Origin: Phaeocystidibacter marisrubri
Lineage (GTDB): Bacteria > Bacteroidota > Bacteroidia > Flavobacteriales > Schleiferiaceae
Direction of reading: 5' to 3'
DNA: 64,000 nt
NCBI RefSeq assembly: GCF_008933165.1
Contig: NZ_WBVQ01000001.1
Coordinates: 1,364,001-1,428,000 of the forward strand
Shown: piece after piece, positions 1 through 64,000 of the stretch
Layout of the letters: each line of letters begins with the position of its first letter
How positions within the stretch are numbered: the first letter of the stretch is position 1
Notes under the pieces: model-generated
Databases searched by the model: none
What the model was told of the DNA's origin: nothing
What the model saw: the letters and a program-made list of their open reading frames with translations, nothing else
Translations under genes and position numbers: made by a program

Positions 1-1
1 T

Positions 2-331
2 GGCTATCACGTGGGCTATAAAGAAGACCTCAAGTACAACCGAACAGGAATGATGGCGACTGCGGAAGACGTAGGTAAGTTCATCCGTGCGCTCAACAAT
101 GGAAAGGCATTTCAGGATGATGAAGAACGATCACTCTATTCATCCCTCTACCCAAAAGAACACACAGGACTTGTTCCAGGATTTCAAAGTATTGCTAAGT
201 ACATCCCTGAAATAGATGCTGTTGTGGTTCAATTCACCAGTACCACCAACTTTCATGGATACAACTGGAACTTGTCCGAGATCAGTTGGAATCGAATTGT
301 TGACATCATTGAAGACCACCATGATAACTAA
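2..331 (+). CDS. Serine hydrolase, beta-lactamase/PBP-like family, C-terminal part (5' end outside window)
   Basis: The reading frame is already open at the window edge (GYHVGYKED...), so the GTG at 11 is not the true start. About 109 residues are visible. They resemble the end of class C beta-lactamase-fold serine hydrolases (PF00144): a segment like NRTGMMATAEDVGKFIRALN, typical of the stretch before the last helix, and then GLVPGFQSIAKYIPEIDAVV, the strand region bearing the HxG-like third motif (here HTG). The catalytic SxxK and YxN motifs would lie upstream and cannot be checked. Members are usually periplasmic or secreted esterases or peptidases. The next secreted gene starts at or overlaps the stop codon, which suggests co-transcription. 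The family call is fairly safe; the substrate is unknown. Confidence 0.7.
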   Translation, partial: GYHVGYKEDLKYNRTGMMATAEDVGKFIRALNNGKAFQDDEERSLYSSLYPKEHTGLVPGFQSIAKYIPEIDAVVVQFTSTTNFHGYNWNLSEISWNRIVDIIEDHHDN

Positions 332-1007
332 CATGAATTCCTGCCATAACAACTTTACTTTACGATTTGCCACTCGCACGTTCCTATCAGTGATTGTTCT
401 TTTCATCAGTCTGAGCAGCAAAGCCCAGCAAGTAGTGAATAAGGGCGATAGCTACTATGTGCTGGATTCCTCATTGACCGTGGTTTTACAGCAAGACACA
501 GTCATCACTTTCAACAATGGAGAGGAAACTTTTTACGGAATCGTGTTACAGGAATATGTGCCAGACACCACCTTAGATTTATTTGATGAATCATGGCACT
601 TTAAAGAAGATACCTTTCTCTCCTTCTCGCCCCCATTGTGGTATGAGATGAGATTGGATTATTCCGTTCCTATTTATGATACCCTTCGAGATCCCGATGA
701 CTTAAACGTCATTCTTTTTATTGATACAATTACATACCGAAAGGTTCATTATGGGGAACGCGTTGTCTTCCATCCTCATACTGTGGATGACGAAATAAAC
801 CGAATTGAACAATTGGCACTCCAACAGAATCTCATAGTAGAATCCATTCGTTTCAATCCACTGTATTCCATTGCTGCAGAGAGACCTTATCATGAAATGG
901 AGATCAATGAGATGGTGAAAGCGCATTCCTTTGAAGTCATTTTTACTTTTGTGAAAGCGGATTACAAAATGAGATATCCAGTCCTCTTCGAAACTGAAAA
1001 CCCTTAG
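321..1007 (+). CDS. Secreted protein of unknown function
   Basis: About 228 residues. Two in-frame ATGs (321 and 333) come before a signal peptide with hydrophobic core FLSVIVLFISLSS and a SKAQQ cleavage region, so the product is exported. The longer frame that begins at 216 only reads through the end of the preceding gene and is not used. The mature part is rich in beta-type segments, has no cysteine pairs and shows no motif I recognise. Its start overlaps or abuts the stop of the serine hydrolase, and the next gene begins directly after its stop codon, so the three probably form one operon. No function can be assigned. Confidence 0.7.
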   Translation: MITNMNSCHNNFTLRFATRTFLSVIVLFISLSSKAQQVVNKGDSYYVLDSSLTVVLQQDTVITFNNGEETFYGIVLQEYVPDTTLDLFDESWHFKEDTFLSFSPPLWYEMRLDYSVPIYDTLRDPDDLNVILFIDTITYRKVHYGERVVFHPHTVDDEINRIEQLALQQNLIVESIRFNPLYSIAAERPYHEMEINEMVKAHSFEVIFTFVKADYKMRYPVLFETENP

Positions 1008-1928
1008 ATGATGAAATACGCCCTCTCTCTCGTAGTCGTTGCACTGCTCTTTGGGAAAACTTCACACGCTCTATACACCATAGAAGACAAGCTCTATTCC
1101 TGCTACAAAGATGCATTTATGGATATGGGGTTGGACATTGATTCTAGCACGACCGCATTTGAAACGGCACTAATAGAGGCTCATGTATTGATGAACAACA
1201 GTGGCGAAGCTTATCTCCGTTATTTCTCAACCCTTGCTGAAACAGGTGAGTTTCCCGAATACGAAGCCTCCGAATCGTTTATCTCGCCAAATCAATTGGC
1301 CACCCTCCATACGAGTCATGTTCGCTGTATTTATGCTTGTAAAGCGAGCGATAGTTCCACTTTCTATTCTTCCAAATTCTATGAGCTTCAGCACTCGCTT
1401 CAATCCATGGACTGGACAATGGATAGCATGGTATTCAAAATTGCCAGCAAGCATTTGAAGATTCTATCCACAAAGGATTTTGAGCATCCGTATTACAAGT
1501 TGCGCACATTGATCGCGATTTACAGAACTTCAGATATGGATAGAGGATTGTATCATCTACTTCCACGCAAGCCTAAGCGTCTCACTTCACTTCGAGAAGA
1601 TCAAATTGCCCGCCTTCGGATAGATTCGGCAGATCGCATTTCATTAAATGGAAGATACATGGAAGGGTATGCACTACAAGTTGAGTTGAAGAATTTCATT
1701 GAAGCCCATCGTCGAGATCACCAGATTCAGCTAATCGCAGATCAAAAAACAACCTACTCGGCGTATATATTACTCACTGATCTCGTTCATGAAGTCTATC
1801 TTCAATTGCGCTCAGACCTTGCCTACTCTGAATTTGAGAAGCCCATAGAAGAATGCAGTAAAGAGGAGTTGGATTTTTTGAAGGAGCAGTTGCCCATGAA
1901 TGTGCATGAAATGGATACTAAACTCTAA
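1008..1928 (+). CDS. Secreted, mostly helical protein of unknown function
   Basis: 306 residues starting at ATG 1008, immediately after the stop of the previous gene (no spacer), which points to translational coupling. The N-terminus MMKYALSLVVVALLFGKTSHA is a clear signal peptide. The rest looks alpha-helical and charged, with scattered cysteines and a C-terminal acidic helix around EECSKEELDFLKEQ. I do not recognise a domain. It ends the operon that starts with the serine hydrolase; the following 200 bp hold no gene. Confidence 0.7.
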   Translation: MMKYALSLVVVALLFGKTSHALYTIEDKLYSCYKDAFMDMGLDIDSSTTAFETALIEAHVLMNNSGEAYLRYFSTLAETGEFPEYEASESFISPNQLATLHTSHVRCIYACKASDSSTFYSSKFYELQHSLQSMDWTMDSMVFKIASKHLKILSTKDFEHPYYKLRTLIAIYRTSDMDRGLYHLLPRKPKRLTSLREDQIARLRIDSADRISLNGRYMEGYALQVELKNFIEAHRRDHQIQLIADQKTTYSAYILLTDLVHEVYLQLRSDLAYSEFEKPIEECSKEELDFLKEQLPMNVHEMDTKL

Positions 1929-2130
1929 ATTCCATAATATTCAATTGACTGAAACACTTGATGATTAAATCAAATTCATCCACTGTAATTCCCCGATTAC
2001 TAGTGAATTCAAATCGCTAAATTCGCATCTGATATAGCCATTTGTTCTCTCAACAACCAACTTGTATCCAAAACGTCCATCCACTAACATTGCGTTTGGC
2101 ATCTATCGCTAACCTCTAATTACCAAATTC
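1929..2130. other. Intergenic region, 202 bp, AT-rich
   Basis: No open frame of note, no strong hairpin with a T-run and no tRNA-like structure. It should contain the promoter of the SPFH gene at 2131, but I cannot point to a convincing -33/-7 pair. Confidence 0.5.
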
Positions 2131-3147
2131 ATGCTCGGTTTCAAGCACATTAAGTTCGACTCCATGACCTATGTACTTCACTTCGTGAACGGACAGATCA
2201 AGAAGGAAGGACGCGGACTTTCATTCTTCTATTTCGAACCTAATAGCTCCATTGTAGCCATTCCGCTTGGAAGCAATGATCTTCCTTTCATTTTTAGTGA
2301 ATCCACCAAAGATTACCAGACGGTCAATATTCAAGGGCAAATCACCTATAAGATTTCAAATCCAAAGGTTTTGGCTGATGTTCTCGACTTTACGGTGGGC
2401 GAAAATGGACTTCACAAGAAGAACGATATAGAGAAACTAAACCAGCGGATCATCAACGAAGCTCAGACGTCTACTTCTTCGTTTATTCATGAGATTAATC
2501 TAAAAGAGGCCATTCGCTCTGCCAAGCAGATAGAACAACAAATCCAATCTGGGCTCACCTCACAAGCAATTGAAAGCTTGGGGATTGAAATCCTAGGAAC
2601 GAATATTTTGGCGATTCAAGCCTCTCCTGAAATGGCCCGAGCTTTAGAGACAGAAACTCGCGAAAAACTTCAACAAGAAGCAGATCACGCCATTTACGAA
2701 AGAAGAAACTTCGCCGTTGAACAAGAGAGAAAGATTAAAGAGTCTGAGCTCAATACCGAAATCGCCGTTGAAGAGAAGCAAAAGCAAATTTCTGAGAAGC
2801 GTATGGAGTCTGAAGTTCTCAAAGCAGACAATGAACGCAAGTTGCGCGAAATGAAGATTTCTGCTGACATATCAGTGGAAAATCAGAGAAAGATGCTCAT
2901 TGAACAGCGTACAGAGAACGATAAAAAAGAAGCGGAAACTCAAGGATATGTTACGGAAACGACTCTCAAGCCATATCGAGAAATGGATTGGAAGATCTTA
3001 ACCGCTTTGACCAACAATACGGATCCAAAGTTTAATATTTCCCTGGCCTTCCGCGAAATGGCGGAAAATGCCGATAAAATAGGCAACTTGAACATTAGTC
3101 CTGAACTTCTTGATTCAATCCTCAATGAAAAGAGAAAGGGGAAATAA
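2131..3147 (+). CDS. SPFH/Band 7 domain protein with C-terminal coiled coil
   Basis: 338 residues. Residues about 5-170 match the SPFH (stomatin/prohibitin/flotillin) fold: a short strand-rich start, then the segment around YQTVNIQGQITYKISNPK that is typical of the family, then an alternating helix/strand region ending near SLGIEILGTNILAIQASPE. Residues about 175-270 are a long charged coiled coil rich in E, K and R (EQERKIKESELNTEIAVEEK). Many SPFH proteins carry an N-terminal membrane anchor; none is visible here, so the protein may bind membranes peripherally or through partners. Its stop codon overlaps the start of the NAD-kinase-like gene by one base (TAATG), a strong sign of a two-gene operon. 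The SPFH call is secure; the role is not known. Confidence 0.85.
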   Translation: MLGFKHIKFDSMTYVLHFVNGQIKKEGRGLSFFYFEPNSSIVAIPLGSNDLPFIFSESTKDYQTVNIQGQITYKISNPKVLADVLDFTVGENGLHKKNDIEKLNQRIINEAQTSTSSFIHEINLKEAIRSAKQIEQQIQSGLTSQAIESLGIEILGTNILAIQASPEMARALETETREKLQQEADHAIYERRNFAVEQERKIKESELNTEIAVEEKQKQISEKRMESEVLKADNERKLREMKISADISVENQRKMLIEQRTENDKKEAETQGYVTETTLKPYREMDWKILTALTNNTDPKFNISLAFREMAENADKIGNLNISPELLDSILNEKRKGK

Positions 3148-4064
3148 TGAGCTACGAATACGCGATAATTGTAAAGAATAAGACGCGTCTTGAATCTCTG
3201 ATTGAACGATTCAACACTGTGGCACAAGCACAATTCTATATTGAACGTCAGGGAGGAAACTTTGCTGATTACGAGCTTGAACACAAAAATTTTCATCGAG
3301 CTCTCAATGACTTACAAACCACACTTTCTTCCGAAATAAAGAACAAGACGATTGATCGATCCTTCCTTCCATCCTTCTTGTTTGCCGATTCGCACCTCAT
3401 AGTGGTGATTGGTCAGGATGGATTGGTTGCAAATACAGCCAAATACGCCAACGGATGTCCCATTATCGCTGTTAACCCAGATCGTGATCGATACGACGGA
3501 ATTCTTCTTCCTTTCAACACGAACAATGTTCTTGGTGCGGTAAGATCCGTTCTCAAAGGACAATTTTCCTCTCGAACAGTGCAGTTTGCGGAAGCCAACC
3601 TCAATGACGGTCAACGACTGCTCGCCTTCAATGATTTGTTTATTGGAAGTGCCACTCACGTTTCTGCGCGATATACCATTTCGTACAAAAGTGAACTTGA
3701 GGAACACTCCTCCAGTGGCCTCATTGTTTCTACTCAAGCGGGATGTACGGGATGGCTTTCTTCTGTTTTCAACATGGCCTTTGGGGTAGTCAATATGTTT
3801 GAAAAGAATATTCATCCCATTCTGCCCAAACTACAGAACGACGAATTGTTATTTGCGGTGAGAGAGCCTTTTAAAAGTGTGAAAACACAAGCAGGTATCG
3901 TTACCGGTTTGATTAAAGGTGAGAACAAGCTTATCATTGAATCTCTGATGCCAACCCATGGGGTGATTTTTAGCGATGGTGTGGAATCTGATTATCTCCA
4001 ATTCAACAGCGGATCAATTGCTACGATTGGTCTAGCCAAAGAGACAGCGACATTGGTGATTTAG
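3147..4064 (+). CDS. Divergent NAD-kinase-like protein
   Basis: 305 residues. NAD kinases have a GGDGT motif with the catalytic Asp, an NE motif, and a glycine-rich loop of the form DGLIVSTPTGSTAY. Here the counterparts are GQDG at residues 89-92 (Asp91 kept, second Gly replaced by Gln, Thr replaced by Leu), ND at 162-163, and SSGLIVSTQAGCTGW at 188-202. The order and spacing fit the family, and the C-terminal part (GVIFSDGVESDYLQF) matches the second domain. It is therefore a member of the NAD kinase/diacylglycerol kinase-like superfamily that departs at several active-site positions. It could phosphorylate NAD or another substrate, or only bind a nucleotide. It is translationally coupled to the SPFH gene. 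Confidence 0.72.
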   Translation: MSYEYAIIVKNKTRLESLIERFNTVAQAQFYIERQGGNFADYELEHKNFHRALNDLQTTLSSEIKNKTIDRSFLPSFLFADSHLIVVIGQDGLVANTAKYANGCPIIAVNPDRDRYDGILLPFNTNNVLGAVRSVLKGQFSSRTVQFAEANLNDGQRLLAFNDLFIGSATHVSARYTISYKSELEEHSSSGLIVSTQAGCTGWLSSVFNMAFGVVNMFEKNIHPILPKLQNDELLFAVREPFKSVKTQAGIVTGLIKGENKLIIESLMPTHGVIFSDGVESDYLQFNSGSIATIGLAKETATLVI

Positions 4065-4133
4065 ACATTAGATTGATCAAAAATGGCACTTCACAACTCC
4101 GCGCTCTTGATGACTGCTTTAGGAGATAGAAAA

Positions 4134-4805
4134 TCAAAGATGAAAAAGGAGGCCAGCACTTGCATACCAAGAATGCCCTGCTCCATCCTTCCCATAGTCG
4201 TTAAGCCCCATCAAGTAACCGGGTTCCACAAATACAGAGGCTACGGGTTTGCGATACTTCTGCAAAAAATCAACTGCAAATCTACTCCCCACCACCATAG
4301 CCAAATTACTTGAACTGGTAATTGAGCTAGAAGCTGGACTGGTTTGCCCACGCTCATCCAACTCTCCATCGAAAGCGTTTTCCGCATAGGCATAGTATCG
4401 CATAGCTAACTTCGGTGTGAAATGGAATCGACTCAAAGCTATGTCGTATCCCGCGCCAATCTGTACATCAAATGTAGTTGATGACTGAACACCTTTCAGC
4501 TCTGAAAATCCAACTGGACTCTGATAAGTTCGGCTCACATTGGTACGTCCAAAACTATATCCGAGAGAGGCCATAAATAACCATGGACTCTTTCCCTTGG
4601 AGTAATAAAAATGGGCAGATACTCGATTCAGGGAATACTCTTCATCAAAAGCATTTCCAGCATCAGAATCTTCAAAACTTAAGATTTGATTTGTGGGAAC
4701 AAACTCATATTCCGCACCCACAGCAATTCGATGATCCGCTCGTTGAGCAGTCATTGTAAAAGAAAAAATTGATAGGACGATTCCGATTAGCGTCTTGAGA
4801 TTCAT
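4134..4805 (-). CDS. Outer-membrane beta-barrel protein, unknown function
   Basis: 223 residues. The signal peptide (IGIVLSIFSFTMTAQ) is followed by alternating polar/aromatic strands such as AVGAEYEFVP, FYYSKGKSPWLFMASLGYSFG and FHFTPKLAMRYYAYA. The chain ends in a strand with terminal hydrophobic residues (WYASAGLLFHL), as small outer-membrane barrels do. It resembles the generic OMP_b-brl/PorT-like barrels of Bacteroidota. On the minus strand a TATGTTTG -7-type element lies at 4825-4832, about 20 bp before the start codon. It is followed on the same strand by no close gene, so it is probably monocistronic. Confidence 0.65.
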   Translation of the reverse strand: MNLKTLIGIVLSIFSFTMTAQRADHRIAVGAEYEFVPTNQILSFEDSDAGNAFDEEYSLNRVSAHFYYSKGKSPWLFMASLGYSFGRTNVSRTYQSPVGFSELKGVQSSTTFDVQIGAGYDIALSRFHFTPKLAMRYYAYAENAFDGELDERGQTSPASSSITSSSNLAMVVGSRFAVDFLQKYRKPVASVFVEPGYLMGLNDYGKDGAGHSWYASAGLLFHL

Positions 4806-4965
4806 AGTAGAGCGTTAGATGAAACAAACATACTTCGTTTTGGGAATCTCATCCATTCAAAAATCAATCCACTGATGGTTGTACGCATTGAAAGTTGGAT
4901 CATGCGGAGTTCTTAGTAGATCGTGCGAAGCTATACGTCAACCCTCGAGTTCCAACTCTCAACTC

Positions 4966-6102
4966 TCACCCCATCACTTCCTCAAATACTTGCAAGAATG
5001 CATCTACATCGCTCTCCACGGTATAACGTCCCATGGAAATACGGAGATTGTCGGTTGGAAGATCTGGACGAAGCGCCTCGATGACATGAGATCCGTTCTG
5101 AGCGCCCGAATTGCAGGCGCTGCCGCCACTAATCGCAATCCCCTTCATATCAAATTGGAAGAGGGTCATACTCTTTGCTCCCTTCTCCATGGGAAGACCG
5201 ATGCTAGTGACAGTATACAAGCTCTCCTCGGGAGAGTCGCTCTTTCCATTGATCAGCACATCGGGGCGAACTGCACGTATTCCCGCAATCAACTTTTGCT
5301 TCAGCATATTGAGTCGGCTTTTCTCCTCTCCCCAATCTGAAGTGACCAATTGAAAAGCGGCACCGAGTCCGGCTATTCCAATGATGTTCTCTGTACCGCT
5401 GCGCATATTGCGTTCTTGTCCACCTCCAAATATCTGAGGGTGAATTTTCACTCCCCCTCTGGCGTATAGAAACCCTGTGCCTTTGGGACCATTAAACTTG
5501 TGGGCTGAACATGTAATAAAATCAACAGGAAGAGTGGATAGGTCAAGTGGAAAATGACCGATATACTGAACCGTATCGCTGTGATACAATGCTCTGTGCT
5601 CTCTGCACAAGGTGCCAATCCGCATCATATCAAAGGTATTTCCAATCTCATTGTTCCCTTGCATGATGGAAACAAGAGTTGGAACACTGGCTGAACTCAA
5701 GTGCGACTCTAGCTCTTCGAAACTGAAATCACCTCGCTCATCTACCGCGAGCAAGATCACTTCTATACCATACTGATCACGAGCGTGTTCAATGGTATGA
5801 AGAACCGCATGATGTTCCGTTGGCAAGGAAATAATTCGCTTTACGCCTAAATCACGAACAGACGAAAGGATGGCCAAATTATCAGCTTCTGTGCCACCAC
5901 TGGTGAAGAAAACTTCACCGGGCTCACAATGGAGCTCCTTGGCAATCAACTTCCTGGATCGCTCCACTAGGATGCGCGATTGCCGACCAAAAGAATGGGT
6001 AGAGGATGGATTTCCAAAAGAATCCATCGCCTCAATCATCGCCTGTTTTACTTCTGGAGCAAGAGGTGTTGTTGCGGCATTATCGAGATAAATCTTTTGC
6101 AT
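4966..6102 (-). CDS. Cysteine desulfurase (NifS/IscS family)
   Basis: 378 residues, the usual length. The enzyme uses pyridoxal phosphate to remove sulfur from L-cysteine, leaving alanine and an enzyme persulfide used for Fe-S clusters and thiolated cofactors. Visible marks: start LDNAATTPLAPEV; THxEHHAV-type segment at 95-100; PLP lysine Lys202 in SAHKFNGPKGTGF; R-G-T-E-N segment near 235-239; and active-site Cys330 in SGGSACNSG. The start codon overlaps the stop of the upstream class V enzyme by one base (TAATG), so the two are translationally coupled. The loop around Cys330 is short, as in group II NifS/IscS proteins, and the spacing does not identify the exact sulfur acceptor. Confidence 0.93.
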   Translation of the reverse strand: MQKIYLDNAATTPLAPEVKQAMIEAMDSFGNPSSTHSFGRQSRILVERSRKLIAKELHCEPGEVFFTSGGTEADNLAILSSVRDLGVKRIISLPTEHHAVLHTIEHARDQYGIEVILLAVDERGDFSFEELESHLSSASVPTLVSIMQGNNEIGNTFDMMRIGTLCREHRALYHSDTVQYIGHFPLDLSTLPVDFITCSAHKFNGPKGTGFLYARGGVKIHPQIFGGGQERNMRSGTENIIGIAGLGAAFQLVTSDWGEEKSRLNMLKQKLIAGIRAVRPDVLINGKSDSPEESLYTVTSIGLPMEKGAKSMTLFQFDMKGIAISGGSACNSGAQNGSHVIEALRPDLPTDNLRISMGRYTVESDVDAFLQVFEEVMG

Positions 6103-7589
6103 TAGAGATTAAACCATTGGTTCACTCTATCGTTCACATCGTACTCATAAGATTTATGAACGTATTCATTATGAGCAGGATGGTATTCGTATTCCTTTGC
6201 CCATTCATCTCCTTTATCCGCTACTTCTTCAATGGCTGTGCAGATGTATTCCACATCTTGATTGGTCATGCTCGGATGAAAACTCACGCGAACCCAACCC
6301 GGACGATGACTGATGTCACCACTGAGAATTTCTTCTTTAATTGAATGACTCGTTTCCATGTCCACATTCAACAAATAATGACCATAGGTTCCTGCACAGG
6401 AGCAACCTCCACGCGTTTGAACGCCGAAGTGATCATTTAACAGTCGAACTGCGAGATTGTAATGCATGCCCTCAATCACGAGAGAAACGGCACCTAATCG
6501 CTCAATATGCTGACCTGCCAACAATTGAATACGTGGATGCTTGCCCAAGCGGTTCATTGCATATTCAATGATTTCATGCTCGCGAGTCATCATATTCTCA
6601 ATGCCCATCTGCTCCTTCAATTCCACGGCAAGAGCTGCGCGAATCGTTTGAAGGAAACCTGGAGTTCCTCCATCTTCTCGCGCTTCAATATCTTCAATAT
6701 ACAAGTGTTCACCCCATGGATTGGTGTAAGTCACTGTACCTCCACCTGGATGATCGGGCTGCTTGTTTTTGTACAAACTGTTGTGAAAAACCACAATACC
6801 AGCCGAGCCTGGACCGCCCAGGAATTTATGGGGAGAAAAGAAGATCGCATCCAACCTTGCTTCTGGATCTTCTGGATGCATATCCATCTCAACGTACGGA
6901 GCACTACAGGCAAAATCAACAAAACACCATCCATTGTGACGGTGCATCAACTTTGCGATTTCGTGATACGGAGTCTCAATCCCCGTTACGTTAGAAGCCC
7001 CTGTGATGCTCGCAATCTTCCAAGAGCGATGCGCGTAATCCTCCAGGGTCTTCTTCCACGAATCCATGCAAATCAACCCTTCATTGGTACACGGAACAAC
7101 CACTACATCAGCAATGGTTTCCAACCAAGAGACTTGGTTGCTATGGTGTTCCATGTGCGTCAAGAAAACCACAGGCTTCTCATCTTCGGTCAGTTCAATT
7201 CTGTTCATGAACTTCTCGCCTGGCTTCAAACCTAAAATGCGTTGGAATTTGAGAACGGCTCCCGTCATTCCCGTGCCCACACAAAGAAGAACATCATCCT
7301 TACTTGCGTTCACGTGATTCTTGATAATCTGACGGGCTTTGGCATACGCCAAGGTCATGGACGACCCAGTGTAGGAAGTCTCGGTATGGGTATTCGCTAC
7401 AAAAGCTCCCATCTCTCGCATCTTATCTTCAATGGGACCGTACATACGCCCACTGGCAATCCAATCCGCATAAATAAGCGGTTTTGAACCGTGTGGACCT
7501 TCAATACTCAATTCACTACCAAGAGTATTCTCACGAAATTTCGCGAAGTGTTTCTCAAGTGTAGAAGTAGTCATAGGCACAGTTTCCAT
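6102..7589 (-). CDS. Class V aminotransferase-fold PLP enzyme (cysteine desulfurase/selenocysteine lyase-like)
   Basis: 495 residues, about 100 longer than a standard desulfurase. The fold marks are clear: start IYADWIASGRMYGPIEDKM, NTHTETSYTG near 67-75, MEHHSNQVSWLE near 146-157, PLP lysine Lys255 in FFSPHKFLGGPGSAG, and a cysteine-containing loop near 395-400 (TRGGCSCAGTYGHYLL). The extra length is largely C-terminal (HRPGWVRVSFHPSMTNQDVEYI onward). The start could be ATG 7589 or ATG 7574. A TATCTTTG -7-type element lies at 7611-7618 (minus strand), about 20 bp upstream. It is coupled to the downstream cysteine desulfurase by a one-base overlap. Family is certain; the substrate (cysteine, selenocysteine, another amine) is not. 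Confidence 0.88.
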   Translation of the reverse strand: METVPMTTSTLEKHFAKFRENTLGSELSIEGPHGSKPLIYADWIASGRMYGPIEDKMREMGAFVANTHTETSYTGSSMTLAYAKARQIIKNHVNASKDDVLLCVGTGMTGAVLKFQRILGLKPGEKFMNRIELTEDEKPVVFLTHMEHHSNQVSWLETIADVVVVPCTNEGLICMDSWKKTLEDYAHRSWKIASITGASNVTGIETPYHEIAKLMHRHNGWCFVDFACSAPYVEMDMHPEDPEARLDAIFFSPHKFLGGPGSAGIVVFHNSLYKNKQPDHPGGGTVTYTNPWGEHLYIEDIEAREDGGTPGFLQTIRAALAVELKEQMGIENMMTREHEIIEYAMNRLGKHPRIQLLAGQHIERLGAVSLVIEGMHYNLAVRLLNDHFGVQTRGGCSCAGTYGHYLLNVDMETSHSIKEEILSGDISHRPGWVRVSFHPSMTNQDVEYICTAIEEVADKGDEWAKEYEYHPAHNEYVHKSYEYDVNDRVNQWFNL

Positions 7590-7641
7590 ATCTGTAGGAG
7601 ATTAAGAATACAAAGATACAAAGCTCTTGGCAGGTGGTGTC

Positions 7642-9030
7642 TTACGACGCAAAAGTCGACAACTCGTTGATGAAGCGTTGCGCCAATGCCGACGCTTCCT
7701 CCAGTGAAGGTGCTTCGGTATACACGCGGATGATCGGCTCTGTATTGGATTTTCTCAAGTGTACCCAGCTCTTTTCAAAGTTGATCTTAACGCCATCAAT
7801 GGTGCTTACGTCCTCGTTAGAGTAGCTTTCAGCGGCCTGAGCCAAGATGGCATCAACATCTAGATCTGGAGTGAGTTCAATCTTTTCCTTAGCCATGAAA
7901 TAATCAGGATAAGAAGCTCTCAATTCTGAAGTCTTCATACCTGTTTTGGCCAGATGTGTAAGGAAGAGTGCTATACCCACGAGGGAATCTCTACCATAGT
8001 GCAATTCTGGATAGATGATACCGCCATTGCCTTCGCCGCCAATGACAGCATTCACGGCTTTCATTTCAGTCACAACATTCACTTCGCCCACGGCTGAAGC
8101 GGAATACGACCCACCGTGCTTTTCGGCTATATCTCTCAACGCTCTGGAAGAACTTAGGTTGCTCACCGCCGCTCCACTTCTTCTGCCAAGAAGGTAATCT
8201 GCAACGGCTACCAAAGTGTACTCTTCACCGAACATAGATCCATCTTCACAAATAAGAGCTAGACGATCTACGTCTGGATCCACCACCAAACCCACATCAG
8301 CTTTGGTCTCTTTCACTTTGGCCATAATATCCCCCAAATGCTTCTCCAATGGCTCTGGATTGTGAGGGAAAATTCCGGTTGGCTCACAATACAATTCAAT
8401 TGTATTCTTCACCCCTAGCGCTTTCAACAAAGGAGGAATAGAGAGTCCTCCTGTACTGTTCACAGCGTCAATAGCCACGGTAAAGTTGGCCGCGGTAATC
8501 GCTTCAACATCTACATCTTCTAAAGCTAGAATCTGATTGATGTGATCGGCAATCGCATGCTCATAGGTAGTGAGGGTTCCCAATTCTTCAACAGCCGCAA
8601 AGTTCATTTCACCAGCCTCTGCAATGCGAAGAATTTCTGCGCCATCTTCTGCATTCACAAACTCTCCCTTTTCATTGAGCAGTTTGAGCGCATTCCAATT
8701 GATGGGATTGTGAGAAGCGGTTAGGATGATACCTCCATCTGCACCAAATTCTGGAACCATTACCTCAACGGTTGGAGTGGTCGATAATCCTAAATCTACC
8801 ACATCAATTCCCAACCCGAGTAAAGTGGAACTCACTAAATTGGAAACCATGGCACCGCTAGGACGAGCGTCTCTACCGATCACCACTTTTAGTCGACCTG
8901 CCCCTCTCCGGTTGCGCAACCACGTCCCATAAGCGCCTGCAAATGCAACGGCATCTAAGGGTGTGAGTGCATCACCGGGAGCTCCGCCAATTGTTCCTCT
9001 AATTCCAGAAATTGATTTGATGAGTGTCAT
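7642..9030 (-). CDS. glmM: Phosphoglucosamine mutase (alpha-D-phosphohexomutase family)
   Basis: 462 residues with all four phosphohexomutase sites: the phosphoserine loop TASHNP with Ser106, the metal-binding loop DPDVDR at 251-256, the sugar loop GGEGNGG at 331-337, and the phosphate-binding loop RKSNTEPIIR near 424-433. GlmM converts glucosamine 6-phosphate to glucosamine 1-phosphate for UDP-GlcNAc and cell wall synthesis in the cytosol. The sugar loop GEGNG differs from the GEQSGH of proteobacterial GlmM, so phosphomannomutase or phosphoglucomutase activity is an alternative; in Bacteroidota such proteins usually serve as GlmM. The gene lies 72 bp downstream of tex on the same strand. Confidence 0.82.
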   Translation of the reverse strand: MTLIKSISGIRGTIGGAPGDALTPLDAVAFAGAYGTWLRNRRGAGRLKVVIGRDARPSGAMVSNLVSSTLLGLGIDVVDLGLSTTPTVEVMVPEFGADGGIILTASHNPINWNALKLLNEKGEFVNAEDGAEILRIAEAGEMNFAAVEELGTLTTYEHAIADHINQILALEDVDVEAITAANFTVAIDAVNSTGGLSIPPLLKALGVKNTIELYCEPTGIFPHNPEPLEKHLGDIMAKVKETKADVGLVVDPDVDRLALICEDGSMFGEEYTLVAVADYLLGRRSGAAVSNLSSSRALRDIAEKHGGSYSASAVGEVNVVTEMKAVNAVIGGEGNGGIIYPELHYGRDSLVGIALFLTHLAKTGMKTSELRASYPDYFMAKEKIELTPDLDVDAILAQAAESYSNEDVSTIDGVKINFEKSWVHLRKSNTEPIIRVYTEAPSLEEASALAQRFINELSTFAS

Positions 9031-9102
9031 ATATATGCTATTAGTCTGTTTGGTTTTTGACTCTATCGACCACCAAAGGTCGCAACTAGAGCTGTATTCT
9101 CC

Positions 9103-11232
9103 TTATTGTTTTGCCAACAATCGCAATCCGATGCGCTTTCTCGCTTCATCCACTTCTTCCACGCGCACTAGAACGTGATCTTGAACGGAGAGCACATCGC
9201 TAGGATGGGCTACATAGCCATCTTTCAATCTAGAAATATGGATCAGACCATTTTCCTTAATTCCGATATCCACAAAGGCTCCAAAGTCAGTTAAGTTGGT
9301 CACCATACCCGGCAATTCCATGCCCACATTGAGATCAGCCATGGTAGAAATATTGGCAAACTCGAGCACTTTAGCTGCTCCTCGAGGATCACGCCCCGGC
9401 TGCTTCAATTCGCTCACAATGTCTTGTAGCGTTGGCAAGCCCACATCACTGCTCACATACTTTTTCAGGTCGATAGAATCAATGAGCAATTTATCCTTAA
9501 CGAGATCCGCAATAGAAACTTTGGCATCTGCAGCCATCTGCTTCACCAATGTATATCGCTCAGGGTGAACCCCGGTGTGATCCAACACTTCAGATGATTC
9601 TGAAACTCTTAAAAATCCTGCGGCTTGCTCATAGGCTGAAGCCCCTAATCTCGGAACTTTAAGAAGCTCTTTTCTAGAGGTAAAGCCTCCGGTTGCGGTT
9701 CTATACTCTACAATGGATTTGGAAAGAGCGGGACCAATACCCGCGATGTGAGAAAGCAAGGTATGGCTAGCTGAGTTCAATTCGATTCCTACCGAGTTTA
9801 CACATTTTTCAACCACACGCCCCAGTCTTTCTTCTAGTCGTTTGGCATCCAAATCGTGTTGATATTGCCCCACACCAATGTGTTGGGGTTCGATTTTCAC
9901 CAATTCAGCCAAAGGATCTTGCAAGCGGCGCCCGATACTCACGGCCCCCCTTACTGTCACATCCTTATCTGGAAATTCCTCTCTCGCCAACTTGGAAGCA
10001 CTGTAGATAGAAGCTCCATCTTCATTCACCACAAATACACGCAACTCGCGATCAAATCGGATGGATTTCACCAATTGCTCAGTCTCCCTGCCCGCAGTTC
10101 CATTTCCGATAGCCACGGCTTCAATTTGATAGGCCCCCACCAAAGATTTGATTTTCTTTTGGGCAGCCCCCCATTCTTTCTGGGGAGGATGTGGATAGAT
10201 GTTCTCGTTGTGCAAAAGCGTACCGTGTTCATCCAGACAAACCACCTTACAACCTGTTCTAAAACCAGGATCAATAGCCAGTGTGCGAACGCCTCCAATG
10301 GGCGGTTGTAATAGCAAGGGCTCCAAATTTGTCTCGAAGACATCAATTGCCGCTTCCTGCGACTTCTCTCTCAACTGAGCAAGAACCTCCGTCGACAAGC
10401 TGGGATGAAGCAATCTTTTCCATGCTTCCATCGCCGCAGCAAACACGAAATCCGACACCTCACCATGCCCTTTGACGATGTAGTGCTCCATGGCATTTTC
10501 TACCGATTGTGCATCCAACAGCGTAGACATTGAAAGAACTCCCTTATTTACTCCTCGTTCTATAGCTAGAAAGCGGTGGGATGGAATTCGTTTAATGGGC
10601 TCATCGAAGTTCAAGTAATCGCGAAAGACCTGTGTTTCTGCATCATTTTCATCAACACCTCTCTTCTTTTTCGATTGAATTAGCCCATATCTCTCCAATG
10701 ATTTACGGAGAGAATTTCGAAGGGCTATTCGCTCGTTTACCCATTCTGCAATGATATCAGAAGCACCGCTGAGAGCATCTTCATAGGCCACTCCATTCGG
10801 CATAGCGCGTCTGACCACGGTTTCTAAATCTTGATTCTTTTGAGCCATCAATTGCTTCGCAACGGGCAAAAGTCCCAATTCAATAGCAGCATCGGCTTTC
10901 GATTTGCGCTTGGGCTTAAACGGAAGGTAGATATCTTCTAAGCGAGCAATATCCCATGTCCCATTCAGATTTTCGAGCAACTCATCCGTGAGTAAATCTC
11001 GCTCGGTCAAACTCTTTATTATGGCCGTTCTTCGTTTGTCTACATCTGACAATCGCTTCCATTCATCAATAAATCTACCGAGTTCAAGTTCATCCATTCC
11101 TCCGGTTACCTCTTTCCGATACCGCGCCATAAAGGGAAGCGTAGCCCCACCTTCAATCAAGGAAACAATAGACTCAACTCGTGATTTCGGAAGCATCAAC
11201 ACTTCCGAGGCTATATCAATCTTCGACTTCAC
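9103..11232 (-). CDS. tex: Tex family RNA-binding transcription accessory protein
   Basis: 709 residues, in the usual range. Order of parts: helical N-terminal region with FMARYRKEVTGGMDE and LEDIYLPFKPKRKSKA, an RNase H-like YqgF core starting near LAIDPGFRTGCKVVCLDEHG, helix-hairpin-helix segments (HIAGIGPALSKSIVEYR), and a C-terminal S1 domain (GMVTNLTDFGAFVDIGIKEN). Tex is a conserved cytosolic nucleic-acid-binding protein linked to transcription and, in some species, toxin expression; its exact role is unsettled. The start is GTG at 11232, since an in-frame stop lies shortly upstream and no ATG intervenes. A TATCTTTG element at 11252-11259 (minus strand) is a plausible -7 box. Confidence 0.93.
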   Translation of the reverse strand: MKSKIDIASEVLMLPKSRVESIVSLIEGGATLPFMARYRKEVTGGMDELELGRFIDEWKRLSDVDKRRTAIIKSLTERDLLTDELLENLNGTWDIARLEDIYLPFKPKRKSKADAAIELGLLPVAKQLMAQKNQDLETVVRRAMPNGVAYEDALSGASDIIAEWVNERIALRNSLRKSLERYGLIQSKKKRGVDENDAETQVFRDYLNFDEPIKRIPSHRFLAIERGVNKGVLSMSTLLDAQSVENAMEHYIVKGHGEVSDFVFAAAMEAWKRLLHPSLSTEVLAQLREKSQEAAIDVFETNLEPLLLQPPIGGVRTLAIDPGFRTGCKVVCLDEHGTLLHNENIYPHPPQKEWGAAQKKIKSLVGAYQIEAVAIGNGTAGRETEQLVKSIRFDRELRVFVVNEDGASIYSASKLAREEFPDKDVTVRGAVSIGRRLQDPLAELVKIEPQHIGVGQYQHDLDAKRLEERLGRVVEKCVNSVGIELNSASHTLLSHIAGIGPALSKSIVEYRTATGGFTSRKELLKVPRLGASAYEQAAGFLRVSESSEVLDHTGVHPERYTLVKQMAADAKVSIADLVKDKLLIDSIDLKKYVSSDVGLPTLQDIVSELKQPGRDPRGAAKVLEFANISTMADLNVGMELPGMVTNLTDFGAFVDIGIKENGLIHISRLKDGYVAHPSDVLSVQDHVLVRVEEVDEARKRIGLRLLAKQ

Positions 11233-11564
11233 TGCAATGGTTGTTTGGGCTCAAAGATAGGAAGGGAGATGGGAGTTCTTCGTTCGGACTTTAATCTACT
11301 TTGTTCTCCACATGATGTAAGAAGATGTATGACGCTTCATGATTGTTAAGATGCCTATGAACCTGGCTCGCTCGTGATATAGAACTAAAAACACACCCAC
11401 TGAACTCGGAACCCACCACTCCGAACCAATTCCTCTTCCAAAACGTTATTAGTATAGAAACCCAAAAACACCTGTTCATTACTCTGTTGAAAATCGATTG
11501 AGTAACAGTACATTTGCCGCACATGAAAAAGATACCTTGAGTGAGGTTCTAATACAGTTCATTC
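11233..11564. other. Intergenic region, 332 bp, divergent promoters of tex and the TPR gene
   Basis: No gene found. The left end holds the tex -7-type element (11252-11259, minus). The right end holds TTTG at 11513-11516 and TACCTTGA at 11533-11540 on the plus strand, 16 bp apart, a near-consensus Bacteroidota promoter for the TPR gene at 11565. A 77-codon minus-strand frame at 11291-11524 has no signal, domain or neighbour support and is treated as chance. Confidence 0.5.
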
Positions 11565-12956
11565 ATGTTTGATTCAGATCAACCCGATACCGAGCATCTC
11601 ATCCAGCGGTTCGAGCGAATGATGAAGGAAGAGAATGTTCGATTCTTCGATGTAGAAGAGTTTGAACATATCACGGAGTACTACCTTGAAACAGGACGTT
11701 ACAAGAAAGCCCTCCATGCCATCGACCTCGCTTCGAGCCAACACCCGCATGTTGCGTCGTTTCCATTGAAACGGGCGCAATACCTCGTGGCTATGGATAA
11801 AATCGAACTTGCCGAACGTGAACTGGATCGAGCTGAATCTTTGGACCCTACCAATTTTGAGATGCTAATTGCTAGAGGGACCATCGCCTCGAAACAAGGT
11901 CTTCACTCGCAAGCCATCCGACTCTTTAAAAGTGCTTTGGAAAATGCGGAAGAACCTGCAGATATCTACCCGATGATTGCGGCAGAATACCAAAGCTTGG
12001 GCAGATTTGAAGAAGCGGTGAAGTTTCTCAAAATGGCTATCTACGAGTTCCAAGACGACGAACTCCTCCTTTATAACATCGCCGTTTGTTTCGATATGCT
12101 GAACAATGGTGAGAAGGCTGTGGAATTTTTCTCGCAGTTCATCGACAGTAATCCGTACAACGAAATTGCTTGGTACCATTTGGGTATCACCTATTCAAAG
12201 ATGAATGTTTTTGAAAAGGCAATTTGGGCATTGGATTACGCTTTGGTGATTGACGACAGTTTTACAGCTGCCTATTATGAAAAGGCTCGCGTCCTAGAAC
12301 GCATGGGACTTTTCGAAGAAGCGGCGGAAACACTTCGCGCATCGTTTGAATCGGATGAACCAACAGGATATAGCTACTATCGCATCGGTAACTGCTATCG
12401 TCAACTTGGCAAGCAAGATGAGGCCTTACGTGCCTTTAAACACGCGGTACAGCTCGACAATGAATTGGATGAAGCCTACTTGGAATTAGCGCTGATCTAT
12501 TTGGATCAAGAGCGTTTTTACGAGAGTATTCATCACATCAAAAAGGCAGTTACGCTCGATTCTGACAACCCAGATTATTACGTGATAGCCGCTGATATCT
12601 ACAAGCGCGTAGGTATGATGTTGGAAGCGGAAGAATCGTATAAATCCATCCTCCGACTCGGTTTTCATGAACCCGATATCTTTATTGATTACGCGGAACT
12701 CTTACTCGATCTAGATCAAGTGGAAGAAGCGATGAAGATGCTACAGGAAGGTTTATCCTTTAATCCTGAAAGTAATGAGCTTTACGCGGTTTTAGCAGGA
12801 TACTTATTTTCGGTTGATGAGCGCGAAGAAGCCTTCCAAATTCTTCAAGACGGAATGGAAGTGAGTCCCGATGTTGGCGAAGCGATTATCAACTATTTCC
12901 CACATTTAATGGACGATCACGAGCTGAACCAAGTGATCAAAAAGTTCCGTCCATAA
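11565..12956 (+). CDS. Tetratricopeptide repeat protein
   Basis: 463 residues made almost wholly of TPR units. Repeats are seen from about residue 25 to 440, for example YLETGRYKKALHAIDLASSQHP, AAEYQSLGRFEEAVKFLKMA, WYHLGITYSKMNVFEKAIWA, YRIGNCYRQLGKQDEALRAF and ALIYLDQERFYESIHHIKKA. No signal peptide or membrane helix is visible, so it should be cytosolic. TPR arrays are protein-protein scaffolds; the partner cannot be told. In Bacteroidota a cytosolic TPR protein of this size is common and conserved. It stands alone, with a candidate promoter just upstream. Confidence 0.88.
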   Translation: MFDSDQPDTEHLIQRFERMMKEENVRFFDVEEFEHITEYYLETGRYKKALHAIDLASSQHPHVASFPLKRAQYLVAMDKIELAERELDRAESLDPTNFEMLIARGTIASKQGLHSQAIRLFKSALENAEEPADIYPMIAAEYQSLGRFEEAVKFLKMAIYEFQDDELLLYNIAVCFDMLNNGEKAVEFFSQFIDSNPYNEIAWYHLGITYSKMNVFEKAIWALDYALVIDDSFTAAYYEKARVLERMGLFEEAAETLRASFESDEPTGYSYYRIGNCYRQLGKQDEALRAFKHAVQLDNELDEAYLELALIYLDQERFYESIHHIKKAVTLDSDNPDYYVIAADIYKRVGMMLEAEESYKSILRLGFHEPDIFIDYAELLLDLDQVEEAMKMLQEGLSFNPESNELYAVLAGYLFSVDEREEAFQILQDGMEVSPDVGEAIINYFPHLMDDHELNQVIKKFRP

Positions 12957-13031
12957 ACTTTTATTTTTGGCAATTTTTTAACGCTATTCGAGAGATATGT
13001 ATCTTGTCATCTAGATACCAAACACCTCACT

Positions 13032-14258
13032 ATGAATAGTTCGAACCGAATCGTGATCGCCGTCTTATCGCTTTTCTCTGTAGTTTCACTAGGACAAACA
13101 GAAGCAGATCAAGGACCTATCCCGAATAAATTATACCTCTCTCCTCTCCCGGTAATTGGTGCTAATCCCGCATTTGGATTTTTCTATGGAGGTGCTGCAT
13201 CAGGAAGTATGTACCTGGGAAATACCCACACAACGAACATTTCCAATGCGCTGCTAACTGCAACCTACTCCACCAAAGAACAACTAATGTTCACCTTGAA
13301 GTCGAATATTTATACAGCCGATAATGGGTGGTTCTTGATGGGGGATTATCGACTCTTCTTCTCGTCTCAGCCTACTTTTGGATTGGGTACCGGAGGACAA
13401 AACCTCAACTTGAGCGGTTTGAATGGAGAGTACGCAAATGCGACACTAAATGATAACGTGGAGGCTGAGCCTCTGGATTTCAACTTGATCCGCTTTTATG
13501 AAACCGTTACCAAGAGCATTTATCCCAATCTCTATGTTGGGGTTGGGGTTCATGTAGATGTGTTTAGTGAAATTGAAGACGGAGGTCTCGATCTAGATTC
13601 CGCAAATCCCGTACTCACAAATCACTTCTTGTACAGTAAAAAATATGGATTCGACCCTTCTCAATACTCCATTATTGGGGCATCGGCCAATGTGATTTAT
13701 GACTCTAGAGACAACATCTCCTATCCGTATCAAGGGGAATTCGCCTTTGTCTCGTGGAAGTACAATCCAGAGTTTCTAGGAAGTGACCAAAACTCGAGTT
13801 CGCTTTGGTTGGAATACCGGAAATACATCAGTCTCAGTGAATCAAACCCTAGAAATATTCTCGCATTTTGGTCGTATGCGAATTTCACCACCTCTGGCCG
13901 ACTCCCTTATATGGCTCTCCCTTCCATTGGTTGGGATCAAATGGGACGATCAGGAAGGGCCTACCCCCAAGGCCGTTTTAGAGGAGATCACATGGTCTAT
14001 TTGGAAGCCGAATACCGTTTCCCTCTCCCTATCTTAGAATCGAAACCCAATCTATTTGGCGCCACGGTTTTTGCCAATATGACCACAGCCTCTTCTAGCG
14101 ATAACAATGTGCAGCTCTTCGATTATATCAAACCTGCTGGTGGTGTTGGATTGCGCATTATGTTGTCGGAAGCCGCTCGCACCAACCTCACCATAGATTA
14201 CGGTTGGGGAGCGAATGGTGCAGGTGCATTTTACTTGAATTTGAACGAGTACTTCTGA
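13032..14258 (+). CDS. Barrel-only Omp85/BamA-TamA-like outer-membrane protein, copy 1
   Basis: 408 residues. The signal peptide (VIAVLSLFSVVSLGQ) is followed directly by strand-rich sequence; there is no room for POTRA domains, so this is a short barrel-only member of the surface-antigen (D15)/Omp85 type. Typical features are the segment IYDSRDNISYPYQGEFAFVS, the L6-like GRFRGDHMVYLEAEYRFPL, and the C-terminal strand TIDYGWGANGAGAFYLNLNE ending in Tyr-Phe. Role is unknown; relatives without POTRA domains are often adjacent to exported enzymes or act as small porins. A paralogue follows 109 bp downstream. Confidence 0.75.
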   Translation: MNSSNRIVIAVLSLFSVVSLGQTEADQGPIPNKLYLSPLPVIGANPAFGFFYGGAASGSMYLGNTHTTNISNALLTATYSTKEQLMFTLKSNIYTADNGWFLMGDYRLFFSSQPTFGLGTGGQNLNLSGLNGEYANATLNDNVEAEPLDFNLIRFYETVTKSIYPNLYVGVGVHVDVFSEIEDGGLDLDSANPVLTNHFLYSKKYGFDPSQYSIIGASANVIYDSRDNISYPYQGEFAFVSWKYNPEFLGSDQNSSSLWLEYRKYISLSESNPRNILAFWSYANFTTSGRLPYMALPSIGWDQMGRSGRAYPQGRFRGDHMVYLEAEYRFPLPILESKPNLFGATVFANMTTASSSDNNVQLFDYIKPAGGVGLRIMLSEAARTNLTIDYGWGANGAGAFYLNLNEYF

Positions 14259-14367
14259 GTCATTTAGCTTGTTTCCATCACAGGCAATATCTTGCCCCCT
14301 TCAACGACGATGATGAACACAGACGGGTAACAACCTTCTGAACCTCCGCAAATACCGTTCTATTGTT

Positions 14368-15639
14368 TTGAATATTCCGTGGTTCATCCACCCATTTAAC
14401 TTCGCAAAACCATTTGCGATTGCTTTACTGTTGGCACTGTTCGGTGTCCATTCATCGGTTAACGCACAAGAGTCGAGTGGCCTAAAAAGTGGTCCAACTC
14501 CCTACAAGCTCTACTTATCTCCGTTGCCTGTTATTGGATCGAATCCTGCGTATGGTTTCTTCTTTGGAGCAGCAGCATCTGGGAGCATGTACTTTGGAAA
14601 TCCACAAACCACGAGCATTTCCAATGCCTTTCTCTCTGCCAATTACTCGACCAAGAATCAGTTGCTTCTCACCTTGAAATCCAATGCGTACACGACCAAC
14701 AATTCATGGTATCTCATTGGGGACTGGAGAATACTCATCTCCTCTCAACCTACCTATGGCCTAGGGACGGGTCCGCAAAATTTAGAGGGTTCTGATTTCG
14801 GGGTGGGGTATGAAAATGCCGAACTCAATGAAAACAAAAGAGAAGAACCGATGAAGTTTGACCTCTACCGGTTCTACGAATCTTTCAACAAGCGCATTCG
14901 TCCCGGCCTTTATGTGGGATTGGGCGTTTACCTCGATCGATTCCAGAACATCGTAGATCAACATTTATCCACCGACACCTCGGCTCCTGTGCTCACCAAT
15001 CACTACATGCATAGCGACAAGCACGGATTCAACCCTGAAAAATACACCATCAATGGACTCTCACTAAATTTCATCTACGACTCTCGAGATAATCAATCGT
15101 ACCCCTATCGTGGTCAGTTTGCTCACTCTTCGTTTCGATACAATTCAGAGTTGCTTGGCAGCGATCAAAACTCCAGTACATGGTGGTTGGAATACCGAGC
15201 GTTTATTGGACTTACCAAGCGAGATCCGAGACACGTGTTGGCCGTTTGGACTTACGGAAACTTCACCACCTCAGGTACGCTTCCGTACATGGCCTTACCT
15301 TCACTGGGATGGGACCAAATGAGTCGATCAGGAAGAGGGTATGCACAAGGACACTACCGAGGAGATGACATGGTGTATTTGGAAGCTGAATACAGATTTC
15401 CGTTACCAGCCCTTTGGGAGTCGAAGCCTCACTTATTTGGCGCAACGGTTTTTGCACACATGACTTCGGCATCTTCAGACGACAATGGCATTGCACTCTT
15501 TGAATACATGAAACCCGGTGCCGGAATAGGACTGCGAATCATGCTAGACAAAGAAGCGCGTACCAATTTAACGCTCGATTATGCTTGGGGTGCGGATGGA
15601 TTCAGCGGATTCTACTTGAACATGAACGAGTATTTCTAA
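14368..15639 (+). CDS. Barrel-only Omp85/BamA-TamA-like outer-membrane protein, copy 2
   Basis: 423 residues, a tandem paralogue of the preceding gene; long stretches align, e.g. PYKLYLSPLPVIGSNPAYGF against NKLYLSPLPVIGANPAFGF, and both end in Tyr-Phe. The frame has no ATG before the signal peptide (FAIALLLALFGVHSSVNAQ); a stop lies upstream at 14314-14316, so TTG 14368 is the likely start. The L6-like segment is GHYRGDDMVYLEAEYRFPL. No POTRA domains. The two copies are similar over the whole length but clearly diverged, so the duplication is not recent. Confidence 0.73.
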   Translation: MNIPWFIHPFNFAKPFAIALLLALFGVHSSVNAQESSGLKSGPTPYKLYLSPLPVIGSNPAYGFFFGAAASGSMYFGNPQTTSISNAFLSANYSTKNQLLLTLKSNAYTTNNSWYLIGDWRILISSQPTYGLGTGPQNLEGSDFGVGYENAELNENKREEPMKFDLYRFYESFNKRIRPGLYVGLGVYLDRFQNIVDQHLSTDTSAPVLTNHYMHSDKHGFNPEKYTINGLSLNFIYDSRDNQSYPYRGQFAHSSFRYNSELLGSDQNSSTWWLEYRAFIGLTKRDPRHVLAVWTYGNFTTSGTLPYMALPSLGWDQMSRSGRGYAQGHYRGDDMVYLEAEYRFPLPALWESKPHLFGATVFAHMTSASSDDNGIALFEYMKPGAGIGLRIMLDKEARTNLTLDYAWGADGFSGFYLNMNEYF

Positions 15640-15687
15640 TAGAAAATCCGTCTACAAAACATTTATCTTCGCCAAAAATCAATCTCC

Positions 15688-16674
15688 TTGGAAACAAAGA
15701 ATAGATCACTGCTTCAGTACGCCATTATCACCTTAAAAGGTCTTGCAATGGGTGCTGCCGATGTTGTACCGGGCGTTTCAGGCGGAACCATCGCCTTTAT
15801 TACCGGCATTTACGAGGAACTCATTGAGAGTATTAACCGCGTCAATTTGGAAGCCCTACGCGTGTTGAAAGCGGAAGGATTAAAAGCGGCGTGGAAACAC
15901 ATCAATGGAAACTTCTTCGTTGCCCTTTTCTTGGGAATTGGAATTTCCATCGCTTCGCTCGCCAAGGGAATTACCTGGCTTTTGGAGCATGAACCTGTTC
16001 TACTTTGGAGCTTCTTTTTCGGATTGGTTTTCGCCAGTATTTTCTTTGTTGGGAAACAAGTGACCCAGTGGAAAGCTAGTACAGTTGTAGCATTCCTCAT
16101 TGGTGGTATCATTGCTTACGCCATTACCATTCTGCCAGCCTCAGGAAGTAACGATGCACTTTGGTACATCTTCCTTTCGGGTGCCATTGCCATTTGCGCC
16201 ATGATTCTTCCGGGAATCTCCGGATCGTTCATCCTCGTATTACTAGGCAGTTACGCTCTCGTTTTGGATGCTATTCACGAAAGAAACCTCCAGATTATTG
16301 CCGTTTTTGGAATCGGCGCTGTAGTAGGTCTTCTCTCGTTTGCACGTCTCCTAAAACTGATGTTTGCCAAACACCACAATGTTACCATCGCTGTTCTATC
16401 TGGGTTTCTCTTGGGATCACTCAATAAGATTTGGCCTTGGAAACGCGTAGATAGTGTGCTGATCAAACATGCAGGCGAACCCAAAGAAGAGATTGTAAAC
16501 GTTATCGAAAAGACCGTGTTTCCAGGAGATTTCACCACACCTGTCATTGAGAACGGAGAGGTGATCAGCCAAATCCCAGCAGAACCACACTTGATGGCTG
16601 CTATCGGGCTTTGTGTTGCAGGCATTGCCCTCATTCTTCTTCTCGAACGCGTATCCATTCAGTCTGAGAAATGA
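15688..16674 (+). CDS. DUF368 membrane protein, polyprenyl-phosphate translocase (PopT type)
   Basis: 328 residues with many hydrophobic segments. The hallmark near the N-terminus is KGLAMGAADVVPGVSGGTIA followed by FITGIYEELI; a second, related segment is MILPGISGSFILVLLGSYA near 172-190, giving the inverted-repeat look of this family. DUF368 proteins were shown to move undecaprenyl phosphate across the cytoplasmic membrane (PopT), so that the lipid carrier used in wall and surface polysaccharide synthesis is recycled. The start is TTG 15688; no ATG is available before the first helix. The stop overlaps the aroE start by four bases (ATGA). Confidence 0.85.
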   Translation: METKNRSLLQYAIITLKGLAMGAADVVPGVSGGTIAFITGIYEELIESINRVNLEALRVLKAEGLKAAWKHINGNFFVALFLGIGISIASLAKGITWLLEHEPVLLWSFFFGLVFASIFFVGKQVTQWKASTVVAFLIGGIIAYAITILPASGSNDALWYIFLSGAIAICAMILPGISGSFILVLLGSYALVLDAIHERNLQIIAVFGIGAVVGLLSFARLLKLMFAKHHNVTIAVLSGFLLGSLNKIWPWKRVDSVLIKHAGEPKEEIVNVIEKTVFPGDFTTPVIENGEVISQIPAEPHLMAAIGLCVAGIALILLLERVSIQSEK

Positions 16675-17402
16675 GAAAATTTGGATTGATTGGGAAGTCG
16701 TTGGGACACAGTTTTTCACCGTCTTATTTCAGCACTAAGTTTGAAAAGGAGGGAATAACAGATGCTTCCTACTCCCCCTTCCCATTGGCAGATATATCTG
16801 AAATTGATGTACTCCTTCAATCTCCTGAAATTTGCGGATTGAACGTTACCATTCCATATAAAGAAGCCGTTATTCCTTATTTGTACGGCCTCTCACACGA
16901 AGCGGAGAAAATAGGAGCCGTAAACACCCTCGCAAAAGTGGGCAATGACTGGATTGGCCACAACACCGATCACGTGGGTTTTGTGCGAAGCATTGCACCT
17001 TTCCTTGAACCGAGTGACCAAAAGGCGCTGATACTCGGAACAGGTGGCGCGAGTAAAGCTATCGCTTACGCACTCGATCAAAAGGGCATCATTTACAAGC
17101 ATGTAAGTCGCACACCGACAGGCGATGAATTGCCTTATGAAGCACTTTCGTCCATCGTTCCTCATGTGGACATGATCATCAACACCACTCCACTCGGTAC
17201 CTTCCCCGCCATCACCGAGCATCCTCCCATCGATTTTCACCTCCTATCTGAAAAACACTTTGTCATTGATTTGATTTACAATCCGACAGAAACAGCGCTG
17301 CTAAAAGCTGCCAAACTTAATGGAGCTCGAATCTTGAACGGATTGAGCATGCTACACGAGCAAGCAGAAGAGTCGTGGAGAATCTGGAATGAGCAAGTAT
17401 AA
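16671..17402 (+). CDS. aroE: Shikimate dehydrogenase
   Basis: 243 residues, slightly shorter than E. coli AroE. It reduces 3-dehydroshikimate to shikimate with NADPH in the cytosolic aromatic amino acid pathway. Seen in the sequence: substrate site GKSLGHSFSPSYFSTKF near 8-24, GLNVTIPYKE with the catalytic Lys near 65, GAVNTL, NTDHVGF with the catalytic Asp, nucleotide loop LGTGGASKA near 124, and the C-terminal DLIYNPTETALL and GLSMLHEQA segments. The gene is translationally coupled to the DUF368 gene by an ATGA overlap. The pathway partner shikimate kinase is 37 kb away in this window (53.6-54.2 kb). Confidence 0.95.
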   Translation: MRKFGLIGKSLGHSFSPSYFSTKFEKEGITDASYSPFPLADISEIDVLLQSPEICGLNVTIPYKEAVIPYLYGLSHEAEKIGAVNTLAKVGNDWIGHNTDHVGFVRSIAPFLEPSDQKALILGTGGASKAIAYALDQKGIIYKHVSRTPTGDELPYEALSSIVPHVDMIINTTPLGTFPAITEHPPIDFHLLSEKHFVIDLIYNPTETALLKAAKLNGARILNGLSMLHEQAEESWRIWNEQV

Positions 17403-17507
17403 TTCGCCCATCCCGTCGCACCCAAAAAATCGACACTAATTCATTCAGAATCAAACTACCATCTTGATGAATCCTGTTATCTTTAAGTCGATTCAAACTT
17501 CTACACC

Positions 17508-18527
17508 ATGAGCACTCTTCGATTTTTGCCCACACTTTTCTGTGGACTACTTTTTGCGGCAACCTCCTGTACAACAGAAGAACCGAAGACTGAGCCTGTC
17601 ACAGAAAAAACAGACCCTCTACCTTCTTGGAATGATTCGGAACGCAAGACCAAAATCATGGATTTTGTCAGCAATATCACCGATCCAAATCATCCTGATT
17701 TTGTTCCCGTTGCTGATCGTATTGCCACCTTTGACAACGATGGCACACTCTGGAGTGAACAACCGGTTTACTTCCAGCTTCTATTTGCTGTAGATCGAAT
17801 TCTTTATTTGGCACCTCAACACCCAGAATGGGAAGAACGAGAACCATTTGCTACCATTTTGAACTGGGGACTTCCCGGAGTAACGAAGATTACCCAAGAA
17901 GAGCTTATGGAAGTTATAGTTGTGAGTCACACCCATCTTACCACCGACGAATTTCATGACGCAGTGAGTGCATGGATGGACACAGCTCAGCATCCCATTA
18001 AGAAAGTTCCTTACACCGACCTTGTATTTCAGCCCATGCTAGAGTTGATAAACTACCTCGAAGAGAATGAATTCAAAGTATTCATTGTTTCTGGTGGAGG
18101 GGTTGATTTCATGCGACCTTGGGCGGAAGGGGTGTACGGCATTCCAAAACACCAAATTATTGGCAGTTCGTTTGAAACGAAGTTTGTCGCAACAGACCAG
18201 AGTTTTGAGATCCAACGGTTACCTAGTTTGAACTTCTTTGACGACAAAGAAGCCAAAGCAGTAGCCATTGATCGCTTCATTGGACGTAGGCCCATTTTCG
18301 CCGCAGGCAACTCTGATGGAGATCTCCAAATGTTGCAATGGACGTCTACCCAATCACTCCCCTTCATGAACCTCTACATCCACCACACCGATGCCGAACG
18401 CGAATGGGCATACGACCGAGAGTCGCATATTGACGGTTTTAACATCGGATGGGATGAAGCCAAGGCAAAAGGCTGGACTGTTGTAGACATGGCGAAAGAC
18501 TGGAAGCAGATCTATCCCGAAAAGTAG
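17508..18527 (+). CDS. HAD-superfamily phosphatase-like lipoprotein
   Basis: 339 residues. The N-terminus is a lipoprotein-type signal with a hydrophobic core ending in AATSC (Cys21), followed by an acidic/Thr-rich linker. The HAD core then begins: motif I ATFDNDGTLW (two Asp), motif II VFIVSGGG (Ser), and motif IV AGNSDGDLQML. A conserved cap region with YRLDRILYL-like helices lies between. HAD enzymes transfer phosphoryl groups through the first Asp; the combination of an exported lipoprotein signal with this core suggests a periplasmic phosphatase on an unknown substrate. It is followed by a strong hairpin terminator. Confidence 0.8.
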   Translation: MSTLRFLPTLFCGLLFAATSCTTEEPKTEPVTEKTDPLPSWNDSERKTKIMDFVSNITDPNHPDFVPVADRIATFDNDGTLWSEQPVYFQLLFAVDRILYLAPQHPEWEEREPFATILNWGLPGVTKITQEELMEVIVVSHTHLTTDEFHDAVSAWMDTAQHPIKKVPYTDLVFQPMLELINYLEENEFKVFIVSGGGVDFMRPWAEGVYGIPKHQIIGSSFETKFVATDQSFEIQRLPSLNFFDDKEAKAVAIDRFIGRRPIFAAGNSDGDLQMLQWTSTQSLPFMNLYIHHTDAEREWAYDRESHIDGFNIGWDEAKAKGWTVVDMAKDWKQIYPEK

Positions 18528-18557
18528 CACGTACCTCTTTTCGAAAGAATAATATCT

Positions 18558-18604
18558 AAAAGAGTAGAACTTTGTTTAAACACAGATGTTCTACTCTTTT
18601 GCCT
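18558..18604 (+). terminator. Rho-independent terminator after the HAD lipoprotein gene
   Basis: Perfect 13-bp inverted repeat, AAAAGAGTAGAAC at 18558-18570 and GTTCTACTCTTTT at 18588-18600, with a 17-nt loop. The right arm ends in four T. It lies 30 bp after the HAD stop codon. Because the stem is A/T-flanked on both sides, some bidirectional effect is possible. Confidence 0.7.
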
Positions 18605-18623
18605 TTCTAATAAATCGAGCGCT

Positions 18624-19823
18624 TTGAGTTCAAATGTTAAGTCGAAGGGGTTCCTAATCTTCATGTTAGGGCTTCTCACTTCCATCGGTCCACTTTCCAT
18701 TGACATGTATCTTCCTTCTTTCGGAAGCATTGCCGATAGTCTTCATACCACTACCAGTTCTATTGCACTATCTCTGTCGAGTTTCTTCATTGGACTCGGT
18801 GTAGGGCAGTTATTTTACGGACCGCTATTAGAACGTTATGGCCGAGTAAAACCCACATATATCGGATTGGGTATTTATGCCCTGAGTTCCTTGGGCTGTG
18901 CATATAGCCAGTCGGTTGAAATGCTCATTTTCTTCCGATTCACCCAAGCTTTAGGTGCATGTGGAGGAATGGTGGCATCACGAGCCATTGTGCGAGACAA
19001 TTTTAAAACAACCGAAGCGGCCAAGGCCTTTTCAATGTTGATGATCATCGTAGCGGTAAGTCCCATCATCGCTCCCACATTAGGTGGATACATCAGTGAG
19101 TGGACGAGTTGGAGAACTGTTTTCATCATTCTGGCAGCACTGTCTATATCGCTTTGGGCTCTCCTTTACTTCTTCCTGCCGAAGGCCAAACCTGGAAATC
19201 CCAACTATTCACTCAAGCTCTCTTCCATTGGAAAGAACTATGCGGAAATATTGAAACATCCAGCCTTCATTCTCAATGCCCTTATGGGTTCCATTGCTTA
19301 TGCCGGACTTTACGCTTACCTCAGTGGATCTCCCCACTTATACATTGAAACCTATGGAGTATCGGAAACAACGTATGCAACCATCTTTGCATTGAATGCC
19401 ATTGGTTTGGTGGGAGCAGGACAAATCAACAACCTGATATTACGCAGAGTAAAAAGTAGAAGTATTGTGATTGGAGCTTTGATGGCTCAAACCATCGTGG
19501 GAGCCGTGATGTTCACACTCTATGAACTAGACCTGTTCACAGTGAATACTGTTACGGCGTGTATTTTCAGCTATTTATTCTGCCTCGGACTCATCTTCCC
19601 AAATGCCTCTGCCCTTTCACTGGGTTCCATGGGACATACTGCCGGAAGTGCTTCAGCCATGCTGGGTGCCGTTCAGATGTTGCTCGGTGCAATGGCCTCA
19701 GCAATTGTCAGTGCAACCTTGAGCATTGGATTTTTGGAAATGATTCTCGTCATGGCTCTATGTGCGGCTATCGCACTTATCTTGGGAATGATAAGTCAAA
19801 AGAAATTGAGTGCCTTCGACTGA
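18624..19823 (+). CDS. Bcr/CflA-type multidrug MFS transporter
   Basis: 399 residues with about 12 hydrophobic segments. The first helix region LTSIGPLSIDMYLPSFGSIA and the FFIGLGVGQLFYGPLLERYG loop are characteristic of the Bcr/CflA subfamily of drug:proton antiporters, as is RFTQALGACGGMVASRAIVRD. These export bicyclomycin-like drugs, chloramphenicol or other small molecules across the cytoplasmic membrane; the substrate here is unknown. The start is probably TTG 18624 (MSSNVKSKGF); the ATG at 18663 would remove most of the first helix. It follows a terminator, so it must have its own promoter. Confidence 0.87.
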   Translation: MSSNVKSKGFLIFMLGLLTSIGPLSIDMYLPSFGSIADSLHTTTSSIALSLSSFFIGLGVGQLFYGPLLERYGRVKPTYIGLGIYALSSLGCAYSQSVEMLIFFRFTQALGACGGMVASRAIVRDNFKTTEAAKAFSMLMIIVAVSPIIAPTLGGYISEWTSWRTVFIILAALSISLWALLYFFLPKAKPGNPNYSLKLSSIGKNYAEILKHPAFILNALMGSIAYAGLYAYLSGSPHLYIETYGVSETTYATIFALNAIGLVGAGQINNLILRRVKSRSIVIGALMAQTIVGAVMFTLYELDLFTVNTVTACIFSYLFCLGLIFPNASALSLGSMGHTAGSASAMLGAVQMLLGAMASAIVSATLSIGFLEMILVMALCAAIALILGMISQKKLSAFD

Positions 19824-19875
19824 TATCCGTCATACAAATCTCTACTTTAGAGACTTCACGCTACTTCAACCTGCA

Positions 19876-20067
19876 ATGATCCCATTCTCTGCACTTGTAC
19901 CCTGTTTACAGCATTCGATTATTGCAACTGGTCGTGAGTATGAACGAGCTGCCCACTTCAGAAATATCCATTGGAATGCGTCCATGTCTCGTTTAAACCC
20001 ATTTACATTACAAGCCAAGCAGAATACAGGTACACGACTATTTGAATCAATTCCCTTTCAATTCTGA
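19876..20067 (+). CDS. Possible small ORF (63 residues) in front of the AraC gene
   Basis: ATG 19876 opens 63 codons that end with TGA at 20065-20067. The product resembles nothing I know and has no signal peptide. Its only support is position: the stop overlaps CTG 20064, a likely start for the AraC-type gene, as CTGA, like the common ATGA overlaps. It may be a real leader peptide or chance. Confidence 0.2.
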   Translation: MIPFSALVPCLQHSIIATGREYERAAHFRNIHWNASMSRLNPFTLQAKQNTGTRLFESIPFQF

Positions 20068-20813
20068 AACCTACCATTCTACATATCGGTCCTTTTGGTG
20101 CTTGGTTCTTGGGTGAGTTCAATGAAAACAAAGCGCATAGTCATTATGCCATTCAAATTGCCATCCCCTTTGGCAAACGATTTACGGTAGAGACGGAAGG
20201 TGAAGTCTTTACAGAATCTGTTCTGATTCCTCCAGCCACCATTCATAAACTCACTTCAGAAGGTCCACAATTGACCATCCTTCTCTCCCCCACTACGAGT
20301 CACGGACATTACTGGAAAGCCCATTTAAAGGATAGTCCCTCACCTCCTCCTGAAGGTGAACTCAAAACATTGAAAGCGGTGATTGAGAGATACTATCACG
20401 ATGAAATCGACAAGAAAGAATGTATCTCCTCCATCAATAGAATTATTGAATCATGGAATTGCAGATGTGAGGGATACGTTCATGGGGGAGATTCTAGAAT
20501 TGAAGATGCCCTAAACTATTTAGAAGGACAATCGTATCGATCCGTTCCCATTGGCGAGGTAGCGCAGCACGTTCACCTCTCCGCAAGCCGTTTCCAACAC
20601 CTCTTTACCGAGCAAACGTGGCAAACCTACCGCAGAGCCTTACTGTGGATGAAAATAGTTGCGGCCGCTCCCCTCTTTGGCAAACTCTCACTCACCGAAA
20701 TTGCTCATGAAGTGGGGTTCTCTGACAGCGCTCATCTCAGTCGAACTTTTACGGACACCTTTGGGTTTAGTCCGCGACAAATTCAATCTTTCAACGGGGG
20801 AAGAGGACTATAA
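20064..20813 (+). CDS. AraC family transcriptional regulator
   Basis: The coding frame is clear; the start is not. The first conventional start is TTG 20109 (234 residues), but the frame is open up to a stop at 20043-20045, and the codons before 20109 read ILKPTILHIGPFGAWFL, which looks like the first strand of the cupin-type sensory domain. CTG 20064 is therefore proposed. C-terminal residues from about 145 form two helix-turn-helix units (IGEVAQHVHLSASRFQHLF and LTEIAHEVGFSDSAHLSRTF), ending in the family signature FGFSPRQIQSF. The N-terminal half is a cupin-like ligand domain (AHSHYAIQIAIPFG). Target genes are unknown; a transglutaminase-like gene follows. Confidence 0.8.
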   Translation: MKPTILHIGPFGAWFLGEFNENKAHSHYAIQIAIPFGKRFTVETEGEVFTESVLIPPATIHKLTSEGPQLTILLSPTTSHGHYWKAHLKDSPSPPPEGELKTLKAVIERYYHDEIDKKECISSINRIIESWNCRCEGYVHGGDSRIEDALNYLEGQSYRSVPIGEVAQHVHLSASRFQHLFTEQTWQTYRRALLWMKIVAAAPLFGKLSLTEIAHEVGFSDSAHLSRTFTDTFGFSPRQIQSFNGGRGL

Positions 20814-20875
20814 TTCAGCTCGTTTATTCAAGTTTTTCAATTCGAACGTGTGGAGCTTTGTACCAAACAAAGAAC

Positions 20876-21586
20876 ATGAAAACACTCGTTGAGAACACGC
20901 CGCTACTCGATTTCAATCATCCCTCTCTACAACAATTGATCGACCAAAGAGGTTGGAAAAATCTTTCCGTGAAAGACCAAATCCAATCCATCTATCATTT
21001 TGTTAGAGATGAGATTGTGTTCGGGTACAATGTAGACGATGCCCTGCCCGCCTCTACCATTCTGAAAGATGGATATGGACAATGCAACACCAAATCAACG
21101 CTGTTGATGGCTCTGTTGCGCGGGGTTGGCATTCCTTGCCGACTGCATGGATTTACGATTCACAAAGCTCTGCAAAAAGGAGCCATTACGGGAATATGGT
21201 ATCTCCTATCACCTACCTCCATTCTACACACTTGGGTTGAAGTAGAATACAAAGGGAAATGGAACCACTTAGAAGGCGTCATTTTAGATCGTGATTACTT
21301 GTCACAGTTGCAAAGGTGCTTTGGAGCACAACCAGGAGAATTCTGTGGTTATGGTGCATACACTGAAAACTTGTCAAATCCAGAGATCGATTGGGCCGAA
21401 AACCACACCTATATTCAAGCAAAAGGCATCAATGCAGATTTTGGTCTGTTTAACTCACCCGACGAGTTCTATCAAATCCACAAACAAGCACTCAACCCGA
21501 TTAGAGGGTGGATCTTTCGAAACATTGCTCGTCACTCTATGAATGCGAATGTTCAGAAAATTCGTGCGGGACACCTGAGAAAATGA
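20876..21586 (+). CDS. Transglutaminase-like cysteine protease-fold protein
   Basis: 236 residues from ATG 20876. The transglutaminase-like core is visible: GYGQCNTKSTLLMALLRGVG with the putative catalytic Cys near 67, and a later HTWVEVEYKGKWNHLEG segment with the His near 120; the third acidic residue is less certain (the expected Asp seems to be replaced by the LEGV region). There is no signal peptide, so the protein is likely cytosolic. Members of this superfamily act as peptidases or isopeptide hydrolases on unknown substrates. A TTG at 20858 would add six residues and is less likely. Confidence 0.78.
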   Translation: MKTLVENTPLLDFNHPSLQQLIDQRGWKNLSVKDQIQSIYHFVRDEIVFGYNVDDALPASTILKDGYGQCNTKSTLLMALLRGVGIPCRLHGFTIHKALQKGAITGIWYLLSPTSILHTWVEVEYKGKWNHLEGVILDRDYLSQLQRCFGAQPGEFCGYGAYTENLSNPEIDWAENHTYIQAKGINADFGLFNSPDEFYQIHKQALNPIRGWIFRNIARHSMNANVQKIRAGHLRK

Positions 21587-21634
21587 AGATGTTTCGGATA
21601 TTGTTCATATCGAATCTCGCTCATCGAACTAGAT

Positions 21635-22390
21635 ATGATATTAAGCAAAAAATATACGGCCACAAGCTCCTTATCTGTAGAGGATATACATCAGCTTATT
21701 GCGGCCAACACCACAGAAATGACCGATTTGGAAATCGCCCTAAACACAGACAATCTTGAAAAGATGTTTATGGGAACGTATACTTTCAATTCGTTCAAGA
21801 TTACGATGCCTAGCGTCAACAAAAAGAAGAAAAAAGCACATCCACAAATCAAGGGAAACGTGTATTCGTACAATGGTATTACATACGTTGATCTTCACTA
21901 CAAGGCCTCTCCTTTCACCCTTCTCTTTTACTCCGTATTCCTCATATTCGTTCTATTCTTCGCTTCGCGATTTAATGGATTCACGGGAGTATTTGCTTTT
22001 TTCTTCTTGAGCGGTTTCACGATAAGTAAACTATCCATTGGAGGAACCTACTATGCAGATCGATACAAGTTACATGAACTACTTCTTTTAAATGAAGTGG
22101 GGAATAAGCCAACCGCTTCGAAAACGGCTCCCACTGCCTCGATGAAGCCCGATGTTGAACTGTTAAAGACAGACACTCATCCGGCTGCCTCGGCATCAAC
22201 TTCAACGATCAGAGAGGAAAAGTCAAGAAAGAGCGAAGAACAGAAACCTAGATCCGCAGAAAAAGAATACCATTCACCTGCGATCGAAAAACCCCAAAAA
22301 GAAGACCGCCTTTCCCCTTCTAGAAAAGAGGAAAATCCGAGAAGAACCTCTCAAGAAAGAACGGGGAGGTATAATAGGAATGAGAGGTGA
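21635..22390 (+). CDS. Membrane protein with basic/acidic disordered tail, unknown function
   Basis: 251 residues. Two adjacent hydrophobic segments near 92-111 (FTLLFYSVFLIFVLFFASRF) and 115-133 (GFTGVFAFFFLSGFTIS) form a likely transmembrane hairpin. Before them lies a soluble head with the KKKKK run near 68. After residue about 160 the chain is low-complexity (Ser, Glu, Lys, Arg, Pro) and presumably disordered. I recognise no domain. The repeated ARGS-rich tail is compatible with a nucleic-acid or protein contact, but this is only a guess from composition. Confidence 0.6.
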   Translation: MILSKKYTATSSLSVEDIHQLIAANTTEMTDLEIALNTDNLEKMFMGTYTFNSFKITMPSVNKKKKKAHPQIKGNVYSYNGITYVDLHYKASPFTLLFYSVFLIFVLFFASRFNGFTGVFAFFFLSGFTISKLSIGGTYYADRYKLHELLLLNEVGNKPTASKTAPTASMKPDVELLKTDTHPAASASTSTIREEKSRKSEEQKPRSAEKEYHSPAIEKPQKEDRLSPSRKEENPRRTSQERTGRYNRNER

Positions 22391-22536
22391 GTGGTAAGAG
22401 ATGAGCGGTGAGAGTCGTTGGTGTTTGGGAGGACATCTGCAGTATACCGTTGGGCCTGAAGCCTAGAGCCTGTTGTCTATAGACTATGCTCCAACTCTCC
22501 CTTCCCCGGATTCGTTATATGACAAAGCCCTCTCTC

Positions 22537-23226
22537 ATGAACAAACGTTACACCCTTCAAATTCCAGATCCATGTAGTCAGAAGTGGAGTGAAATGACGC
22601 CACAAGCGGATGGGCGACACTGTGATCAATGCGATAAAGTCATACGCGATTTCACTTCATACACAGACGCTCAAATCTTATCGGCCATTGAAAATGAAAA
22701 GGTGTGTGGACGATTTCGTCCCGATCAACTCAACCGAACATACAAACGACACGATGAATCCTCTAAAAGGTGGATATCCGTGTTCGCCACAACCCTAGCG
22801 CTCGCCTCTTCCTCGTCTGCTGAAAGTCAAATCATTACACCAACTCCAACAGATACCATTCACGACAGCGATACTTTGAAAGTGGTGGAGGTGACAAACA
22901 AGAATCAGATAATTCTTCGAGGAAATGTTTCCGATAAAGAGACTGGTGAGAAATTGTTCCAAGTATATATCACAGTGGAGAACACCGAATACAAGACTGC
23001 TTCCAATTTTGATGGCGACTTCGAACTCGCAATTTCAGAAGAGCTTGTTGAGAACGGTTTTACACTGAAGTTTACTTCGTATGGATATGATGGTATTAAG
23101 TTGATTTTTGCCCCAAATGAATATAAAGGTACGTTCATCAACATGGAATGTACAGCACAGTATATGGGGCTTCTAGGTGATGTACACATCGTTGAACACA
23201 AACGGTGGTGGGAGTTTTGGAAATAA
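22537..23226 (+). CDS. CarboxypepD_reg-like domain protein with N-terminal zinc-ribbon-like segment
   Basis: 229 residues from ATG 22537 (ATG 22519 would add six). The first 60 residues contain four cysteines in two close pairs: Cys in IPDPCSQKW, CDQCDK, and one in VCGRF, with the motif DGRHCDQCDKVIRDFTSYT that recurs in many Bacteroidota proteins of this type. A hydrophobic segment (FATTLALASSSSAESQ) follows, so the cysteine-rich part is cytosolic and the rest likely periplasmic. The C-terminal 100 residues, with LRGNVSDKETGEKLFQVYIT, match the carboxypeptidase-regulatory fold seen before TonB receptors, but no receptor follows here. Function is unknown. Confidence 0.65.
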   Translation: MNKRYTLQIPDPCSQKWSEMTPQADGRHCDQCDKVIRDFTSYTDAQILSAIENEKVCGRFRPDQLNRTYKRHDESSKRWISVFATTLALASSSSAESQIITPTPTDTIHDSDTLKVVEVTNKNQIILRGNVSDKETGEKLFQVYITVENTEYKTASNFDGDFELAISEELVENGFTLKFTSYGYDGIKLIFAPNEYKGTFINMECTAQYMGLLGDVHIVEHKRWWEFWK

Positions 23227-23372
23227 CAGGATAGAGATATCCATCCTCCACTATCATGAACGTCAAGAACTTCAAGAAGGATGAAAGCCATGCATCCGAA
23301 TCGGTCCTAAATTTCCCTTTCACACTTCCCCCACTTTCCCTATCTTTTCACCGTACTACGAAAGATTACAAC

Positions 23373-25406
23373 ATGTCTGAATTGGAACACGACGAGAACA
23401 AAAAGGTATCGTCTGAACAAACTCCTGAAACTCCTTCTACTGAAGGTGCGAACGAACAAGCTGAAGCTAAAGCGGATGCCTTAGGTGAAACGGCTGAAAC
23501 TTCAGAGACACCATCTGAAGAATCAGAAGATCAAACGGTTGAGGCTACCGCTCCAGAAGAGAAAGCGGAAGTCGCTCAGGATGCGAAGAACGAGGAGGAG
23601 GACGAAGATGATGATCACGAAGAAGATCTTCATACCGACGAGCACGAAGAGGATGACCAATACGAAGGTCAACATGATGAGCTACCTGATTACGATCATG
23701 AAAGCAACGAAAAACTACTCGCTGCCGCTGAACATTGGTCAAAGCACGACGATTTAAAGTCGGCGAAAAACCACATTGAAGCGATTCGAACAGCGCTTTT
23801 GAAGCGATTGGATGAAGAGCGCAACGAGAAAAAGGAAGAGTTTCTAGCCAATGGTGGTGTAGAAATCGACTTTCAATACGACCAAGCGGACCGAAGAAAG
23901 TTCCGCACCTTCTACTCTACCTACAAAGAGAGAAGAAGAAATGCACGCAAGCAATTGGAGGAACAACTCCAAAACAACTTGAACGTTAAGCGCAGCATTA
24001 TTGACGCGGTAAAAGAAATTCCGGGTGCAGAAGGATCTGCTCAGGAGAAGTACAAGAGATTCCGCGAACTTCAAGACAGATGGAGAGATACCGGTCCTGT
24101 TCCTAGAGCAGAATCTCGCGACCTCTACAACAATTACCACTTCCATGTAGATCAGTTCTACGATTTCTTGCGTATCAGCAATGAACTTCGTGAACTCGAC
24201 TTTAAAAAGAATCAAGCTGCCAAGGAAGCGCTGATTGCCGAAGCTGAGAAATTAGCGGGAAGCGAAGTAAATCCTGAAATGTTTGCAAGCCTACAGCGCC
24301 TCCACAAGAGCTGGAAGGAAATTGGTCCCGTGGAACGCGATATTCGCGATGCCATGTGGGAGAAGTTTAGCGAAGCGACCAAACTCATTCACGATAAGCG
24401 TCACAAGTACTACGAAGGATTAAAGACTTCGCGCGAAGAACGATTGGCAAAGAAAGCGGAGTATGTAGACCAAATGGCGGCCATGGACTTGAGTAAAATT
24501 AAGTCGCACCGCGATTGGCAAAAGGCCATTCAACAAATGAATGAATGGAGAGATGCCTTCAAGAAACTCGGTAGAATTCACCTTCCAGGTAACGACGAAT
24601 TATGGGAGCGCTACTCGGACATCAACCGCAACTTCAATAAAACCAAGAACAACTTCTACAAAGAGCTCAAGCGAGAACAACGCGAGAACTTAGACAAGAA
24701 GAAAGCGCTATTAGATCGAGCAATTGAGCTAAAAGACAGCACCGATTGGCGGGAAGCTGCCAATGAACTAAAAGCTCTTCAACGCAAGTGGAAGACCATT
24801 GGTTTTGCACCTCGCGCAGAAAGCGATAAGATCTGGAACGAATTCAGAGCCGCGTGTAATCAGTTCTTTGAGCGATTAAAGGATAAGAATTCTGAACAAG
24901 ATGCCGCTTACGAAGGCAACTATACCAAGAAAACAGAGCTGCTTGAAAAGGTAAAAGCCTTTGATCCTGTTGCGGCTGACCGCGGTGTAGATGCCTTGAA
25001 AGGCTTTATTGAAGAATGGAAATCACTGGGTTCTGTCCCTCGAGCTAAAAAAGATATCGAAGGCGAATTCAATGCTATTCTCGACAAGCACTTTAGCGCC
25101 CTGAAAATCGATAAGAAAGAGAGCGCTATGATTCGCTTTGAAAATCGCTTGCACCACATTGCGCAAGACGGAGATCAGCGAAGCATGGACAAAGAATACC
25201 ACCAGTTGAGAAGAAAGATTGACGAAGCTGAAAAAGAACTTCGCCAACTTGAAAATAACATGGGCTTCTTTGCGAACAGCGATCCGAAAAATCCGTTAGT
25301 ACGTGAGGCGCAAAAGAACATTGACCGCCACAAAGAACAGATTGAGCTGCTTAAAGACAAACTTCGTCTACTCAATAAAATCGACGAAGAAGGAACGGAG
25401 GAATAA
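23373..25406 (+). CDS. DUF349 repeat protein
   Basis: 677 residues from ATG 23373; the open frame extends 39 codons upstream but the region before 23373 is not protein-like in context. Residues about 1-115 are low-complexity and strongly acidic (runs of E and D). From about 190 on there are several DUF349-type repeats, each a three-helix unit with a conserved W-x-x-x-G-x-(V/I)-P-R pattern, for example LQDRWRDTGPVPRAESRDLY, WKEIGPVERDIRDAMWEKFS, LQRKWKTIGFAPRAESDKIW and WKSLGSVPRAKKDIEGEF. DUF349 proteins are found with ribosome- or helicase-related genes, but the cellular role is not established. The gene is one codon before uvrB. Confidence 0.85.
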   Translation: MSELEHDENKKVSSEQTPETPSTEGANEQAEAKADALGETAETSETPSEESEDQTVEATAPEEKAEVAQDAKNEEEDEDDDHEEDLHTDEHEEDDQYEGQHDELPDYDHESNEKLLAAAEHWSKHDDLKSAKNHIEAIRTALLKRLDEERNEKKEEFLANGGVEIDFQYDQADRRKFRTFYSTYKERRRNARKQLEEQLQNNLNVKRSIIDAVKEIPGAEGSAQEKYKRFRELQDRWRDTGPVPRAESRDLYNNYHFHVDQFYDFLRISNELRELDFKKNQAAKEALIAEAEKLAGSEVNPEMFASLQRLHKSWKEIGPVERDIRDAMWEKFSEATKLIHDKRHKYYEGLKTSREERLAKKAEYVDQMAAMDLSKIKSHRDWQKAIQQMNEWRDAFKKLGRIHLPGNDELWERYSDINRNFNKTKNNFYKELKREQRENLDKKKALLDRAIELKDSTDWREAANELKALQRKWKTIGFAPRAESDKIWNEFRAACNQFFERLKDKNSEQDAAYEGNYTKKTELLEKVKAFDPVAADRGVDALKGFIEEWKSLGSVPRAKKDIEGEFNAILDKHFSALKIDKKESAMIRFENRLHHIAQDGDQRSMDKEYHQLRRKIDEAEKELRQLENNMGFFANSDPKNPLVREAQKNIDRHKEQIELLKDKLRLLNKIDEEGTEE

Positions 25407-25408
25407 GA

Positions 25409-27418
25409 ATGGAATTTAGAATTGAAAGCGAGTACAAGCCCACGGGAGATCAACCTCAGGCGATTAAAGAACTCGCTTCAGGGATTCTCAACGGTGAAAA
25501 GTTTCAAACCCTACTAGGGGTTACAGGTTCGGGTAAGACTTTCTCGGTGGCCAATGTCATCCAAGAAGTTCAACGCCCTACCCTAATATTAAGTCACAAC
25601 AAAACACTCGCGGCACAGCTGTATGGGGAGTTCAAACAGTTCTTCCCTCACAATGCCGTGGAGTATTTTGTGAGTTATTACGACTACTATCAGCCTGAGG
25701 CCTACATCCCTACTTCTGGAACCTACATCGAAAAAGACCTCAGCATCAATGATGAAATTGAGAAGCTGCGATTGAGTACCACTTCTTCTCTACTTTCGGG
25801 TAGACGAGATGTACTGGTGGTGGCTTCCGTGAGTTGTCTATACGGTATTGGTAACCCAGAAGAATTCAATAATTCGATTATTGAAATTGGCGTGGGAACC
25901 GTCATTCCTCGGAATCAGTTCCTCCACATGCTCGTTTCCAGTCTCTATTCCCGCACTACTGCGGAGTTCAAACGAGGAAACTTCCGTGTGAAGGGAGATA
26001 CTGTTGACATCTTCCCTGCTTATGCCGACATCTTCTATAGAATTCACTTCTGGGGAGATGAGATTGAAAGGATAGAGAGTTGGGAACCCGATGGAGGACA
26101 GAGAATTGAATTGTTCGACAACCTCAGAATTTTCCCTGCAAACATCTTTGTTACAGGTAAGGATAAATTGAATTCGGCCATTCATATGATCCAAGACGAT
26201 CTGATGGATCAGATTCAATTCTTCCGCAATGAACAACGTCCATTGGAAGCAAAGCGACTTCAAGAGCGCACGGAGTTCGACTTAGAAATGATACGCGAAT
26301 TGGGCTACTGTTCTGGAATTGAGAACTATTCCCGATACTTAGACGGCAGAAAGCCAGGAACCCGCCCCTTCTGTCTTCTCGACTACTTCCCCGATGATTT
26401 CTTGATGGTGATTGACGAGAGTCACGTGACCATTCCTCAAGTTCGCGCTATGTATGGTGGCGACCGATCTAGAAAGGAAAATCTGGTAGAATACGGCTTC
26501 CGTCTTCCTGCAGCAATGGACAACCGCCCATTGAAATTTGAAGAATTTGAAATGCTTCAAAATCAAGTTCTGTATGTATCGGCTACTCCTGCAGATTACG
26601 AGCTTGAAAAAACAGGTGGGGTTTACACGGAACAACTTATTCGTCCTACTGGTCTACTCGACCCTCGCATTGAGGTTCGCCCAAGTGAAGGTCAGGTTGA
26701 CGACCTAATGGAGGAAATCAACAAGCGCACGGAGATCGATGAACGCGTACTGGTAACCACACTCACCAAGCGTATGGCGGAGGAACTCACCAAGTATTTG
26801 ACGCGATATGGAGTGCGATGTAGATATATCCATAGTGATGTAGATACTTTGGAACGCGTAGAGATCATGCGCGATTTGCGTTTGGGCATTTTTGATGTGC
26901 TTATCGGTGTAAACTTGCTGCGCGAAGGACTCGACTTCCCAGAAGTATCGTTGGTGGCCATTATGGATGCCGACAAAGAGGGATTCCTTCGCAGTGAGCG
27001 TAGTTTGGTTCAAACCATTGGTAGAGCGGCGCGAAATGTAAACGGCTTGGCAATCATGTATGCGGATAAAATTACCGACAGCATGAAACGCACCATTGAG
27101 GAAACCGAACGTCGTCGTGAAACGCAGCACCAATACAATCTCGATCACGGCATAACGCCACAGGCACTCAAGAAAAGCATAGATTCTGTTCTCGCAGGAA
27201 GCTCTACAGCCAAGAGCACTGTAATGGATCAAGTGGATCAGGTGAATTTGAGTGAGTCTCGCATTATTTATGAAACCAAAGAGAGTTTGGAAAAAGCCAT
27301 TAATAACACGCGCAAGAGCATGGAAAAGGCTGCCAAATCTTTGGACTTCATCGAAGCAGCACGTCTTCGCGATGTGATGATAGAACTCGAATCCAAGCGA
27401 AGCACGGTGAAAGGCTAA
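25409..27418 (+). CDS. uvrB: UvrABC system protein B (excinuclease subunit)
   Basis: 669 residues, the expected length. UvrB is the DNA-damage verification helicase of nucleotide excision repair in the cytosol; it is loaded by UvrA and bound by UvrC. Seen: Walker A GVTGSGKT at residues 37-44, the beta-hairpin stretch YYDYYQPEAYIP near 91-102 that clamps DNA, the DEAD-like LMVIDESHVT motif, the helicase motif QTIGRAARN, and the C-terminal UVR motif (EKAINNTRKSMEKAAKSLDF). The start is ATG 25409, two bases after the DUF349 gene stop, so they share a transcript. Confidence 0.97.
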   Translation: MEFRIESEYKPTGDQPQAIKELASGILNGEKFQTLLGVTGSGKTFSVANVIQEVQRPTLILSHNKTLAAQLYGEFKQFFPHNAVEYFVSYYDYYQPEAYIPTSGTYIEKDLSINDEIEKLRLSTTSSLLSGRRDVLVVASVSCLYGIGNPEEFNNSIIEIGVGTVIPRNQFLHMLVSSLYSRTTAEFKRGNFRVKGDTVDIFPAYADIFYRIHFWGDEIERIESWEPDGGQRIELFDNLRIFPANIFVTGKDKLNSAIHMIQDDLMDQIQFFRNEQRPLEAKRLQERTEFDLEMIRELGYCSGIENYSRYLDGRKPGTRPFCLLDYFPDDFLMVIDESHVTIPQVRAMYGGDRSRKENLVEYGFRLPAAMDNRPLKFEEFEMLQNQVLYVSATPADYELEKTGGVYTEQLIRPTGLLDPRIEVRPSEGQVDDLMEEINKRTEIDERVLVTTLTKRMAEELTKYLTRYGVRCRYIHSDVDTLERVEIMRDLRLGIFDVLIGVNLLREGLDFPEVSLVAIMDADKEGFLRSERSLVQTIGRAARNVNGLAIMYADKITDSMKRTIEETERRRETQHQYNLDHGITPQALKKSIDSVLAGSSTAKSTVMDQVDQVNLSESRIIYETKESLEKAINNTRKSMEKAAKSLDFIEAARLRDVMIELESKRSTVKG

Positions 27419-27422
27419 CAGT

Positions 27423-28505
27423 ATGATTGCCCTTATTTTTATTGGACTCCCCCTGCTCGGAATACTCGCCTATTTCAAGTACAATCGTCAATTTGGAGGA
27501 AAGCTAACCAGCAGTCACATTGAGGAGTATTCCAATTCCCCCCATTGGAATGGGAAGAAATTTGTCAACGCTGTTCCAACAAGCATGGACCTCAGCGTGA
27601 AAGACATGCCGAAACTCATTCGCGAGCAATTTAGGAAAGATGCGAACCGAGAACCGGAGGCTCCTCTACCTATTGCCGCCTTCGACCTCCACTCCTTTCA
27701 ATCCACATCTGAGTTCACCTACATCTGGTATGGCCACAGTGCTTTCCTGATGAAGATGAACGGTATCACCTTTGCCATCGACCCCATGATGGGACCTGAT
27801 GCTGCTCCTATCGGCCCCATGCGAACGAAGAGATTTAGCGAGAATACACTAGATATTATCGATCATTGGCCAAACTTAGATGCCGTCCTCTATACACATG
27901 ATCATTACGACCATCTCGATTATGCGAGTATTCAAAAACTCAAACAAAAGGTGGGACACTGGTATGTGGCTTTAGGAGTTGGACGACACTTGGAGCGCTG
28001 GGGTATTTCTCCATCTTCCATAACCGAAATGGACTGGTGGGATGATGCAACTTTAGGTGACATTCAACTGACCTTCACTCCATCCCGACACTTCGCGGGA
28101 AGAGGACCTACCGATAGAGCCAAATCCTTTTGGGGTGGTTGGGTGTTGAAAACATCCAAAGAGAGTGTGTATTTCACCGGTGACGGAGGGTATGCTGGAC
28201 ATTTTGAGGAAGTGGGTAAACGCTTGGGGCCATTTGACATTTGCTTTACCGAGTGTGGTCAATACAACGAAAAATGGCGCCCAATACACATGTTTCCAGA
28301 GGAAAGCGTTCAAGCAGCCACTGAATCTCAATCCAACAAAGCCGTTCCATACCACTGGGGTGGATTTCGCCTAGCCTTACATCCGTGGACTGAACCCGTG
28401 GAGAGGTTTATAGATCATGCAAATGCTGAAAATCTGCAATATCAGCTTCCGAAGCTAGGAGCTATCAACACCTTAAATGATGGAAATTCAAAACCTTGGT
28501 GGTGA
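27423..28505 (+). CDS. Metallo-beta-lactamase fold hydrolase (UlaG/NAPE-PLD-like)
   Basis: 360 residues. N-terminal hydrophobic helix (IALIFIGLPLLGILAYF) suggests a membrane anchor or signal. The metallo-beta-lactamase core is clear: YGHSAFLMKMNGITFAIDPM, metal site HDHYDHLDY near 160-168, the later histidine in TPSRHFAGRGP, and the Asp/Gly segment YFTGDGGYAGHFE. The distribution of motifs matches the UlaG and N-acyl phosphatidylethanolamine phospholipase D type, which cleave lactones or phosphodiesters. Exact substrate unknown. Starts four bases after the uvrB stop, so it is probably cotranscribed with it. Confidence 0.85.
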   Translation: MIALIFIGLPLLGILAYFKYNRQFGGKLTSSHIEEYSNSPHWNGKKFVNAVPTSMDLSVKDMPKLIREQFRKDANREPEAPLPIAAFDLHSFQSTSEFTYIWYGHSAFLMKMNGITFAIDPMMGPDAAPIGPMRTKRFSENTLDIIDHWPNLDAVLYTHDHYDHLDYASIQKLKQKVGHWYVALGVGRHLERWGISPSSITEMDWWDDATLGDIQLTFTPSRHFAGRGPTDRAKSFWGGWVLKTSKESVYFTGDGGYAGHFEEVGKRLGPFDICFTECGQYNEKWRPIHMFPEESVQAATESQSNKAVPYHWGGFRLALHPWTEPVERFIDHANAENLQYQLPKLGAINTLNDGNSKPWW

Positions 28506-29831
28506 TTAATGGTGCTTGTATCGAATAACGGTTCCCGAAAGACTGTACTTGTGGAAGTACCAATACGATTCATCCTTTCCCAAGTATTCACACCTCGAGG
28601 TACTCACTTGCACGGGATGCATCCTATCAAAATAAACCAGTCCATTCTCTTCTGAGTTGTAGAATGGGATGAGTTGATCACCATCTGCGATCACCACTTC
28701 CATCCACAACGCAGTATCCCCCAAAACCTCTTGTGCAGTGTGGGTATCGATCTTTAATGTATCCCCAGTATAACTAACCAGTCTAGATTCATACGGCGAA
28801 TGCACAAATAGCTCACCGCTAAGGTATTGATACATGATAGGTTCACCGTAGCGTATCCCATTTACCATTCGATAAGAACGGATAGGCGGCGCACGACGAT
28901 AGTCCACATTCATCGCATCATCCATGAGTAGTAAGCCGTAGGCATCATCATTTACATAGGTAGCGTTCTTGACTAGAAGGGAATCAAAGGAAACAAACTT
29001 CGACCCGTACATTGAGTAGTATGCATCCTCTACACCGGGAGGTGAATTCGGCAAGGATATGATCTTTATAGACTCATTTGAACGATCGTAATCTAGAATG
29101 AACTGCTTCTGAACTAAAAACAGAGTTTTAGGACTGTCCTTATCCCTTTCTACTACCAGTGCAGAACCAGCAATTCTCATGCGATGCTCATGGCCAATGG
29201 CAGCGCAAAACGTAAATGGCTTAGCTTCCGTTTTGAGCAATGTAGAGTCGACTAGATTGTGAGCCACTTGCTCTTCTGTAAGTCCCAATTGAGAGAGTGT
29301 AACTCCCAAGTTGTTGAGCAACATCTCTTCCGTAAAGCTCCATTCCACCTCTCCATCGGAACTGGCCACATAAACCGCATGACCATTTTCAATGACCATA
29401 AACTTCTCCTTGTAGTAACTGATATCAGAATCAATCCCCGTCATGTAGGTATTGAAATCAAGAGTGTCCATTTCGATCTGCAAATCGCTGCAGCGCATTT
29501 GTTTAACAATGAAACGGTCCGTGATTCTTCCATCTTTCACACATCCCAACATGCTCAGTGGACTTCCGCCCGTGAGGACATTCATAAGGGAATCGTTGAA
29601 AATATGGGGTTGATAGGCTTCCTTCAGATCTTTCGACCAATGTCTATCACTTTTGAAACTTTCAGGAAAAACATACGTCAATTCCGCATCCGATAAACAG
29701 GTCGTTGCTAGTTCATTTAAATTGACCTCACACGCATAGCAATCGGTACCTGATAGAGCGATGTAATAGGTTTGCGAAAAACAGGGCAAGCACAGTAACA
29801 TGCTTGCCCATAGGATATAAATGTGCTTCAT
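28506..29831 (-). CDS. Secreted protein with N-terminal CxxC, unknown function
   Basis: 441 residues with a signal peptide (YILWASMLLCLPCFSQ). Directly after it is GTDCYACEVNLNEL, a Cys-x-x-Cys in the position where thioredoxin-like or disulfide proteins carry theirs; further cysteines occur at LGCVKDG and MRCSDL. The C-terminal 250 residues are rich in short strands with motifs such as LDYDRSNESIKI and FVSFDSLLVK, a pattern compatible with a beta-propeller of the kind common in Bacteroidota secreted proteins. I cannot name the family. It is convergent with the MBL gene (adjacent ends) and is followed upstream by another secreted gene 2 bp away. Confidence 0.6.
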   Translation of the reverse strand: MKHIYILWASMLLCLPCFSQTYYIALSGTDCYACEVNLNELATTCLSDAELTYVFPESFKSDRHWSKDLKEAYQPHIFNDSLMNVLTGGSPLSMLGCVKDGRITDRFIVKQMRCSDLQIEMDTLDFNTYMTGIDSDISYYKEKFMVIENGHAVYVASSDGEVEWSFTEEMLLNNLGVTLSQLGLTEEQVAHNLVDSTLLKTEAKPFTFCAAIGHEHRMRIAGSALVVERDKDSPKTLFLVQKQFILDYDRSNESIKIISLPNSPPGVEDAYYSMYGSKFVSFDSLLVKNATYVNDDAYGLLLMDDAMNVDYRRAPPIRSYRMVNGIRYGEPIMYQYLSGELFVHSPYESRLVSYTGDTLKIDTHTAQEVLGDTALWMEVVIADGDQLIPFYNSEENGLVYFDRMHPVQVSTSRCEYLGKDESYWYFHKYSLSGTVIRYKHH

Positions 29832-29833
29832 AA

Positions 29834-30466
29834 TTATGCTTCCCCACGTTCAATTAAAACGGCACAAATAGAGTATTGTCCTGCACATTGGATTCTGTAG
29901 TTTCCACCACCCATGTCCTCAAGTCCATAGAAAATACCGCGATATACTTTTAGACGAGTCTCCGTGTCTATTCCATAGGTCTCATCAAAAGTCTTTAAAG
30001 CTTCTAGCTGTTTACCTATATTCGGATCTTGAAAGACAACTCCATGTCCCATCATATCCACACTCCCCTCATGTTCTTCTAACCGATCTGCTGCTACAAC
30101 AGTGTGATTCCCATCATTTACATACACAATAGCCTTCTTTCCATTGTTATCGACCTCCTCTTGTGTAGGCATCCTTCCTATAGTGAAACAAACGGCTGTT
30201 GTGGGTTTACATCTGATATTGATCCCACCAGCTCGAACTTCATCATCATCAAAAGTTCCTCGAATGACGGTAGGGTCATCGCCCGTGATGAGAGGATCAA
30301 CCTCAGAAGGATTTTCCAAGGTGTAAGACCCATCTGTTTCATGAATTAAATTGTTCACAACATATGACTTCCCCGTCGCCGGAATGTGAACCACACTGGA
30401 TGGATTAGATTGTCCAAAAGCAAACATGCTTAAGGATGTTGCAAGGATTAAAAACGATGCTTTCAT
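29834..30466 (-). CDS. Secreted protein of unknown function
   Basis: 210 residues from ATG 30466 (a longer frame back to 30652 reads into the non-coding region and is not used). The start MKASFLILATSLSMFAFGQ is a good signal peptide. The mature part has a few cysteines, with CKPTTAVCF and CAGQYSICAV near the middle and end. No recognised domain. It sits 2 bp from the previous CxxC gene on the same strand, so the two likely form an operon. Confidence 0.6.
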   Translation of the reverse strand: MKASFLILATSLSMFAFGQSNPSSVVHIPATGKSYVVNNLIHETDGSYTLENPSEVDPLITGDDPTVIRGTFDDDEVRAGGINIRCKPTTAVCFTIGRMPTQEEVDNNGKKAIVYVNDGNHTVVAADRLEEHEGSVDMMGHGVVFQDPNIGKQLEALKTFDETYGIDTETRLKVYRGIFYGLEDMGGGNYRIQCAGQYSICAVLIERGEA

Positions 30467-30510
30467 ATAAATTGATTTAAAGATTACTAAGTCACAGAAA
30501 GAGGTTAACA

Positions 30511-31074
30511 TCACAAATAAATAAGTCTGCCCCCTACGGTTGGAAACGGAAACACTGTAGGAGATTCGCCTCTGAATGCAGAAAGACCTAAACCAGCGGA
30601 AGGTTGAATACCAAAGCTTCCAAAGTTGAATACACGCTGAATATTTGAACAAACCAGCAAGGGGTTCCGAAAGCCCAAGCCTGCACCGGAGTTTGAACCA
30701 TTGGACCGATCAATCCGCATGAAGGACATCTTGAAACCGAGGCCTAAAAACCAATTTTGTCCTACAAGAAAATTGCCGTTCACATCCAATCCTAAAAAAT
30801 TGTCTTGCAGCAATTCACCACGGTACCCGTTAAATGACTGGATGGCAGAAAATCCGAGGCCAAAATGAGCCCTTGGAGATTTGGCGTACAAGAAGCCCGC
30901 TGACCATTGGATGTAACTAGAAGGAGGCGAATTTGAATTGAATTTGACGGGGATTCCCAGTTCTGAGCTGAAATATACACCTAATCTTCCGCCTTCCATT
31001 TGAGCATTGCCCGCACAACTCAAAAAGCTGAAAACTAATGAAACAACAATTTTTAATCCTCTCGTCGCTCTCAT
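30511..31074 (-). CDS. Secreted, probable small outer-membrane protein
   Basis: 187 residues with a signal peptide (LKIVVSLVFSFLSCAGNAQ). The mature part alternates polar and aromatic residues in strands, e.g. LGVYFSSELGIPV, QWSAGFLYAKSP, WFLGLGFKMSFMRI and SFGIQPSAGLGLSAF, and it ends FPTVGGRLIYL, as outer-membrane barrels of this size do. Function unknown. A decayed gene lies directly upstream on the same strand. Confidence 0.6.
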   Translation of the reverse strand: MRATRGLKIVVSLVFSFLSCAGNAQMEGGRLGVYFSSELGIPVKFNSNSPPSSYIQWSAGFLYAKSPRAHFGLGFSAIQSFNGYRGELLQDNFLGLDVNGNFLVGQNWFLGLGFKMSFMRIDRSNGSNSGAGLGFRNPLLVCSNIQRVFNFGSFGIQPSAGLGLSAFRGESPTVFPFPTVGGRLIYL

Positions 31075-31077
31075 ATT

Positions 31078-31683
31078 CTACAATACATTGGTCCATTTAT
31101 ACGCTACCCCTTCATCTCCTTCTTGGGGAATTTGTTTGATGATGATGATACGCGTACTTAGGTCATCACATTCTACTTCAGCCAATTCACGACTCACTTC
31201 GAAATCTTACGATCATCGAAAGCCGAAGTCTACAGGCAGACATCATTTAGGTGCTACAAAAATTGGCAACCTTGATGTAAAGACCGTTGATTCCATCCAG
31301 TGCATGATTTGAAGAATGGACGATACCAACCAGCCCCTTGGTTTTGCTGACATATCCAATTCTCAACACCCCACCTATGAGGTAGAAACACCACCATTTA
31401 ACGCCTTCGTCTTCAAAGCAACAGCAAGGGCAAATGGACTCTGGGTGTACAGACTACCACCCAATGACGGCCCTTCTACCCTTGCCGTATTTAATTGAAC
31501 CGCGCCAATACTTTGATTAATAGAGATCTGTAATTTTGAACTTGGAGAGGAAATGCCGATTCCTACGTTTGACTTTCCGGAAGAACCCGAAATCTGATTA
31601 TTCGGCACATAAATCTGCGCATAAGCAGAGATAGAGATGATAGAGCCGAAGATTAATCCCGTAAATAGATTGGACTTACACAT
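31078..31683 (-). pseudogene. Decayed gene for a secreted protein, broken by frameshifts
   Basis: The frame starts at 31683 with MCKSNLFTGLIFGSIISISA, a signal peptide, continues through VGIGISSPSSKLQISINQ and stops at 31375 after 102 codons. The minus strand then carries protein-like pieces in other frames: IGGVLRIGYVSKTKGLVGIV and HALDGINGLYIKVANF, then TSAFDDRKISK, and finally EVSRELAEVECDDLSTRIII to YKWTNVL, a stop at 31078. At least two or three frame changes are needed to join them. The whole thing reads as one gene of about 200 codons that has lost its frame. Base-calling errors are a possible but less likely explanation for several shifts. Confidence 0.6.
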
Positions 31684-31890
31684 AAACCAATGATTCGAAT
31701 TGATAAATCAAATGGTTAGTAGTTGCTTCAAATGTAAATATTTATTTCACAAAAAGTCAAGCTCTATTTTACTTTTTAACAATTTAGTTCATTTCGGAAC
31801 TGTCTCCTTTCGAGTTGCTAGACATCCATCTACGCATATCACCATTAGATTCATTAGACTTGTAGGAACATTTCCATACGGACTATCCCA

Positions 31891-32745
31891 ATGACGAAGA
31901 AATTTACAGCAGAGCACCTTGAGAACGCACAATCCAGAGGTGAACTGATGGATATCGCCAAGGCTAATCACATCCCTATTGATAAGGCCTTACAAAAGAT
32001 CAGATACGAGAAAGAACTCAATCTCTTGCAGTCGGAATTGGTGAGTTTACAAAAGTGGATTGCTCTAAACAAAATGAGAGTGGCCATCATCTTTGAAGGC
32101 AGAGATGCCGCAGGTAAAGGTGGAGCCATCAAACGATTCAAGGAGCACTTGAACCCGCGATCTTCTCGGGTTGTAGCCCTCACTAAGCCCACGGAAGTAG
32201 AACAGGGGCAGTGGTACTTCAGACGATACATCAAGGAACTTCCCAACCCAGGTGAGATTGTGTTTTTCGACAGAAGCTGGTATAATAGAGCGGTTGTTGA
32301 GCCGGTCATGGGATTTTGTTCCGAAGACCAATACCAGAAGTTCATGGTTCAGGTATCAGAATTTGAACACCTCCTTTACGAAGACAATGTTAAGGTGATT
32401 AAGTTCTGGTTCTCCATCTCAAAGAAAGAGCAACAGCGCCGATTCGATTCCAGAATGGCCAATCCGCTTAAGCGATGGAAATTTAGTCCGGTTGACATGA
32501 AGGGGCAGGAATTGTGGAATGAATACACACATTACAAAGAGCAAATGTTTAACCGAACTCATACGAACTTTTCGCCTTGGATTATCGTCAAAACCAACAG
32601 CAAGCGAGAAGCGAGATTGGAAAGTTTGCGCTATGTATTGTCTCAGTTTGAATACGAGGGAAAAGGAGAATCGGGAATTGAGCTTCTCCCCGATCCTAAC
32701 GTCATCATTCGCTACCACAGAAGTGCCGTTCAAATTGACATCTAA
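31891..32745 (+). CDS. Polyphosphate kinase 2 family protein, first of a tandem pair
   Basis: 284 residues. PPK2 enzymes use polyphosphate to phosphorylate nucleotides (or the reverse) in the cytosol. Motifs: Walker A-like FEGRDAAGKGGAIKRF starting at residue 69, the HLNPRSSRVVALTKPT lid-side segment, and the Walker B region GEIVFFDRSWYNRAVVEPV with Asp127-Arg-Ser. C-terminal helices resemble the lid (NPLKRWKFSPVDMKGQELW). The short single-domain length and sequence fit class I-like PPK2. Class and nucleotide preference are not settled by this. A second PPK2 starts three bases after its stop. Confidence 0.9.
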   Translation: MTKKFTAEHLENAQSRGELMDIAKANHIPIDKALQKIRYEKELNLLQSELVSLQKWIALNKMRVAIIFEGRDAAGKGGAIKRFKEHLNPRSSRVVALTKPTEVEQGQWYFRRYIKELPNPGEIVFFDRSWYNRAVVEPVMGFCSEDQYQKFMVQVSEFEHLLYEDNVKVIKFWFSISKKEQQRRFDSRMANPLKRWKFSPVDMKGQELWNEYTHYKEQMFNRTHTNFSPWIIVKTNSKREARLESLRYVLSQFEYEGKGESGIELLPDPNVIIRYHRSAVQIDI

Positions 32746-32748
32746 GCC

Positions 32749-33525
32749 ATGAAAAATTCAAAACTATCTGCCGAGGAAGTTGAGCTACTGAACACAAAAG
32801 TAGGCCTCTATACCTTGCTCAAAAAGCGAGAGGTTCAAATTGATAAGGTATTGAGTGAAGTGAAGTATGAAATGAAGCTTCGCGAATACCAAGAAGAGAT
32901 GATCAAGCTCCAGAATTGGGTGATTGAAACGGGACAAAAAGTTGTGGTGATCTTTGAAGGTAGAGATGCGGCAGGAAAAGGTGGAGCGATTCGCAGGATT
33001 ACCAAGCACATCAACCCGCGGCACTTCCGAATTATCGCATTGGACAAACCCACCGAAGACGAACGTCGCCAGTGGTTCTTTCAGCGATATATCAACCATC
33101 TCCCAAAACCGGGAGAAATCGTTTTCTTTGATAGAAGCTGGTACAACCGAGCGGTTGTTGAACCTGTGAATGGATTCTGTACACCTGAGGAATACAACAT
33201 CTTTATGTCGCAAGTAAACGCCTTTGAGCGCATGCTAATCGATTCAAATACCTTCCTCATCAAATTCTATTTCTCCATCAGTAAAGAGGAGCAAAAGCGA
33301 CGATTTGACGATATCGTGAGCAGTCCGCTCAAGCGCTGGAAAATGACGCCGGTGGATGCTAAGGCTCAAGAACTTTGGGACGAATACACCAAGTACAAAG
33401 AAGTGATGCTCAACGACACGAGTTCCGAACACGCGCCTTGGATACGCATCGATGCAGATGAGAAAACACATGCCCGACTGCAATCGATAAAGCACATTTT
33501 AAATGTGATACCCTACGCCAAATGA
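32749..33525 (+). CDS. Polyphosphate kinase 2 family protein, second of a tandem pair
   Basis: 258 residues, paralogue of the preceding gene and separated by only three bases. It has the same motifs: FEGRDAAGKGGAIRR from residue 69, HINPRHFRIIALDKPTEDERR, and GEIVFFDRSWYNRAVVEPV. It is 26 residues shorter, mostly at the C-terminus. Two similar kinases in one operon may differ in substrate (ADP/GDP or AMP type) or may form mixed oligomers. Confidence 0.9.
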   Translation: MKNSKLSAEEVELLNTKVGLYTLLKKREVQIDKVLSEVKYEMKLREYQEEMIKLQNWVIETGQKVVVIFEGRDAAGKGGAIRRITKHINPRHFRIIALDKPTEDERRQWFFQRYINHLPKPGEIVFFDRSWYNRAVVEPVNGFCTPEEYNIFMSQVNAFERMLIDSNTFLIKFYFSISKEEQKRRFDDIVSSPLKRWKMTPVDAKAQELWDEYTKYKEVMLNDTSSEHAPWIRIDADEKTHARLQSIKHILNVIPYAK

Positions 33526-33542
33526 ACCGACTGGCTAGTCCG

Positions 33543-34238
33543 TTAGAACTTGTAAGCAGCCGAAATGTAAGAGCGATTATCGCGAGAACCATTAAAGACA
33601 ACATTGTCCTCAAATTGATAGTGGTTCCCACAACGATCTAGATTGACATAAAGTCCAAATTCTTCCCAATCGTATCCAAACCGTAAGTTTACTCCATACG
33701 TAAATCGGTTGTAATATTCATTGGTGATAATGCCATTCATATCCACTTCCACACCATCGTAAGATACCGCTGGCCAGGCATCATAAGCGAAATAACTTAG
33801 GAAAGGCATGGCTTGAATATTCCAGCCCAAATTTTCATCTCCGCCAAAATCGCCCTTGAATCTAACGCCCAATTCAAAATAGAGGGTGTGAAAATTCTCT
33901 TCTGGAAAGAAGATGAACTCTCCATTGATGGAATAGGGACCTGGAGAAACTGTACCGTTATTATACGTGAACCTAGCTTCGCTATAAATGAAAAACGGCT
34001 TATGATCGTACAGCCTGTGCGCATAGCCCGCAAGTACGGAAAGTACACCTCGTCCTTTAAGTCCACTATACAACTGCCCCACGCCACTGGTTCCATTACT
34101 GGATGTAATTTGATAGGAACTACTCGCAGGCGTATTTCCTCCGTGAGATGAAAGTCCAACACCAATCAGAACTTCACTTTTCTGTCCGACAGACACAAAC
34201 GCAGACAACAAGAAAAGGATGAATAGTAATCGCTTCAA
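33543..34238 (-). CDS. Outer-membrane beta-barrel protein, unknown function
   Basis: 231 residues when begun at TTG 34238, where MKRLLFILFLLSAFVSVGQ forms a proper signal peptide; the longer frame back to 34352 adds non-secretory sequence and is not used. The mature part is full of amphipathic strands (GYAHRLYDHKPFFIYSEARF, YNRFTYGVNLRFGYDWEEFG) and ends in a strand terminating with Tyr-Lys-Phe (SYISAAYKF), as in outer-membrane barrels. No named family. Confidence 0.62.
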   Translation of the reverse strand: MKRLLFILFLLSAFVSVGQKSEVLIGVGLSSHGGNTPASSSYQITSSNGTSGVGQLYSGLKGRGVLSVLAGYAHRLYDHKPFFIYSEARFTYNNGTVSPGPYSINGEFIFFPEENFHTLYFELGVRFKGDFGGDENLGWNIQAMPFLSYFAYDAWPAVSYDGVEVDMNGIITNEYYNRFTYGVNLRFGYDWEEFGLYVNLDRCGNHYQFEDNVVFNGSRDNRSYISAAYKF

Positions 34239-34350
34239 TGGACAAATTTTAAGTCTAAAATAATCAATGGGATAGACTTGTGCTCTAAACGGCGTAGTGC
34301 ATGGTACTTCGTTTGCGTAATCACAAGCGTCAACACTCTTACCTCTCAAC

Positions 34351-34378
34351 AAAAAAACCCCGACAACTGCCGGGGTTT
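34351..34378 (-). terminator. Rho-independent terminator of the PPIase operon
   Basis: Stem AAACCCCG at 34355-34362 with CGGGGTTT at 34371-34378 and an 8-nt loop. Read on the minus strand, the stem is followed by a run of seven T (complement of 34351-34357). It lies 22 bp after the stop codon of the last PPIase gene. Confidence 0.85.
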
Positions 34379-34399
34379 CTATTTTATCTTCAATTCTAT

Positions 34400-35335
34400 T
34401 TAAAGAATCTTTACGAGATCTACTTCGAAGATAAGGGTCGCATTCGGTGGAATAACTCCACCAGCTCCGCGTGCACCGTACCCCAATTCACTTGGGATCA
34501 CCAATTTTGCACGAGTCCCCTCTTCCAAGAGCATGATGCCTTCATCCCATCCTGGAATGACTTGTCCTACTCCCACTGGGAACTGAATTGGCTCGTTGCG
34601 ATAATGTGAAGAATCGAATACTTTTCCATTCTTCAATTTTCCGGTATAATGCACAGAAACAAGCTGACCTTTCGTCGGTTTTGCTCCTGATCCCTCCTTC
34701 AAAATCTTGTAGTAAAGACCACTTTCAGTGCGCTTCATGCCTTGGGTAAGATCCTTCAAAGCATCCGCTTCTGCCTTGCGCTTTTCTTCTTCCGCTTTGA
34801 GCTTGGCTTCCATAACTCCCGCAAAAACCGCAGCAGCATCAAACGACTCTGCCATTTCACCAACACGAGTAATAGTCACTTTATCCATGGTATCACCTTG
34901 CTCAATGGCATCCACTACATCCTGACCTTCAATCACCTCTCCAAAGATAGAGTGCTTGTTGTCTAGCCAATCTGTAGCGACGTGGGTGATAAAGAATTGT
35001 GATCCATTCGTACCCGGACCAGCATTCGCCATACTCAATTTCCCTGGTCCGCTGTGCTTGAGGTCTTTGTGGAACTCATCGGCAAATTGGTAACCAGGAC
35101 CACCTGCACCTGTTCCCGTAGGATCTCCACCTTGCACCATGAAATCAGCGATTACGCGGTGAAACTTGAGTCCGTCGTAGTACGGCTCCCCTTTACCTTT
35201 TGCAGTATTCTCTATTTCACCTGTGGCCAAACCAATGAAGTTTGCTACGGTAAGTGGAGTTTTATCGTAATGAAGTTCCGCTACAATCTTACCCTTAGGC
35301 GTTTCTATGGTAGCGTAGATTCCCGGTTTGTTCAT
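34400..35335 (-). CDS. Bifunctional peptidyl-prolyl isomerase (cyclophilin + FKBP)
   Basis: 311 residues, no signal peptide. Residues about 5-165 are a cyclophilin domain ([34 protein letters not shown]). Residues about 205-311 are an FKBP domain ([56 protein letters not shown]). Between them is a charged helical linker. Both halves catalyse proline cis-trans isomerisation and so assist protein folding; this copy looks cytosolic, in contrast to the lipoprotein copy upstream. The two are 5 bp apart, so they share a transcript. Confidence 0.9.
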
Positions 35336-35340
35336 CTTTC

Positions 35341-36519
35341 TTATTCAGCAATGTTAATGTCAAATACCAAAGTTGCATTTGGTGGAATAACACCACCTGC
35401 ACCTTGAGCTCCGTAACCCAAGCTAGGTGGAATAATCAATCTAGCCTTGGTTCCTTTCTTGAAGAGCATGATGCCCTCTTTCCATCCTTCAATCACACGA
35501 CCAGACGGGCCAGACATGATTTGGAATCCTTCGTAAGGACGACGAGGATCATAAGTACCAATGGCCTTGGCAATAGATTCGTAAGAACTGTCGAAGAACT
35601 TACCATTCTCTGCTAAGTACCCAGTGTAATCTACAATTACGAATTCGTTGGCTTCCACTTGTGGACCTGTTCCCTCTTCTAGAACGATGTAACCCAAACC
35701 ACTAGGAGTTGTTTGCATTTGATTCGTCCAATCGGCAAAAAGTCCTTTGAATACATCTTCAGAAGACTCACCGTCTTGCAACCAAGTGTAGGTATCTAAG
35801 AATGCTTGAGCATCTTCAGCACGTGCCTCATTCACCGCTACTTTATCTGCTTCTGCCTTCTCCATTCCCGCTTGCAATGCAGCGAAAGCATCAAACTTTC
35901 TCGCATCAGAACCAATGCGGATAATGCGAACCGAATCAATAACAACCGCCGTTTTAGGCTTATCACCCTGACTTTTTTCAACACGTGCAATTGCTCTAAC
36001 CACGGACATTCCGTTTACAACTTTACCAAAGATGGCATGCTTGTTATCAAGGAATCTGGTAGCTGTATCTGTGATGAAGAACTGGGAACCGTTGGTACCA
36101 GGACCTGCATTAGCCATGGAAAGAATCCCAGAGCTGGTGTGCTTTAGTGTGTCTACAAATTCATCAGGGAATTGATAACCTGGCCCACCACTGCCGTTCC
36201 CTTGAGGGTCACCGCCTTGAATCATGAAATCTGCAATCACACGGTGAAAGGTTAGGCCATTGAAGTAAGGCTCTCCCTTTTTCACTGTTGTCAATTCGTT
36301 GGTTCCTTCGGCAAGAGAGACGAATGATCCAACCGTCATTGGAGTTGCATCATAGTACAATTTAATAAGAATGTCTCCTTTGGTAGTAGACATCTTCGCG
36401 TAAAGACCATCTGTCAATACCACCTTATTCTCATTGATGCTCACCTCATTTGATGAACTCTTGCAAGAACTTGCGAACGACATAATCGCCGCTAATCCCA
36501 ACAATTGAATGAACTTCAT
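35341..36519 (-). CDS. Bifunctional peptidyl-prolyl isomerase lipoprotein (cyclophilin + FKBP)
   Basis: 392 residues. Begins with a lipoprotein signal whose lipobox is FASSC (Cys near 19), so it acts in the periplasm or at the membrane surface. A cyclophilin domain ([34 protein letters not shown]) is followed by a long helical linker and an FKBP domain ([56 protein letters not shown]). It is a paralogue of the cytosolic copy that follows. It probably helps outer-membrane or secreted proteins to fold. Confidence 0.9.
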
Positions 36520-36539
36520 ATCGCCTTTGTTTTAATTGT

Positions 36540-37061
36540 TTAATCGTGAATTCGAACGTGATAAAGAACCGGAGTAATCGGTGGAATTTTATCCATATCT
36601 CCAGCAATTCCCCATGCGAGATGCGAAGGAATCAAAATTGCTGCAGAATCTCCTTTGTGCAACAATAAAGTTGCTTCATGCATGCCCAATACCGCGTCGT
36701 TGTCTTTGTTAACCCGCATCATAAACGGACCACTCTCTGCACTCGAGCTTACAGGAAAACCATCTAAGAGCGTCAAGGTATAATCCATCTCAATAATGTC
36801 TTCTTCCTCAATTTTTGCTCCTTCCCCGTTTTCGTAAATGTAGTATTGAAGTCCCGTTCCGGTTCGTGTCCAATCCAGTCCGCTTGAATCCGAATATGCC
36901 TCAAGCATCTCACGTTCAAAGCGCAAGCGCTCTACATTTTGTTGGATGAGCGCTTCGCGATGCTCTGCTGGAGTCAAGTTTTGTTCTGGCGGTTCCACAT
37001 TTGATCCACCCTGACAAGAATGAAGGAAAACAACTCCAAGGACTAGGATCAAATACTTCAT
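36540..37061 (-). CDS. FKBP-type PPIase lipoprotein, GldI-like
   Basis: 173 residues. Signal and lipobox (LGVVFLHSC, Cys16) mark an exported lipoprotein. The C-terminal half is an FKBP domain, less complete than that of its neighbours (DYTLTLLDGFPVSSS, MHEATLLLHKGDSAAILIPS, ITPVLYHVRIHD). In flavobacteria the gliding-motility protein GldI is an FKBP lipoprotein of this size that lies next to the DHH phosphoesterase NrnA, as here. The match in size, domain and neighbour supports a GldI-like role, but the window does not show that this organism glides. Confidence 0.7.
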   Translation of the reverse strand: MKYLILVLGVVFLHSCQGGSNVEPPEQNLTPAEHREALIQQNVERLRFEREMLEAYSDSSGLDWTRTGTGLQYYIYENGEGAKIEEEDIIEMDYTLTLLDGFPVSSSAESGPFMMRVNKDNDAVLGMHEATLLLHKGDSAAILIPSHLAWGIAGDMDKIPPITPVLYHVRIHD

Positions 37062-38059
37062 ATATTCTCTTTTTCTATGGCTTCACGCACGGCGGTAATG
37101 GCTTCTTCAGCATTTCCGTGGAAGAGTCCGCCGGCTGCATTCAAATGCCCACCACCATTAAAGTACTTTCTCGCAAAATGGTTCACGTCGAGCTCGCCTT
37201 TGCTTCGGAAAGAACACTTGCAAACATCTCCATCTTCTCTGAAGAAAACGGACATACGCATGCCTTTCATACTCAAGCCATAATTGACAAAGCCCTCACT
37301 GTCTCCTTTTGTATAACCCACCTTATTCATCACCTCTTTAGTGAGATGCAGAATGGCGATATCGCGGTCTTCAACGAACTGCATGGTATCTAAAAGGTGT
37401 CCAAGCAGTTTCATGCGCGACTTTGTATTCACATCGTAAATACGCTCGTGAATAAGCTCTGGACGCGCTCCGCGCTCAAGGAGAAATGCCGCAGCCTTGT
37501 GCGTGCTCGGCTTCGTACTCGGGAATCGAAAAGATCCCGAATCCGTCACAATCCCAACATATAAACAAGTGGCAATAGCCTCACCCACATCTGCTTGACC
37601 GTCCCACATCTCGATGAGATCGTAAATCATCTCACAGGTACTGCCTTTGGCAATATCCGAGTACATATCGTCTGGCCAAGATTCGGGCTCTCGGTGATGA
37701 TCGATCAATACTTTACGTGCCTCAGATGATTCAATCATCGGAGCGATCAGTTCTCCTGCTCGGCCAATGGCGTTGTAATCCAAACAGAATACAACTTCGG
37801 CTTCAGAGAAGAGGCGTTCAGCTTGTGCAGTGTGATAGTCTGCACTAACTGTAGATTCAGCACCGGGTAGCCACTTTAAAAAATCAGCGGGATCATTCGG
37901 AATAACAACACTAACCTGATGGCCAGACTTCTCCAAATAATGCTGTAAGCCCAATGCACTTCCCATCGCATCACCATCTGGATTGATGTGATTGGTGATT
38001 ACCACCTTTTTGGGAGATGATAAAAACTCACGTAGGTCGTGCAATTCTAGTATGCGCAT
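37058..38059 (-). CDS. nrnA: Bifunctional oligoribonuclease/PAP phosphatase
   Basis: 333 residues. NrnA degrades short RNA oligonucleotides and dephosphorylates 3'-phosphoadenosine 5'-phosphate in the cytosol. Seen: DHH domain motifs TNHINPDGDAMGSALGL near 21-37, CLDYNAIGRAGEL, and VLIDHHREPESWPDD with the DHH triad near 140; the C-terminal DHHA1 domain ends GGGHLNAAGGLFHG. Its stop overlaps the start of the GldI-like gene by four bases, and the gap to rny upstream is seven bases, so all belong to one transcription unit. Confidence 0.92.
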   Translation of the reverse strand: MRILELHDLREFLSSPKKVVITNHINPDGDAMGSALGLQHYLEKSGHQVSVVIPNDPADFLKWLPGAESTVSADYHTAQAERLFSEAEVVFCLDYNAIGRAGELIAPMIESSEARKVLIDHHREPESWPDDMYSDIAKGSTCEMIYDLIEMWDGQADVGEAIATCLYVGIVTDSGSFRFPSTKPSTHKAAAFLLERGARPELIHERIYDVNTKSRMKLLGHLLDTMQFVEDRDIAILHLTKEVMNKVGYTKGDSEGFVNYGLSMKGMRMSVFFREDGDVCKCSFRSKGELDVNHFARKYFNGGGHLNAAGGLFHGNAEEAITAVREAIEKENI

Positions 38060-38066
38060 TCGAGCT

Positions 38067-39605
38067 TTATTTGGCGACGTTTACGGCACGTGTCTCGCGA
38101 ATAACCGTCACTTTTACCTGACCTGGATAGGTCATTTCATTCTGAATTTTCTGAGTGATATCGAAAGAAATTTGAGCCGCATCGGTATCTCCTACCTTTT
38201 CGCTGCCCACAATTACTCGAAGCTCTCTACCCGCGTGAATGGCATACGCCTTTTCAACCCCTCGGAAACTCATAGCGAGGTTCTCAAGGTCTTTCAAACG
38301 CTGCATATAGCTCTCAGCAATCTGACGACGAGCACCTGGGCGAGCACCTGAAATCGCATCACACACTTGAATGATTGGCGAAATCATGGTAGTCATTTCA
38401 ATCTCATCGTGGTGCGCTCCGATTGCGTTACACACTTCGGGTTTCTCACCGTACTTCTCGGCTAATTGCATACCCAAGATAGCGTGTGGCAAATCGGTTT
38501 CTTCGCTCGGAACTTTGCCGATATCGTGAAGTAGACCTGCGCGCTTGGCAAGCTTGGGATTCAATCCCAACTCCGATGCCATGATCGCACACATATTGGC
38601 CACCTCTCTACTGTGTTGAAGGAGGTTCTGTCCGTAAGAGCTACGGTACTTCATACGGCCTACCATGCGGATAAGCTCTGGGTGAAGTCCGTGGATACCC
38701 AAGTCGATACTCGTACGCTTACCGATCTCAACAATTTCCTCTTCAATCTGCTTGCGCGTTTTCGAAACCACTTCTTCAATGCGCGCTGGGTGAATACGGC
38801 CGTCTGTTACCAACTTGTGCATCGACAAGCGAGCAATCTCACGACGTACGGGATCAAAACAAGAAAGAATAATTGCTTCAGGAGTATCATCTACAATGAT
38901 TTCCACCCCTGTGGCCGCTTCCAAAGCGCGGATATTTCGACCTTCTCTACCGATGATGCGACCTTTCACATCGTCGTTTTCAATATTGAATACAGACACA
39001 GCATTTTCAATAGCTTGCTCTGTAGCGGTTCTTTGGATGGTTTGAATCACCACCTTCTTCGCCTCTTGATTGGCTGTTAGTTTCGCTTCTTCAATGGTAT
39101 TCGCAATCGATGCAGCAGCTTCAGTCTTCGCCTCCTCGCGGAGTGCTTCCATCAATTGTTGCTTCGCATCTTCACCGCTCAAGCCAGAAATCACTTCAAG
39201 TTGCTCCACTTGTTGGCGGTGCATTCTTTCAATCTCTTTCTCCTTGCGCTCATTTGCTTCGAGCTTGCGTTCTAGCTGCTCTTTCAAACGATCGAGATCT
39301 TTCTCCTTGCGCTTTGATTGCTCAAGCGTCTGACTTGCTGTGCGCTCTCTCGATTTCAATTTATCGTGGCGCTCTTGCATCTTCGCCTCTCGACGTGCAA
39401 TTTGAGCCTCGTGTTCCGACTTCAATTCCAAGAATTTTTCCTTGGCTTGAAGCATTTTATCCTTCTTGATGGACTCAGCCTCTTTCTCGGCTTCAACAAT
39501 GATAGCTGAGCCTTTCTTCTTGAGCTTGAGGTTGAAGAAAATCATCCCAAGTACAAAGCCGGCTACTATGCCGAGAATTGGACCGATGATTATTAAATTA
39601 TCCAT
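38067..39605 (-). CDS. rny: Ribonuclease Y
   Basis: 512 residues from ATG 39605 (the longer frame to 39662 reads through the 6S-like RNA end). RNase Y is a membrane-tethered endoribonuclease that starts mRNA decay. N-terminal membrane helix ([19 protein letters not shown]), a long coiled coil to about residue 190, a KH domain ([20 protein letters not shown]), and an HD domain with GLLHDIGK and the later IGAHHDE that bind metal. All match the family in order and length. It follows a 6S-like RNA and heads the leftward RNA-turnover/PPIase unit. Confidence 0.96.
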
Positions 39606-39625
39606 AGTGAGTATAGTATTAAATA

Positions 39626-39824
39626 AAAAAAGCCCGCACTGATGCTGCTGTCTAAACTCCAAAATAGACAGGATCTGGGATGACCAGTATAGATCGACCT
39701 TCCGCTGCTGTCCGAAGACAATACCGACGTAAAGTCAGCATGCGGCCTGCTCTAGCCATACCGAGTTACACCCCAACATTATGTAACTGTTGAGTTTAGC
39801 ACAATAAATGCATCAGTGCGGGGG
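39626..39824 (-). ncRNA. ssrS: 6S-like RNA (probable 6S-Flavo/SsrS)
   Basis: Almost 200 nt between rny and zapA with no gene. The ends form a perfect 13-bp stem (CCCGCACTGATGC at 39633-39645 with GCATCAGTGCGGG at 39810-39822), then an internal loop, then a second 8-bp stem CTAAACTC/GAGTTTAG (39652-39659 with 39792-39799), then a large bulge: the long-hairpin plan of 6S RNA. On the minus strand the final stem is followed by seven T, so the transcript runs leftward and ends at its own terminator. 6S RNA binds the housekeeping RNA polymerase as a promoter mimic. A 6S gene beside zapA is known in proteobacteria. Structure and place support the call; the family match itself needs a covariance search. 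Confidence 0.75.
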
Positions 39825-39833
39825 TATCGTAAA

Positions 39834-39849
39834 ACCCCATATAATGGGT
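39834..39849 (-). terminator. Weak hairpin between zapA and the 6S-like RNA
   Basis: CCCAT and ATGGG arms around an ATA loop (39836-39840 with 39844-39848), with TTTTA following on the minus strand. It may partly end the zapA transcript before the 6S gene. The stem is short, so the call is tentative. Confidence 0.35.
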
Positions 39850-39860
39850 AAGAACGTCTG

Positions 39861-40148
39861 CTATAACACTGCGTCGAGCTGAGCTTCCAGCCCTTTCAAC
39901 GCTTCTTCCAATGGTGCAACCACGCCTTCTTCTCCTCGTTTAAGAGCTAGAAACTGAGTGGCGAACTGCAATGTACACATGGCCAACACATCCTGCTTGT
40001 CTGAAACGGCATATCGCTCCTCAAAGCGCTTTACTGCCTCATTTATGGCGGATACGGCTTTGCGCACCCTCTCCTCTTCATCTCTTCGGATGGTAAGAGG
40101 ATAAACGCGCTGTGCTATGTTGACTTTTATCTTGAGTGTCTGTTCCAT
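39861..40148 (-). CDS. zapA: Cell division protein ZapA
   Basis: 95 residues from ATG 40148. ZapA binds FtsZ filaments and cross-links them at the division ring. The N-terminal part (LKIKVNIAQRVYPLTIRRDE) is the FtsZ-binding sheet/helix, followed by the long C-terminal helix with VSDKQDVLAMCTLQFATQFL that forms the tetramer coiled coil. The size fits. It lies 11 bp downstream of a small coiled-coil gene, and the 6S-like RNA follows. Confidence 0.88.
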   Translation of the reverse strand: MEQTLKIKVNIAQRVYPLTIRRDEEERVRKAVSAINEAVKRFEERYAVSDKQDVLAMCTLQFATQFLALKRGEEGVVAPLEEALKGLEAQLDAVL

Positions 40149-40159
40149 GACCTTTTGGT

Positions 40160-40453
40160 CTAAGCGTTGAGCAGTGCGATGCACTTATCGATTTCTCGCA
40201 CTAACTCGGCAAGAGTGGATTTGGTTTCTTCTACGGCTCCTTCATCAGATCCTCGCAGTGCACCAGCCATTCTCGCCTGTCGAAGCTGCTCTTCTAAATC
40301 ACCGTTCTCAACTTTCAGGCGTTCGTTATCTGCTTTGATTTCAGACAGTGCCGATTTCAGCGCGGCATTCTCTGCTTTCAAAGCATCGTAGCGCTCTAGC
40401 AATTGCTCTAGCTTACGACGAACATTTTCAGATAGTTGGAGAGCTTGGTTCAT
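40160..40453 (-). CDS. Small coiled-coil protein upstream of zapA
   Basis: 97 residues from ATG 40453; the frame upstream is non-coding in character. It is nearly all coiled coil with heptads (YDALKAENAALKSALSEIKA, LKVENGDLEEQLRQAR), then a helix LAELVREIDKCIALLNA. The size and the position in front of zapA suggest a ZapB-like division partner by analogy, but there is no sequence signature to prove it. Confidence 0.7.
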   Translation of the reverse strand: MNQALQLSENVRRKLEQLLERYDALKAENAALKSALSEIKADNERLKVENGDLEEQLRQARMAGALRGSDEGAVEETKSTLAELVREIDKCIALLNA

Positions 40454-40582
40454 GAAGTGCTTTAACGCTCCGGTCTTGAGCAAAAGTAACGAAGGACTAC
40501 GTTGAACACAATGTTTTCCACTATTTTTCCGCACTGAACGTTAACAAGAGGAACTAAAAAGACAATCCGCACGGTCTCATCT

Positions 40583-42313
40583 ATGTATAAAAAAATCACT
40601 TTAAGCTTCATTTTCAGCCTATTAACCCTAATCACCGTTGCTCAAAACTATCCTAGGGATTACTTTCAAAAACCTTTAGACATCCCTCTCATCTTGAGTG
40701 GAACCTTCGGAGAACTCCGCAGCAATCACTTCCATGCGGGTATTGATATCAAGACCAATGGCGTTGAAGGTCTGGCCGTGCGTGCCGCAGCCGACGGACA
40801 TATCGTTCGAATTGCCGTTTCTCCTTATGGCTATGGAAATGCGATTTACATCCGACATCCCAACGGATACACAACCGTATATGCGCACCTACAGCGCTTT
40901 ACTGAACACATTGCAGATTGGGTTGAATCAGAACAATACGATCGCGAATCGTTCAATGTAAATCTCTTCCCTCCTGCTGGTAAATTTCCAGTGAGCAAAG
41001 GAGATATTATCGCGTTGAGTGGTAATTCGGGCGGAAGTGGTGGCCCTCATCTTCACTTTGAAATTCGCGACTCTCGCACAGAGGAACCCATCAATCCACT
41101 CCTTTTTGGTTTTGATGTCCCCGATCACCGTGCACCAACCATTAATGCGATTTACGCTTATCCACTCGACGATAACGGTCACTTGAACCAACGCCATGCA
41201 CGCACCTCTCTTTCTCTCAAAACCATTAGAGAAGGAGAATATGCGATAAAATGGCCTCAACGTGGGTTGGGTCCTATTGGGTTTTCTATTGAAACCATCG
41301 ACCGGCTGGACGGTGCTTGGAATTCCAATGGTCCGTATTCCATTTCGCAATATGTCAATGATGAGAAGAATGCGGAATTCATCGTAGAGCGCCTCTCTTT
41401 TGCTGAAACCCGATACATCAATGCACACATGGATTACGACCTGTACTCCTGTTGTAATGATAAGGTGAATAGAATGTGGATTCTTCCTGGGAATCACTTG
41501 CGGGCCTATCGCTCACTCCACAACAATGGCGTGGTGGATGTTCAGGCAGATTCTACTTACGAATTGAGATGGGAAATTAAAGATGTTGCGGGCAATACCA
41601 CGGTTCTCACGGGAACCCTTCAAGGCGAAGCGCTCACCTCCTCTCCTGCTCCCTTGCAAGAAGGAACCACTTTGGCCTTTGATCAACCCAACTTCGGATC
41701 TATTGGCAATTTTACCTACCAGATGGAAACGGGGTGTTTGTATGAAGATGTAACCACCACATTGGAAGAATTGGAAAGCATTCCCAATGGATATAGCCCC
41801 GTCTATCGCTTAGGCACACGCTCTATCCCCGTTCACAAACATTTTTATGTTCAACTCCCTCTTTCGGATGTACCCGAAAAGTATCGAAATCAAGTAGTAG
41901 TTGTAAGTCTTGATGATGATTTAACCCGACCTGATTCTTGGGATGGTGACATTTTGAATGGCAAAGTGGGAAGTGAAATCAAGGCAAAAGTTCGAGCGAT
42001 GGGACCGTATACGCTAATGATCGACTCCGTTCCACCAAGCCTTCGCGTAATTCGCGGCGTTAGCAATGGTGCTACATTATCTCGTGGAAGCGAAATTCAA
42101 TTGAAGATTTCAGATGATCTAAGTGGAATTCAATCTTACACCTGTACCATAGACGACCAATGGTATTTGATGAGTTATGATGCCAAGAACAATCTGCTAC
42201 GTGTAGAGTTAACCGATCGAATTTCTGCAGGCAATCACACCTTAAAATTTGAGGCCGTGGATGATAGGGGAAATGTAACAACTTTAACATACACGTTCAC
42301 TTACAGGCGTTAA
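40583..42313 (+). CDS. M23 family metallopeptidase
   Basis: 576 residues with a signal peptide (FIFSLLTLITVAQ). Residues about 30-190 are the LytM/M23 peptidase domain: the zinc ligand pair in SNHFHAGIDI (His and Asp), and SGGSGGPHLHFEIRD with the HLH ligand. M23 enzymes cut peptidoglycan cross-bridges or other glycine-rich peptides in the periplasm or outside. The remaining 390 residues are strand-rich, end in LKFEAVDDRGNVTTLTYTF, and may be Ig-like domains that place the enzyme. Chain length is about three times that of the core alone. Confidence 0.88.
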   Translation: MYKKITLSFIFSLLTLITVAQNYPRDYFQKPLDIPLILSGTFGELRSNHFHAGIDIKTNGVEGLAVRAAADGHIVRIAVSPYGYGNAIYIRHPNGYTTVYAHLQRFTEHIADWVESEQYDRESFNVNLFPPAGKFPVSKGDIIALSGNSGGSGGPHLHFEIRDSRTEEPINPLLFGFDVPDHRAPTINAIYAYPLDDNGHLNQRHARTSLSLKTIREGEYAIKWPQRGLGPIGFSIETIDRLDGAWNSNGPYSISQYVNDEKNAEFIVERLSFAETRYINAHMDYDLYSCCNDKVNRMWILPGNHLRAYRSLHNNGVVDVQADSTYELRWEIKDVAGNTTVLTGTLQGEALTSSPAPLQEGTTLAFDQPNFGSIGNFTYQMETGCLYEDVTTTLEELESIPNGYSPVYRLGTRSIPVHKHFYVQLPLSDVPEKYRNQVVVVSLDDDLTRPDSWDGDILNGKVGSEIKAKVRAMGPYTLMIDSVPPSLRVIRGVSNGATLSRGSEIQLKISDDLSGIQSYTCTIDDQWYLMSYDAKNNLLRVELTDRISAGNHTLKFEAVDDRGNVTTLTYTFTYRR

Positions 42314-42348
42314 GCCGTAGTAGTGATAATGTTTACCTTTGATGCAAC

Positions 42349-43005
42349 ATGAAAAGACTTCACCTCTATATCTCGCTCATCCTTAGCCTTAGTGCTTTGG
42401 TATCTGCCGCTCAAACCGACACCATTCCCGTGGTTCAGGTTTCGGGCGTTGTTATGTCGAACGACTCTACCCGCCAATTCATTCCCAATGTGATGGTTAC
42501 GGTTCGAGGCAGAGAAGGAACCACTTTGAGCGGAATGGATGGATTTTTCAGCGTTGCCGCTCGTCCGAATGACACCATTGTCTTCCGTCATTTTAGTTTC
42601 ATCAAGCAGAAACTATGGGTACCTGACAGTTTAACGGGCGAGGGATATTTGTCTGTGGTACTGATGAATTGGGCTACCCACGAACTCGCAGAAGTCACAC
42701 TATACCCTTGGCCCCGTCCAGAAAATCTCACTCGTGAACTTTTAGCCATGAGCCTTCCTACTACAGAAATGGATCTCGCTCAGAGAAATCTCGCCATTCA
42801 AGCCCTCAAAGACAGAGCTGCAGAAATGGGATACGACGCTGCCGAAATTGGAGATTACGTAATTAAAACCCAGAATTACGGGCTCTATAACCAAGGGAGA
42901 TATTACGGTGAGAATGGTGGTGCTGCTTTGCTAGGTCGACTCACCAATCCTTTTGCTTGGGGTGAATTCTTCCAAGCGCTCAAACGAGGAGACTTCGACG
43001 ACTAA
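42349..43005 (+). CDS. Secreted CarboxypepD_reg-like domain protein
   Basis: 218 residues with a signal peptide (ILSLSALVSAAQ). Residues about 28-105 match the carboxypeptidase-regulatory-like beta-sandwich (VSGVVMSNDSTRQFIPNVMV to DGFFSVAARPNDTIVF, then LWVPDSL). The C-terminal part is helical and unassigned. Its stop is three bases before the TonB receptor, so the two are one cassette; such stand-alone proteins may assist the receptor. A TACCTTTG -7-type element lies at 42334-42341. Confidence 0.75.
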   Translation: MKRLHLYISLILSLSALVSAAQTDTIPVVQVSGVVMSNDSTRQFIPNVMVTVRGREGTTLSGMDGFFSVAARPNDTIVFRHFSFIKQKLWVPDSLTGEGYLSVVLMNWATHELAEVTLYPWPRPENLTRELLAMSLPTTEMDLAQRNLAIQALKDRAAEMGYDAAEIGDYVIKTQNYGLYNQGRYYGENGGAALLGRLTNPFAWGEFFQALKRGDFDD

Positions 43006-43007
43006 AT

Positions 43008-45434
43008 ATGAAGCAGTTTCTTCTACTTCTTTGCCTACTTCCATTGGCCAGCTTTGCTCAACGGATTGAAGGAACCATCGCCAACTCGGATGGTGAACCC
43101 ATTGATCGCGCTCTAGTTTCCTTGGGAAATCAAACCGCCTATTCCGATGAAAGCGGCCATTTTGGAATGGATATTCCCTCTCCTCGACCAGAGTATTTCA
43201 TTGTAGGTAGGCTGGGCTATAGAACAGACACCGTATACATTCCCGATGTTTCCGGCACCTACACCGTTAACCTCACTCTCATAGAATCTGGAGCCGTTCT
43301 ACAGCAAGTGGACGTCGTTACAGAAGGACGCACGGATCCCACCAATGTTGATATCGACTCTAAAAACCTCGCTTCGCTTTCAGGACCACAAGGTGGTGTG
43401 GAAGGATTGATCCGAACCTTGCCAGGTGTGGTTGGTAGAAGTGAACTCTCTTCACAATACAATGTTAGAGGCGGAAGCTTTGATGAAAACTTGGTGTACG
43501 TAAATGGAATTGAGGTCTATCGTCCATTCTTAGTAAGAGCCGGACAACAGGAAGGCTTGAGCTTCGTCAATGGTGCGATGGTCGATAAAATTTCCTTCTC
43601 CGCTGGTGGGTTTAGTGCGATTTATGGCGACAAAATGTCTTCCGTACTCGACATCACCTACAAGCAACCCAAGGAATTTGAAGGTACATTTCAAGGGAGT
43701 TTATTGGGAGGACAACTCGCATTAGGCGGACAATCCAAAGATGGTCGGCTTTCTGCCATTGGAGGAGTTCGATACCGCACCAACCGATTACTCTTAGGTG
43801 CATTAGACACCGATGGAGACTTCACTTCCAACTTCTTTGATGCGCAAATTCTCTTGGGCTACGACCTGAACGACGAATGGCGAATTAACTTCTTGGGAAA
43901 CTATGCCGTGAACGATTATCGCGTAAAACCAGGGACACGTAATACGCAGTTTGGCTCCTTTCAAGAAGCATTGCAGCTTACCGTCTATTTCGACGGGCAA
44001 GAGAACTACGATTACACCACCGCATTCGGAGCCATCAGCACAGAATACAAACCCAACAGAGATTTAAACCTCAGCTTTTACACGTCGGCCTATCAAACGG
44101 TAGAAACCGAATTTGTTGACGTTATAGGTCAATACCGACTAGGAGACCTGAACACCAATTTGGGAAGTGATGACTTTGGAGAGATCGCAGCCGTTCGAGG
44201 AATTGGAGGATTTCATCAATATGCACGGAACACCCTAGACGCGATAATCTTCAATTTGGGTCACCGAGGCGTATACCACCTCGAACACGGCAGCCTCTAT
44301 TGGGGTGGACGAATTCAAAGGGAAGACATTGTTGACCGCTACAAAGAATGGGAAAACATCGACAGTGCGGGGTACGCGGTTCCTCACCGCCCCACTCAGG
44401 TAATTGTTGGCCCGAATGACACGGTATACATCCCGAGAGATCAACTGGAAATTTACCAGAGCTACGATACTCGAGGAGCTGTAGCCAGTTTCCGATCTAC
44501 GGCCTACTTGGAATACGTACTTCCGTGGGAAGCAGACTCCCATCAATATCGTCTCACGACCGGAGTGAGAAGTCAGCATTGGTCGCTAAACAACCAAGTT
44601 ACAGTGAGTCCACGTGCGAGCATAAGCTGGCGACCTGCACACTGGAAGCGATGGTTATTCAAAGCGGCCAGTGGTTTCTATCATCAGCCGGCATTCTACC
44701 GAGAAATGAGAAACTTGGAAGGTGAGATCAACCGAGATATCCGAGCTCAACTTGCTGTTCACTACGTAGTGGGCGGATCGTATTCCTTCAAGATGTTCAA
44801 TCGCGACTTCGTTTGGAACAACGAGATTTACTACAAAGACATGTACAATCTCATTCCGTATGAAATGGATAATGTCCGCATTCGTTATTCTGCACAAAAC
44901 GAAGCACGTGGACGAGCATACGGTTTTGACACCCGCATTAATGGAGAGTTTGTAAAAGGAGTTGAGAGCTGGGCCTCCCTCTCTCTATTCCGAGTGGAAG
45001 AAAACATCGAAGGAGATGGGCATGGTTATATTCCTAGACCAACCGATCAGCTTTTCAGCTTTGCCATGTTCTACCAAGATTACCTCCCTAAAGATCCTAC
45101 TTTCAGAGTTACAGTGAATTTGGTGGTTACCGGAGGATTTCCATTTGGCGCACCGCAAACCCCAAGATACACGCACACCTTACGCAGTCCGATGTATCGT
45201 CGTTTAGATTTGGGGTTCATCAAAGTGCTTCGAGAAAGCGGAAAAGAATACCACAATAAATTCTTCAAATCCATAGACGAAATGTGGATTGGACTTGAAG
45301 TATTTAACATGCTTGCTGCTCGAAACACTGTTTCTTATCTATGGGTAAGAGATGCCAGTACCGCTCGGCAGTACGCCGTTCCAAACTATCTCACTTCGAG
45401 ATTGTTGAACCTTAAATTACACGTTAGCTTCTAA
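43008..45434 (+). CDS. TonB-dependent outer-membrane receptor with CarboxypepD_reg domain
   Basis: 808 residues. Signal peptide (LLCLLPLASFAQ), then a carboxypeptidase-regulatory domain (IEGTIANSDGEPIDRALVSL) at about 18-100, then the plug (VEGLIRTLPGVVGRSELSSQ, YNVRGGSFDENLVYVNGIEV), then a 22-strand barrel to the C-terminal LLNLKLHVSF. The TonB box is not obvious. These receptors import large or scarce compounds driven by TonB. No SusD partner follows, so it is not a classic polysaccharide-utilisation pair; the substrate is unknown. Confidence 0.92.
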   Translation: MKQFLLLLCLLPLASFAQRIEGTIANSDGEPIDRALVSLGNQTAYSDESGHFGMDIPSPRPEYFIVGRLGYRTDTVYIPDVSGTYTVNLTLIESGAVLQQVDVVTEGRTDPTNVDIDSKNLASLSGPQGGVEGLIRTLPGVVGRSELSSQYNVRGGSFDENLVYVNGIEVYRPFLVRAGQQEGLSFVNGAMVDKISFSAGGFSAIYGDKMSSVLDITYKQPKEFEGTFQGSLLGGQLALGGQSKDGRLSAIGGVRYRTNRLLLGALDTDGDFTSNFFDAQILLGYDLNDEWRINFLGNYAVNDYRVKPGTRNTQFGSFQEALQLTVYFDGQENYDYTTAFGAISTEYKPNRDLNLSFYTSAYQTVETEFVDVIGQYRLGDLNTNLGSDDFGEIAAVRGIGGFHQYARNTLDAIIFNLGHRGVYHLEHGSLYWGGRIQREDIVDRYKEWENIDSAGYAVPHRPTQVIVGPNDTVYIPRDQLEIYQSYDTRGAVASFRSTAYLEYVLPWEADSHQYRLTTGVRSQHWSLNNQVTVSPRASISWRPAHWKRWLFKAASGFYHQPAFYREMRNLEGEINRDIRAQLAVHYVVGGSYSFKMFNRDFVWNNEIYYKDMYNLIPYEMDNVRIRYSAQNEARGRAYGFDTRINGEFVKGVESWASLSLFRVEENIEGDGHGYIPRPTDQLFSFAMFYQDYLPKDPTFRVTVNLVVTGGFPFGAPQTPRYTHTLRSPMYRRLDLGFIKVLRESGKEYHNKFFKSIDEMWIGLEVFNMLAARNTVSYLWVRDASTARQYAVPNYLTSRLLNLKLHVSF

Positions 45435-45435
45435 T

Positions 45436-45666
45436 ATGAGAATTGCAGAACAAATTCCTCACGATACATTTCGCATGGTTATTTACGTAACCGACAAACA
45501 CTTTATGCTTGAGCTAGAAGCTGGTCCGATGCGACAATCCTATCGGTACAGCAAAGAGGTGTTTCCCAATGTAGAGAGCGTGAAGGCCGCAATTACTCCG
45601 GAATGGCTGGACAAAGTCCACGATCATTTCAATAGCATGTACGCGGATTGGAAGCAAACCCTCTAA
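45436..45666 (+). CDS. Small protein of unknown function after the TonB receptor
   Basis: 76 residues from ATG 45436, directly after the receptor stop codon, so it is translated from the same mRNA. The sequence (RMVIYVTDKHFMLELEAGP, TPEWLDKVHDHFNSMYADWK) has no signal peptide and looks like a small soluble alpha/beta protein. I do not recognise it. Confidence 0.6.
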   Translation: MRIAEQIPHDTFRMVIYVTDKHFMLELEAGPMRQSYRYSKEVFPNVESVKAAITPEWLDKVHDHFNSMYADWKQTL

Positions 45667-45770
45667 GTGTCAAATGTTAAAGAAGTGTTTAAATCAAATA
45701 TCACCTGCGGACTTCCTCATCGATAGTCGCCTATCTATGTGAGGGTAGTTTTTTATAGGTTAGGTTTTGA

Positions 45771-45807
45771 GGCCATTTCGACGCCAGTTGAAATGGTCTC
45801 TTTTTTT
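45771..45807 (+). terminator. Rho-independent terminator after the TonB-receptor cassette
   Basis: GGCCATTTC at 45771-45779 pairs with GAAATGGTC at 45790-45798 (one G-T pair), 10-nt loop, followed by a run of seven T at 45801-45807. It lies 105 bp after the stop of the 76-residue gene and before the next gene. Confidence 0.75.
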
Positions 45808-45858
45808 GCCTTCTCTCCAGAGTTCCGCGTACGATTTGAGAGAAACATCAGTTACAAC

Positions 45859-46491
45859 ATGATGAGACTCCTACTTCTCCTTTTATTCACCCCCATTCTA
45901 TTACAGGGTCAGTCTGTTGAACTCAGTTCGAAGTACATCCACTATCACTATCCCTTTATTCAACCGCTAAAGGTACTGGCCTATAACATCGACTGTTCTG
46001 AGGTTACCGTTTCCATCAATGAAAAAGAATACGAGCCCAATGCATTCTGTGAAATCAACATAGGAGATCAATTTCCATTTGGCTTTTCAGGGGTCGTGAA
46101 TGCCGTGATATCCTACCAAGACACCAGTTTTGAACAGAAGTTGTACATCCCTGCCCTTCGAAGCACTCCCGCTATCTATGGAAGGTCAGGTTTCGCATCG
46201 TACTCCTATCGTGCATTGGAAATTGGGTTGAGCCACATGACCATTTACTTTGATACTTATTGTTCCGAATTCACTAGCGGTTTTCAAATACACGATTGGA
46301 AAACAATAGTATATAGACTAGGACAAGAAGTGATGAATCAAAGACAATCTAAGAGCGATAGCACCTTTGTTCACTTTCAACTCTATCCTGGTGATGTAGT
46401 GGTAATCGACAGTATGCGCTATTCTATCCCAGCAAAAGCAGACACCCTCTTTCAGTACACCACCGATCCATTCATCGCGGTAGCCCAATAA
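45859..46491 (+). CDS. Secreted protein of unknown function
   Basis: 210 residues from ATG 45859; the open frame upstream to 45739 runs through the terminator hairpin and is not coding. Signal peptide MMRLLLLLLFTPILLQGQ. The mature part is strand-rich (ITVSINEKEYEPNAFCEINI-like, LYIPALRSTPAIYG, HFQLYPGDVVVIDSMRY). No family recognised. Confidence 0.6.
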   Translation: MMRLLLLLLFTPILLQGQSVELSSKYIHYHYPFIQPLKVLAYNIDCSEVTVSINEKEYEPNAFCEINIGDQFPFGFSGVVNAVISYQDTSFEQKLYIPALRSTPAIYGRSGFASYSYRALEIGLSHMTIYFDTYCSEFTSGFQIHDWKTIVYRLGQEVMNQRQSKSDSTFVHFQLYPGDVVVIDSMRYSIPAKADTLFQYTTDPFIAVAQ

Positions 46492-46511
46492 AAAAGGGAG
46501 CCGAAGCTCCC
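46489..46511 (-). terminator. Rho-independent terminator of the thioredoxin-fold gene
   Basis: GGGAGC at 46496-46501 and GCTCCC at 46506-46511 with a CGAA tetraloop. On the minus strand a T-run (complement of 46489-46495) follows. It lies just after the stop of the gene at 46518. Confidence 0.75.
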
Positions 46512-46517
46512 CATTAT

Positions 46518-47126
46518 CTATGCCATCACTTCTGTGAGTGCATCTGTCAATTCTCGTATGGTTTCCTTCCCTCTATCCTTCGCATAAGCACCATGTGCTC
46601 GGGCATACATCTCTGATTTCGGAACATCTTGCTTCTCCTTCCAGTCGTCTACAATCGCTTGCATAGCGGCCGGACGAGGTCCCCAAGACCCCAAAACTTC
46701 AGAGGTGTCGGCATTCATTCGAATCACCTTTGGAATACTTCGCGTGCCATTCGTCTGGAACGCATCCATGATATCGAGATTTTCATCTCTCAGGATGAAC
46801 TTCACCTCAATACCATCTATAGCCTCTTCCATTTTAGACAAAACCGGGACAATTTGCGAAGCATCTCCACACCACCCTTCAGTAATCACAAGCCATTTCT
46901 CTCGGATCGATTGAGCATTGAGCGCTTCCACCGTTTCTGCGGGGATTACGACAGTTTTGTCGCCCCTATCCATGCGCTTGTTGTTCAGTTGGGCATATTC
47001 TATCATTCCCTCACTTTGGTCAGGACCCGTTGTCTTCCCATCAGCTAGAAGATCAGAAAGCATTTTTCTGTATTCCGCATAATTCCAACCTGTGTTAAAG
47101 GCTTCAGACAATCGCTTTGCATCCAT
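46518..47126 (-). CDS. Thioredoxin-fold protein with a single active-site cysteine
   Basis: 202 residues, no signal peptide. The redox site reads TEGWCGDASQIVPVLSKM: one cysteine and no second one, so it is not a normal CxxC disulfide oxidoreductase. Later parts (FILRDENLDIMDAFQTNGTR, SIPKVIRMN with the cis-Pro) match the thioredoxin fold. Families with WCGDA are usually annotated thioredoxin family proteins; they may act in peroxide defence or as monothiol partners. Likely cytosolic. Confidence 0.78.
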   Translation of the reverse strand: MDAKRLSEAFNTGWNYAEYRKMLSDLLADGKTTGPDQSEGMIEYAQLNNKRMDRGDKTVVIPAETVEALNAQSIREKWLVITEGWCGDASQIVPVLSKMEEAIDGIEVKFILRDENLDIMDAFQTNGTRSIPKVIRMNADTSEVLGSWGPRPAAMQAIVDDWKEKQDVPKSEMYARAHGAYAKDRGKETIRELTDALTEVMA

Positions 47127-47223
47127 ATCGGTATATCTTAAAATTCGATTTGATTCGACGAAATTACATTGTACATCTTACAACACAGTGACAAAGATTA
47201 CGTTCACGCAACCTGCAAATCAA

Positions 47224-47254
47224 TTGGGCAGCCATTCTCTATCCCCTATCTTTG
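47224..47254 (+). promoter_or_regulatory. Bacteroidota-type promoter upstream of rocD
   Basis: TTG at 47224-47226 (-33) and TATCTTTG at 47247-47254 (-7), separated by 20 bp, which fits the TTTG-N17-23-TAnnTTTG consensus. It is about 20 bp before the rocD start at 47274. Confidence 0.7.
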
Positions 47255-47273
47255 TAGCTTAAAGACTCAGACT

Positions 47274-48518
47274 ATGCAAACAACAACACGAACAGAAGAA
47301 CTCATTGCTCTAGAAGACCGCTACGGTGCGCACAACTACCATCCGCTACCGGTTGTACTTGAGAAGGGAGAAGGCGTTTTTGTTTGGGACGTAGAAGGAA
47401 AAAAGTACTACGATTTTCTATCGGCGTATAGCGCTGTAAACCAAGGACACTGCCACCCACATCTCGTGAAGACCATGTCCGAGCAGATCCAAAGACTTAC
47501 CCTTACCAGTCGTGCTTTTTACAACGCAGAACTCGGTAAGTTCGATAAATACATGTCGGAAACCTTTGGTTACGACAAAGTATTGCCCATGAATTCAGGT
47601 GCCGAGGCCGTTGAAACCGCGCTCAAACTCTGTAGAAAATGGGGTCACGAAGTAAAAGGTGTGAAGGAAACGGAAGGAAAAATCATTGTGTGTGATCAAA
47701 ACTTCCACGGTAGAACAACCACTATCATCTCCTTCTCATCAGATCCAGATGCAAAAGATGGCTACGGCCCATACACTCCTGGGTTCGAAACCATTCCTTA
47801 CAACGACATCCCTGCATTAGAAGCTGCACTTCAAAGCGACGATGTGATTGGTTTTATGGTAGAACCTATCCAAGGAGAAGCGGGTGTAGTAGTTCCAGAT
47901 AACGATTACTTGCCAAAAGCTGCAGAGCTATGTCGTAAGCACAACGCTCTATTCATTGCAGACGAAGTTCAAACTGGTATTGCCCGTACAGGAAGCCTAT
48001 TAGCCGTTTGGGGTGTAGGTGAAGAAGGCGAACAGTTAAAGCCTGATGTACTCATCTTAGGTAAAGCTCTTTCGGGAGGTATGTACCCAGTTTCTGCAGT
48101 ATTGGCAGACGATCCTGTGATGTTGACCATTCAGCCCGGACAACACGGTAGTACTTTTGGTGGAAACCCAGTTGCTGCTCAAGTTGCCATTGCCGCTCTA
48201 GAAGTAGTGAAGAATGAAAATTTAGCAGAGAATGCTAAGGAATTGGGCGAGCTGTTCCGCTCAGAAATGCAGCGGATCATCGACCAAAGTGATCTTGTAA
48301 CCCTAGTGCGTGGAAAAGGCCTCTTGAATGCCATTGTCATCAACGATAGCCCTGATTCTAAAACGGCCTGGAACATCTGTGTTCGCTTGTCGGAAAATGG
48401 ACTATTGGCAAAGCCTACACATGGTAATATTATTCGTTTTGCTCCACCATTGGTCATGACCAAAGAGCAACTTTTAGACTGTGTGTCTATCATCGAGAAA
48501 ACACTTTCTGAGTTCTAG
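47274..48518 (+). CDS. rocD: Ornithine--oxo-acid transaminase
   Basis: 414 residues from ATG 47274, just downstream of a consensus promoter; the frame upstream to 47169 is not coding. RocD moves the delta-amino group of ornithine to 2-oxoglutarate with PLP, linking arginine to proline. Class III aminotransferase motifs: GHCHPHLVKTM, NSGAEAVETALKL, FIADEVQTGIARTG with the PLP-contact Asp, and the lysine in DVLILGKALSGGMYPVS. Length and motif spacing match ornithine aminotransferase. It is 15 bp before the DUF3291-like gene. Confidence 0.92.
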   Translation: MQTTTRTEELIALEDRYGAHNYHPLPVVLEKGEGVFVWDVEGKKYYDFLSAYSAVNQGHCHPHLVKTMSEQIQRLTLTSRAFYNAELGKFDKYMSETFGYDKVLPMNSGAEAVETALKLCRKWGHEVKGVKETEGKIIVCDQNFHGRTTTIISFSSDPDAKDGYGPYTPGFETIPYNDIPALEAALQSDDVIGFMVEPIQGEAGVVVPDNDYLPKAAELCRKHNALFIADEVQTGIARTGSLLAVWGVGEEGEQLKPDVLILGKALSGGMYPVSAVLADDPVMLTIQPGQHGSTFGGNPVAAQVAIAALEVVKNENLAENAKELGELFRSEMQRIIDQSDLVTLVRGKGLLNAIVINDSPDSKTAWNICVRLSENGLLAKPTHGNIIRFAPPLVMTKEQLLDCVSIIEKTLSEF

Positions 48519-48533
48519 TCGTATATTGACAAC

Positions 48534-48866
48534 ATGTACGTCACTATCACTAAGCTCAAACTCAAGACGCCTTTTCACTTTTTCAGCCTCTCGTTGCACG
48601 CTCTAAAAGTGAAAAAGCAATTAAAGAACTCTCCCTGTGTTCGTGCGAAATTCACTGGAATGGGAATGACGCATTACACCATGTCACTGTGGCGAACCAA
48701 GGAGGATTTGGAAGCTTTTAGTAAAAGTGGTGCACATCTGAATTCAATGGTGAATGCGAAGAAAATCGCTGGCGAAATTCAGGTATTGACGATAGACAGT
48801 ATGAATTTAATGCCGTGGAATGAGGCGAAGAGCTTACTCGCGAGATCAAGAGTAATCAAATATTAA
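48534..48866 (+). CDS. DUF3291-like dimeric alpha/beta barrel protein
   Basis: 110 residues. The sequence TKLKLKTPFHFFSLSLHALK, then MTHYTMSLWRTKEDLEAFSKSGAHLNSM, matches the monooxygenase/heme-degrading type ferredoxin-like fold called DUF3291. Enzyme activity is unproven; many such small proteins bind heme or a quinone. Cotranscribed with rocD. Confidence 0.65.
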   Translation: MYVTITKLKLKTPFHFFSLSLHALKVKKQLKNSPCVRAKFTGMGMTHYTMSLWRTKEDLEAFSKSGAHLNSMVNAKKIAGEIQVLTIDSMNLMPWNEAKSLLARSRVIKY

Positions 48867-48893
48867 ATTCTTCCCTTTGGCGCGATCTATGAT

Positions 48894-48925
48894 AAGCAGG
48901 AGCACAGGTTGCTCCTGCTTTTTTT
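48894..48925 (+). terminator. Rho-independent terminator of the rocD unit
   Basis: AAGCAGGAGC (48894-48903) pairs with GCTCCTGCTT (48911-48920), 7-nt loop, then a T-run. A strong, GC-containing hairpin 27 bp after the DUF3291-like stop codon. Confidence 0.88.
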
Positions 48926-48950
48926 ATATTCAAACCTCTTAAAACGCTCG

Positions 48951-50498
48951 ATGAAAAATTTACTTTCCATACTTCTTTTCGTTCTTGTTTCACAAGTTGC
49001 TCTCGCTCAAACCGAACGCATTTTCATCACCACAGAATCTGGGAGCTCCCCCCACTTCCCCACTGTTATTGGAGCTCAGATTGGTCAAACACCTTTTGAA
49101 ATACTACAGGTTTACACATTTAAAAAAACACCCGTATCCATTTGGATTCTGGAAGTTGAAACGGATGACCTGCCATCTGTCCTCCTCCGCTTAGAAGCCT
49201 CACCAAAAATTCTAACCGCTGAAATTGACGCAGACATGTGGGCATCGGATATGGAAACATACGATGCGAATGACCTCCATGTAGGTGAACAATGGTATGG
49301 AGAGAATACAGGGGCAAATGGCAATGAGAATGCCGACATCGATCTACCGGAAGGTTGGTTCATTGAAAGGGGAAGCCCGAACATCACCTTAGCGATTCTC
49401 GATTCAGGTATGAAGCTGGATCATCCGGAGTTTGCCGGAAGAATCGTCAATAACACGGCTGACCCCATCAATAATATTGACGACGATGCCAACGGTTACA
49501 TCGATGATGTGTCCGGTTTCGACTTTGTAGATCACGACAATCATCCCGGCGATGAGAATGGTCACGGAACAGCCGTAGGAGGAATTGCCGCTGCCAATGG
49601 AGATAATATTATTGGATTTGCTGGGGTTGATTGGAACTGTAAAATTCTCCCTGTTCGCGTTTTGGATGAAAATGGCCGAGGTTCATATTCGAAAATCGCT
49701 GCTGGAGTGTACTACGCCGTAGACAATGGGGCCAATGTCATTAACATGTCACTAGGTGGAGTTTCCGAAAGCAACAGCTTAAAAAATTCGATTCAATATG
49801 CCTACGACAACAACGTAACGGTTGTCGCAGCCTCTGGAAACTCCAACACCAGTGTGCCTCAATTCCCTGCGGCTTACCCTACCGTTATTGCCGTTGGCGC
49901 TACCAATTGGTTCAATGAACGATGCAGCCCATTCATGCTTACAGGTAGAGGCGGTAGCAACATGGGGAAACACCTATCCGTGGTTGCGCCAGGAGATATG
50001 ATTCCACATTTGAACTACGAAGACGACTTGGACTATTCTAGCGTTAATTCAGGCACCAGCCTTGCCAGCCCCATGGTTGCAGGACTTGCCACATTGCTAC
50101 TGGCACAGGATTCAACGCGTACAGCGGCCGAAATCAAGTACCTCATTCAAGCTTCAGCGGTAGATCGAGTTGGACCAGAAAACGAAGATAGCAGAGGTTG
50201 GGATCAGTACTATGGATTTGGTTTAATCAATGTTTACAACGCTTTAAGCGGTAAATTCCCCATCAAAACAGAGAGCTACATATCTGTTTACCCCAACCCC
50301 GCTTATGCGAATGGAAAGTTCCATTTGGGAGGTGAGGCCAGCGATTTGATCATTTCAACCGTGGATGGTCGTGTCATCATCAACTACAAAAACCTAAGTG
50401 CGGGTATCTACAACCTTCCTCAAATGGCGGCAGGCTATTACGTCATCAGCGTTGTGGCCCCTACTGGATTTTACATCGAACGCTTCACCGTTTTGTGA
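48951..50498 (+). CDS. Subtilisin-like serine protease with T9SS sorting domain
   Basis: 515 residues from ATG 48951 (the frame start at 48909 lies in the terminator). Signal peptide LLSILLFVLVSQVALAQ. S8 catalytic triad: Asp151 (LAILDSGMKLDHPEF), His205 (DENGHGTAVGGIAA) and Ser370 (NSGTSLASPMVAGLA). An N-terminal segment of about 100 residues precedes the protease domain, probably a propeptide. C-terminal about 80 residues form a type A sorting domain (SVYPNPAYANGKFHL, GYYVISVVAPTGFYIERFTV), which sends the protein through the type IX system to the cell surface or medium. Confidence 0.93.
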   Translation: MKNLLSILLFVLVSQVALAQTERIFITTESGSSPHFPTVIGAQIGQTPFEILQVYTFKKTPVSIWILEVETDDLPSVLLRLEASPKILTAEIDADMWASDMETYDANDLHVGEQWYGENTGANGNENADIDLPEGWFIERGSPNITLAILDSGMKLDHPEFAGRIVNNTADPINNIDDDANGYIDDVSGFDFVDHDNHPGDENGHGTAVGGIAAANGDNIIGFAGVDWNCKILPVRVLDENGRGSYSKIAAGVYYAVDNGANVINMSLGGVSESNSLKNSIQYAYDNNVTVVAASGNSNTSVPQFPAAYPTVIAVGATNWFNERCSPFMLTGRGGSNMGKHLSVVAPGDMIPHLNYEDDLDYSSVNSGTSLASPMVAGLATLLLAQDSTRTAAEIKYLIQASAVDRVGPENEDSRGWDQYYGFGLINVYNALSGKFPIKTESYISVYPNPAYANGKFHLGGEASDLIISTVDGRVIINYKNLSAGIYNLPQMAAGYYVISVVAPTGFYIERFTVL

Positions 50499-50522
50499 AG
50501 TTGAAATGTACCTTTGCGGCGT

Positions 50523-51956
50523 ATGGCAAGAAGAAAAAAAGGACCGCTCTTCATTGACGATGTAACCGTTACTGGAGCTGGCGCGAAAGGCAAAGGGGTT
50601 GGTAAAACCGAAGATGGTCAGGTTGTATTCATTCAAAATGCAGTTCCTGGCGACCGTGTAAAGGTTAGAGTTTTTAAGAGAAAGAGAAGCTTTGTGGAAG
50701 GTAAGGCTGTGGAATACCACGAGCTCTCCAAAGACAGAGTTCAACCCGCATGTGAGCACTTTGGCACCTGTGGTGGTTGCAAATGGCAAAACTGGGATTA
50801 CTCCAAACAACTCGAATACAAAGACTCTGAAGTTCAGAACAACTTGGTTCGTTTGGGTCATGTTGAAGTGGAAGAATACCTTCCCATCTTAGGCTGTGAA
50901 TCCGACTACTTCTACCGCAACAAAATGGAGTTTTCGTTCTCCAACAAGCGATGGATTACCGAAGAAGAAGCCCAATCAGGTGCCGAACTGGGTACCACAA
51001 ACGCGTTGGGTTTCCACATTCCAGGTATGTGGGATAAAGTCCTGAATGTCACAAAATGTCACCTACAGCCAGATCCGAGCAATGCCATTCGCAATTTCAT
51101 TCGCCAATACGCATTGGATCACAACCTAGAATTTTTCGACTTACGCGAACAAAGCGGACTTCTCAGAACCGTCATGATTCGCACCGCATTGAGCGGCGAA
51201 AACATGGTATTGATTCAATTTTACGATGATTTAGTAGAGGAAAGAGAAGGGTTGATGAATGCACTCATCGCTGAATTCCCAGAGATCACCTCATTGCTAT
51301 ATACGATCAATCAAAAGGGCAACGACAGTATCTACGACTGTGATGTTGAAGTATTCCACGGGAGAGATCACATTTTTGAAGTGATGCCGGCCTATTACGA
51401 TCCATCAACCGAGTTGCGATTCAAAGTAGGTCCAAAATCCTTCTATCAAACCAATCCAAAACAAGCGCATTCCCTTTACGTTCAAGCTCTTGAATTTGCT
51501 GAATTGAAAGGAGATGAGCTGGTTTACGACTTGTATACAGGGACGGGAACCATTGCGTGTTTCCTCGCTCAAAAAGCAGGAAAAGTGGTTGGAATTGAAT
51601 CGGTTCCTGATGCCATCAAAGACGCAAAGTTCAACGCAGAAATGAATGGACTGAATAACACCACTTTTGTGGTTGGCGACATGAAAGATGCGCTTACTCC
51701 TTCGTTTGTTGAAGAGCACGGAATGCCTGATGTGGTTGTAACTGATCCACCTCGCGATGGGATGCACGCAAAAGTGGTAGAGCAATTGTTGAACATGAAG
51801 CCGAAACGCATTGTTTATGTCTCGTGTAATTCAGCAACACAAGCGCGTGATTTGGGACTGCTTCAATCGGCTTACCGCATTGTTAAGTCGAGAGCTGTAG
51901 ATATGTTCCCACAAACGCATCACATTGAAAACGTTGCCGTATTAGAACTCAAATAA
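50523..51956 (+). CDS. rlmD: 23S rRNA (uracil-C5)-methyltransferase, RlmD type
   Basis: 477 residues from ATG 50523 (TTG 50514 is an alternative). RlmD methylates U1939 of 23S rRNA using SAM and a 4Fe-4S cluster. The sequence has an N-terminal TRAM domain (VTVTGAGAKGKGVGKT), the cluster cysteines in CEHFGTCGGCKW with another Cys later (VTKCHL), the SAM site YDLYTGTGTIACFLAQKAG, VVTDPPRDGMHAKVV, and the catalytic Cys in VYVSCNSATQARDL. A TACCTTTG -7-type element lies at 50509-50516, right before the start. The methyl acceptor may be U747 or U1939 in relatives; family is certain. Confidence 0.93.
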   Translation: MARRKKGPLFIDDVTVTGAGAKGKGVGKTEDGQVVFIQNAVPGDRVKVRVFKRKRSFVEGKAVEYHELSKDRVQPACEHFGTCGGCKWQNWDYSKQLEYKDSEVQNNLVRLGHVEVEEYLPILGCESDYFYRNKMEFSFSNKRWITEEEAQSGAELGTTNALGFHIPGMWDKVLNVTKCHLQPDPSNAIRNFIRQYALDHNLEFFDLREQSGLLRTVMIRTALSGENMVLIQFYDDLVEEREGLMNALIAEFPEITSLLYTINQKGNDSIYDCDVEVFHGRDHIFEVMPAYYDPSTELRFKVGPKSFYQTNPKQAHSLYVQALEFAELKGDELVYDLYTGTGTIACFLAQKAGKVVGIESVPDAIKDAKFNAEMNGLNNTTFVVGDMKDALTPSFVEEHGMPDVVVTDPPRDGMHAKVVEQLLNMKPKRIVYVSCNSATQARDLGLLQSAYRIVKSRAVDMFPQTHHIENVAVLELK

Positions 51957-51957
51957 C

Positions 51958-52554
51958 ATGGCCTCAGAACGCGAAGAACTCAATGCGGAATATTGGGACA
52001 GCAGATATGTAGAAAAGACGTTTGGTTGGGATATTGGATATCCCTCCCCAGCGCTCATTGAGTTTGCCTCTCAATTTAATGTAGACACGAAAATCCTCAT
52101 TCCGGGTTGCGGCCATGCCTATGAAGGTCAGTGGCTATGGGAAAACGGTTACACCAACATTCACCTGCTCGACTTCAGTTCAACGGCTAAAGAGCGCTTC
52201 TTAGAACGCGTTCCATCTTTTCCTGAAGAACAGTTTTTTGTCGGTGATTTCTTTGAGCATAACGAAACCTACGAACTGGTACTGGAACAAACGTTCTACT
52301 GCGCTCTCCAACCAGAACTGCGCGATTTGTATGTGCGCAAAATGAGAGAACTCCTTGCTGAGGGAGGAGCTTTAGGGGGACTTCTATTCACCTTTCCCCT
52401 CACCGAAAGTGGCCCACCCTTTGGTGGATCAATGGAAGAATACAAACGTAGGTTCTCTCCTTACTTCGAGATCAAAACTTTGAGTGAAGCCCACAACAGC
52501 ATACAACCTCGCAGTGGAAAAGAGGCCTTTTTCCACGTCGTAAAAACCGCTTGA
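51958..52554 (+). CDS. TPMT-family SAM methyltransferase
   Basis: 198 residues. The TPMT (thiopurine S-methyltransferase) signature is clear: LNAEYWDSRYVEKTFGWDIG at the start, then the SAM-binding motif ILIPGCGHAYEGQWL, then FVGDFFEHNETYELVLEQTF, and the family segment LRDLYVRKMRELLAEGG. These proteins methylate sulfur, tellurium or other nucleophiles; the substrate here is unknown. It starts two bases after rlmD stops and its stop codon overlaps the next frame by four bases. Confidence 0.85.
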   Translation: MASEREELNAEYWDSRYVEKTFGWDIGYPSPALIEFASQFNVDTKILIPGCGHAYEGQWLWENGYTNIHLLDFSSTAKERFLERVPSFPEEQFFVGDFFEHNETYELVLEQTFYCALQPELRDLYVRKMRELLAEGGALGGLLFTFPLTESGPPFGGSMEEYKRRFSPYFEIKTLSEAHNSIQPRSGKEAFFHVVKTA

Positions 52555-52586
52555 AAACGTATCTTTCCGGCAGAAATTCAACCAGC

Positions 52587-53090
52587 ATGAGCACGAAGCG
52601 TACGATAGTAATGGACGAAGCAACGATTCGAAGAAAAATTGAACGAATTGCTTGGGAAGTGTACGAACGTCACATTGAAGAAGATGTGATTTATCTAGTA
52701 GGCATTACCGGTACCGGTTACCTACTTGCAGAAATGCTCGGTGCATCTCTACGTCAAATCAACGCTCCTAAAACTGTGCTTTTAGAGCTGAATATGGACA
52801 AGAGAAATCCCTTGGGTGAAAAGTCTCTTCTCGGCGAACCTAAAGACTTGACCAACTGCTCTGTGGTGGTGGTGGATGATGTACTCAACAGCGGATCTAC
52901 CTTAATCTACGGCGTTCAGCACATTCTAGAGCAAGAGGTGAAACGCTGTACAACCGCAGTACTTATTGATAGAAATCACAAGCGTTTCCCTATTAAGGCA
53001 GACGTGAAAGGGCTTTCACTGTCTACATCGCTTCAAGAGCATGTAGAGGTTGATTTAACCTCCACATCTCCTGCAGCCTATCTTCAATAA
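52587..53090 (+). CDS. Phosphoribosyltransferase, PyrR-like
   Basis: 167 residues from ATG 52587; an alternative ATG at 52551 would overlap the methyltransferase stop by four bases. The PRPP-binding motif CSVVVVDDVLNSGSTLIYGV near 100-120 is clear, and the rest (IYLVGITGTGYLLAEML, LLIDRNHKRFPIKADVKG-like C-terminal part) matches PyrR-type bifunctional uracil phosphoribosyltransferases/regulators. PyrR can bind pyr leader RNA, but no pyr operon is visible here, so regulation is not claimed. Confidence 0.82.
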   Translation: MSTKRTIVMDEATIRRKIERIAWEVYERHIEEDVIYLVGITGTGYLLAEMLGASLRQINAPKTVLLELNMDKRNPLGEKSLLGEPKDLTNCSVVVVDDVLNSGSTLIYGVQHILEQEVKRCTTAVLIDRNHKRFPIKADVKGLSLSTSLQEHVEVDLTSTSPAAYLQ

Positions 53091-53669
53091 TTAACGCTCC
53101 CAGCGTACTTTTGAATCAATCGAAGAGATTCGTCGACCCGTTGGCCATTCTCCTTCGTATTCACCTATATAAAGGAAGCCCATCGCACTGTCCTCTTCTC
53201 CTGTCCATCCCAGGGCTTTGGTCATGCGTTCATCGTAGCCCAATGCTCCGGTACTCCAGTATGCACCCAATCCGAGTTCTGTAGCAACGAGCCACATGTT
53301 CTGAACGGCGGCTGCAACGGCTTGCGCTTCCTCAATTGCTGGAATCTTTGGGTTCTCTCCCCTCTTCATGCCAATGGCGATGACATGAGAGCTCTGCTCC
53401 ACGCGATCACGCAACTTGCCCAAGCGCACTTCGTTCTCGCCGTGATCTTCCACCTCCAATTGATTAATCATGGAGATTAACTTCTCCTTTCCGGCACCGG
53501 TAAACACTACAAACCTCCAAGGCTCCGTGTAACCGTGAGTAGGAGCCCAATTTGCCGCTGATAGAAGCTTTTCAATGAATGAATCGTCTACCGTGTTGCC
53601 AGTGTACTTATCTGGTTTGATAGTTCGTCTTTTCGCAATGAGTTGCTCTATACTTGATGTTTCTTGCAT
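53091..53669 (-). CDS. Nitroreductase family protein
   Basis: 192 residues from ATG 53669 (the frame to 53717 is less likely). FMN-binding marks: IAKRRTIKPDKYTGNTVDDS, NWAPTHGYTEPWRFVVFTG, and GAYWSTGALGYDERMTKALG toward the end. The enzymes reduce nitro groups, quinones or flavins with NAD(P)H. It overlaps the end of the shikimate kinase gene by 22 bp, so the two are cotranscribed. Substrate unknown. Confidence 0.88.
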   Translation of the reverse strand: MQETSSIEQLIAKRRTIKPDKYTGNTVDDSFIEKLLSAANWAPTHGYTEPWRFVVFTGAGKEKLISMINQLEVEDHGENEVRLGKLRDRVEQSSHVIAIGMKRGENPKIPAIEEAQAVAAAVQNMWLVATELGLGAYWSTGALGYDERMTKALGWTGEEDSAMGFLYIGEYEGEWPTGRRISSIDSKVRWER

Positions 53670-54166
53670 GCTGTTCGTATTTCTGCACAAATTTGTTCTT
53701 CTGTTTTCCCATCGCAAAACACGATGTGATGGGCTTTCTCATAGTAAGGTCGACGATCAAATACGTGTTTAGCTACAAACTCGGGTAGATCGGATTTGTT
53801 CACTCCATCGAATAACGGACGGCTACTGAGTTCATTCTCGATTCTAGACACGAGAGTTCTTATGGACCATTGTAGGTATACGACGAACGATTGCTCGAGT
53901 GCTACGTCCATATTGTCATAATAACACGGAGTACCTCCTCCTAAAGCAAGGACATTCTCCGCACCCAATTCCCGGTGGAGTACTTCTCTTTCTAGTTTCC
54001 TAAAAGACAATTCTCCCTTTGTGCGGATGTACTCATGAACGGAAATTTGAGCTTCATCTGCGATTCTTTGATCCAAATCGGCAAATGGCAACTCCATTTT
54101 CTGTGCGAGAAGCTCACCTAAGGTCGACTTTCCCGCGGTCATATATCCAACTAAACATATTTGCAT
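53648..54166 (-). CDS. aroK: Shikimate kinase
   Basis: 172 residues, the usual length. It phosphorylates shikimate with ATP in the aromatic pathway. Visible: Walker A GYMTAGKSTLGELLAQKM near 7-24, DLDQRI for shikimate, FRKLEREVLHREL, GGGTPCYYDNMDVAL, and SSRPLFDGVNKSD with the lid arginine. A shikimate dehydrogenase is encoded at 16.7-17.4 kb, so two pathway enzymes are present but not clustered. The nitroreductase gene overlaps its end. Confidence 0.94.
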   Translation of the reverse strand: MQICLVGYMTAGKSTLGELLAQKMELPFADLDQRIADEAQISVHEYIRTKGELSFRKLEREVLHRELGAENVLALGGGTPCYYDNMDVALEQSFVVYLQWSIRTLVSRIENELSSRPLFDGVNKSDLPEFVAKHVFDRRPYYEKAHHIVFCDGKTEEQICAEIRTACKKHQV

Positions 54167-54263
54167 GGCCCAAAGGTAGCAAAGGTCTACAGCGATTTTG
54201 AAAATTTTTCAAGTTGATTTTTAGAGGCTTAAATCATTCTCCCGAATTTTATTTCACCTAGGG

Positions 54264-54294
54264 TTTGGAGGATAAGATAAAGCCCTTATATTTG
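54264..54294 (+). promoter_or_regulatory. Bacteroidota-type promoter upstream of tRNA-Lys
   Basis: TTTG at 54264-54267 (-33) and TATATTTG at 54287-54294 (-7) with exactly 19 bp between, the best match in the window to the Bacteroidota vegetative consensus. The tRNA starts 58 bp after it. Confidence 0.8.
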
Positions 54295-54352
54295 CACCCG
54301 CTTTGGAACGGTAATGACGCGCTACTACAGCAAGACATTATCTCCAGCGAAT

Positions 54353-54425
54353 GACTCGATAGCTCAGTTGGTAGAGCAATACACTTTTAATGTATGGGTC
54401 CAGGGTTCGAGCCCCTGTCGGGTCA
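54353..54425 (+). tRNA. tRNA-Lys (anticodon TTT)
   Basis: Cloverleaf: acceptor GACTCGA/TCGGGTC with discriminator A; D-arm AGCTCAGTTGGTAGAGC; anticodon stem-loop ATACA-CTTTTAA-TGTAT giving anticodon TTT; T-arm CAGGG-TTCGAGC-CCCTG. The gene has no encoded CCA (CAC follows the discriminator). Confidence 0.95.
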
Positions 54426-54429
54426 CAAA

Positions 54430-54463
54430 AACGAAGGAGCAGCTAATGCTTCTTCGTTTTTTT
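54430..54463 (+). terminator. Terminator of tRNA-Lys
   Basis: A 12-bp stem with one G-T pair (54430-54441 with 54447-54458), 5-nt loop GCTAA, followed by T at 54457-54463. It begins five bases after the tRNA. Confidence 0.85.
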
Positions 54464-54484
54464 GGCTTTAAAAGTCAAATTTTA

Positions 54485-54568
54485 GCCCGGGTGGTGAAAT
54501 TGGTAGACACGCCATCTTGAGGGGGTGGTGACCTTATGGTCGTGCTGGTTCGAATCCAGTTCCGGGCA
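54485..54568 (+). tRNA. tRNA-Leu (anticodon GAG)
   Basis: 84 nt with long variable arm, as expected for Leu. Acceptor GCCCGGG/TCCGGGC with discriminator A; D-arm TGGTGAAATTGGTAGACACG; anticodon stem CCATC/GGTGG around TTGAGGG with anticodon GAG; variable arm TGACCTTATGGTCG; T-arm GCTGG-TTCGAAT-CCAGT. Confidence 0.94.
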
Positions 54569-54575
54569 CTCTCAT

Positions 54576-54603
54576 ATCCTGACAATCGTCAGGATTTTTT
54601 TTT
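54576..54603 (+). terminator. Terminator of tRNA-Leu
   Basis: Perfect 8-bp stem ATCCTGAC/GTCAGGAT (54576-54583 with 54588-54595), AATC loop, then a run of nine T. The next gene is convergent and ends at 54613. Confidence 0.9.
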
Positions 54604-54612
54604 GCCCCTACT

Positions 54613-55317
54613 CTACGTAATCCAATTGTACAATCCACCGCTCAACATGGCTAGCCCAAAGCTGAGTAAGGTTCCGATTAAGACGTATTCCGTCTTTATT
54701 CTGTGATCTTTCTGAGAAAGGTCGCCGAAGCGGAAAATGGATTTGGCTGCCAGCAGGAAACCGATGCCCTGCCAATAGTTCAAAACCACAAAAGCAAACA
54801 CAAACACCCTTTCCAACATGCCAATGATCAGTCCTGCTTTGCGCATGGATTCATCCATCTTAGAATCGGTGAGTTCATTCAACACTGAATTCAACACCAT
54901 GCGAATCAAAACCGAACTCACATAGGTAGCCAATAGCAATCCAATAGCCAGTGCGTAAATCGACTCCAAGGATAACTCGATGTTTGAAAAATTCACTCCA
55001 TCTCCATAAACCACAGCGGCTATCACCATCAAGTGAGCAAGCTGATCGAGAAGAAACAGAGCTACTGCCCTCTTCTTTGAATAGAATCGATCTTTTAGAA
55101 AGTCTATTCCAAAATGGGATGCGCCGATGACGGGTATCATCCAAAGTGTATCCACGCTAAACCCAGTGAGCAAGGCCACCAAAATCATATGTACCAGAAC
55201 GTGATAAACTCGGAATACGAGCCCTTTCCCCTTCTTTCTTCTCTTTTCTACCCATTGAGTCGGCTGAAGAATAAAGTCGCCCAGCAGGTGCGCTAAAACG
55301 AGTTGCAGTACAATCAT
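54613..55317 (-). CDS. DUF3307 membrane protein
   Basis: 234 residues with about six hydrophobic segments. The N-terminal part LVLAHLLGDFILQPTQWVEK followed by YHVLVHMILVALLTG and HFGIDFLKDRF is the DUF3307 pattern (conserved H-x-x-x-D and H motifs in a membrane context). Function is not known. Its start overlaps the stop of the SatD-like gene by four bases (ATGA), so they are translated together; the SatD/DUF3307 pair is found in other bacteria too. Confidence 0.82.
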   Translation of the reverse strand: MIVLQLVLAHLLGDFILQPTQWVEKRRKKGKGLVFRVYHVLVHMILVALLTGFSVDTLWMIPVIGASHFGIDFLKDRFYSKKRAVALFLLDQLAHLMVIAAVVYGDGVNFSNIELSLESIYALAIGLLLATYVSSVLIRMVLNSVLNELTDSKMDESMRKAGLIIGMLERVFVFAFVVLNYWQGIGFLLAAKSIFRFGDLSQKDHRIKTEYVLIGTLLSFGLAMLSGGLYNWIT

Positions 55318-55916
55318 CTGAAGTGCTTTTCCATTTCGTCTTCAAAATACTTCATCGCATCCAGAATTTCTGTCATTCCGGTCCTAGACATTTTGATACT
55401 CCACGCGCTTTGTGAAATTCCCAATGCCGATGCCGCTTCCACCTGAGTAAGCCCTTCGTTCTTCAGACGGAATAAAACGGCCTCCGACTGATTTGAAGTC
55501 CATCGATCTATGACCACATTCATCAATCCAAAAAGCACACGCATTTGGGTGTTTATGGATTCATGCGGACAATGAAAGGACATTATAGTCTTCTTTTTGT
55601 CAAGTCCTCTCCCCGAAAAGATAAATGCTTGTCCATTGGATTCGTGAAGAACGTCCCTTCTCTTATCAACGTCTCCAACCCCAATAGATATGCGAGCGTC
55701 TCGACCATTTTCAACGCGTACCGCAGCTCTGATCTTCAATGCCATTTTAAGCGCTTCGCTAGGCTTGCAAATGAGCTGGAAGGAATCTCCACGAAAGATC
55801 TCCCAATCCCTTCCTTCAACCCCGTGGTCGTTTAATTCCGACTTTAAATAATTGAGCCATTCATCGTGTTGGGATGCACTCGACTTAACAATATCTCCTG
55901 TGAGTATGGCGTACAT
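55314..55916 (-). CDS. SatD family protein: cyclase-like N-terminal half plus HTH
   Basis: 200 residues from ATG 55916 (TTG 55928 gives four more). The N-terminal YAILTGDIVKSS, then WEIFRGDSFQLICKPSEALK and VENGRDARISIGVGDVD, has the order of short motifs seen in class III nucleotide cyclase catalytic domains (metal-binding Asp, F-x-G-D, and a later strand with IGVG). The C-terminal 60 residues end in LTQVEAASALGISQSAWSIK, a helix-turn-helix. So the protein may sense or bind a nucleotide and regulate transcription, for instance of the partner DUF3307 gene. Cyclase activity is not shown. The SatD name is by family resemblance. Confidence 0.68.
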   Translation of the reverse strand: MYAILTGDIVKSSASQHDEWLNYLKSELNDHGVEGRDWEIFRGDSFQLICKPSEALKMALKIRAAVRVENGRDARISIGVGDVDKRRDVLHESNGQAFIFSGRGLDKKKTIMSFHCPHESINTQMRVLFGLMNVVIDRWTSNQSEAVLFRLKNEGLTQVEAASALGISQSAWSIKMSRTGMTEILDAMKYFEDEMEKHFR

Positions 55917-55953
55917 AATTATATTCAAATACGTAAATAATTATAAATATAAG

Positions 55954-55984
55954 CAAATATGTATATATCTAAAGGTATAACCAA
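55954..55984 (-). promoter_or_regulatory. Candidate promoter of the SatD-DUF3307 pair
   Basis: On the minus strand TTG (complement of 55982-55984) is followed after 20 bp by CATATTTG (complement of 55954-55961), one mismatch from TAnnTTTG. Predicted transcription start is about 30 bp before the ATG at 55916. Confidence 0.5.
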
Positions 55985-55985
55985 T

Positions 55986-56018
55986 AAAAATCCCCCTCAC
56001 GAAGCGCAAGGGGGATTT
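55986..56018 (-). terminator. Rho-independent terminator of the giant adhesin gene
   Basis: AAATCCCCCT at 55988-55997 pairs with AGGGGGATTT at 56009-56018, 11-nt loop. On the minus strand TTTTT follows the stem. It lies 26 bp after the adhesin stop. Confidence 0.85.
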
Positions 56019-56043
56019 CGTCCTAAGCTAACTACTACATTGC

Positions 56044-59000
56044 TTAACGAACAACTACCCAGCGGATAGTTTCTGTTCCAGCAGAGCTACGTACAATAAC
56101 GTTGTACATACCTGCAGGGAGTTCAGTAGAATTCAAGCTGAACTCGTATTCGATTTCAGAAGTTAGACTTCCAGAGTAAACATTAGCGATAACTGCACCT
56201 CTCGCATCGCAAACAGAGATGACAACATCCACATCTTCACCAGCGTGAATCGACAAGGTGGATAGGTCTCCTGTTGGGTTAGGATATAGTGCAGTGTGGA
56301 ACATGTGAAGATCTAGGTGATCATCGTCCTCCACTTTAGCATTGTCTGTACATGGTCCGAGGTAATCGCCGTGACCCAGGTGTGCAGGAACTGCATTTGA
56401 GCTTACGCTGATAGTACCCCAAGTGTACTCGTTCTTCTTTCTGCGAAGGTGACACAATACAACTTTGTTTGGATTGTTAGGATCACGAGCATCAACCACG
56501 TTCACGTGAATTGAGCGTTGAACGGAACAACCATTGGCATCCGTTATAATTACCGTATATGTGGTAGCAACTTGTGGACTTGCTGTAACCGACGCAGTGT
56601 TGGTTGCGCTAAGGCCTGTTGATGGGAACCACTGATAGGTGTACCCTGCAACCCCTCCTGTAGGAGTAACATCCAAAGTCACAGACTGAGGACCATACCC
56701 TAAGAAGATAGTACTATCAAGCTGACCAGCAACCAATTGGTAAGGAGTCATTGCCTTTGACGCAGCAAGAGGAGTTGGTTCGGTAAGCACATAGCTGTAA
56801 GAGTAAGTCTCACCATTGCCATCCGTAACCACTACGTCGTAAGTTCCTGCAGTCAAGCCACTAACATCTTGTGTAGATGCTCCGTTGCTCCAAGCGTAAG
56901 CGTAAGGCTCACAAGCTCCACTAACCGTCAAGTCGATAGAACCGTCCGCTGAACCGTTACAGCTCACTCCGTAGCCATTGTAATCAGACACGACTTCTGC
57001 AACAACAAGTGGTGACTTAACAACCGTCACAATAGCAGTACAAGTACTGATGTTGCCATTCACGTCAACCGCAGTCAATGTCACCTCATTGTCGCCTTCA
57101 TCTCCACAATCAAAGCTTGAAGGAGAAACACTCAAGGATGCAATTCCACAGTTATCCGATCCCGATGCGAATACATCTGCATAAGTGATCCATGCTGATC
57201 CTGCTTGAGGAAGATCTACAATAACATCTTGACAAATAATAATTGGAGCGATTTCATCCACCACCTCAACAGAAGCAGTTGCCGTGGATGTATTACCTGC
57301 AGCATCCACTAGAGTAAGAACCACTGATTGGGTTCCCACATTCGAACAGTCGAATGAACTCACGTCGATGGTTGCAGATACAATTCCACAGTTGTCGTAT
57401 GATCCACCGTCAACCTCAGCTACCGAAATTGAACCACTTCCGCTTGCATCCAATTGAACAACAAGACCAGAATTTACAACCGCTGTTGGAGCAGTGTTAT
57501 CAATTACAGTTACTGAAGAAGTTGCAGAGCTGCTGTTACCAGAAGCATCGGTTACCGTCATCGTTACTGGAACAACAGTTCCTGCATCTGCACAAGAGAA
57601 TGTAGAAACATCGAGGCTGTACGAAACAATGCCACAGTTATCTGAGCTGTTGTTATCAATATCAGATGCAGAAATACTCGCTTGACCATTTGCATCCAAC
57701 GCTACAGTGATAGGATTCACTGCAACCACTGGTGCCATGTTGTCAATTACGTCAACAATCGCAGTAGCGGTCGTCACGTTACCCGCAGCATCCGTAGCTG
57801 TAATCGTTACGTTTGATCCAGTGCTTGTCGCATAAATTGGAGCCGAGAAATACTTGGTTTCCCCTCCTCCGGTGTTGTACGTTCCGTGCCAGATAAACTG
57901 AGCTGGAGCCATTGAAGACAATCCGAAGCCCCAAGGACCAAACCCGATGTTCCCGAGGTAAAGTGGATTCGTGTAATTGTTCCAACCCGTAGAACTCACT
58001 TGCCAATCTGCTCCGTTTGTAACGAGAGTTTGAGTTCCATTGGCAAACTGGAATCCACCAGAAAGCTGGAATTTACCCAAGAACATTTCTGGTCCACCTA
58101 CGTCCGTTGCTTCTACATGGATGTAGTAATCCTGACCTGCAGATAGGTTTGAAGTGAAGTTGTAAGGAATAGACCAGTTACTTCCAGATCCTACATACGT
58201 ACCTTGAACGTTATCATCGGTAGAAATGTAGAAGTTAAAGGTGTTATCAACGGTCAATGTTGATGTCAACACACCAGGACCACCTGAACCGTTTACAGCT
58301 GGAACGGAGTTACAATCAAACTGAGTTTGATCTAGGCTCAATGTTACTCCGCTACAATTATCAGTAGCTGAAGCGACTACATCTGAAGTTGTAATGCTCG
58401 CACTACCCGAAGCGTCCAATGCAACGGTAATGCCTTGCGCTACCACTACTGGACCTGTTTGATCGAGCACCGTTAATGTAGTTGTACAAGAGCTGCTCGC
58501 ACCTTCATCATCAGTTACCGTGAGTGTAACTGCATGTGTACCTAGTCCAAACGGACCAGCCGGAGAAATGCTCAATGTAATTGGATCTCCATCTGGATCG
58601 TAAGATCCGCCGTTAAACGCCTGAGCCAATACAAGTGCTTCACAATTTGCATTTGCTGGAACTACACCTGGCGTGCAAACAGCTACTGGAGGGTTATTAC
58701 AGAAGCTGAACTGGTCGTTGATCGAAATCTGACCGGTCAAATCTGTAGTGTTGCCAAAATTGTCAGTAATGCGAACAGTAATAGTAATGGTCTGATCAAC
58801 ATCAGAACAGTTGTACGATGATCTACCAACAATGGCTACCGTTTGAATACCACAGTTATCATTCAAATTCGACAACACTGAGGATGGATTGATGGTCACT
58901 GTACGATTGCTATTCAATGAGAATGCACCTCCTACAAATGAAGCTGTTGGCGCAGCATTATCAACTACAGTTACTACGGATTGCTTTTGAGTTTGATTAC

Positions 59001-62000
59001 CGTGAACATCGGTTACCGTTACAGACACAGTTTGTGGACCTGCGGTATTACAATCAAACTGAGACCTGCTCAAAGTAGTACTGGCAATTCCACTCGCATC
59101 GTAAGAGCTATTAATTAGCATGGATGGAGTTACAGAAGCCTGACCATTGGCATCCAAGTACACTGTAATGTTCTTCACATCAACACTTGGCGGTGTAACG
59201 TCTTGAATATTGAAAGTGATGTTCGCAGTAGAGGTAGAAACCGTGTTGCAATCGCCTGCTGTTCCACCGTATTCAACAACGTACCCTGCAATTGACCCCA
59301 CTTGATTCGGGAAGTCATTCCATCTACCATCTTCCCAGAAATGGGCATAATCTTCATTGCCACCGGCATCGTTAGGTTCAGCACCTGTCCATCCGTTGAA
59401 CATACCATTCACCGCATAACCACCAGAAATAGAAGTTGGGTAACCGAAGAAGTAATTGTACGTCACTTGGTAGAACTGAGTTCCGGCCTCTGGACCTGTC
59501 ACCCATTTCCAGTTACCTTCTTGAGCAGCATCGCTTGCGCCCATCCATCCCTGACCATTGAGCTTTCCTTTTACAAACTCATTCTCTGATGAGGATGTTA
59601 CGGTTACCAAGTAACCTTGCATACCGTTATACGTTCTTTGCTCTGCCGCCGCTTTTGCTTGTGTCCAGCTAATACCCGGCGAAGCAACAAACTCGTAGAA
59701 GTGACCATTACCACTGTAAACAATGGTTCCGTCGTCTCTCTTCACTACGTAAGAAGCCGTCACTGTTTGACCCGCAGCACTGGCAGGTGTAAACGTAAAC
59801 GTTCCGTTGTAGTTATCTACGATAGTACCAGAACTTGGATTTGTAACGGCATCTACTTGAAGGGATTGACCGTAAGGATCTACATCATTGCCAATTAGAT
59901 CAGCAGCTGAGAAAGTGAACGATTGTCCAGGGCTTGCATTAAACGTGAACGAATCATCATTAGCACTGATAGGAAGAACATCAACTACTGTCACTTGAGC
60001 AACCGCTGAATGTGAATTTCCAGCCGCATCTAGAACCGTTAACGTCACGGGAACAACAGTTCCTCCATCATTACAATCAAATGTTGATTTATCAAGTGAA
60101 GTACTTACTACTCCACAGTTGTCGGTGGAACCACCATCGATATCAGCAACGGTGATGGAAGCTTGACCATAGACATCCAGTGTAACCGTCGTATTGCTTG
60201 CAACTGCAATTGGCGAAATCGTATCATTTACGGTGACTACCGCTGTACCTGTTGCAGGGTTACCATTGTTATCTACAACTGTTAATGTAACCGTATTTGC
60301 TCCTATGTCACTACAATCAAATGAAGTCACATCTAGAGATAAGCTCGCAATTCCACTTGCATCTGAAGAGTTGTTATCTACATCTGCTGGTGCAATGCTA
60401 GCTTGACCACTTGCATCAACATAAACGTTGATATTTTGTGTCGCTACGGTTGGAGGAGTTACATCAATAACATTGAATGTGATCGTACCTGTGGATGGCG
60501 TGTTTTGACAATCACCAGGCATTCCACCATATTCTACAATGTATCCTTTGATGGCACTTACGTTATTCGGCCAATCATTCCAATAACCAATATCCCAGTA
60601 ATGAGCGTAGTGCTCGGTGCCTCCAACATTATTGGGTTCACCTGGATACCAGTTGTGGAACTGGCCACTCACCGTACCGTTGTTCCAGAATACAGTACCC
60701 GCTTCTGGACCAGTCATCCATTTCCAAGTACCTTCACTGTCAACATCACTTGCACCAATCCATCCTTCTCCTTGAAGCTTTGCTTTCGCAAATACATCCT
60801 CAGACATGGAAGTGATGGTAGCCAAATAACCCTGTTTACCATTGTAAGTCATTCCTTCGGCAGCGGCTTTTGCATTGTCCCACGTAATACCTGGATCACT
60901 TACAAACTGGTAATAGTGTCCATTATCTGCAAATACAGTGGTTCCATCCGCACGCTTAACCACATAAGTTGCCGTTACGGTTTGAATCGAAGTTCCTGAA
61001 GGCGTGAAAGTGAAAGTTCCATCGTAATTGTCAACGAGTGTTCCTGAACTCGCCGCTGAAACTCCGTCAACTTGAAGAGTTTGGCCGTAAGGATCAACAT
61101 CATTGCCTACTAGATCAGCCACAGAGAACGTAAAGGTTTGTCCTGGCCCTGCATTGAACGTAAACGTATCATCATTAGCATTGATAGGAAGAACATCATT
61201 CACCGTTACTTGAGCGGTGGCTGATCCAACCTGACCATTCACATCTGTAACCGTCAATACAACAGGAACCGTTGTTCCCGCCTCTTGACAAGAGAAATTA
61301 TACTGACTCAAAGAGCGAGAAAGAATGCCACAAGCATCCGTAGAACCGGCATCGATGTCATCTTCTGTAATAGAGGCATGTCCAAAGGCATCCAGTTGAA
61401 CACTAATGTTGTTCACAGAAACAGATGGAAGAACAGAATCAAGAACATATACATTGGCTGTACCTGTGTTAATATTTCCATTCACATCTTCAATAGTAAG
61501 AGTGACGGTAATGGCTTGCCCCACATGACTGCAATCAAAATGAGTTTGATCAATGGACATGCTCGCAATTCCACAGTTATCAGAACTACCATTATCAACA
61601 TCAGCTACGGAGATGGATGCATTTCCAGAAGCATCTAGATTTACATATGCATCCTTGGTAACCACCATTGGTGCGAGATTGTCTTCTATGAATACGTTCG
61701 CACTAACATTCGTTACATTGCCTGCATTGTCGGTTCCAGTAATGGTTACATTGGAACCTGGAATAACAGGATAGATTGGAGCTGTAAAATACTTGGTCTC
61801 TCCACCTGTAGTATTCCAAGTACCTTCCCAAATAAGCTGAGCCGGAGAATATCCAGCCGTAGCACCGTTCCAAGGAGATTGATTTCCTGCGTCTCCAACA
61901 AAGTAAGGACTAACGTAGTTGCCCCAACCTGTTGAGCTCACTTTCCAATCTGAGACATTCGTACGAAGGGTTTGAGTTCCGTTTCCGAATTGGAAGCCTC

Positions 62001-63027
62001 CTGTTAATGCAAAGTTGCCCAGGAAAAACTCTGGTCCGCCTTGGTCGGTTGCTTTAATATGAATATAATAAGTCTGACCTGCAGCAAGATTTACCGAACC
62101 TGAATAGGATGAATTCCAATTGGTACCGGATGTCACTACCGTTCCTTGTACGTTGTCATCTGTAGAAATGTACCAAGTGAATTCATTGTCAACCGTCATT
62201 GTACCGGTAAGTGTACCTGGAGTTGCAGCGCCCACATTACTGGCTAAGTCATTGCAATCAAAAACAGATTTTGAAAGCGAATAGGTAGGATTTGGATCAC
62301 AATTGTCACCAAATGCAGCCATGACATCAGCAGGAACAATCACTGCTTGTCCATTTGCGCCAAGAGAAACCGTAATGTCTTGTGGGGTGATCGCTGGACC
62401 ACTGCCGTCTACAACCGTTAAAGTTGTTGTACAAGAAGATGTCCCCCCTTCGTCATCCGTAACATTCAAGGTGATGTTGTGAGTTCCAACACCAAATGGA
62501 CCTGAGGGAGAAATGCTAATAGAAACACTACCACCATCAGGATCGTATGAGCTATTGTTGAATGCTTGAGCACTCACATTCACTTGACAATTCTGATCTG
62601 CTGATACGGTTGCCGACACACAGTTAGCCACAGGAAGCACATTATTGGTACATGCACTATTGGGATCTGTGATAGTAATAGAGGTAGTACGGGAGAAACG
62701 AAAAGATGACGACGGCCTTGTTAGAACACCTCCTGCATCCACAACCGTGTATTGTAACGAATAGGTACCACCAACATCGGAGCAATCAAAAGTGGTTTGA
62801 CCGGTAATAAGTGCACCGGAATAAAATGAAAAAGGCCCACAATTATTAGGGTCCGTTGTCATCAAGTCATCAATAGTAACAGTGACTGTACCATTGGCAT
62901 CTAAGGGTAAGTTGATCGCCGTTTCATGAGGCGTTACGCATTGCGCGTACGAATGCGAGCTCATAAAGAAAAGCAAGCCGACAAACACCGTCAGTGCCTT
63001 TCGAATAATTCGGGTAGAATTGCGCAT
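56044..63027 (-). CDS. Giant T9SS-secreted adhesin with two C-type lectin domains, HYR-like and SprB repeats
   Basis: 2,327 residues from ATG 63027, the start that gives a proper signal peptide (ALTVFVGLLFFMSSHSYAQ). Order: HYR-like/Ig-like repeats; a module with TVDNEFTWYISTDDNVQG (62.2-61.7 kb); repeats; cadherin-like domain (ANDDTFTFNAGPGQTFTFSV) and C-type lectin domain 1 (about 60.93-60.51 kb, WIGASD, EPN, WND, VEYGG); a second cadherin-like plus lectin domain 2 (59.71-59.25 kb); a second DDNVQG module (58.3-57.8 kb); more repeats; a SprB repeat (about 57.0-56.8 kb, SDYNGYGVSCNGSADGSIDL); a PKD-like domain (YTYQWFPSTGLSA); and a type A sorting domain (LYPNPTGDLSTLSI to the end). EPN and WND suggest Ca2+ and mannose-type sugar binding. 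It is a large surface or released adhesin, with no catalytic domain. Confidence 0.9.
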   Translation of the reverse strand: MRNSTRIIRKALTVFVGLLFFMSSHSYAQCVTPHETAINLPLDANGTVTVTIDDLMTTDPNNCGPFSFYSGALITGQTTFDCSDVGGTYSLQYTVVDAGGVLTRPSSSFRFSRTTSITITDPNSACTNNVLPVANCVSATVSADQNCQVNVSAQAFNNSSYDPDGGSVSISISPSGPFGVGTHNITLNVTDDEGGTSSCTTTLTVVDGSGPAITPQDITVSLGANGQAVIVPADVMAAFGDNCDPNPTYSLSKSVFDCNDLASNVGAATPGTLTGTMTVDNEFTWYISTDDNVQGTVVTSGTNWNSSYSGSVNLAAGQTYYIHIKATDQGGPEFFLGNFALTGGFQFGNGTQTLRTNVSDWKVSSTGWGNYVSPYFVGDAGNQSPWNGATAGYSPAQLIWEGTWNTTGGETKYFTAPIYPVIPGSNVTITGTDNAGNVTNVSANVFIEDNLAPMVVTKDAYVNLDASGNASISVADVDNGSSDNCGIASMSIDQTHFDCSHVGQAITVTLTIEDVNGNINTGTANVYVLDSVLPSVSVNNISVQLDAFGHASITEDDIDAGSTDACGILSRSLSQYNFSCQEAGTTVPVVLTVTDVNGQVGSATAQVTVNDVLPINANDDTFTFNAGPGQTFTFSVADLVGNDVDPYGQTLQVDGVSAASSGTLVDNYDGTFTFTPSGTSIQTVTATYVVKRADGTTVFADNGHYYQFVSDPGITWDNAKAAAEGMTYNGKQGYLATITSMSEDVFAKAKLQGEGWIGASDVDSEGTWKWMTGPEAGTVFWNNGTVSGQFHNWYPGEPNNVGGTEHYAHYWDIGYWNDWPNNVSAIKGYIVEYGGMPGDCQNTPSTGTITFNVIDVTPPTVATQNINVYVDASGQASIAPADVDNNSSDASGIASLSLDVTSFDCSDIGANTVTLTVVDNNGNPATGTAVVTVNDTISPIAVASNTTVTLDVYGQASITVADIDGGSTDNCGVVSTSLDKSTFDCNDGGTVVPVTLTVLDAAGNSHSAVAQVTVVDVLPISANDDSFTFNASPGQSFTFSAADLIGNDVDPYGQSLQVDAVTNPSSGTIVDNYNGTFTFTPASAAGQTVTASYVVKRDDGTIVYSGNGHFYEFVASPGISWTQAKAAAEQRTYNGMQGYLVTVTSSSENEFVKGKLNGQGWMGASDAAQEGNWKWVTGPEAGTQFYQVTYNYFFGYPTSISGGYAVNGMFNGWTGAEPNDAGGNEDYAHFWEDGRWNDFPNQVGSIAGYVVEYGGTAGDCNTVSTSTANITFNIQDVTPPSVDVKNITVYLDANGQASVTPSMLINSSYDASGIASTTLSRSQFDCNTAGPQTVSVTVTDVHGNQTQKQSVVTVVDNAAPTASFVGGAFSLNSNRTVTINPSSVLSNLNDNCGIQTVAIVGRSSYNCSDVDQTITITVRITDNFGNTTDLTGQISINDQFSFCNNPPVAVCTPGVVPANANCEALVLAQAFNGGSYDPDGDPITLSISPAGPFGLGTHAVTLTVTDDEGASSSCTTTLTVLDQTGPVVVAQGITVALDASGSASITTSDVVASATDNCSGVTLSLDQTQFDCNSVPAVNGSGGPGVLTSTLTVDNTFNFYISTDDNVQGTYVGSGSNWSIPYNFTSNLSAGQDYYIHVEATDVGGPEMFLGKFQLSGGFQFANGTQTLVTNGADWQVSSTGWNNYTNPLYLGNIGFGPWGFGLSSMAPAQFIWHGTYNTGGGETKYFSAPIYATSTGSNVTITATDAAGNVTTATAIVDVIDNMAPVVAVNPITVALDANGQASISASDIDNNSSDNCGIVSYSLDVSTFSCADAGTVVPVTMTVTDASGNSSSATSSVTVIDNTAPTAVVNSGLVVQLDASGSGSISVAEVDGGSYDNCGIVSATIDVSSFDCSNVGTQSVVLTLVDAAGNTSTATASVEVVDEIAPIIICQDVIVDLPQAGSAWITYADVFASGSDNCGIASLSVSPSSFDCGDEGDNEVTLTAVDVNGNISTCTAIVTVVKSPLVVAEVVSDYNGYGVSCNGSADGSIDLTVSGACEPYAYAWSNGASTQDVSGLTAGTYDVVVTDGNGETYSYSYVLTEPTPLAASKAMTPYQLVAGQLDSTIFLGYGPQSVTLDVTPTGGVAGYTYQWFPSTGLSATNTASVTASPQVATTYTVIITDANGCSVQRSIHVNVVDARDPNNPNKVVLCHLRRKKNEYTWGTISVSSNAVPAHLGHGDYLGPCTDNAKVEDDDHLDLHMFHTALYPNPTGDLSTLSIHAGEDVDVVISVCDARGAVIANVYSGSLTSEIEYEFSLNSTELPAGMYNVIVRSSAGTETIRWVVVR
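57780..58640 (-). repeat. Dispersed duplicated module in the adhesin, C-proximal copy
   Basis: The stretch encoding DDEGASSSCTTTLTVLDQTG and TVDNTFNFYISTDDNVQGTY is a second copy of the segment at about 61730-62600. The two are offset by 3,942 bp (1,314 codons, a multiple of three) measured at CGTTRTCATCKGTAGAAATG. Confidence 0.7.
59170..61640 (-). repeat. Tandem in-frame duplication of a cadherin-like + C-type lectin module
   Basis: Two copies inside the adhesin: about 60430-61640 (N-proximal) and 59170-60430. Matching points are 1,215 bp apart at one end (the stretch AGGAAGAACATC at 61186 and 59971) and 1,263 bp at the other; both are multiples of three. The difference is a 16-codon insertion in the second lectin domain before its EPN motif. 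Confidence 0.75.
61730..62600 (-). repeat. Dispersed duplicated module in the adhesin, N-proximal copy
   Basis: Partner of the copy at 57780-58640. It encodes DDEGGTSSCTTTLTVVDGSG and TVDNEFTWYISTDDNVQGTV, and ends in a segment with YFVGDAGNQSPWNGATAGYS that differs from the other copy. Confidence 0.7.
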
Positions 63028-63082
63028 AATAAAATAGGTTAGAGTGGTTGCTACATCAATAGACATCGATGAGTCTTTTTCG

Positions 63083-63118
63083 AAAAATCCTTCAGATAGA
63101 AACTCTATCTGAAGGATT
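63083..63118 (-). terminator. Hairpin terminator (or leader hairpin) between the LytTR gene and the adhesin
   Basis: A 14-bp perfect stem (63086-63099 with 63105-63118), loop AAACT, followed on the minus strand by TTTTT. It lies about 170 bp after the LytTR stop and 60 bp before the adhesin start, so it can end the regulator transcript or act in the adhesin leader. Confidence 0.65.
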
Positions 63119-63217
63119 ACTGAGACCGGTTAGGTTAGTTTAGACCATCCAACTCATCTCAAAGAATGAGACATTTGGTTTCATAAAAGTAGACAGAGAA
63201 TGCCCGCCCCCTACACA

Positions 63218-63255
63218 ACTGTTGTGAGCGGTAACAAAAATGTTGTTAGCGGTAA
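63218..63255. promoter_or_regulatory. Direct repeats with 21-bp period, candidate LytTR binding site
   Basis: GTTGTGAGCGGTAA at 63221-63234 and GTTGTTAGCGGTAA at 63242-63255, 21 bp apart (two helix turns). LytTR domains bind pairs of 9-bp direct repeats with about 12 bp between, i.e. a 21-22 bp period, with a central GTT; here ACTGTTGTG and AATGTTGTT fit the GTT core, less well the flanks. The site lies between the LytTR regulator gene and the adhesin it may control. Confidence 0.5.
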
Positions 63256-63290
63256 AAGTGAATGAAAATCGAGCAGATTCCTACGTAAAA

Positions 63291-63998
63291 CTACTTAGGG
63301 AATCGATCTTCAAGAATGTGCTTTATATCATCCCAATGACGTCTGGACACGGGGATTTCAACCTCCCCTACACTCAAACTCTTGGAAGACCACCCCGTAA
63401 CATGATTCAAGTTGACGGCATAAGATCGATGAGTTTGCAGGAAATTAGAATCCTCTAATTCCTCCAATAAAACCTTGAGTGAACTGCGCTTCAGCCAAGT
63501 CTTATCGGCTGTGTGAAGTTCCGTGTAGATATTCTCAGCCTTCACAAAGCGAATCTCATCCACATTCACTCGGGAATAGGCATTGCCCTTTCTTACAACA
63601 ATAGAAGGCATAGATTCAGCGTGCAAATCCATGGTGGTCATCTCAATGGCCACAAACAGATCCTTTTCTGTAAATGGTTTCACCACATAAGCTCCGGGAC
63701 GTACTGCTTTTGCTTTTTGTAAGGTAGAAGAATCGGAATACGACGTTAAAAAGAAGAATGGAATCTGCTTCTCATACAGCAATTTAGCAATGTGAATTCC
63801 CTCTTCTCCACTCTTGAGATTGACATCAAGCATAGCCAAGTCAAAGCCTCCCGTGTAAATCCACTCTTCAGCCTTGGCAGTTGAATTGGCAATTCCCACC
63901 GGAAAATGCCCCAAGTCTAACAGCATCCCTTTTATGGATTCTGCAACAATGCGCTCATCTTCAACAATGAGTATTCTGAGACTCTTAGCGTACATCAT
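63291..63998 (-). CDS. Response regulator with LytTR DNA-binding domain
   Basis: 235 residues; start ATG 63998 or 63995, close to the window edge, so an upstream kinase gene could overlap. Residues about 8-125 are a receiver domain: acidic pair IVEDER, phosphoacceptor Asp58 in DLAMLDVN, and the Lys in YVVKPF. Residues about 135-235 are a LytTR domain (GNAYSRVNVDEIRFVKAENI, FLQTHRSYAVNLNHVTGW). These two-component regulators often act with a membrane histidine kinase. A direct-repeat site lies directly downstream, before the adhesin gene. Confidence 0.92.
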   Translation of the reverse strand: MMYAKSLRILIVEDERIVAESIKGMLLDLGHFPVGIANSTAKAEEWIYTGGFDLAMLDVNLKSGEEGIHIAKLLYEKQIPFFFLTSYSDSSTLQKAKAVRPGAYVVKPFTEKDLFVAIEMTTMDLHAESMPSIVVRKGNAYSRVNVDEIRFVKAENIYTELHTADKTWLKRSSLKVLLEELEDSNFLQTHRSYAVNLNHVTGWSSKSLSVGEVEIPVSRRHWDDIKHILEDRFPK

Positions 63999-64000
63999 TC

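Follow-up and report, generated by a model that had tools for sequence, protein, structure and literature searches.

A satD-like gene and its DUF3307 membrane partner form a mobile pair with a predicted cyclase-fold regulator and a private operator-like repeat array

The whole stretch of DNA analysed here (the window, 64,000 nucleotides of Phaeocystidibacter marisrubri) carries a satD-like gene followed by the gene of a DUF3307 membrane protein. Two observations on this pair are new here: satD is preceded by a private, fast-changing operator-like repeat array, and the two genes form a mobile module. With a probability of about 0.55, the pair can be read as a mobile nucleotide-gated autorepressor with a membrane effector, similar to toxin-antitoxin or defence pairs. 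The computed features on which this reading builds are the fold of SatD, its invariant site, the array, the privacy of that array in the genomes searched, its covariation with the helix-turn-helix (HTH), the pairing of the genes and their mobility. No paper linking SatD to DUF3307 or to a cyclase fold was found among the open PMC papers searched, and no description of a repeat array upstream of satD was seen. The elements of the locus are as follows.

55314..55916, minus strand: satD-like gene, 200 aa; N-domain (residues ~1-120) with predicted cyclase fold, HTH at residues ~141-199
55557..55916, minus strand: predicted cyclase/palm-fold domain; Asp8 and Gly43-Asp44 invariant, Arg75, Ser12 and Gln47 near-invariant
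55320..55496, minus strand: helix-turn-helix domain; recognition helix at residues ~167-179
55917..55984, minus strand: operator-like array directly before the satD start; 28-bp units 55984-55957 and 55956-55929, partial third unit 55928-55917
54613..55317, minus strand: partner membrane protein, 234 aa; all-helical model, pLDDT 89.8
54958..55311, minus strand: DUF3307 N-domain of the partner; PF11750 at 92.2 bits (cut-off 23)
54616..54870, minus strand: C-terminal membrane domain, the constant part of the partner; without Pfam match here
55987..56019, minus strand: terminator-like hairpin separating the pair from the upstream gene of 2340 aa; consensus match only
54576..54595, reported on the plus strand only: terminator-like hairpin between the partner gene and tRNA-Leu; consensus match
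54485..54569, plus strand: tRNA-Leu(gag), adjoining the pair
54353-54426: tRNA-Lys, near tRNA-Leu(gag) and adjoining the pair

The motifs from which the locus had been picked out in the first-pass annotation are all present, namely YAILTGDIVKSS (residues 2-13), FRGDSFQL (41-48), ISIGVGD (76-82) and QVEAASALGISQSAW (158-172), and so is the ATGA coupling to the DUF3307 gene, in which the satD stop codon TGA (55316-55314) overlaps the start of the partner (55317). An alternative satD start, a TTG, lies upstream at 55928. With a terminator-like hairpin on either side and the two tRNA genes adjoining, the pair looks like a closed unit; the 3' end of tRNA-Leu has no att-like exact repeat within the window. 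The window also contains, at 52551-53090, a phosphoribosyltransferase-like gene (named by eye). That SatD and DUF3307 recur as neighbours had been asserted from the outset, and listing the neighbours across genomes bore this out: satD lies directly upstream of the partner in 82/82 loci found by a partner motif (2 viral contigs plus 80 genomes, which gave the best of at least 574 confirmed stretches), most commonly with a 4-base overlap (43/82). When loci were found from the SatD side, the partner was present at 23/23, some of them duplicates, and at 20 further loci it was recovered in 19 at first pass and in the twentieth through a profile of the C-domain. Since relatives occur across Bacteroidota, key residues are invariant and the pair is complete in 82 of 82 loci, the observation is more than chance.

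The protein of the window is named SatD-like and is not called a Pfam member, because it has no match to the Pfam SatD family (PF16264) at E<=1. Two ORFs from the window's GTDB family (genomes G003 and G022) pass the PF16264 cut-off and are homologous to it over the full length (E 1.7e-33 and 1.1e-30), and PF16264 is reached at E<=1 by 11 of the 27 N-domains compared, the best at 2e-13; the family is therefore homologous to the SatD of the Streptococcus mutans sat operon by way of these relatives. Its presence is patchy. Relatives occur in 15/60 genomes of the window's GTDB family (the window's genome counted), and matches, the weakest covering the HTH only, in 110/395 genomes of the phylum Bacteroidota. 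According to the available part of PMC11323703, the name derives from a streptococcal acid-tolerance operon, and Tn-seq in three emm types finds satD of S. pyogenes essential, although the gene is present in 178/249 genomes; the fold, the operator and the pairing are absent from that part of the account. A gene that is essential but accessory would be expected if it restrains a harmful partner, the streptococcal partner being hypothetical.

A nucleotide-cyclase fold had been suspected in the N-terminal part of SatD, and structure prediction followed by comparison with cyclase and GGDEF folds led to that superfamily. The model (AF2, 54 aligned sequences; mean pLDDT 94.7) has the order beta-alpha-beta-beta-alpha-beta-beta-alpha-beta, followed by the HTH helices. 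In Foldseek against the PDB, class III adenylyl cyclases lead (best E 1.5e-3, none below 1e-3); the first 16 rows include the Burkholderia cUMP synthase 7r65, which we take to be of the Pycsar type, together with Cmr2 and GTP cyclohydrolase III (GCH III), and GGDEF domains appear after the class III cyclases. In VIA, Cmr2 and GCH III both align at Z 9.2 (rmsd 3.4 over 123 and 2.6 over 105, respectively), and 50 of the 50 rows listed belong, judged by title, to the cyclase/GGDEF/Cas10 superfamily. On sequence evidence only, a profile of 27 N-domains run against 177,635 PDB sequences reached Rv1900c of M. tuberculosis at E 0.0018 and other cyclases from E 0.07; SatD and Rv1900c align in register at the first-strand Asp, the hairpin Gly-Asp and the D-x-R before the next strand. 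As modelled, the N-domain of the window SatD has the class III cyclase/GGDEF/Cas10 palm fold.

The nucleotide-site residues that such a fold had led the first reading to expect are conserved: Asp8 and Asp44, as well as Gly43, occur in 137/137 relatives covering them (138 aligned), while Ser12 is found in 136, Gln47 in 135 and Arg75 in 136 of 138. In class III cyclases, one Arg serves the transition state. At the position where it would be expected in SatD (residue 103, register by eye), 51 of 138 relatives have R and 64 have E. Compared with class III cyclases such as Rv1900c, Ma1120 and the cUMP synthase 7r65, SatD shares the palm fold, the motif order and the two metal Asps, but differs in having a C-terminal HTH and no conserved transition-state Arg. 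Because the metal/phosphate site is kept and the cyclisation Arg is not, SatD may be a nucleotide sensor or an unusual enzyme; and since the Arg position varies across the alignment, 'sensor' appears better supported than 'cyclase'.

The partner is built around its C-terminal membrane domain, in which G162, I165, G166, E169, R170, K192, R196, E210, Y211 and G215 are found in 138/138 proteins. Since the short partners of Agrobacterium, Sphingomonas parapaucimobilis and G219 (124-160 aa) consist of this C-domain alone, with no DUF3307 part detected in them, DUF3307 is an added and optional domain of the partner. This added part is what the phage family phrog_2470 matches. Its conserved set (H10, D14, Q18, H39, H68, D72, K75, D91, Q92, H95), with His, Asp, Gln and Lys residues, may form a metal site in the membrane. 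As PDB searches with the partner model returned nothing better than E 1.3 and no Z of 8 or more, the partner is not assigned to any known fold.

These features of the two proteins bear on an alternative in which the pair signals. SatD would then be an active nucleotidyl cyclase or a GCH III-like enzyme whose product inactivates (Panoptes logic) or activates (Pycsar/CBASS logic) the membrane effector, the array serving dose autoregulation only. The invariant metal Asps, the presence of a cUMP synthase and of Cmr2 near the top of the fold comparisons, and the layout of one gene for a palm-fold protein and one for a membrane protein are all consistent with it. Panoptes offers a precedent for the effector, as, in the available parts of PMC12657218 and PMC12657230, OptE/2TM-beta is harmful without a catalytically active OptS/mCpol and a palm-fold synthase can serve as the antitoxin of a membrane effector; inhibitory signalling would also fit a satD that is essential but accessory, as the available part of PMC11323703 describes it. 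The transition-state Arg, however, is not conserved, the partner is all helical in its model with no separate soluble ligand domain evident, and the window proteins have no PADLOC match at E<=0.1; this alternative is considered unlikely.

Directly before satD, palindromic half-sites recur every 28 (sometimes 29) bp, and their arms alternate every 14 bp. The best upstream self-match falls at lag 28 or 29 in 125/137 satD genes, against 15/507 control intergenic regions (from the same loci, everything within 1.5 kb of satD excluded) and 24/495 dinucleotide shuffles; a self-match score of at least 24 of 40 is reached in 125/137, 0/507 and 7/495, respectively. Forty further loci were taken, 30 of which were usable (the others were already in the set or too short), and here the lag was 28 or 29 in 23/30 and the score at least 24 in 21/30. 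The array of the window scores 29/40 at lag 28, a value reached by 0/2000 dinucleotide shuffles at lags 28/29 and by 1/500 when any lag from 10 to 45 is allowed. Plasmid members from Vibrio, Salinivibrio, Pseudoalteromonas, Agrobacterium, Segatella and pEC34A score 25-32. The array is absent before 12/137 satD genes. Among these are the satD of G008, which belongs to the same genus as the window (L003 = L189), and the plasmid members L145, L146 and L148; L026 and 9/30 of the further loci also fall under the threshold.

The half-sites vary by lineage (TATAAG, TATTAC, TATCGG, TATCTG, TATATGC and others), as far as classes were called, which was in 96/137 upstream regions only. Among SatD pairs with N-domain identity of 35-45%, a half-site is common to 66% of the 32 pairs whose recognition helices are at least 80% identical and to 0-2% of the others; at 45-55% identity the corresponding values are 55% of 66 pairs versus 3-7%, both counts resting on non-independent pairs. 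A fairer test is provided by 21 non-redundant loci, with the helix threshold at 70% instead of 80%: a half-site is common to 5/15 versus 10/195 pairs, and 22 of 5000 permutations gave a difference as large. The half-site thus tends to follow the recognition helix, at the level of sequence covariation. The HTH itself lies below every Pfam cut-off in the window SatD, HipB being among the weak matches (E 0.05 and above), and its assignment is based on such sub-threshold matches, on the helices of the model and on the operator covariation within the family. The C-terminal HTH proposed in the first-pass annotation gains from these lineage-specific arrays, and it is probably functional.

The array also appears to be nearly private to the promoter of satD. 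In the genome of the window (3.35 Mb), the motif occurs twice, 28 bp apart, and both copies are in the satD promoter. When exact operator palindromes were sought in 8 genomes, 9 sites were found in five of them, and 7/9 are at satD: both sites of G101, the single ones of G463, G369 and G133, and two of four in G022, the other two G022 sites lying inside reading frames. A reversed-pattern control gave 1, 3 and 2 matches in G463, G369 and G133, so in these three genomes it is the position of the site, not the number, that counts as evidence. No exact operator sites were found in genomes carrying other half-sites, and the pattern designed for G278 had no match, even at G278's own satD, and is therefore uninformative. 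TAnnTTTG is the -7 element of Bacteroidota, and it is found within the last 70 bp in 76/108 regions (a count without control). Because the half-site is lineage-specific, tends to follow the helix and is nearly private to its own promoter, SatD is probably a dedicated autoregulator; since the array overlaps the promoter, repression is suggested, and not activation.

The satD gene and its partner are a horizontally mobile module, as is evident from their presence on small plasmids and on a phage contig, from independent insertions and from sites found empty. In E. coli and Klebsiella, 3.77-kb plasmids carry the pair as their main cargo, with one hypothetical protein of 51 aa besides the replication and mobilisation genes; a related plasmid of 4.4 kb carries the pair plus an HTH gene and a YdgH/BhsA/McbA-like gene, and the pair is also present on a 10-kb Pseudomonas plasmid. 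The DNA of two plasmid pairs was without match in E. coli genomes. Elsewhere the pair is carried by L033, an element that has integrase, excisionase and primase-helicase genes, and by L034, a phage contig in which head, protease and holin-like genes occur; two more IMG/VR contigs (L226, L227) also contain it. A tblastn search of 50,697 records of named phages gave no match for the window SatD, its partner or the Agrobacterium SatD. In Flavobacterium (assigned by synteny with named loci), the pair lies between pyrD and mvaB in four genomes (L152-L155), and in three others (L219-L221) these two genes stand side by side and the pair was not found (names by eye); these are three of 7 stretches checked for an empty site, 4 being uninformative as they do not contain pyrD and mvaB together. 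In G129, a distant pair (SatD 24%, partner 36% identical) sits one gene over, between mvaB and guaB; its half-site differs by eye, and the flanks of the Flavobacterium loci are 79-86% identical. In G008, the pair follows the same genes as in the window on one side and the other side differs, with flank proteins 41-84%, SatD 33% and partner 38% identical to those of the window. Over 478 locus pairs, the bin medians are 57-92% for SatD versus 57-93% for the flanks, SatD being about 10 points lower in the 60-80% bins, which suggests that in most cases SatD diverges about as fast as the flanking proteins.

On some proteobacterial plasmids, the pair is found near defence genes. In Sphingomonas insulae, it lies between Gabija plus ThsB (PADLOC: GajA 1.5e-228, GajB 2e-236, ThsB 7.2e-98) and a Pycsar set (PycC 4.3e-183, E2 1.4e-97, PycTM 9.7e-31); on an Enterobacter plasmid, it is beside Gabija (GajA 3.7e-235, GajB 1.5e-232), and on an Agrobacterium pAt plasmid AbiEii (2.5e-99) is ~6 kb away. 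RelE/ParE-type genes occur at a P. fragi plasmid locus, and restriction-subunit and Rpn-type annotations at a V. lentus locus; no defence genes were seen in the annotation of two Salinivibrio loci or of the S. parapaucimobilis and Segatella plasmid loci. The window SatD and its partner matched 0 PADLOC families at E<=0.1, PycC and PycTM included. On Bacteroidota chromosomes, the neighbours of the pair are usually varied and non-defence (names by eye). At 1e-15, PADLOC gave 89 families for the 129 proteins compared around 20 pair loci (up to 5.0 kb from the centre, 9/138 pair-locus proteins excluded) and 41 for 130 proteins around 20 matched stretches in the same genomes (up to 4.3 kb); the difference is not decisive, as the families are not independent proteins, and a defence excess near the pair is not clear in this comparison of 20 with 20 loci. 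Among the matches listed are Cas1 in the controls and type I restriction and mads-like families in the pair loci.

In Weeksellaceae, the pair stands 19-79 bp before purC, which is followed by purF, in 28/28 loci (names by eye), perhaps a domesticated state. This placement would fit a second alternative, in which SatD would respond to a purine or pyrimidine nucleotide and tune its partner, a membrane transporter or exporter, together with nucleotide genes that lie close by in some lineages. The proximity of the pair to pyrD and guaB in Flavobacterium and the phosphoribosyltransferase-like gene at 52551-53090 in the window (names by eye) agree with it, but neighbours are diverse elsewhere, the flanking genes in Flavobacterium run opposite to the pair, and 7/9 exact operator sites in five genomes are at satD with two inside reading frames; this explanation is regarded as improbable. 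Least probable of all is that the cyclase-like domain dimerises without ligand and SatD is a plain autorepressor or antitoxin, for although PucR/CdaR-type regulators have a degenerate cyclase-like domain as dimerisation scaffold, and the HTH, the array and the unconserved transition-state Arg would suit such a case, a scaffold would not need the two metal Asps, Ser12 and Gln47, which are invariant or nearly so among proteins mostly 24-40% identical to that of the window.

In the preferred reading, that of a nucleotide-gated autorepressor with a membrane effector, SatD would be a one-component regulator. The Asp8/Asp44 site of its cyclase-fold domain would most likely take up a metal-nucleotide, and its HTH would bind, probably cooperatively, the private 28-bp repeat array over its own promoter and so hold its operon down. 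The partner would act through the constant C-terminal membrane domain, usually with DUF3307 in front. A shift in nucleotide state (infection, energy or acid stress) or the loss of SatD would lift the repression, and perhaps also a direct restraint of the partner by SatD, and the freed membrane protein would act on the cell envelope, as in a toxin-antitoxin or abortive-defence pair. The repression, the harmfulness of the partner and the role in defence are what we infer here, along with the binding of nucleotide and of DNA; of the first-pass proposal of a sensor-regulator acting with a membrane protein, the fold, the HTH and the coupling stood, and the two binding activities keep the rank of prediction. 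Points against the autorepressor reading are the usually non-defence neighbours on Bacteroidota chromosomes, where PADLOC matches are not clearly in excess and the divergence of the pair is mostly close to that of its flanks, the purC/purF placement in Weeksellaceae, the unconserved Arg and the satD genes that have no array. A tentative extension is that SatD-DUF3307 is an undescribed mobile abortive immune module, in which a palm-fold sensor or synthase guards a nucleotide or second-messenger pool and polymerises or stacks on its private 28-bp array until phage disturbance frees the membrane effector; phage proteins consisting of DUF3307 only (phrog_2470) may then be counter-measures.

The pair has likenesses to several known systems. 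With type II toxin-antitoxin systems such as HipBA it shares overlapping genes, the first of which encodes an HTH protein and has operator-like repeats in its promoter, but the cyclase fold of SatD, the multi-helix membrane partner and the 28-bp arrays set it apart. Pycsar (PycC plus PycTM) is likewise made up of a class III cyclase-like protein and its membrane partner, and the pair stands beside a Pycsar set on the Sphingomonas plasmid, but the window pair has no PADLOC match and, to our knowledge, HTH and operator array are not part of Pycsar. Panoptes (OptS/mCpol plus OptE/2TM-beta) is similar in being a two-gene operon with the palm-fold protein first and the membrane protein second, and in its suspected antitoxin-like behaviour; it differs in that the partner model of the window is all helical, with no beta-barrel, and in that SatD has an HTH and an operator-like array and no PADLOC match. 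The cyclase-like DUF2652 proteins, as presented in the available part of PMC4886424, are also uncharacterised and cytosolic, occur in part in Bacteroidetes and have conserved Asps. They were considered as a possible prior description and set aside, being a different family; SatD has 0 occurrences in that text.

Two widespread families, one known by a number and the other named after a streptococcal operon, are brought together here into one module with a predicted fold, a site, an operator and a partner. Should SatD prove to sense a nucleotide, it would represent a transcription regulator of cyclase fold that retains the catalytic metal ligands; and if the pair is defensive, it would form a cyclase-fold branch beside Pycsar and Panoptes that is controlled at the promoter. 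The module is also a candidate explanation for why satD of S. pyogenes is essential in some strains and absent from others, and the pairs of half-site and recognition helix found in nature may serve as a starting set for a specificity code.

Upstream of the SatD pair in the window, and on the same strand, lies a gene whose product was characterized by eye:

56044-63066, minus strand, repetitive surface-type protein of 2340 aa.

In another species of the window's genus (G008), satD (loci L003/L189) lacks the upstream 28-bp array and is preceded instead by a CCTCCAACC-like repeat with a 16-bp period.

The pair is the main cargo of 3.77-kb cryptic plasmids of E. coli and Klebsiella, and a 4.4-kb relative carries two additional genes (loci of this plasmid group: L025, NC_019077.1; L026, NZ_LR890364.1). 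On a plasmid of Sphingomonas insulae it lies within a densely packed defence island:

L146 (NZ_CP048421.1), 1-11265, island of about 11 kb with Gabija, a ThsB-like TIR protein, an HTH protein with an ImmA-like peptidase, the SatD pair and Pycsar.

Membrane proteins of the DUF3307 type, about 119-134 aa long, are also encoded by phages (phrog_2470; ORF187 of Ralstonia phage RsoM2USA, PMC8504454), and are too short to include the C-terminal domain of the partner; they could represent a counter-measure, or serve an unrelated use.

At a Chryseobacterium-type locus (L048), SatD shares only 45-50% identity with its relatives, whereas the partner shares 66-82%, a disparity that points to a possible exchange of satD alone, without its partner. 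In all 28 Weeksellaceae loci (among L043-L099) purC-purF lie directly downstream of the pair, and the satD promoter array may therefore drive these purine genes as well.
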